A stretch of DNA of 23,920 nucleotides from a virus: positions 1 through 23,920 of IMG/VR virus record IMGVR_UViG_3300044491_002001; one strand, written 5' to 3'. The translations under genes and the position numbers were made by a program. The notes beneath the pieces are model-generated. The model was not told where the DNA came from and did not search any database. It saw only the letters and a program-made list of their open reading frames with translations. Within the stretch, counting starts at the first letter, position 1. Every line of letters starts with the position of its first letter. This document shows, in pieces, positions 1 to 23,920 of this stretch.

Positions 1-964
1 ATGTATACGAGTTAACAGCTGCGCCTTTGATACGAGCTGAACCACAGATATTGAGATAGTCAACATAGATAATATCAGGCTTAAAGCCTTTCTTCATCTT
101 GAGCTCATTAATAAGATGTCGGAAGTGACCAGCATGAGCAGAAGCAGTAGGGTATTCCTTAATAATAAGTTTACCTTTAGTCTTACTCGATACGCGATCA
201 ATCTTCTTCTCATATGCATCTCTAGGAAGCATCTTGAGCTCATCCATAGTAACGTTAAGAAGATTAGCATCAATACGCTCAGCAATCTTCTCTTCAGCCA
301 TCTCTAGAGTAATATAAAGTACATTAAGACCTTGATTCAAATTAGCTGCAGCACAGTGACACATAAACAGAGACTTACCAACACCAGTACCAGCAAGCGC
401 TACATTAAGAGTCTTTTTAGATAGTCCGCCTTTAGTAACCTTATTGAGTAGATCAATATCAAAAGGAATCTTCAACTCTTTTCTATTATAGAAATCGAAT
501 CGCTCCATTGCATCGTCAATGAAGTCATGACCAATATGAGGATCAAAAGATACAGATAGAGCATCAGAAAGAAGTTTAGGTATTGACCCTTTCTCTTCTT
601 TACCTTTACCATCAATGATCTGAATACTATCCATGATAGCATTATAGACAGCTTTTTCTTGACAGAACTTTTCAGTACTCTGAATAAGCCATTCGCGATC
701 TTTCTCTTCGATAGGTACTAATGATTGAATAGTTTCACTAGCAGTCTTAACCTGCTCGTCACTCAAACCAGATGTACTACCCAGTTCAATCAGCAGAGCA
801 TCCTTCGAAGGAAGGCTTGTATACTTCTCATAATAATCGAAGAATAGATGATAGATCTTCTTATCTACTTGATCAGAGAAGTACTCGTCTTTCAAATAGG
901 GTATAGTAGTTCTTACATACTCTTCGTCAGTTAACAGCCCATTAAAGATGCTTCTCTCAATCAT
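1..964 (-). CDS. 41: Replicative DNA helicase gp41 (5' part, cut by window edge)
   Basis: DnaB-family helicase that unwinds the replication fork and works with the primase in T4-like phages. About 321 N-terminal residues are in the window and the frame is still open at base 1. Visible are Walker A AGTGVGKS at residues 191-198, the following helicase segment LYITLEMAEEKIAERI, and Walker B IIYVDYLN near residues 298-305. The N-terminal 150 residues form the usual helical domain. The start chosen is ATG at 964, which overlaps the end of uvsX by 8 bases. No strong Shine-Dalgarno is seen, so translation is probably coupled to uvsX. The uvsX-41 order is that of T4. Assignment is firm; only the C-terminal part is missing. 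Confidence 0.93.
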   Translation of the reverse strand, partial: MIERSIFNGLLTDEEYVRTTIPYLKDEYFSDQVDKKIYHLFFDYYEKYTSLPSKDALLIELGSTSGLSDEQVKTASETIQSLVPIEEKDREWLIQSTEKFCQEKAVYNAIMDSIQIIDGKGKEEKGSIPKLLSDALSVSFDPHIGHDFIDDAMERFDFYNRKELKIPFDIDLLNKVTKGGLSKKTLNVALAGTGVGKSLFMCHCAAANLNQGLNVLYITLEMAEEKIAERIDANLLNVTMDELKMLPRDAYEKKIDRVSSKTKGKLIIKEYPTASAHAGHFRHLINELKMKKGFKPDIIYVDYLNICGSARIKGAAVNSYT

Positions 965-2036
965 TATCAGTAGCTTCTAACTCATCTTGCTCAATAGTCT
1001 GATCCGTAACAACAATCTGATCATCACCATAACAGAACTCTTGACGAGCAGCTTCATTGATTCTCTTAAGTACTTCTTCAGTAAAGTATTTCTTAGGATC
1101 ACTATAGATTGTTTTCGCAAACGTCTTAGTGCCATCAGGCAATTCGATACGAGTAGATACCTGATTGAAGATACCATACTTACAAGCTAGCTCAACTAGT
1201 CCATAATATCGATCAAGGCCTTTAGTAAACGACAATCGCACTTCCACCTTACTCTGCTCTTTAGTTAGTCGCGACTTATGCATAGTAACTTTAATAATAT
1301 TACCTACTACATCTTTACCATCGCGATCTTTCTTCTTACCAAGCATTACTATAGAAGACGCAGCATACTTCAGACCAGTACCACCGCCGATTTCTTTCAT
1401 CGGAACATATGAACCAATAACGTCATACACATGGTTAGTTACTAGCATAGGAATACGTACCTTAGCCAGTTTCAAAGTAAGTACTCGGAAGGTAGCTTTA
1501 ATCAACTGCGCTTTAGTCATATCGCGAGTCTCTTTACCATCAGCAGTATCTTCTAGCTCTTTAGTAGTAGACAGCAGACCAAGAGAGTCGAGTACAAACA
1601 TCATCGGCGGGCGGCGATCTTTAGGTTGCTTCTCATATGCATCAATTACCTTAAGCGCATGAGTTCTAAACGACTGAATAGTATCAGGCTCAGCAAGAAT
1701 AACTCTTGAAGTATCAATACCACGAGACTCCATCATATCTTTAGTTACAGCAGCTTCAGTATCATAATATACAACACCAGCATCTGGATTATTAGCTAGG
1801 AAATGCTGAACAACTCCTAGAACGAAAAACGTTTTGCCAGTCGCCGATTCTCCTGCGAAGGCAGTAACTTTGTTATTTGGCACGCCGCCAAAAATACTAC
1901 CGCTGAGAGCAGCATTAAGGATATAGCTACCAGTGTCAATAGTGCCAGTAAACTCAGCACTACCGGTTCCATCAGCTGCGATAACCGTATCTTCATCTTT
2001 AATATCATCTACTAGGTTTCTAAAAAAATTACTCAT
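957..2036 (-). CDS. uvsX: RecA-like recombinase UvsX
   Basis: Strand-exchange protein that coats single-stranded DNA and drives recombination-dependent replication. The 359 residues match the usual length. Walker A GESATGKT lies at residues 62-69 and Walker B MFVLDSLGLLS ends in the region of D150-S156. The segment LVTNHVYDVIGSYVPMKEIG with the following GGGTGLKYAAS is typical of UvsX. The C-terminus is acidic (EQDELEATDND), as expected for this family. The ATG at 2036 is preceded by AGGAG at good spacing and by a near-consensus promoter at 2061-2089. The gene overlaps gp41 downstream. Confidence 0.96.
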   Translation of the reverse strand: MSNFFRNLVDDIKDEDTVIAADGTGSAEFTGTIDTGSYILNAALSGSIFGGVPNNKVTAFAGESATGKTFFVLGVVQHFLANNPDAGVVYYDTEAAVTKDMMESRGIDTSRVILAEPDTIQSFRTHALKVIDAYEKQPKDRRPPMMFVLDSLGLLSTTKELEDTADGKETRDMTKAQLIKATFRVLTLKLAKVRIPMLVTNHVYDVIGSYVPMKEIGGGTGLKYAASSIVMLGKKKDRDGKDVVGNIIKVTMHKSRLTKEQSKVEVRLSFTKGLDRYYGLVELACKYGIFNQVSTRIELPDGTKTFAKTIYSDPKKYFTEEVLKRINEAARQEFCYGDDQIVVTDQTIEQDELEATDND

Positions 2037-2060
2037 TATATATCTCCTCTTATATCACTC

Positions 2061-2089
2061 ATTATAATATATCTCGCATGTTAAGTCAA
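2061..2089 (-). promoter_or_regulatory. Sigma70-like promoter for uvsX-41
   Basis: On the minus strand a TTGACT -35 box (2084-2089) is followed by exactly 17 bases and a perfect TATAAT -10 box (2061-2066). The boxes lie entirely between the stop of the upstream oxygenase gene (2090) and the uvsX start (2036), leaving a short leader with AGGAG. This is the best host-type promoter match in the window. T4-like early promoters are of this kind, so early expression of uvsX and gp41 is inferred. Confidence 0.72.
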
Positions 2090-2866
2090 CTAGAAATTAA
2101 ACGCAATTGAAATTCTTGGTTCATTTTCTTGTTCATCTTTGTCATCGCAAAGGATAGATGAATTCGAGATGTTTCTTCTAACTGGAGTCTTACCATTTAT
2201 TGCTTTTTGATATCTAGCCTTCGCTCCATCCACGCCAGGCAATTTACTGTTCTCTAAAACTGATGCAATCTCTTTAGGCATGATTGGAGGTACTGAATGA
2301 TCTAACCAAGGCGGGAATATAAGTAATTGACCTGAGGTACCGAAATGGTCATACTCTTGTGCACAATTAGTACCTGCACCAAATATTCTACCTGCTGGTC
2401 TAAACCAGCTATCCATTAATCCAGTTAACGGAGATTTGAATCGTGTTGGTTGTTGATTAATGTTAACCTTTACATAGAGTACAGCTGATACAAACCAGTT
2501 ACGGTGATCATGAATCGGATACCAATCCTTTTTATTCTCTAATACATTCCACCAACTAATACCGTAGTCAGAATTAAGCTTTTGATAAATGAACCTTTTA
2601 TCAGCTCCGAGATCTTCACAGTACTTGACCATCTCACGTCTTACTATCTTCTTTATCTCATCACCGCCATCTGTAAGAGATAGCGGATCAGCACCTGAAC
2701 CTTTATCTTGCTTCTCATCTAGTAAATTGAGATGAGATTGCACGCCCTCTTTAAGCTCACGAGAATTATATTGATCCATAATAGAGGTACTTAATCTATT
2801 AAATAACTTCTCTTCATATATGTCAACCACCTTAACTGGTATACTCATGTTATTCAGGAAGGCCAT
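2090..2866 (-). CDS. 2OG-Fe(II) oxygenase-like protein, second of a tandem pair
   Basis: The protein has 258 residues and belongs with the phage-type putative 2OG oxygenases (2OG-FeII_Oxy_5-like). Visible are YPIHDHRNWFVSAVLYV with candidate iron ligands H119/D120/H121, then LLIFPPWLDHSV with the distal His at 190, and a terminal RISIAFNF whose Arg (about 251) would bind 2-oxoglutarate. About 50 residues rich in Lys, Asn and Asp are inserted between the distal His and that Arg. Start ATG 2866 has GAGG upstream and overlaps the previous gene by 17 bases; a later ATG at 2848 has no Shine-Dalgarno. It shares the same motif layout with the gene at 2850-3614, so the two are probably old duplicates. 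The substrate is unknown. Confidence 0.75.
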   Translation of the reverse strand: MAFLNNMSIPVKVVDIYEEKLFNRLSTSIMDQYNSRELKEGVQSHLNLLDEKQDKGSGADPLSLTDGGDEIKKIVRREMVKYCEDLGADKRFIYQKLNSDYGISWWNVLENKKDWYPIHDHRNWFVSAVLYVKVNINQQPTRFKSPLTGLMDSWFRPAGRIFGAGTNCAQEYDHFGTSGQLLIFPPWLDHSVPPIMPKEIASVLENSKLPGVDGAKARYQKAINGKTPVRRNISNSSILCDDKDEQENEPRISIAFNF

Positions 2867-3614
2867 CTAACACCTCTTTTAATCCAAAGTTGCAATTGAT
2901 TGATACCCTATACAAATCAGTGCCTGTACTTTCATGCAGATCATGTCCGAAACTATGACTTACTAGCTTTGGATCTTTTGAGAAGCCGTGGTCAGGTGTA
3001 TTGACTGTGTGCTCTAGCCACGCCGGGAAGATAATTAGATCACCTTTTTTTGGATAGATATGCGTCTCTTGTTCCCATCTACCTCTATGACCAAATGTAC
3101 TGCCTGGCCACCAGGTATTAATAAGTCCAGCAATTGGTGATTTGAAAATGATTGGCATATTACCAGGGCCTTCTGTAGGATAATATGCGCATGAGATAAA
3201 ATATATATTATGATCATGCCAGGCGTAAGTATCATCATGTTCAAAGACATTAAACCATGAGCTGTTCACCCATGTATCACCTTTTTTAAGTTGATTATAT
3301 TTAGAGATAGAGTTTACATATTGGGTTACATGCTGTACGATAGCTGTTTCTAAAGCAGGCCATTCAGATACAGGCTCCATCGCTACACCTTTTTCGGCTG
3401 TAATAAACTTACCGTTGATGTCGTGATGACTAGCTGTTCTAATTAGTACCTGGCCTGTGGTATCCATATCACCAAGATTTTCTTTCTTCTTGAGAAAGAA
3501 GCTAACACAATCATCTATTACAGATTGGTTAATGTCACCAACTCGGCGGCCGTCTTTTACTCGACTACCAAGTATATTTTCATGGAACACTGGTATACTA
3601 AAAAAGTCTTTCAC
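2850..3614 (-). CDS. 2OG-Fe(II) oxygenase-like protein, first of a tandem pair
   Basis: A 254-residue protein with the same architecture as its downstream neighbour: AYAWHDHNIYFISCAYYP-type strand with H133/D134/H135, GDLIIFPAWLEHTVNTP with H202, and RVSINCNFG with R236. These match the iron- and 2OG-binding positions of the phage 2OG-FeII_Oxy_5-like group. The start codon is GTG at 3614, overlapping the TAG stop of the upstream gene (TAGTG), so translation is likely coupled. It sits between gp43 and uvsX as accessory cargo. Hydroxylation of a protein or nucleic-acid target is possible, but the substrate cannot be read from sequence. Confidence 0.75.
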   Translation of the reverse strand: MKDFFSIPVFHENILGSRVKDGRRVGDINQSVIDDCVSFFLKKKENLGDMDTTGQVLIRTASHHDINGKFITAEKGVAMEPVSEWPALETAIVQHVTQYVNSISKYNQLKKGDTWVNSSWFNVFEHDDTYAWHDHNIYFISCAYYPTEGPGNMPIIFKSPIAGLINTWWPGSTFGHRGRWEQETHIYPKKGDLIIFPAWLEHTVNTPDHGFSKDPKLVSHSFGHDLHESTGTDLYRVSINCNFGLKEVLDGLPE

Positions 3615-3892
3615 TATTTTTCAGTACCTTTATATACCTTATCAAGCGCATCACTGAACTGTTCAATCTTCTCTAGTCTATTTGGCCAGTAAATATATCC
3701 CTTCTCAGGATTAGCCTTTAGATTATTTAGAAGTGGTTGAACCATATTATAAAGCGCGTTCAATCTATCCTCAACAGCTGATACATTATCAGATGCTTCA
3801 GAGACCTTAGCAGTTGCCTGCTGTACAGCCTCCAGCTCATCCTCATCCATCGCGCTGAAGCCAAAATCAAAATTAAATTTATCGTTAGCCAA
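3614..3892 (-). CDS. Conserved-looking small protein encoded directly after gp43
   Basis: A 92-residue acidic, mostly helical protein. It begins with NDKFNFDFGFSAMDEDELEA, continues with a predicted coiled-coil-like stretch (AVQQATAKVSEASDNVSAVEDRLNAL) and ends with a motif containing EKGYIYWPNRLEKIEQF. I recall similar proteins encoded beside gp43 in marine T4-like phages, but their function is not established. The start appears to be TTG at 3892, inside the last codons of gp43, with GAGG about 9 bases upstream; no suitable ATG exists near the N-terminus. Tight coupling to the polymerase gene hints at a role with the replisome, which is inference only. Confidence 0.75.
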   Translation of the reverse strand: MANDKFNFDFGFSAMDEDELEAVQQATAKVSEASDNVSAVEDRLNALYNMVQPLLNNLKANPEKGYIYWPNRLEKIEQFSDALDKVYKGTEK

Positions 3893-6377
3893 AGAAAGCC
3901 TCCAGGGTCATTTGTTTCTCTACATTCCATCCAATTGAATCAATCACAGTACGCATAGGTTCAAGGAACGCTTTATCGAACTGAGTATCATAATCAATAT
4001 ACTTATCAAGCTCTAACTGCCTCGGTAGAGTGCTTGCAATAGCAATCACATTCTCCCTACTTGGATTAGGTACTCTGAGATAGCAGAACTTAACTTTATC
4101 ACCTTCTTGTATAGGTTGGAATCTATCTAGTTTATGCTCTTTAAGTAGGTGATTAAACATCAAAGCACCACGAACGTGAATCGGAGTACCTTTCTTGTAA
4201 ATCATCGAACTATCCATATATTTAGTAAGACCTTTGCAACCTCTTGGAAATGCAACATCTTCGAATGGCATAGTTCTAAACTCTTCTCTAAAGTCGTCGA
4301 TAAACTTAATAAGCTCATTCTCACCATGGTTCATAATAATTGTAAGAGCTTTCTTAATATTCTCACGACACGATGAAGGCGTACTTGATCTTACAGCTTC
4401 GATACCCATAATCTTAAGCTTAGGTTCTTCGTATCGCACACCTTCAGAGTCAAACACGTTCATGATATAACGTTTCTTAGCAGTCCAAATAGCTTTATTG
4501 CCAATATTCTCACGCTTCATTACCATTTTATTTTCCATGGCATTGACGTATTCGGATAACTTATCATAGGACTTTTCGATTACAGGTTCAATAATCTTTT
4601 CACAAGATGTATCTAGAAAGTCAACAATAGTTTTATCATCAGCACCATCGGGATACACTTTCTTAACCAACTTCTCAAGCGTAATATATACAGAGTCAGT
4701 ATCGATAGCAACAACAAAGTCCTCATTGGTTGTACCAAGAGTCTTATTAAGCCATTCGTTAAGATGTTTCTCAATCCATCGAATAGACAACTGGCCACCT
4801 AGAGTAATTGACTCGGCATACTTAAGATCAAACCACCTGAAGTATTGATTGCCTAACGCACCATAAGCTGAGTTGAGCTGAATCTTTTTAGCTAGCTGCA
4901 TATTATGACATTGAGATATCTTCTTAGTCAACTCATTAGAAGGATTCTTCTCATACTGACGTTTATAGTCAAGCATTCGATTCTTCCATACAACCCGGTC
5001 ATCATACATCGATTGCATAAGAGTAGGTAAGAAGCCTTTATAGTCTTTATCATATAAGTCACCAGTTGCAGCAACAGTAACGTTTCGTTCTACTAACTGA
5101 GGCTTATAATCATTCCAAGCACCATCAATAATACTCTGAATAGAAGGCGCAGCACCAATCTTACCTTTCCAGGTCTCAGGTGAGATATTATATTGCATAA
5201 TCAAGTGAGGGTATAGCGAGTTAAGGTCGAAGCTAACAACCCATTTACTCATTCCAGTCTTAGGATCTTTAACGTAAGCACCTTCAGCTTGACGTTCTTT
5301 CTCAACCATATTGAACTGAGGTACTACGACCTTCTTTTGCATTAGGTGATTGTGAATAATCAGATCCCACATACGAACAGAGGTAAAAGTATCTTGATAG
5401 TTTACTTTAGCATCGTATGCAATCGCATATACTTGCTCGAGCAACTTAAGCTTATCGTCAAGGCGAGCAACTAGCTCAACGTCTTGAATATTGTAGTCAA
5501 TAAACTTTTCCCAGTCATGCTTATATAAGTCGAATAGACTATCATGCTCAGAGTAATCTAACTTCTTCTCACCTAACTCAATATGAGCAATATTGTTTAG
5601 ACTATAACCATCTCTCATTACAAATGTAAACTTACGATACATTTGCAAATAGTCTAGAGTAGATACACCTACAATATCATAGAACAGGCTTTCACGACCA
5701 GCAATAACAACTCGACGTTCTTTTACTTTCTCGAAAGGGGATAGTTTTCTTGCGAACTCTTCACCGCACACTCTAGTAATACGGTTATAGATATAGGGAA
5801 TATCGAAACCTTCAACGTTCCATCCAGTAATGACATCAGGATCAACTGCCCTATATGCATCCATGAACTTCATCAGAAGGTTAGCTTCGTTTGTACACTT
5901 GATATAGTGCACGTTATCTTGCTTAGGTGTATATGCTTGACAGCCTAGAACAACGAACTTATCTCTAAACTTAAAAGCAATAGCAGTGATCTCTTTATCG
6001 GCTCTCTCAATATCAGGAAAGCCTTCATCAGCTGCAACCTCGATATCGACATTCATTACTCTGATCTGTTCGACATCATATTCAACGTCATGATACTTAT
6101 CATTCAGATAGGTATAAGCATACATCGGTAGACCATGCACTTGTGCATTACCGATATCTTTTCTACGTTTGATGAAGTTTTGAGCTTCGAAAGGGGTGTC
6201 GAAGTCCATACGTTTAACGGGCTTACCATCTAGAGTATGATACTCAGTTGGTCCGTTATAAGGTGAGACAAAAAGATAAGGACGGCAAGGTTCCATATAA
6301 CTGAAACGCTCGCCGTTTTCATACCCGCGATGGAGTATCTTATCACCTAAAAGCTGTACATTAGTATAAAATTTCAT
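3885..6377 (-). CDS. 43: Family B DNA polymerase gp43
   Basis: Replicative DNA polymerase with proofreading, 830 residues (T4 gp43 is about 898). The exonuclease motifs are all present: VDIE (D111, E113), GWNVEGFD (D192) and YNIQD (Y295-D299). The polymerase motifs are also present: A as DLNSLYP (384-390), B as KIQLNSAYG (498-506) and C as DTDS (559-562). The C-terminus ends in MTLEAFFG, consistent with a clamp-binding tail. The ATG at 6377 has no Shine-Dalgarno. A promoter at 6384-6412 would place the first transcribed base at or next to this ATG, so the message may be leaderless. It overlaps the next gene by 8 bases. Confidence 0.97.
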   Translation of the reverse strand: MKFYTNVQLLGDKILHRGYENGERFSYMEPCRPYLFVSPYNGPTEYHTLDGKPVKRMDFDTPFEAQNFIKRRKDIGNAQVHGLPMYAYTYLNDKYHDVEYDVEQIRVMNVDIEVAADEGFPDIERADKEITAIAFKFRDKFVVLGCQAYTPKQDNVHYIKCTNEANLLMKFMDAYRAVDPDVITGWNVEGFDIPYIYNRITRVCGEEFARKLSPFEKVKERRVVIAGRESLFYDIVGVSTLDYLQMYRKFTFVMRDGYSLNNIAHIELGEKKLDYSEHDSLFDLYKHDWEKFIDYNIQDVELVARLDDKLKLLEQVYAIAYDAKVNYQDTFTSVRMWDLIIHNHLMQKKVVVPQFNMVEKERQAEGAYVKDPKTGMSKWVVSFDLNSLYPHLIMQYNISPETWKGKIGAAPSIQSIIDGAWNDYKPQLVERNVTVAATGDLYDKDYKGFLPTLMQSMYDDRVVWKNRMLDYKRQYEKNPSNELTKKISQCHNMQLAKKIQLNSAYGALGNQYFRWFDLKYAESITLGGQLSIRWIEKHLNEWLNKTLGTTNEDFVVAIDTDSVYITLEKLVKKVYPDGADDKTIVDFLDTSCEKIIEPVIEKSYDKLSEYVNAMENKMVMKRENIGNKAIWTAKKRYIMNVFDSEGVRYEEPKLKIMGIEAVRSSTPSSCRENIKKALTIIMNHGENELIKFIDDFREEFRTMPFEDVAFPRGCKGLTKYMDSSMIYKKGTPIHVRGALMFNHLLKEHKLDRFQPIQEGDKVKFCYLRVPNPSRENVIAIASTLPRQLELDKYIDYDTQFDKAFLEPMRTVIDSIGWNVEKQMTLEAFFG

Positions 6378-6383
6378 ATTATC

Positions 6384-6412
6384 ATTATATAATTAAACAC
6401 GGTAAAGGGCAA
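6384..6412 (-). promoter_or_regulatory. Sigma70-like promoter immediately before gp43
   Basis: The minus strand carries TTGCCC (6407-6412), exactly 17 bases, then TATAAT (6384-6389). With the usual 6-7 bases from the -10 box to the first transcribed base, transcription would begin at about 6377-6378, which is the A of the gp43 start codon. It lies in the 40-base gap between the 98-residue gene and gp43. The -35 box matches TTGACA less well than the uvsX one. Confidence 0.6.
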
Positions 6413-6417
6413 GCCTT

Positions 6418-6714
6418 TTATTCAAAATCTAAAGCAACTCTGCCCTTAAGATATTCTTTATGTTCGTCCGTTAGACCAGTTGCTTCTATGCCTGCATAGA
6501 TTGCGTCTTGATCAGCAGCTACACATGCAGCCTTAAACTCATCAGTAACTGTATCAACACACTCAACAAAGGCGATAACATGTTGCGTTACAAGTGGGAT
6601 AGTCTCGAAGCCATCATATGCTTCAACTGCAGCTTGAGCAGCTGCGATTACTTCATCAGTTGTTTCAGGGAAGTAATTTCTAATTTCTTTTGCAAAATAA
6701 ATCTCAATTGCCAT
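6418..6714 (-). CDS. Small acidic protein under a late promoter, unknown function
   Basis: A 98-residue acidic protein, largely helical and Ala/Glu/Asp rich, with no family I recognise. It starts MAIEIYFAKEIRNYFPET and ends GRVALDFE. It has no signal peptide and no membrane segment. ATG 6714 is preceded by a strong AAGGAG. Upstream lie a perfect 8-bp hairpin (6734-6755) and an exact T4 late-promoter octamer (6760-6767), so this small gene probably has its own abundant late transcript, unlike the early replication genes around it. A virion-associated or late-stage role is a reasonable guess but is not shown by the sequence. Confidence 0.75.
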   Translation of the reverse strand: MAIEIYFAKEIRNYFPETTDEVIAAAQAAVEAYDGFETIPLVTQHVIAFVECVDTVTDEFKAACVAADQDAIYAGIEATGLTDEHKEYLKGRVALDFE

Positions 6715-6733
6715 TTTTAACTCCTTAAAGTGA

Positions 6734-6755
6734 CAAGGGGATGTTACTCCCCTTG
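6734..6755 (-). promoter_or_regulatory. Perfect 8-bp hairpin at the 5' end of the predicted late mRNA
   Basis: CAAGGGGA and TCCCCTTG form a perfect 8-bp stem around a 6-base loop. Transcription from the late promoter just upstream would start within a few bases of the first stem base, so the mRNA would begin with this hairpin, followed by AAGGAG and the ATG of the 98-residue gene. There is no T-run after the stem in the reading direction, which argues against an intrinsic terminator. A 5'-stabilising or translation-enhancing structure is inferred. Confidence 0.55.
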
Positions 6756-6759
6756 CACA

Positions 6760-6767
6760 TATTTATA
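6760..6767 (-). promoter_or_regulatory. T4-type late promoter TATAAATA
   Basis: An exact match to the T4 late-promoter octamer lies on the minus strand, in the short gap just after the stop codon of the 35-residue gene and about 45 bases before the 98-residue gene. Late promoters of T4-like phages are recognised by gp55 with gp33 and the sliding clamp; those factors are not in this window. It is the only exact copy I found placed upstream of a gene. Confidence 0.65.
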
Positions 6768-6770
6768 AAA

Positions 6771-6878
6771 CTAGGCAAGTGGAGTAAGCACAACGGCCAT
6801 CAGAGCGACGGTACCGATGAGCATAATGAACTCAGCTAGTTGCGGTGCATTAGCCCGCAGTTTTTCTCTCTTAAACAT
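6771..6878 (-). CDS. 35-residue single-span membrane peptide
   Basis: A short gene encoding 35 residues. A basic N-terminus (MFKREKLRANAPQ) is followed by one hydrophobic segment, LAEFIMLIGTVALMAVVLTPLA, at the C-terminus. The positive charges before a single span predict an N-in inner-membrane peptide. GAGGAT sits at good distance before ATG 6878, and the gene fills the space between hsp20 and the late promoter. No family is recognised. The Shine-Dalgarno, the clean membrane segment and the fit between neighbours support it being real. Confidence 0.62.
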   Translation of the reverse strand: MFKREKLRANAPQLAEFIMLIGTVALMAVVLTPLA

Positions 6879-6890
6879 TTTTATCCTCGT

Positions 6891-7298
6891 TTAATCAATT
6901 GTGATTGTACGAGGCTGCTTCTCTTCTGGGATTTCTAACTTCAATTTAACTGCAAGAATACCGTCCTGAAATGAAGCTCCAGCTACTTGGACATACTCAG
7001 ATAAACGAAACGAGCGTCTAAAATTGCGAGTGGAAATACCACGATGGATAACCTCTCGACCTGAGCTCGTATGCTCACCTGTGATTCTTAGGGACCGTTC
7101 TTTCTGCTCAACTTTGATATCTTCACGTTTGAAACCAGCAACCGCAACTTCGATTAGATACTCAGTCTCACTCTCTTTAACGATATTATGAGGTGGGTAT
7201 GAATCGTTTGCATGCCGTGTTGTAGTTTCCATCTCTTCTAAAAGACGCTCGAAACCAATAAACGCTGAACGGGGGAATAGTGTTTGTACTTTCGTCAT
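6891..7298 (-). CDS. Small heat-shock protein (Hsp20, alpha-crystallin domain)
   Basis: A 135-residue holdase chaperone that binds unfolding proteins without ATP. The alpha-crystallin domain covers about residues 38-125: YLIEVAVAGFKREDIKVEQ, SLRITGEH, RRSFRLSEYVQVAGASF and the signature DGILAVKLKLEIPE. It ends in a short tail with PRTITID, an I-x-I-like oligomerisation motif. ATG 7298 is served by AGGAG about 10 bases upstream; an ATG 7 bases earlier is out of frame. Hsp20 genes are common in marine T4-like phages. An 85-base leader upstream holds a hairpin (7335-7358) and possible -10 boxes. Confidence 0.93.
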   Translation of the reverse strand: MTKVQTLFPRSAFIGFERLLEEMETTTRHANDSYPPHNIVKESETEYLIEVAVAGFKREDIKVEQKERSLRITGEHTSSGREVIHRGISTRNFRRSFRLSEYVQVAGASFQDGILAVKLKLEIPEEKQPRTITID

Positions 7299-7334
7299 GT
7301 CGCATTATCTCCTATGATTTTAGCAAGACATTAT

Positions 7335-7358
7335 GTAAGCCCGACCATCGGCGCTTAC
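7335..7358 (-). promoter_or_regulatory. Hairpin in the hsp20 leader
   Basis: GTAAGC pairs with GCTTAC (6 bp) around an inner CCGA/TCGG stem (4 bp) separated by one unpaired G, with a TGG loop. It lies 37 bases before the hsp20 start and would fall in the 5' leader of a transcript from the candidate promoter at 7366-7394. It does not cover the Shine-Dalgarno, so it is not a typical RNA thermometer; transcript protection is an alternative. Confidence 0.4.
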
Positions 7359-7365
7359 CATATTA

Positions 7366-7394
7366 TATATAAGACCTTCTTTGTTAGAAGGCAA
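7366..7394 (-). promoter_or_regulatory. Possible sigma70-like promoter for hsp20
   Basis: TTGCCT (7389-7394), 17 bases, then TATATA (7366-7371) lie on the minus strand around the end of the radical SAM gene. A better -10 box, TATAAT at 7362-7367, overlaps it but has a poor 21-base spacing to the same -35. The -35 lies in the last codons of the upstream gene. Plausible but weaker than the uvsX and gp43 promoters. Confidence 0.35.
7375..7391 (-). terminator. Short hairpin at the end of the radical SAM gene (possible weak terminator)
   Basis: CCTTCT and AGAAGG make a 6-bp stem with loop AACAA, spanning the stop codon of the radical SAM gene. What follows in the reading direction is TCTTATATAT rather than a clean T-run, so termination would be weak. 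It overlaps the candidate hsp20 promoter. Confidence 0.22.
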
Positions 7395-9042
7395 GTTTTT
7401 TATCAATATATTGTTTAATAAAATTGATATGGTTATTATAGTGGCTTTCACCGAATGGTGCAACGTCTTTAAACGATTTAACCATATCAGCTGGCGTAAG
7501 ATCATTAGCCGTTGTATATCTGTGATAGTAAAAGATATGAGGCGCTACTTTAGTATGATCAACCATTGAGTGACATTCGTTAAAGACTTCAGCAGCTTGG
7601 AAGATATTCATTGAGTCTGTTTTCCATTTTACAATCGACGTTGTGTTAAAAACAGAATTAAGTTGCCGTCTTACCTCATCATCAATCTTAAGGTCTTGCC
7701 ACTTCTGTTTTGCTTCAGCGTGATCAATCTCAGTAAATATGCCAGATTGTTCCCAGGTACGCTCAAATTCAGATGGATTGGACATAAAGGCTGTATCAGC
7801 AGCTCTTGACATCATAAGCGGATAGTAGTTGTAAGACTGATTAGGAAAATTTGTTATCAGCCATTTGAATTGCTCTAAAAATGATTCAGGTGTTTCAGTT
7901 GGCAGTCCAATAATTTGACTATATGTTGCTCTATATTTACCTAATGTCTTATTAAAGTAGTCCTTAACATCAAATAGTGACTGCTTAATTCTATCTGGTG
8001 CCATACCTTTACCAATGGACTTAGCTGCGCTATGAGTAAATGACTCGATTCCATAGAAGTGAGACCACAAGCCCATCTTAGCGATATGTTCCCAATCCTC
8101 TGGTCTAGCAGCAATCAAGTCTCCTCTCAGGAAACCAAACAACTCTAGCTCAAAGTCTAGTGATTGTACAGCATTACCATAACCTATTAACTTCTCAGTT
8201 CTATCATTGATTGTTTCATCGCCAACAGTATATGCCGCTACACCCCATCGCTCATAATTCTCAGTAACCTCTTCTTTGAAGCCATCGAGGCATCTAGTAT
8301 AATCACCCTTTACTCCTAGTACAGAAAAAGAGCAGAACTTACATTTAAACTTACATCCACGGGCCAGCTCAACCGTCAAGATTTCATCAGGTTGTATAAA
8401 GTCTCTAACTTCATATCTTGTGATTAGATTTTTTTCTGGAAAGGCTGGGTGATACGTATTACACTCAACAACTTTATAGATGCGTTTCTTATAATTGTAT
8501 TCTTTAATTACTACATTGTTTGGTTTACCTTGAAGGTACTGCAGCAATTGCACCATACCTTTCTCACCAAACCCAGTACAGAAATAGTCAACAGGATTAT
8601 ATGCAGCGCTGGCCATCAAATTCATACTGCCAGCAATAATAGGTATCCAAGGGTATGTCTTTTTGAACCAAGCTAGTTTCTCGTTCTGCTGTATCTTAAG
8701 CCGTGAGCTTGTCATAGCAAATAGGGTGCTAATCCCTAGGAACTTTGTCTTTCTACTAACCCTGAGTTTAATAAACTGCTGAAAATCTTCAAGCGGCCAG
8801 GCCTGCCAGAAATCAATTACTTCAACATCCCATCCATGATCTCTTAATTCGCTCGCAATCCTATGCGCGCCAGGCGCACGTTTAATAGAAACCCACTCTG
8901 TTGATAAAGCTTTAGAGTGGGTTGTCTGTATATTGCTGCTGTGCTGGATTCTGGAATCAGATGTGTCTTGTCTCTCAACCATGCCACCTACAATGATGCC
9001 ATGACCTTGATAAGAAGCCTTATCCGTAGCTATTATCTGCAA
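7384..9042 (-). CDS. Radical SAM protein with N-terminal B12-binding-like domain
   Basis: A 552-residue protein. Residues about 55-170 look like a Rossmann-type cobalamin-binding domain (RIASELRDHGWDVEVIDF, LGISTLF, WIPIIAGSMN), but the DxHxxG cobalamin-ligand motif is not evident. The radical SAM cluster motif CKFKCKFC follows at C230, C234 and C237, with further core segments such as AYTVGDETIND and SQIIGLPTETPESF. It therefore likely binds a 4Fe-4S cluster and S-adenosylmethionine. The start is TTG at 9042, with AGGAA overlapping the stop of regA; no ATG is available nearby. I recall proteins of this layout in marine T4-like phages, with the substrate unknown. Confidence 0.85.
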   Translation of the reverse strand: MQIIATDKASYQGHGIIVGGMVERQDTSDSRIQHSSNIQTTHSKALSTEWVSIKRAPGAHRIASELRDHGWDVEVIDFWQAWPLEDFQQFIKLRVSRKTKFLGISTLFAMTSSRLKIQQNEKLAWFKKTYPWIPIIAGSMNLMASAAYNPVDYFCTGFGEKGMVQLLQYLQGKPNNVVIKEYNYKKRIYKVVECNTYHPAFPEKNLITRYEVRDFIQPDEILTVELARGCKFKCKFCSFSVLGVKGDYTRCLDGFKEEVTENYERWGVAAYTVGDETINDRTEKLIGYGNAVQSLDFELELFGFLRGDLIAARPEDWEHIAKMGLWSHFYGIESFTHSAAKSIGKGMAPDRIKQSLFDVKDYFNKTLGKYRATYSQIIGLPTETPESFLEQFKWLITNFPNQSYNYYPLMMSRAADTAFMSNPSEFERTWEQSGIFTEIDHAEAKQKWQDLKIDDEVRRQLNSVFNTTSIVKWKTDSMNIFQAAEVFNECHSMVDHTKVAPHIFYYHRYTTANDLTPADMVKSFKDVAPFGESHYNNHINFIKQYIDKKLAF

Positions 9043-9051
9043 AATAAATTC

Positions 9052-9444
9052 CTATCGTTTTTTACCGATATTGTACTTTGCGACAAGCTCCCATTGATCT
9101 TTCTGATTGAAAGGAATAATTTTAAGACGTGATACTGGAATCGTATCTTTAGTAACATCACTATTCACTACCTCTACTAGCCCCCAATCTGACAATAGGT
9201 TCGTAATAGTATTACGACGCTGCTTATCCTCAGTTGTGAAGTCAGTTGGCTTACCATCAAGATCAAAAAGCTCTTTGAAGTGCACAATATAATACCTGCC
9301 TTGCTTATGTAAAATATGGCAGGATTGAAATAACGTATTTGTTTTCTTTGACGCTACGCCTATGCGTGTTAAAGTCTCACGGACTTTAAGGAAGTCATCT
9401 TCTTGTTTAAGAAGTACTTCCACTAAGTGTTCTACAAGATTCAT
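9052..9444 (-). CDS. regA: Translational repressor RegA
   Basis: RNA-binding protein that in T4 represses translation of early mRNAs, including those for gp44, gp45 and RegA itself, by covering start regions. The 130 residues (T4: 122) contain the strongly conserved run DDFLKVRETLTRIG, then LFQSCHILHKQGRYYIVHFKELF, RRNTITNLLSDWGLVEVV and the C-terminal WELVAKYNIGKK. ATG 9444 has AAAGGTG upstream inside the end of gp62. An N-terminal extension of several residues (MNLVEHL) is present compared with T4. Its place after gp62 is that of T4, though here gp43 is separated from it by cargo genes. Confidence 0.95.
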   Translation of the reverse strand: MNLVEHLVEVLLKQEDDFLKVRETLTRIGVASKKTNTLFQSCHILHKQGRYYIVHFKELFDLDGKPTDFTTEDKQRRNTITNLLSDWGLVEVVNSDVTKDTIPVSRLKIIPFNQKDQWELVAKYNIGKKR

Positions 9445-9446
9445 TA

Positions 9447-9818
9447 TTATTCACCTTTATATAATCTCGTTTTCAGTTCTTCAACTTGATCAGGGGAGAG
9501 GATTTTTAGATATTCAGTAGCCAATAGATAGTCTACTTTATAATATTCCATGACAACGTCAATGCTCTCATTATCTTGCTTCTTGAACCACTTGCTAAAT
9601 CTCTTACGAGGTCTGATACTATTTAGGTAATAATCATATGCGAGACGTCCAGCCATTGCTGGTCGCATATTCATCTCATTTGCGTAGAAAATTGTATCCG
9701 GGTATAGTGATAGAGCCTTATTAATGATAAAGCCCGGATAGCTTTTCTCATCTAGCTCATCTTTCATAATATCCTTCTTATTGAAAGATATTGAATTTAC
9801 ATAATCAAAAGGGTTCAT
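9447..9818 (-). CDS. 62: Clamp loader small subunit gp62
   Basis: Partner of gp44 in the complex that loads the gp45 sliding clamp. The 123 residues are much shorter than T4 gp62 (187) but resemble the short form I recall from marine T4-like phages: NPFDYVNSISFNKKDIM, NKALSLYPDTIFYANEMN, and RPRKRFSKWFKK. The ATG at 9818 overlaps the TAA of the small upstream gene (TAATG), which decides the start; an upstream in-frame TTG is less likely. It is immediately followed by regA. Identification rests on motif resemblance plus the 44-62-regA order. Confidence 0.87.
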   Translation of the reverse strand: MNPFDYVNSISFNKKDIMKDELDEKSYPGFIINKALSLYPDTIFYANEMNMRPAMAGRLAYDYYLNSIRPRKRFSKWFKKQDNESIDVVMEYYKVDYLLATEYLKILSPDQVEELKTRLYKGE

Positions 9819-9976
9819 TACCAATGCCTTATATTGCTAGCTATAATAACTAAGCAAGTAATAAAATTAACAACAACAATTACTGTACGAATGATTGCTA
9901 CCTTATCGGCTTCCCAATCATCATCACCTTCTTTTTCGCCAAGACTTTTAGCCCAAAGTCTCCACATCTCTTTCAT
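9818..9976 (-). CDS. 52-residue single-span membrane protein before gp62
   Basis: Encodes 52 residues: a hydrophilic N-terminus MKEMWRLWAKSLGEKEGDDD with EADK, then one hydrophobic span (IIRTVIVVVNFITCLVIIAS) and a short NIRHW tail. The ATG overlaps the TGA of the preceding 36-codon gene (ATGA) and its TAA overlaps the gp62 start (TAATG). Both junctions support a real, translationally coupled gene. Similar small proteins beside gp62 are, as I recall, found in marine T4-like phages. The function is unknown; anchoring to the inner membrane is inferred. Confidence 0.74.
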   Translation of the reverse strand: MKEMWRLWAKSLGEKEGDDDWEADKVAIIRTVIVVVNFITCLVIIASNIRHW

Positions 9977-10083
9977 TCCATCCTCCGAAAGACATCACTC
10001 CAATGATCAGCCAGTACTCGTCTGGCTTCATTGACCAGAGCCTCATACTTTCTTATGATCTCTGCAGCCTCTTTAACAGTCAT
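9973..10083 (-). CDS. 36-residue helical peptide after gp44
   Basis: A 36-residue, highly helical and charged product starting MTVKEAAEIIRKYEALVNEA and ending with WSDVFRRME. It starts at ATG 10083, 10 bases after the stop of gp44, and ends in ATGA overlap with the next small gene. No clear Shine-Dalgarno precedes it. The coupling downstream and amphipathic helix pattern make it likely to be translated. No family is recognised. Confidence 0.58.
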   Translation of the reverse strand: MTVKEAAEIIRKYEALVNEARRVLADHWSDVFRRME

Positions 10084-10093
10084 TTTTTTGTCG

Positions 10094-11041
10094 TTACTTG
10101 AGCTCACAGTTCACCATAATCTCAGCAAGACATGCAGACATATTTAGCTCTTGATCAGCTACAAATGCAGCCTTGTATTGATAATCAGCTAAGGTAAGTA
10201 CTAATTGAGGGATGGCGCTAGGAATAAATAGTGTTGCAGCTTGGTCGTAGAATTTACGAAATACAGTTGCTGGATCGTTGTCGGCATTTTCAGCTACCCA
10301 CTTACGCACATTAGTGAAGTTCTTGTCCTTCATAAAGCTAGTAAGCTCAGATAGTGATACCTCTTGAATATTGGCAAGGATGCCAGTATCAATCTTACCT
10401 GTAACACTATAACGTTGAATCTCATTCAGCACCCGACGCCAGTCAGGGAAGTACTTCTGAATCATTGCCGCTACAACATTCTTATCATACTCAATGTTCT
10501 CAATGTCTAGAATATTACATAGACGTTTAAAGAATTGAGAAGCAAGTGCTGGCTTATCAGAGTTCTTAATACCGAAATCAATCACTGAACATCTTGAATG
10601 AAGAGGCTCAATAATACGATTCTTAAAGTTACAAGTAAGAATGAAGCCACAGTTGCTCGAGAACTCTTCCATAAAGTTCCGGAGAGCTGGTTGAGTCGAG
10701 TTAGCGTTTAGGTAATCAGCCTCGTCAAGAATCACATACTTGCGGCCACCTTGAAAAGAAACACTAGACGCGAACTGCATAATCTCATTTCGCAGAGTGT
10801 CAATATTGCCATTCATACTACCGTTAATGACAATATAGTCACAACCCAGTTCTTCTAACACTGCTCGAGCAACTGTAGTCTTCCCTACACCAGGACCCCC
10901 GGATAGGATCAGGTTAGGTACGTTCCCTTTGGAGACAAACTCTTCAAAGGTATTTTTAATATCTGCAGGTAGAATAGTATCAGCCAACACACGAGGCCGA
11001 TACTTTTCTACAAACAAAAACTCATCACGAATACTCGTCAT
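10094..11041 (-). CDS. 44: Clamp loader ATPase gp44
   Basis: AAA+ subunit of the clamp loader that opens gp45 and places it on primer-template DNA, 315 residues (T4: 319). Walker A GGPGVGKT lies at 48-55, Walker B ILDEADYLN with DEAD at 106-109, sensor region ILTCNFKNRIIEPL, and the arginine-finger SRC at 149-151. The N-terminal EKYRP motif is also typical. ATG 11041 is preceded by GGAGTG. In T4 it follows gp45 directly, but here a peroxiredoxin gene lies between them. Confidence 0.97.
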   Translation of the reverse strand: MTSIRDEFLFVEKYRPRVLADTILPADIKNTFEEFVSKGNVPNLILSGGPGVGKTTVARAVLEELGCDYIVINGSMNGNIDTLRNEIMQFASSVSFQGGRKYVILDEADYLNANSTQPALRNFMEEFSSNCGFILTCNFKNRIIEPLHSRCSVIDFGIKNSDKPALASQFFKRLCNILDIENIEYDKNVVAAMIQKYFPDWRRVLNEIQRYSVTGKIDTGILANIQEVSLSELTSFMKDKNFTNVRKWVAENADNDPATVFRKFYDQAATLFIPSAIPQLVLTLADYQYKAAFVADQELNMSACLAEIMVNCELK

Positions 11042-11074
11042 ACATCACTCCATACATTATATAATAAAATCTAT

Positions 11075-11094
11075 TTTACGCGCTTTTGCGTAAA
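11075..11094 (-). terminator. 7-bp hairpin at the end of the peroxiredoxin gene (possible terminator)
   Basis: TTTACGC and GCGTAAA form a perfect 7-bp stem with a 6-base loop; the stop codon lies in its 3' arm. It is followed by an AT-rich stretch containing TTTTATT, which is not a clean T-run. A weak or attenuating terminator, or an RNA-processing hairpin between gp45-peroxiredoxin and gp44-62-regA, is possible. Confidence 0.33.
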
Positions 11095-11663
11095 TAGGCA
11101 AGCACATTCAGCGGTGCTGTCTCTCCATATGGATCATCAGGAGCATTATCTTGAGGATTAGGCTCAATAAACCACTTCTCAATCTTACCATTATTAATAA
11201 TACAAGCATAACGCCATGAACGATCACCAAAACCGAGATTGTCTTTAGCTACACTCATGCCCATTTTACGAGTAAACTCTGCACTGCCATCTGGAATCAC
11301 TTTTACCTTCTTGATCTTCTGTGCTTTAGCCCAAGCATTCATTACAAAAGAATCGTTAACAGATATGCAGTAAATATCTTTAATGCCTAATGCTTTAAAT
11401 TCAGCATAGTTATCTTCAAAGCCGGGTAGCTGCATTGTTGAGCATGTAGGAGTGAATGCGCCAGGCAGTGAAAATAGTACTACTCGCTTATTTGCAAATA
11501 GATCATAGCTGTTAACATCTTCCCAACGATAAGGATTATCACCTCCGATCGATGCGTCACGCACACGGGTTTTAAAGGTAACAGCTGGTACAATCTGTTC
11601 CAGCTCTTGTTCATTATCTTCAAGGAAATCCCACCGACGTGTGATTTTAATTTTATCAGTCAT
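11076..11663 (-). CDS. Prx5-like peroxiredoxin
   Basis: Thiol peroxidase expected to reduce hydrogen or organic peroxides with a donor such as glutaredoxin or thioredoxin. In the 195-residue protein the peroxidatic motif PGAFTPTCS places the reactive cysteine at C74. The following LPGFEDNYAEFKALGI, ISVNDSFVMNAWAK and the terminal RYACIINNGKIEKWFIEP are typical of the Prx5/PrxII group. The chosen start is ATG 11663, just after the gp45 stop, with GGAG upstream; a longer reading into gp45 is unlikely. Its position between sliding clamp and clamp loader is unusual and suggests expression at replication time. Confidence 0.93.
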   Translation of the reverse strand: MTDKIKITRRWDFLEDNEQELEQIVPAVTFKTRVRDASIGGDNPYRWEDVNSYDLFANKRVVLFSLPGAFTPTCSTMQLPGFEDNYAEFKALGIKDIYCISVNDSFVMNAWAKAQKIKKVKVIPDGSAEFTRKMGMSVAKDNLGFGDRSWRYACIINNGKIEKWFIEPNPQDNAPDDPYGETAPLNVLAYLRKSA

Positions 11664-11664
11664 A

Positions 11665-12342
11665 TTATTCTCCAGTATAACTTGAATTTGCTTCAGTAGC
11701 AATAAAATATTCTAGCTTTGGTCCGAGCTCATTAGTAGAGGTAAACTTAGCAATACCCTTACGTGAAATCTCAACCAAGTAGTTCAAATTGAGTAGCTTA
11801 AGATTCTCTACTTTGAATACGAATTTGAACTCGTTATCAGTCTCACCAATCTCACTGCCATAAGTATCAGCAGTAGGATTCTTACTATCTTCAGCAGCAA
11901 TCTGCACTTGACCATTTCGGCCAATAACACTTACTTCAGGTAGCTGCATTACACTTGCAGCACGTAATACTGATTGAATCTCGTTCCATGTAATTTCAAC
12001 ACTTACCTCAGGTTCAGGGAAGTCAATCTTCTTCTCTGGAGGGGTGAGAATCATTGAAGGCTCAGCAAAGGTATAATTAATAGCTTTACGTCCTTCGCTG
12101 ATAGTTACTCGTTGTTCATTGAATGCTAGTTCAGGACTTTCAAAGAGTGTAAGCACTCCAAGGAAGCGATTAAGGTCATAAATACCACCAACAACAGGAA
12201 ACGTTTCATCTACTGTAGCAGTAGCAATAACAGTCTTCTGAGGCGAGATAGTACTTACTTCTTGACCTGGTTTAAATAGTACAGAAGGATTAATCTGCGA
12301 AAAATTCTTCAATACACTTACAGCGTGTTCACTTAATTCCAT
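11665..12342 (-). CDS. 45: Sliding clamp gp45
   Basis: Trimeric processivity clamp for gp43, also the activator of late transcription in T4. The 225 residues (T4: 228) align at recognisable points: MELSEHAVSVLKNFSQINPSV at the start, GIYDLNRFLGVLTLF, PEVSVEITWNEIQSVLRAA and LEYFIATEANSS at the end. ATG 12342 has TGGAGT at good spacing. The next gene starts two bases after its stop. The presence of an exact late promoter elsewhere in the window fits a clamp-coupled late transcription system. Confidence 0.94.
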   Translation of the reverse strand: MELSEHAVSVLKNFSQINPSVLFKPGQEVSTISPQKTVIATATVDETFPVVGGIYDLNRFLGVLTLFESPELAFNEQRVTISEGRKAINYTFAEPSMILTPPEKKIDFPEPEVSVEITWNEIQSVLRAASVMQLPEVSVIGRNGQVQIAAEDSKNPTADTYGSEIGETDNEFKFVFKVENLKLLNLNYLVEISRKGIAKFTSTNELGPKLEYFIATEANSSYTGE

Positions 12343-12357
12343 AATATATACTCCACT

Positions 12358-13338
12358 CTATTTCTTACGTTTCATTTGCGATTGATCAGCTGTTGCTGTT
12401 GCACCGATTGCAGCTAGATCTTGTAGACTACCACCGAAGATATAAGATCCCATATGAGACAATTGCATCCACGGACATAACCAAATGCTCATACCCATAT
12501 TACGTACCCATTGACAGAACATATAGTCCTCAGATAGATAACGATTAGAGTATGTCTTCTTATTAAGGCCTGTTCGCTTATCAGCAAGGAACTCAATAAC
12601 TTCATCTTTAGTAGGATTAGGATTGCTTTCATACAAAGCAGTAATCTCAGGTACAAGGTTCTGAGACTTATCATCAATCAATGCATCAAAGTAAGCCATG
12701 ATCTCTCGCGAGCCGTCAAACTCAGCAGTACGTACATGATCAGGCTTATACATCATTTGAGGATAAGTTTCATTAAATCGCTCAAACGTCTCTCTACGAA
12801 TCATCATAAATCCAGTACCGCTTTCAAGCACCTCTTGAGGGCGATCAAGCTTAATACTATTTTTACCATCAGCAGGATTGAATACATAGTCACCAACAAA
12901 CTTCTCTAGTACACTAGGATCTTCATCTGCTACACCTGCATCAACTGCCTGCTTAATTTTCTCCCACGAGATACACTTCTTAGGATATGGGCCACACAAT
13001 ACATCAAACGCCTTTCCGTCATTGATATCAGGATGGCCATCAATCATACCTAGCAATGCCAATACATCCTGAGCACTGAACCCGATATCAGAATCAATAA
13101 ACATCAAGTGAGTACAATCACTGCGCATAAACTCATCAGCACAATAATTACGAGCTCGAGTAATAAGCGATTCATTGAACAGATAATAAAACCTGAGAGG
13201 AATATTATGAGCTCTAAACAATGCAGATAGGTCATTAGTAGATTTAGTAAACATACCTGCACATTGACCGCCGTACATAGGCGCAGCGATCATTAGTTTC
13301 TTTTCGCGAATCTGATCTAGATTAACAGTTAGTTCCAT
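12358..13338 (-). CDS. GT-A-fold glycosyltransferase-like protein
   Basis: A 326-residue protein with a GT-A glycosyltransferase layout: strand KLMIAAPMYGGQ near the N-terminus, SLITRARNYCADEF, then HLMFIDSDIGF with a DxD-type metal motif at 82-84, and an acceptor-side segment YLSEDYMFCQWVRN followed by LSHMGSYIFGG. It has no signal peptide or membrane span, so it is probably cytosolic. The start overlaps the stop of the upstream gene (TAATG). Being next to the DNA-modification block it could glycosylate DNA, but surface sugars or proteins are equally possible and no sequence feature settles it. Confidence 0.75.
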   Translation of the reverse strand: MELTVNLDQIREKKLMIAAPMYGGQCAGMFTKSTNDLSALFRAHNIPLRFYYLFNESLITRARNYCADEFMRSDCTHLMFIDSDIGFSAQDVLALLGMIDGHPDINDGKAFDVLCGPYPKKCISWEKIKQAVDAGVADEDPSVLEKFVGDYVFNPADGKNSIKLDRPQEVLESGTGFMMIRRETFERFNETYPQMMYKPDHVRTAEFDGSREIMAYFDALIDDKSQNLVPEITALYESNPNPTKDEVIEFLADKRTGLNKKTYSNRYLSEDYMFCQWVRNMGMSIWLCPWMQLSHMGSYIFGGSLQDLAAIGATATADQSQMKRKK

Positions 13339-13787
13339 TATGCACTCTCAATTTTCTGCATGAATAATTCACATACTGGTTGACCAGGTTGCAGAAAAAG
13401 TTCACCACCGCCAACAGTTAGATGACCAGATACTAGGCCTTTATAGCCGGGCTCAAGGATAAGTGATTCAACAGTAACACCGCCATTAAATAGGTCGGCA
13501 GTAGGTTTTAGAAATGCAACATGACCGTCAGGTACATTAATATAAACATCACTAGAGAATTCATATACACCAGGATACATATGCCAAATCTCTCGATTCT
13601 TACTAGGGTCACCTGGATCGATCATCGTAGGGATTTCATAAGTTTCACGCTTCATGTAATTATCTTCTGTACTTACCAGAGGATTACCTTGAAAGCCACG
13701 GCACTTGTCAGCCGATACTTCTACTGAGATAGCTTTATAACCATCATCATCTACACCATTTACATATGGCTTAGGATTAACAAACAT
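13338..13787 (-). CDS. dCTP deaminase/dUTPase-fold protein, divergent second copy
   Basis: A 149-residue protein with the beta-rich pattern of the dUTPase/dCTP deaminase superfamily: PGVYEFSSDVYINVPDGHVAF, then ILEPGYKGLVSGHL and a C-terminal LQPGQPVCELF. The superfamily's RSS nucleotide-binding triplet is replaced by KPT, and the Asp of the dUTPase D-x-G-Y-x-G element by Glu. The catalytic Glu of dCTP deaminases is also not evident. It may therefore be inactive or altered in specificity. ATG 13787 has AGGAGTG overlapping the upstream stop; longer readings are unlikely. It lies directly behind a better preserved copy. Confidence 0.65.
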   Translation of the reverse strand: MFVNPKPYVNGVDDDGYKAISVEVSADKCRGFQGNPLVSTEDNYMKRETYEIPTMIDPGDPSKNREIWHMYPGVYEFSSDVYINVPDGHVAFLKPTADLFNGGVTVESLILEPGYKGLVSGHLTVGGGELFLQPGQPVCELFMQKIESA

Positions 13788-13788
13788 T

Positions 13789-14286
13789 TTATTCACTCCT
13801 ATATTTTGTGTCATGTTGTTTATTGATACCGTAATCACCGTCATACTGTGCTAGTGATTCAGATTTATACAGTAGGAATTGACCTACTCTTGTATTGCGT
13901 TGCAGGATAAAATCACCACATGTTACATGAAGTGCACCGGCCATTACACCATGATACCCTGAATCGTATAACCCAGAAGTAATATATACTCCATTACGGT
14001 TCAAAGTAGAGCGTGTAATAACAAACCCAGCTTCGTCATTGCCCATATGAACAATATTCTTCATTAGAATTTCGTATGCTCCTGGCTTTAAAGTCCAGTA
14101 GCCGTCAGCATCAGGAAACAGTTCAACTGAACCTCTATGCACCTTCTTCTCTTCATTAAGAACAAAGCCGACATTATTAATTTCGTACACTTTATCGACA
14201 CGTAGATCAACCGCATTAGGCTGTACGTCTCCAGGCTGTACTTCGGTAAGGGTAGATTGCGTCTCATCAGACATAATATGAATCAT
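13789..14286 (-). CDS. dCTP deaminase/dUTPase-fold protein, better preserved copy
   Basis: A 165-residue protein with VQPNAVDLRVDKVYEI near the N-terminus, RSTLNRNGV (R92, S93) matching the RSSLxRxG nucleotide-binding motif, YDSGYHG (D108) matching the dUTPase catalytic Asp element, RVGQFLLY with the conserved Gln at 136, and QYDGDYG at the end, as in dCTP deaminases. It is thus a dCTP deaminase or dUTPase candidate in dNTP metabolism. The deaminase Glu is not seen, favouring dUTPase-type chemistry. ATG 14286 has a weak GGTG upstream; MSDE at 14274 is an alternative start. Confidence 0.72.
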   Translation of the reverse strand: MIHIMSDETQSTLTEVQPGDVQPNAVDLRVDKVYEINNVGFVLNEEKKVHRGSVELFPDADGYWTLKPGAYEILMKNIVHMGNDEAGFVITRSTLNRNGVYITSGLYDSGYHGVMAGALHVTCGDFILQRNTRVGQFLLYKSESLAQYDGDYGINKQHDTKYRSE

Positions 14287-14289
14287 AAT

Positions 14290-14943
14290 TTATACACCAT
14301 TCGCAAAATAATAAGGATTTTCTTTTGTACTAAAGGTTTTAACTTTCACAGGAACATTATTAATAAAGTCAAGCTTAAGTACTGAGTTCGCAGGAGTCCT
14401 GACGCTATCAGTAAATTTAGTACTCGATATATTTAGCTGATCGTCAATGAACATCGGAGATATTTCGTTCCTAAAAAGTAAAATATCTCCCTGCTCATAC
14501 ATCAAGCAACTAAATGTGCCATCTACAAGACTAAGATCCCTGTCTTGTATATACCACCAATGCAGCAATCTCGTATCCCATTTAGCTTTTGTATAAAGAG
14601 CATTTTGCATCATCTTAATACAATCTTCTTTAAGGATACCATTATGCCACATATATGTATCACATACACTCGTGTATGGCCATACGCACCATTCACTAGG
14701 ATGAACTGTATCCATAGACTTAGCTTCAGTAGTCGGAGCTTGAATATGACCAATCCAGTATACACCCATATAGTCTTCGACACCAGAAGCATCAAACTGA
14801 CCTAGACCTCTCTTAATAATCTTAAGGTCTCTTTTAATTGGATCATACACAGAGATAGAATACGAATGAAATCCTCTATACGAGTTTAGTTCCATAAGTT
14901 CGTAAAACACATCTCTACTATACGATCCAAAAATAGCACACAT
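14290..14943 (-). CDS. Class II glutamine amidotransferase, partner of QueC
   Basis: A 217-residue N-terminal-nucleophile glutaminase that should release ammonia from glutamine. The catalytic Cys is residue 2 (MCAIFG). YRGFHSYS at 22-29 corresponds to the YRGYDSAG motif of GlmS-type enzymes, GHIQAPT at 64-70 to GHTRxAT, and WHNGILK at 98-104 to the HNG motif. There is no synthetase domain. The start overlaps the stop of queC (TAATG), so the two are coupled. Fused Gat-QueC proteins are described for phages that make 7-amido-7-deazaguanine DNA; here the parts are separate. Because QueF is also present, I infer that it feeds ammonia to QueC for preQ0 rather than making an amide end product. Confidence 0.82.
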   Translation of the reverse strand: MCAIFGSYSRDVFYELMELNSYRGFHSYSISVYDPIKRDLKIIKRGLGQFDASGVEDYMGVYWIGHIQAPTTEAKSMDTVHPSEWCVWPYTSVCDTYMWHNGILKEDCIKMMQNALYTKAKWDTRLLHWWYIQDRDLSLVDGTFSCLMYEQGDILLFRNEISPMFIDDQLNISSTKFTDSVRTPANSVLKLDFINNVPVKVKTFSTKENPYYFANGV

Positions 14944-15707
14944 TAAGCTTTATACCTCTCAATTAGACTTTCCCAGTCGATATCAGTTTGATATTTGATC
15001 GGGTCTGCAATACCTGCTTTCGCGAAGTTAGCAATACGTTCAGCACAAGTAGGACATGTACCACAGCTTGCTCCCTCATTATTAGGATTATAACATGAAA
15101 GTGTACTTAAAAGCAACTGTTCTTTTCCTAATTCAAGACAAAGTTTAATCTCTTCTTGTTTAGACAGATGACTAAACGGAGCCACAATCGATACTTTATG
15201 AGATCTATTCTGACTAGCTACATCATTAAGACTATCAACAAACCGTTGAGACGTATCCCAGTAACCGTATTCATCATGAACCTGCAGCCCAGTAAATACA
15301 TGAGAAGCATTTTGCACTTCAGCATACGACATAGTAAGCGATAGCAAGATCATATTACGAAACGGTACATACGTTACAGGTTGCGGATCACCAAGCACGT
15401 CCTCGATTGTAGGCATATCAACAGAAGTACCACCGATATTAGCAGACATCGGTTTAGCGATATCACCGAGAATACCAAGATTAAGAATCTTATGCTTGAT
15501 GCGTAATGCATTACATAGTTCAAAAGCCTTCTCTAACTCAACTCTCTGCTTCTGACCATAGTCGTAAGACACTGCAGAGACATTGTCTGCCCCATACTTT
15601 GCTACTAGTAACATAGTCATCACAGACGAGTCTAACCCTCCGGAGAGAACGGCTACAACAGGCTTATTAGTAGTTGGAAGGTTATCTAAAGCTTTACTCA
15701 AATTCAT
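14943..15707 (-). CDS. queC: 7-cyano-7-deazaguanine (preQ0) synthase QueC
   Basis: Converts 7-carboxy-7-deazaguanine (CDG) to preQ0 using ATP and ammonia. The PP-loop SGGLDSS lies at 22-28. The C-terminal zinc site is intact: C205 in LSCYN, then C215, C218 and C221 in CGTCPTC. Further family segments are YDYGQKQRVELEKA and TYVPFRNMILLS. The 254 residues are near normal length. ATG 15707 overlaps the upstream gene by 14 bases, and the downstream glutaminase starts in its stop codon. It is separated from the other que genes by four genes (QueF, a small membrane gene, the TauD-like gene and the 79-residue gene) but on the same strand. Confidence 0.95.
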   Translation of the reverse strand: MNLSKALDNLPTTNKPVVAVLSGGLDSSVMTMLLVAKYGADNVSAVSYDYGQKQRVELEKAFELCNALRIKHKILNLGILGDIAKPMSANIGGTSVDMPTIEDVLGDPQPVTYVPFRNMILLSLTMSYAEVQNASHVFTGLQVHDEYGYWDTSQRFVDSLNDVASQNRSHKVSIVAPFSHLSKQEEIKLCLELGKEQLLLSTLSCYNPNNEGASCGTCPTCAERIANFAKAGIADPIKYQTDIDWESLIERYKA

Positions 15708-15933
15708 CGAAGTTTAACTCCATCTGCGGATCAAGTCTACTAGGGTCTTGAATGTCTGCTTTAAGTCGCTGAATATAGATAGTAGCATCCATTAACTCTT
15801 CTTGCAAGTGATTGAGCCAATCCCATGTATCTAAATCCATGCGCTCAGTATCAGTCCCATACTTATTGCGCCCCACTTTAGCTCGGGCAAGATATTTACC
15901 TACCACAAACTTTACATTATTATCAATTTCCAT
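15694..15933 (-). CDS. Small phage protein with MazG-like EELMDA motif
   Basis: A 79-residue protein with KYGTDTERMDLDTWDWLNHL followed by QEELMDATIYIQRLK. The KYG...D...WL...EExxDAxxY pattern is common in small phage proteins that resemble one half of the all-alpha NTP pyrophosphohydrolase (MazG) fold, where EExxD binds magnesium. A role in hydrolysing unwanted nucleoside triphosphates is possible. Start TAATG overlaps the TauD-like gene, and the end overlaps queC. The MazG link is by motif only. Confidence 0.7.
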   Translation of the reverse strand: MEIDNNVKFVVGKYLARAKVGRNKYGTDTERMDLDTWDWLNHLQEELMDATIYIQRLKADIQDPSRLDPQMELNFDEFE

Positions 15934-16889
15934 TATACTACCTTTTTATAGTCAAGAGCGATTCTATGTACAATTCTCTTATCCATACCGTCAAACGCCC
16001 AACGTTTATGCAATGTAAGCCATTGCTCACTCAATACAATATCACCTACTTCCCAATCATGATGATACATGTTTTCCTCTTTTAAGGCAAGCTCCATTAT
16101 ATACGCTTTAAACTCTTCAAACTTCTCGTCTGAGTAGTCCTTAATTCCAAGCACTTGATAGAACGGGAAGTATATGCCTTCCTTACCTGCTGGGTTCTTA
16201 TAGTAGAGATCAAATGGCTTTAACTCAGGCCATATCTTAGACCAGTCTTCAAATGATACATCCTCAACCGGAGGATTTTTCATATCAGATTTTAACTTAG
16301 CCAGTAATGCAGGATCAGGCTTCTTACCATCTTTGTGATGATTAGTTACAATATCAAGCGCGCTCCTGTATCCAATCTCATCATCTTTAAGTGTTGTCTT
16401 AAACCCAGCATGTACTTTAAGATCTTTCATCTTATATCGTTCATGCCTGCTCATACTGTGATACACTTTAGACATATTGAGCCAGGAAGTTCTACTTCCT
16501 TCTACACCTTGATCTGCATAGATCCATACCAGTGGATGTCTCTTATGCTTGAATGCTGCATTAACATGCCATTCGAGATCTTCTTTTCTACTAAACAGTC
16601 CAGGCTTACCTTCAGCATTAAGTGCTCCGGTTACTCTTGATACACCATCAGCAATAGATACATCTTTTAGGACTTCTTTCTTCTGCTCAGTGTTGTAGTG
16701 GCGTTCTACATCACCAATCTTAGAGCAAACCTCAAGCTGCTCATCTGGAGTGAGCTTCTGTCCTTTAATAACAATGCATAGATTGGATAATACTACACTA
16801 CCGATAAGTTGCATTTCTGCATCTGTAGCTTGCTTTAAGTCTATATCACTAAACTCAACAACCCAACCATTTAATACCCTAACCTTCAT
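15933..16889 (-). CDS. TauD/TfdA-family dioxygenase-like protein with HxN in place of HxD
   Basis: A 318-residue protein with the TauD layout. LEWHVNAAF holds the first iron ligand H108, but the usual acidic ligand is N110. The following HPLVWIYADQGVEGSRTSWLNMSKVY-like region corresponds to the 2OG/substrate segment of TauD. Near the C-terminus, LTLHKRWAF gives H294 as third ligand, and RIVHRIALDY gives the Arg residues (about 305, 309) that bind 2OG. With Asn instead of Asp the iron site may be weakened, open to another ligand, or inactive. ATG 16889 overlaps the upstream small gene and has GAGGAG. The substrate is unknown. Confidence 0.8.
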   Translation of the reverse strand: MKVRVLNGWVVEFSDIDLKQATDAEMQLIGSVVLSNLCIVIKGQKLTPDEQLEVCSKIGDVERHYNTEQKKEVLKDVSIADGVSRVTGALNAEGKPGLFSRKEDLEWHVNAAFKHKRHPLVWIYADQGVEGSRTSWLNMSKVYHSMSRHERYKMKDLKVHAGFKTTLKDDEIGYRSALDIVTNHHKDGKKPDPALLAKLKSDMKNPPVEDVSFEDWSKIWPELKPFDLYYKNPAGKEGIYFPFYQVLGIKDYSDEKFEEFKAYIMELALKEENMYHHDWEVGDIVLSEQWLTLHKRWAFDGMDKRIVHRIALDYKKVV

Positions 16890-17047
16890 TAAATCTCCTC
16901 GGCTACTCCTAGCACTTCAGCTGAAAACAATAGTAAAGCTGCGCCCTCGTAGCTACCAACATACAGGTAACCACAAGCAGCGAAGCGTAATAGGCTTTTA
17001 ACAATACTAATATAAAAATGTCGTTTACTTGGATCTTTAGGTTCCAT
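16889..17047 (-). CDS. 52-residue membrane-associated small protein
   Basis: A small gene in the gap between queF and the TauD-like gene. It encodes 52 residues: MEPKDPSKRHFYISIVKSLL, then a hydrophobic stretch RFAACGYLYVGSYEG and ALLLFSAEVLGVAEEI. Both ends are TAATG overlaps with the neighbours, which is strong support for translation. Two short hydrophobic segments suggest membrane association. Similar short proteins ending in AEVLGIxEEL are, as I recall, common in T4-like phages; the function is not known. Confidence 0.72.
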   Translation of the reverse strand: MEPKDPSKRHFYISIVKSLLRFAACGYLYVGSYEGAALLLFSAEVLGVAEEI

Positions 17048-17991
17048 TATTGTCTCTCCGTCTTACGATGAGGAATCGTTTCCTCAACTAAGTAAGGGCA
17101 AATGCGTTCAATAACATCTTCGCTCGTTGCTCTTACAGGGTTAATATCAATACCACCTCGTCGCGTATACAAACAAGCAACTAGGATCTCGGTATCATCA
17201 GATAAAATATCTTTCAAGCGCTTAAAGATACATTCGCAAATCTCTTCATGAAAGTGATTCTCTTTACGCATTGAAACAATATACTGCATAAGCGATTCAG
17301 GAGTAACACAATCTTCACCTTGGATATGAATAAATACATCACCCCAATCCGGCTGATTAGTTACACGACAGTTAGATCGCAGCGCATTACTTGTCACCTG
17401 AAACGGCATAAAGCCAAGCATCGGTGCATGTTCGAGAATAGCTGGATCTTCGTTATAATGATCAAACTTAATTAACTCAACATCAACAATACTCTCCAAG
17501 CGAGCAAAGTGACCTAGCACAGGCGGCGGCGGTAGATCATTATCTGTATTATAATGAAACTTAACACCTACTCGGCAATCAAGCGCTTCACTCAAATCAT
17601 GTGCAATCTTAGTCTCGGCCTTAGCAATAGCTTGACCTAAGTTCTTACCAAACTTATGCATATTGAAAGAGTTAAGATACAGCTTAAGCGATTTCGATTC
17701 AACAATGCAGTCACTATCAGATGGATATACCATCTTAACAACACCACTAACAGGGAAGCCGTTATCTAGGAGGAAGGATACTTCAAAACAGTTCCAGGTA
17801 TCATAACCTACAAAAGGAAGATTATCTTCGTCAATATCATAGATAGTTCTATTCAAGTCACGAGGAACAGGAACAAGCAGACTAGGGTCTACTTTATCAG
17901 GAGTTACATACGGCTTTACAATACTGCCATCGCCTGCTTTACCGAGATGCTCGGATACAATTTCGTTTAGTTTATCTCTATTATCAGTCAT
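17047..17991 (-). CDS. queF: preQ0 reductase QueF (7-cyano-7-deazaguanine to preQ1)
   Basis: NADPH-dependent nitrile reductase that turns preQ0 into preQ1. The 314 residues match the long, two-module (E. coli-like) form. The NADPH-binding QueF motif ESKSLKLYLNSF lies at 98-109, the nucleophile is C208 in LRSNCRVTNQPDW, the adjacent acid is D215, and HFHEE (247-250) and YTRRGGIDINP (276-285) complete the site. Because the ESKSLK motif is intact, this is a true reductase rather than the archaeosine-forming QueF-like amidinotransferase, which lacks it. Start and stop both overlap neighbours (TAATG). Its presence indicates that the base reaching DpdA is preQ1. Confidence 0.95.
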   Translation of the reverse strand: MTDNRDKLNEIVSEHLGKAGDGSIVKPYVTPDKVDPSLLVPVPRDLNRTIYDIDEDNLPFVGYDTWNCFEVSFLLDNGFPVSGVVKMVYPSDSDCIVESKSLKLYLNSFNMHKFGKNLGQAIAKAETKIAHDLSEALDCRVGVKFHYNTDNDLPPPPVLGHFARLESIVDVELIKFDHYNEDPAILEHAPMLGFMPFQVTSNALRSNCRVTNQPDWGDVFIHIQGEDCVTPESLMQYIVSMRKENHFHEEICECIFKRLKDILSDDTEILVACLYTRRGGIDINPVRATSEDVIERICPYLVEETIPHRKTERQ

Positions 17992-18524
17992 TATGGTGCA
18001 CCCACTACTTTCATTACTTGTTCGACTCGCGCTCTTACTGACCCTGTCAATACATGTACAGGTCTATTAATCTCAGAAAGGAGTCCCTCAAAAATCTCTA
18101 CAATGTCATCTCTAAATTGAAGATCTGTAGAGCGTACTCCATCTTCAACAATATTAAACTCAGGACGAATATAAAATACATGATCATATTCATCAATAGT
18201 TTTCTCATAAATGCGTCTAGCTTTCTTTACAGTATCTTGAGTTACATTATGCTTTAGACTTAGATACGTAGTATATACTAGACCGTCAAGCGACGTACGA
18301 TCAGTTAACATATTCTCATTCATAAAAATATTAACAATATGCTTTTGCATAATAAGCAATTGAGTTACATCAGAGCCAGCTTCATTAATATCGAAGCCCA
18401 TCTCTCTAATCTCTCTAGTCACTTCATCACAAATCACATAGTCCTTAAACTTAGGTTCAGATCTCAATGCATTAAGCAAAGTAGTCTTACCTACAGACTG
18501 CGCTCCAGTAATTCCAATTCTCAC
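17991..18524 (-). CDS. NadR-like P-loop kinase/ATPase
   Basis: A 177-residue P-loop protein. Walker A GAQSVGKTT lies at 7-15, a DEVTREIREMGFD segment follows at 34-46, and DRTSLDGLVYT resembles the DRS/lid region of NadR-type nicotinamide riboside kinases and related AAA_28 proteins. BHVFYIRPEF-like strand (actually DHVFYIRPEF) also fits. The start is GTG at 18524, overlapping the stop of the formyltransferase gene (GTGA), with GAGG upstream. It could phosphorylate a nucleoside or a modified base in the pathway, or act in NAD salvage; the sequence does not decide. Confidence 0.78.
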   Translation of the reverse strand: MRIGITGAQSVGKTTLLNALRSEPKFKDYVICDEVTREIREMGFDINEAGSDVTQLLIMQKHIVNIFMNENMLTDRTSLDGLVYTTYLSLKHNVTQDTVKKARRIYEKTIDEYDHVFYIRPEFNIVEDGVRSTDLQFRDDIVEIFEGLLSEINRPVHVLTGSVRARVEQVMKVVGAP

Positions 18525-19024
18525 ACTTTACCTCTTAGTAACATCATCCACATCTTAATTGAGATATCTCTCAACTCTTTAATTAATTTATTCTCGTCTG
18601 TGCCCGGCTCAATATCATGAGATACAAACAATTGAATCTCGCCGCCATCAAGCTCATCAGTAACTTTATGAATTACTACACCAGTAGAAGGCAGTTTGAG
18701 ATCAATAGCTTTACGCTGAGGATGAATACCGACCAGCTCAGGGTACTTGATAATATCACCAGGATGAACATTATACATACTCTCTTTGATACTATCACCA
18801 TTAATTATTCTCAAATAGCCATGGAGGGTAACAATAGCATCATCAGGTAGATTTTTTAGCTCTTCTAGAATCTCTTTATGAGATAGGAGCTCACTTCTGC
18901 AATCAATATCACTATGCACTGTAGTACGAATTTTATCTACTAGTATTCTGTCAGGATACCTTCCAAGTCTTTCACAAACCTCAGCTAACTCGCTACCAGA
19001 GTTAGAAAATAAAGCTACCCACAT
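18521..19024 (-). CDS. dpdN: PurN-fold formyltransferase, probable dPreQ1 formyltransferase (DpdN)
   Basis: A 167-residue member of the formyltransferase family that uses 10-formyl-tetrahydrofolate. It keeps the PurN catalytic triad: N85 and H87 in YNVHPGD, and D123 in VTDELDGGEI, with the same 38-residue N-to-D spacing as E. coli PurN (N106-D144). The N-terminal VALFSNSGSEL corresponds to the substrate-phosphate loop. PurN proper is longer (about 212). It starts two bases after dpdA (GAGGTGAG upstream). DpdN is described in the literature as formylating preQ1 in phage DNA; context with DpdA and QueF makes that the best role. Purine-synthesis PurN is the alternative, but no other pur gene is seen here. 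Confidence 0.78.
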   Translation of the reverse strand: MWVALFSNSGSELAEVCERLGRYPDRILVDKIRTTVHSDIDCRSELLSHKEILEELKNLPDDAIVTLHGYLRIINGDSIKESMYNVHPGDIIKYPELVGIHPQRKAIDLKLPSTGVVIHKVTDELDGGEIQLFVSHDIEPGTDENKLIKELRDISIKMWMMLLRGKV

Positions 19025-19026
19025 AC

Positions 19027-19827
19027 TTACCTCACCTCTATGTTATGCTTGAACATCTTTATATTATAGAAGATATCAGGTTCATTGGCAACTTCTTTAT
19101 CAATCATAGTGAATAATTTAGTAGATGCCTTATCATCGAGTCCGTATATATCATATTGCGGCTGTCGTTCATACTTAATACCAAGCATACCATGCACAAC
19201 AGGATTAGAAGTATCAATAGTATCAATCCATTGCCAGTTCTTATAGTAAGCAAACTCCTGAGGCAACCCTGCACCGAGCAAATGATGAGGCTTTGACTTA
19301 TTGATTGTACCTGCCTCTTCCATCATACCTAACAAATGCTGACGACCTTTCATCCACGAATGATACTTAGACTGCTCATTAGGAAACTCACTCTCATACC
19401 AGCTATAGTCAAATGAGATAGCAATAATATCAGCATGCATGTTCATATATTTGTAACAATGATTGAGCTCATTCCAATCTTTACCTTGCACTACACCAAT
19501 CTTTTTACCAGGTAGATCTTTATACTTCTTAATCCATGCATCAAAGTTCTTAATAGTACCTTCGCAATCTTCTAATACATCAGGTACAATATAAGCAGAA
19601 GGATTGAGTTCTTTAACATACTCGGCAAACTTATCTGCATCAAACGCTGTACCTAGTTCAAATATACTATTATCAAGAATAACATACCGACCACGTGCAA
19701 CAGAGTCCTTAAAAAAGTCATAGTACTCATCACTCTCTTCAAATAAATGAACTAGAGCATAATCATAATCAGTTACATTACGAACTTTATTAATAATGCT
19801 CAGAGGAGCTTCATGCGCTACTCTCAT
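19027..19827 (-). CDS. dpdA: DNA guanine transglycosylase DpdA (7-deazaguanine insertion)
   Basis: TGT-like enzyme that swaps guanine in DNA for a 7-deazaguanine base. The 266 residues are the short phage form. VILDNSIFELG (D52) corresponds to the TGT active-site Asp region, IVPDVLEDCEGT, GVVQGKDWNEL and HLLGAGLPQEF follow, and WIDTIDTSNPV carries the likely nucleophile D205 (D202 nearby). No zinc-binding cysteines are seen. The chosen start is ATG 19827, with GAGGAGA six bases upstream; a TTG 15 bases earlier is less likely. It is flanked by folE and the formyltransferase. Family membership is clear; the subgroup (DpdA2-like) is inferred from size. Confidence 0.9.
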   Translation of the reverse strand: MRVAHEAPLSIINKVRNVTDYDYALVHLFEESDEYYDFFKDSVARGRYVILDNSIFELGTAFDADKFAEYVKELNPSAYIVPDVLEDCEGTIKNFDAWIKKYKDLPGKKIGVVQGKDWNELNHCYKYMNMHADIIAISFDYSWYESEFPNEQSKYHSWMKGRQHLLGMMEEAGTINKSKPHHLLGAGLPQEFAYYKNWQWIDTIDTSNPVVHGMLGIKYERQPQYDIYGLDDKASTKLFTMIDKEVANEPDIFYNIKMFKHNIEVR

Positions 19828-19838
19828 ATTCTTTCTCC

Positions 19839-20528
19839 TCAACCTTTACCGGCCGCAAACTGCTGCTGAAGGCTAATGTTATCGAAGAATTCCTTCTTCA
19901 CGTCAGCATCATTAAACTGGCCACCTAGTACGGTAGTTTGAGTAAGACTGCTATGTGCCATAATGCCTCTGTTGGTACAGCAACCATGCTCTGCTTGAAT
20001 ATATACAGCTACATCTTGAGTATCAGTAGATCGCTTAATCTCTTTCGCGATATCATTACATAACTCTTCTTGAAGAGTTCCTCGACGAGCACACCACTGA
20101 GCAATGCGAGTATACTTAGATAAACCGATTACCTTTTCACCAGGCAGGATACCGATATATGCAACACCAGTTACAGGTTGATGATGATGAGAGCATACAG
20201 ACTTTAGCTCAGACCGTACAACAAGCATGCCACTATAACGATCTTCACTATCATTCGGAAATGCAGTAGCATCAGGCTTCTTATCATAACGACCAGCCAT
20301 CAACTCATTGATATACATCTTAGCTAGTCGTCGACCAGTATTCATTGAGTTAGGATCATCCTCGCGATCAATAAGAAGACTATCTAGTACGCCTTCAAAC
20401 TTTTTAGTTAGTTCGTCAATCAAGAGTTCCTTCTCACCAGGATGAATACATTGACTAATATTATCACCAGCCCAATAACGATAAGCACCTTCTTCTAGAC
20501 GCTGCTTAATTTTTTTACTTACTTCCAT
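19839..20528 (-). CDS. folE: GTP cyclohydrolase I FolE
   Basis: Makes 7,8-dihydroneopterin triphosphate from GTP, the first step of the 7-deazaguanine pathway. The 229 residues hold the zinc site C112, H114 and H115 in VCSHHHQPVTG and C183 in EHGCCTNRGI, with the family segments GLSKYTRIAQWCARR and TQDVAVYIQAEH. The start overlaps the stop of queD (TAATG), and dpdA follows within 12 bases. Host FolE could supply the same product, so a phage copy suggests a high demand for precursor. Confidence 0.96.
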   Translation of the reverse strand: MEVSKKIKQRLEEGAYRYWAGDNISQCIHPGEKELLIDELTKKFEGVLDSLLIDREDDPNSMNTGRRLAKMYINELMAGRYDKKPDATAFPNDSEDRYSGMLVVRSELKSVCSHHHQPVTGVAYIGILPGEKVIGLSKYTRIAQWCARRGTLQEELCNDIAKEIKRSTDTQDVAVYIQAEHGCCTNRGIMAHSSLTQTTVLGGQFNDADVKKEFFDNISLQQQFAAGKG

Positions 20529-20980
20529 TATACATTTCCTTCATAAATAGCAGAGTTCGAACCATGCTCTGCGCATTCTGCTCTAACGCAATAACAACGA
20601 TTATTAGTTGCTTCACGTACTAACTTATCAGCGAAGTTAAAAGCATGCTCAGCAAACTTCTCTGCACCAACACCATCCATAACTACAACTTCAGCAAGAC
20701 CTAACTCTTGCAGTTCCATAAACTTATCCAAATGAGGATCATTTTTATCGATAGCAGTCTTATGATCAAAATGATCTTCTAACCACTTCTTCAAAGGCTT
20801 CAAGCCTCCAAAGTCAACAGCCCAGTTTTTATTATCAAGCTCTTCACAACCAAACGTAAACGTGAATGCTAAGCTATACCCATGCAGTAAATGACAATGT
20901 GAATGATCAGCATTCGGCTGACGAAATACTGCTGATAGTCCGATACTATGATTATAATGCTTTGTTGAATAATATGCCAT
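20528..20980 (-). CDS. queD: 6-carboxy-tetrahydropterin synthase QueD, variant metal site
   Basis: Converts dihydroneopterin triphosphate to 6-carboxy-tetrahydropterin. The 150 residues show the catalytic Cys C29 and HG of HCHLLHGYS, the helper pair D72-H73 in DHFDHKTAI, and the substrate-binding Glu near the C-terminus in AECAEHGSNSAIYEG. The usual zinc ligands are altered: the first His of F-x-A-x-H is Phe in SAVFRQP, and HGH is HGY. I recall the same FRQ...HGY variant in alphaproteobacterial proteins, so it is probably an active subgroup. GGGAGAA precedes ATG 20980. It lies directly between the phosphoribosyltransferase and folE. Confidence 0.88.
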   Translation of the reverse strand: MAYYSTKHYNHSIGLSAVFRQPNADHSHCHLLHGYSLAFTFTFGCEELDNKNWAVDFGGLKPLKKWLEDHFDHKTAIDKNDPHLDKFMELQELGLAEVVVMDGVGAEKFAEHAFNFADKLVREATNNRCYCVRAECAEHGSNSAIYEGNV

Positions 20981-20983
20981 GAT

Positions 20984-21436
20984 TTATTTCTCCCACCAAA
21001 AGTTGACCCAGTCTTTATCTTTAGACCTGTCTATTGTTTTATGCCAAAAATCAGGCATGAAGTCCTGATCTGTATTTAATACGCAGCATGCGACACTTAG
21101 ATTATTCATATCTAATTCCTCAGTTACTGCGCTCTCCCAATCGTTGATCAGAGCTTTAATAGTCTCACCACCGTCAATAATATCATCTACTAACAAGATA
21201 TGCTGCCCCTCATTAATATCTTCTGGAATCCACCCATTGTGCTCTTGCTCAAAAGTATCTCTCAACGACCAACTGACAGCCGTTAATGGAATTCCTAATT
21301 TATATGATAGTCTACCTGCTAAGAAAAGGCCACCCCTAGCTATGCCTACAACACGATCAAATGGTTGACCGAGAGCCATGATGTTATTGTAGATATGATC
21401 TACGCCTTCGTTAAAATCTTCTTGTGTATAATTCAT
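20984..21436 (-). CDS. Purine-type phosphoribosyltransferase
   Basis: A 150-residue type I phosphoribosyltransferase. The PRPP-binding motif ILLVDDIIDGGET is at 80-92, and the strand VVGIARGGLFLAGRLSYKLG at 29-48 is typical of xanthine/guanine or hypoxanthine enzymes, as is the terminal DWVNFWWE. It would join a free purine base to PRPP. The start chosen is ATG 21436, overlapping the stop of the previous gene (ATGA); an upstream TTG is less likely. Within a transglycosylase operon, salvage of the guanine released by DpdA is an attractive but unproven role. Confidence 0.82.
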   Translation of the reverse strand: MNYTQEDFNEGVDHIYNNIMALGQPFDRVVGIARGGLFLAGRLSYKLGIPLTAVSWSLRDTFEQEHNGWIPEDINEGQHILLVDDIIDGGETIKALINDWESAVTEELDMNNLSVACCVLNTDQDFMPDFWHKTIDRSKDKDWVNFWWEK

Positions 21437-21975
21437 AATAACCAACTCACTAATACTCGTCGGCGGCCTTTAGTAACTAGTGCTACTTCATGCAATAATT
21501 CAGCATCATACGTTACTGATTCACCAACATTTAAATTTAAGACGACAGGTATAATACTTGATCCTTGCTCGTCATCCTTTTCAGTTTTTCTAATATATCT
21601 GTTTACATCAAACTCAAACTCATTATTCTTAAAATGAGGTAGATAAACAATCGTCTCACCGCCCTCTAAATCATCCGACTTATCAAGCATTGTAATTACA
21701 GTGCGTTGAGATTGCTCACCTACATCAGAATGACGTCTAGTAAATGAGCCTTTGTAATACTCTAGATAATACATTCTATCCGCATTCATGTTAAAATGGC
21801 TACTTAATTTTTCTCTATAAGTAGAATTAAGTGTGCTTGGGAATGATCGATAGTCAAGGTAAAAGAGATTGTGCAGTCGCTTTATGCGCTCATTTTCACA
21901 TTCATCATATAGTTTATTAAGCTCAACAATCTCTTCATCATTAAAAAGCTTAAGCACTTCATAATTAGACGCCAA
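21433..21975 (-). CDS. Prolyl-4-hydroxylase-like 2OG-Fe(II) oxygenase
   Basis: A protein of about 180 residues with the P4H-type double-stranded beta-helix motifs: MYYLEYYKGSFTRRHSD (iron ligands H82 and D84), TVITMLDKSDDLEGGET, distal H162 in ELLHEVALV, and the 2OG-binding Arg (172/173) in GRRRVLVSWL. The start is uncertain. A TTG at 21975 is preceded by GGGGAA at good spacing and overlaps queE by only 11 bases; a GTG at 22011 would extend it by 12 residues. It lies inside the que block, between queE and the phosphoribosyltransferase, so action on the deazaguanine side chain is possible, though the family usually modifies proteins. Confidence 0.8.
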   Translation of the reverse strand: MASNYEVLKLFNDEEIVELNKLYDECENERIKRLHNLFYLDYRSFPSTLNSTYREKLSSHFNMNADRMYYLEYYKGSFTRRHSDVGEQSQRTVITMLDKSDDLEGGETIVYLPHFKNNEFEFDVNRYIRKTEKDDEQGSSIIPVVLNLNVGESVTYDAELLHEVALVTKGRRRVLVSWLL

Positions 21976-22867
21976 TTTTATTTCCCCATAGATAAGTATG
22001 TACGCGAGCACTTACATTATATCCACGATTGAAAGCTTCAGTCGCAACGTCAGCATCACAAATCTTCTGACCTTCTACTGTAGCACCAGCAGGCATAATC
22101 CATACCGGCCAGTCAATACCATGGAATCGGAAAGCAGCTAGAATACTATCTAGTTCATTCCACGACTCATCCGTACCATTGATTACAAACTTAAGCTGAG
22201 CTTTGTGATGCACCTGACCATATGAAGCAACAACTTCAGGCTTAATAGCACGCTTAGATTCTTCACCAGCTACTGACCATAGTTTAGGGCTGATAGAAAG
22301 GAATAACTCGCCACCCCAGATATCTTTATACTCATTAAAGTATCTAATGAACTCAGGCGTTAGAGGTTGTGTACCATTAGTTTCATAAGTAACAAACTTA
22401 GGTAAGTCTCTCTCTGCCTCAAACGTCTTCATAATCTCTACTGAACACTCTTGCGCATGCTTCATTAAAGGCTCACCGCCAGTAAAGCACATATGCCGCT
22501 CAGTACCATTATAGTTAAATAGCCCTTGAGGGTTCCAGGGCCCGACCATTGCGCTTCTAATATTGCTAGCGATCTCGACAGGGTTACCCTTATGCTGTAA
22601 TGACTTGAACCTCTTAGACCAAGAGTAAGATGAATCGCAACCAAACTCAAATACAGGAAGATCTTCCATCGACTTATATTGAGTAGGATCAATTTCTAAG
22701 TAAGGGAGTTCGTATGTATCAGGTTTAGTTGGTTCTTTTTGACCAAAACCATTGCACTGGAGATTACAAAGAAAGAATCTAAGCCAAGCAGTAGGTACAC
22801 CAGTATAATGACCTTCGCCTTGAATAGAGTTAAAGATTTCGGAATAGTGATAGGTTTTATCTGACAT
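21965..22867 (-). CDS. queE: 7-carboxy-7-deazaguanine synthase QueE with expanded cluster loop
   Basis: Radical SAM enzyme that contracts 6-carboxy-tetrahydropterin to CDG. The 300 residues are longer than typical QueE (about 220). EIFNSIQGEGHYTGVPTAW is the family N-terminal signature, and FTGGEPL (128-134) is the SAM-binding motif. The cluster cysteines are C34 and C38 in LCNLQC, but the third, C77 in GCDSSYSW, comes after 38 residues instead of the usual 2. Thus the CxxxC and C-D-S/T-x-Y parts are both present with an insertion between them. ATG 22867 has AGGAG and is preceded by a 58-base leader with a hairpin. It is the first gene of the modification block. Confidence 0.92.
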   Translation of the reverse strand: MSDKTYHYSEIFNSIQGEGHYTGVPTAWLRFFLCNLQCNGFGQKEPTKPDTYELPYLEIDPTQYKSMEDLPVFEFGCDSSYSWSKRFKSLQHKGNPVEIASNIRSAMVGPWNPQGLFNYNGTERHMCFTGGEPLMKHAQECSVEIMKTFEAERDLPKFVTYETNGTQPLTPEFIRYFNEYKDIWGGELFLSISPKLWSVAGEESKRAIKPEVVASYGQVHHKAQLKFVINGTDESWNELDSILAAFRFHGIDWPVWIMPAGATVEGQKICDADVATEAFNRGYNVSARVHTYLWGNKIGV

Positions 22868-22877
22868 TTAATGTCTC

Positions 22878-22915
22878 CTAGTTTTATTTAAGTTGTGGAA
22901 GGGCACAACTACCAT
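22878..22915 (-). promoter_or_regulatory. queE leader hairpin with preQ1-I-like tail (candidate riboswitch)
   Basis: In the 58-base gap before queE, AGTTGTG and CACAACT (22891-22910) form a 7-bp stem with loop CCCTTC. The stem is followed by an A-rich tail ending AAAACTAGGAG, where GGAG is the Shine-Dalgarno. CCT in the loop can pair with AGG of the Shine-Dalgarno, giving an H-type pseudoknot as in preQ1-I riboswitches, whose 3' part also ends in an A-rich tail with ACTAAGG or ACAAGG. The 5' half does not match the usual GGTTC...C core and the preQ1-binding C is not clearly placed, so this may be only a hairpin. Confidence 0.3.
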
Positions 22916-22925
22916 CATGTATATA

Positions 22926-23444
22926 TTATTTAGCGCGCGTTTTAAGTGTACGTAGTACCTTCTTCCACTTTTTTTCAAACCGCTCTTTGTGTATTGTATT
23001 TGCACGTTTGTAGTATGTAATGCCATCCAAATGATCCATCTCATGCTGAAATACTCGCGCGGCCATACCGTCAAATTTCTTAGTTACTATATTACCATAA
23101 GGGTCTTGAAAGCGCGCTCTAATAAATCTAGGACGCTTTACTTTAACCGTTAATGTAGGGTAGGACAAGCAAGCCTCGTCCAATGCAATCTCTTCATCAC
23201 CATACATTGTAATCTTAGGATTAAAACATACCATAGGTGGCTCAGAGTACATAACAAATGCTCTTACATTTATACCGAGCTGATTAGCAGCAAGACCGAT
23301 GCCGCCATTATTTTTCATTTCAGTAATAAGAGTATGAGCAAGTTTAACAGAGTCAACACCATGAGGTTCATTGAAGTTGAACTCAGGCACACGATGATAG
23401 AGCATATCATTCTGGTGGCCAAATAAGATACTAACACTGCTCAT
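22926..23444 (-). CDS. def: Peptide deformylase
   Basis: Removes the N-terminal formyl group from new proteins. The 172 residues carry all three family motifs: GIGLAANQLG (48-57), EACLSYP with metal ligand C92, and HEMDHLDG with H134, E135 and H138. Motif II has Ala where most enzymes have Gly (EGCLS). ATG 23444 is preceded by GGAG and lies two bases after the stop of the upstream small gene. Phage deformylases are well known from marine cyanophages and are thought to speed maturation of newly made proteins during infection. Confidence 0.96.
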   Translation of the reverse strand: MSSVSILFGHQNDMLYHRVPEFNFNEPHGVDSVKLAHTLITEMKNNGGIGLAANQLGINVRAFVMYSEPPMVCFNPKITMYGDEEIALDEACLSYPTLTVKVKRPRFIRARFQDPYGNIVTKKFDGMAARVFQHEMDHLDGITYYKRANTIHKERFEKKWKKVLRTLKTRAK

Positions 23445-23446
23445 GC

Positions 23447-23614
23447 TTAATGCTCCGTAAGAAGAGTAGTAGGCACATTAATGCTATCATCAATAAGAAT
23501 TACAAACTGGCCAGTCTTCTTATCTACTCGATTACCGAAGTCATCATAGTACCAAGATCTTGTCTCAGGGTTATGATCGGTTGGTTGTACTTGTTTATAA
23601 ATCATTTCACTCAT
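23447..23614 (-). CDS. 55-residue small protein after gp46
   Basis: A small gene encoding 55 hydrophilic residues: MSEMIYKQVQPTDHNPETRS, WYYDDFGNRVDKKTGQFVIL and a short C-terminal tail ending LLTEH. Its ATG overlaps the TGA stop of gp46 (ATGA), and the deformylase gene follows two bases after its TAA. Aromatic residues followed by DDFGNRVD suggest a small beta-hairpin fold. No family is recognised. The ATGA coupling and gap-free fit make it very likely to be expressed. Confidence 0.7.
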   Translation of the reverse strand: MSEMIYKQVQPTDHNPETRSWYYDDFGNRVDKKTGQFVILIDDSINVPTTLLTEH

Positions 23615-23920
23615 GCTGCTATCCTACTAAAGTTTTTATGCTTCTCAAATTTAATGATATTATTGAACTTATCAATAAGTTGGTCGCCCTTATGACTTAT
23701 TATAAACACATTCGTATCAGAAGTCAACTCATTTAGGATCTTTAGGAACTCATCAGTACCAGTAGTATCAAGAGATGAATCAAACACCTCATCCATAATA
23801 AGCAAATTCGTAGAAGCACTGTTACGAATCTTAGCTACAGTTCTCCAAGTAAATAGCAATGATAAATCAATACGCATCTTCTCACCTTCTGAGAAAGAGG
23901 CATAAGAGAACTCATCTCGG
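23611..23920 (-). CDS. 46: Recombination endonuclease subunit gp46 (3' part, cut by window edge)
   Basis: C-terminal end of the SbcC/Rad50-like ATPase that works with the gp47 nuclease in recombination and host-DNA processing. The last 102 residues are in the window and the frame is open at base 23920. The ABC/SMC signature SFSEGEKMRIDLSLLF is read at the edge, followed by Walker B TNLLIMDEVFDSSLD and the switch-His strand NVFIISHKGD. An internal ATG at 23877 is inside the signature motif, so it is not the start. The gene ends in ATGA overlap with the 55-codon gene. Confidence 0.93.
   Translation of the reverse strand, partial: RDEFSYASFSEGEKMRIDLSLLFTWRTVAKIRNSASTNLLIMDEVFDSSLDTTGTDEFLKILNELTSDTNVFIISHKGDQLIDKFNNIIKFEKHKNFSRIAA

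Follow-up and report, generated by a model that had tools for sequence, protein, structure and literature searches.

The window is a stretch of 23,920 nucleotides of viral DNA (positions 1 to 23,920 of IMG/VR record IMGVR_UViG_3300044491_002001). On its minus strand an intact open reading frame at 18521-19024 encodes a single-domain protein of 167 amino acids, which matched the Pfam family Formyl_trans_N (PF00551) with an E-value of 6e-10 and 39.6 bits against a cut-off of 26.1. The ATG of this gene lies 2 nt past the stop codon of the DpdA gene and is immediately preceded by GAGGTGAGG, and its 3' end shares 4 nt with the start of the gene for an AAA_28 kinase. Given this short gap and overlap, the formyltransferase gene very likely belongs to a single operon. 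The position between DpdA and a P-loop kinase, described in an earlier note made from the sequence alone, was hereby borne out, as was its remark that the protein is shorter than PurN (212 amino acids in E. coli). The surface loops of the protein are divergent, and dN/dS values of 0.11-0.22 among its relatives indicate a gene under purifying selection. The features of the locus are collected in Table 1.

Table 1. Genes and catalytic or diagnostic codons at the formyltransferase locus of the window.
Feature	Coordinates	Strand	Evidence
MCAIFGS ORF, class II glutamine amidotransferase-like by eye (phrog_12378)	14290..14943	-	Sequence reading
QueC	14943..15707	-	TIGR00364, 166 bits against a cut-off of 150.3
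QueF, preQ0 nitrile reductase (makes preQ1)	17047..17991	-	phmmer match to Vibrio QueF, E 4e-43
AAA_28 P-loop kinase (phrog_2107)	17991..18524	-	Pfam E 1.7e-19; phrog of the kinase beside DpdA in CP220
PurN-fold formyltransferase, 167 aa, likely DpdN-type, predicted preQ1 N-formyltransferase	18521..19024	-	Pfam PF00551, AlphaFold, fold match
S155 codon, in place of PurN Glu173	18560..18562	-	No Glu in 53/53
D126 codon, predicted true catalytic Asp (PurN D144)	18647..18649	-	Invariant in 53/53
D123 codon, Asp proposed in the earlier note	18656-18658	-	Asp in only 4/53
N85-V86-H87 codons, predicted catalytic Asn and His	18764..18772	-	Alignment to N106/H108, 53/53
E12 codon, in place of PurN Asn13	18989..18991	-	Glu in 53/53
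DpdA, DNA guanine transglycosylase	19027..19842	-	53% identity to annotated immuto DpdA; TGT-fold model
FolE, GTP cyclohydrolase I	19839..20528	-	Pfam E 6e-40
QueD	20528..20980	-	Pfam PTPS E 4e-14
QueE-like radical SAM protein	21965..22867	-	Several QueE models matched at the N terminus, each scoring under its cut-off

The DpdA protein had no sequence match in Pfam or the PDB. Its structural model (pLDDT 90) returned TGT folds for all of the top 50 solved folds, with a Z-score of 17.5 over 233 residues, and D57, D88, Q119, G190 and D210 were invariant in the DpdA alignment; the roles of D57, D88, Q119 and D210 are presumably those generally known for TGT enzymes. Besides the immuto protein, one from Campylobacter phages of the CP220 type was similar, with approximately 45% identity. 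Based on the model, the gene upstream of the formyltransferase is predicted to encode a TGT-type barrel with catalytic Asp residues and is assigned as DpdA. In two related loci (L013 at approximately 7147-7989, and L016) a second DpdA-like gene, which matches phrog_19058, lies between DpdA and the formyltransferase. This second protein has LNCS for LDNS, VHG for VQG and ITSHP for DTSNP, and looks like a catalytically dead partner, comparable to the QTRT1/QTRT2 pair.

The QueF of the window retains the SNCxxTNQPDWG and ESKSxKLY motifs and, with these and its match to Vibrio QueF, should make preQ1. For the QueE-like protein, the QueE models match only the first 30 residues or so, where the third Cys normally found in the cluster motif is absent. 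The MCAIFGS ORF had no match in Pfam or NCBIfam, and its phrog_12378 is of unknown function; it abuts QueC in an arrangement that resembles a split Gat-QueC fusion. Two adjoining ORFs are found at 13338-14286, one of them dCTP deaminase/dUTPase-like (Pfam DCD) and the other without any match. The gene cluster of the formyltransferase also holds a peptide deformylase (22926-23444; motifs GxGLAAxQ, EACLS and HEMDH). Cyanophages are known to carry peptide deformylases, and the gene is probably unrelated to the formyltransferase.

The AlphaFold model of the formyltransferase (pLDDT 94) had PurN 3p9x as the best Foldseek match (E 4e-13) and aligned in VIA-align with PurN 4s1n with a Z-score of 19.6 at 2.2 Å over 162 residues; the best sequence relatives in the PDB were PurN as well. 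The top VIA-align rows all had the Formyl_trans_N fold, which carries no information on the substrate. In E. coli PurN the catalytic triad is N106/H108/D144 (PMC7926923). According to our alignment the DELDGG segment of E. coli PurN begins at position 141, and D144 is thus the Asp of DGG. N85 and H87 of the phage protein align with N106 and H108, D126 aligns with D144, and each of these three residues was invariant in the 53 family members. The earlier note had proposed an intact triad N85/H87/D123 with the exact 38-residue spacing between Asn and Asp of PurN. N85 and H87 stand, and the VTDELDGG segment is present at 121-128 as described, but the third residue is D126: D123 aligns with E. coli D141, and both the alignment and the conservation led us to reject it as the catalytic Asp. 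The spacing had been counted to D123; from N85 to D126 it amounts to 41 residues, because the phage protein has a 3-residue insertion in the KYPELxG segment (KYPELVGIHPQR, compared to KYP---GLHTHR in E. coli PurN). Judged by the alignment, the formyl-transfer triad appears intact as N85/H87/D126, and the corrected Asp is important for any mutant design.

The protein scored 37.4 bits with the PurN equivalog of NCBIfam (TIGR00639; cut-off 150.1) and 22.4 bits with that of Fmt (cut-off 201.5), has no C-terminal OB domain, and was also far under the cut-off of the PurU equivalog. Residues were counted in an alignment of the 53 family members and 19 PurN references. All family members have Glu (E12 here) at the position of Asn13, which is Asn in 18 of the 19 PurN proteins, and none has Glu at the position of Glu173 (S155 here), which is Glu in every PurN reference. 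We take N13 and E173 of PurN to be contacts to the phosphate and the ribose of GAR. The folate-loop Arg90 is conserved in the family (49 Arg and 4 Lys), so 10-formyl-THF is likely used.

Phylogenetically, the family formed one clade on a very long branch, separate from Fmt and ArnA, with an SH-aLRT of 100 in a quick tree and 100/100 in a careful tree. The clade attached outside PurN in the quick tree and inside PurN, with weak support (85/81), in the careful tree, and an AU test on the attachment (p 0.174) does not decide. Placement inside true PurN had been named beforehand as an argument against a role on preQ1; from the trees this objection appears weakened, not removed. The argument that the protein is not a PurN rests on the residues and the gene context.

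A profile scan of viral contigs gave 466 confirmed relatives of the formyltransferase, of which 80 were kept. Gene context was counted after removal of duplicate loci and only for loci with enough upstream or downstream DNA. DpdA adjoined or was near the formyltransferase in 61 of 64 testable loci and QueF was near in 61 of 66, both counts coming from related phages that are not independent. Flavobacterium phage immuto has the order of the window, DpdA, formyltransferase, kinase and QueF, and its formyltransferase is 40% identical to ours. Among the exceptions, DpdA and QueF are both present elsewhere on the contig in L064 and L070, and L071 is a fragment. A 36% identical relative on a cyanobacterial contig binned as Microcoleus (L099) has the same Glu without a DpdA, which shows that this residue signature also occurs outside DpdA systems. 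This divergent formyltransferase adjoins a DegT aminotransferase, in a region (2752-6537) that also encodes a radical SAM protein, a thymidylate kinase-like protein and a phosphoribosyltransferase. The phage locus L100 has the order MazG, DpdA, formyltransferase, and no QueF was found in its MAG. Three loci (L211, L224 and L229) have the formyltransferase beside the kinase and QueF, with DpdA approximately 6 kb away.

When a scan was anchored on DpdA instead, the formyltransferase was absent from 54 loci that had DpdA, kinase and QueF, and all four genes were present in 18 loci; four comparison loci that we added are part of this table. The few formyltransferase loci without QueF end soon after the gene, except for L100, which is one of the added loci. 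CP220 has DpdA, no QueF in the stretch read near it and no formyltransferase in the whole genome; KVP40 and pf16 have QueF in another setting and no formyltransferase in their whole genomes. The formyltransferase gene appears nested within QueF-bearing DpdA modules. Since modules of DpdA, kinase and QueF without it are common, and CP220 is without it, its distribution is that of an optional step following preQ1.

Further variation was observed among these loci. The phrog_2107 kinase (17991-18524 in the window) tracks the type of DpdA and not the formyltransferase, as it occurs in CP220 and in the 54 loci without formyltransferase. The formyltransferases of L072 (4995-5852) and L088 (4998-5966) are fused at the C terminus to a phrog_1485 domain of unknown function, and similarly long ORFs were found in L197, L221 and L233. 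By eye the extension of L072 and L088 is DUF1599-like, which no library confirmed; only phrog_1485 matched. A kinase-less sister clade (L007 at 5521-5784, and its relatives L008-L019) has a DUF3310 protein between the formyltransferase and QueF.

We consider it probable that the gene encodes a 10-formyl-THF:preQ1 N-formyltransferase, and that the DNA of the phage carries the predicted base 7-(formylamino)methyl-7-deazaguanine. In the proposed pathway FolE, QueD, QueE and QueC would make preQ0, which QueF would reduce to preQ1. The formyl group of 10-formyl-THF would be transferred to the exocyclic aminomethyl amine of preQ1 via N85/H87/D126, as in PurN, and DpdA would swap guanine in DNA for the 7-deazaguanine. 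The invariant E12 could recognise the guanine moiety at its N1/N2 edge. Formylation of the preQ1 aminomethyl group, and not of GAR, had also been the suggestion of the earlier note, and it gained support from the PurN score (37.4 against 150.1 bits), from the change of N13 and E173 in 53 of 53 members and from the linkage to DpdA and QueF, as well as from the true QueF neighbour and the TGT-fold DpdA upstream in the window itself.

We infer that preQ1 is the acceptor, and likewise infer the product and whether formylation or insertion comes first. With regard to this order we lean slightly towards the free base as the substrate of formylation, given that the enzyme consists of one compact domain and stays with the kinase and QueF in L211, L224 and L229. 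A possible alternative, to which we give a lower though appreciable probability and which differs from our preferred explanation only in the order of the steps, is that dPreQ1 is formylated after its insertion by DpdA, with the 7-aminomethyl group in the major groove. It would fit with the gene usually abutting DpdA and with the name dPreQ1 formyltransferase, which the enzyme is said to have received in 2023; however, most members are without a DNA-binding extension, the C-terminal phrog_1485 domain occurring only in a few, and the gene remains with QueF where DpdA is distant. Isoelectric points as a hint of DNA binding were uninformative, DpdA itself being equally acidic. The same question of free base versus DNA has been raised for QueF by Hutinet et al. 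(PMC6884629). It is unlikely that the module acts before replication, with base exchange on a deoxyguanosine nucleotide followed by formylation; the phrog_2107 kinase would then phosphorylate the modified nucleotide, which the polymerase would use for full replacement of G. This reading is suggested by the kinase, which accompanies this type of DpdA whether or not a formyltransferase is present, also in CP220 with no QueF near, and by MazG-like or HD hydrolases encoded closely upstream of DpdA in immuto, L100 and CP220. A modified-dGTP route has been proposed earlier for Campylobacter phages (PMC6884629).

Other roles for the enzyme would leave preQ1 aside. The acceptor may be another locally made amine, for example an amino sugar or an aminated nucleotide, as suggested by the L099 relative beside a DegT aminotransferase, a radical SAM protein and a thymidylate kinase, but what the phage loci share is DpdA, the kinase and QueF, not aminotransferases, and we regard this as improbable. 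Much less probable still is a phage PurN that boosts host purine synthesis as an auxiliary metabolic gene. The fold is shared, cyanophage PurN genes exist and the careful tree places the family, with weak support, inside PurN; nevertheless the protein scores 37 bits where the PurN model requires 150, N13 is changed to Glu and E173 is lost in all members, and DpdA and QueF are nearly always near, whereas the cyanophage PurN genes that we found were not beside que genes. The host-purine role was rejected on residues, score and gene context. The least probable explanation, a decayed or non-catalytic homologue retained for binding, would account for the short length and the divergent surface loops, but it is at odds with a triad invariant in 53 of 53 members and with the low dN/dS.

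Formyl capping of preQ1 has already been predicted for other phages; a further member comes from the window, and the present analysis corrects the active site and strengthens the comparative evidence. If our preferred explanation is true, a PurN-like enzyme has been taken over by phages to block the free amine group on a modified base in DNA, and the formyl cap would remove the positive charge of the base and could alter recognition by restriction enzymes. Since residues have changed throughout the family and the gene is present in some natural loci and missing from others, the explanation lends itself to a clean test by genetics and biochemistry.

Compared to known systems, the phage protein resembles PurN (TIGR00639) in its fold (Z 19.6 over 162 residues), the N/H/D triad and the folate-loop Arg, but it is without the C-terminal extension, has the 3-residue PELxG insertion, has Glu for N13 and has lost E173. 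PvdF, the hydroxyornithine transformylase, is likewise PurN-like, has the same triad and was recruited to act on a different amine (PMC7926923). Unlike the phage protein, it belongs to a siderophore pathway, has two domains and has no link to phages or DpdA. Fmt and the sugar N-formyltransferases ArnA, VioF and WlaRD share the Formyl_trans_N domain and the triad, whereas the phage protein is without their C-terminal OB or sugar-binding domain. With regard to DpdN, Cui et al. reportedly detected a formylated base in phage DNA in 2023 and predicted DpdN, a dPreQ1 formyltransferase, as its enzyme; immuto was presumably among the phages of that study. DpdN is reportedly a phage Formyl_trans_N protein that occurs with DpdA and preQ1 synthesis, as does ours, and the same chemistry was proposed for it, with 2'-deoxy-7-(formylamino)methyl-7-deazaguanine as the product. 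Compared by these features, the formyltransferase of the window is likely DpdN: it combines Formyl_trans_N with an intact Asn-His-Asp triad, and DpdA, FolE, QueD, a QueE-like protein, QueC and QueF are all encoded in the same window.
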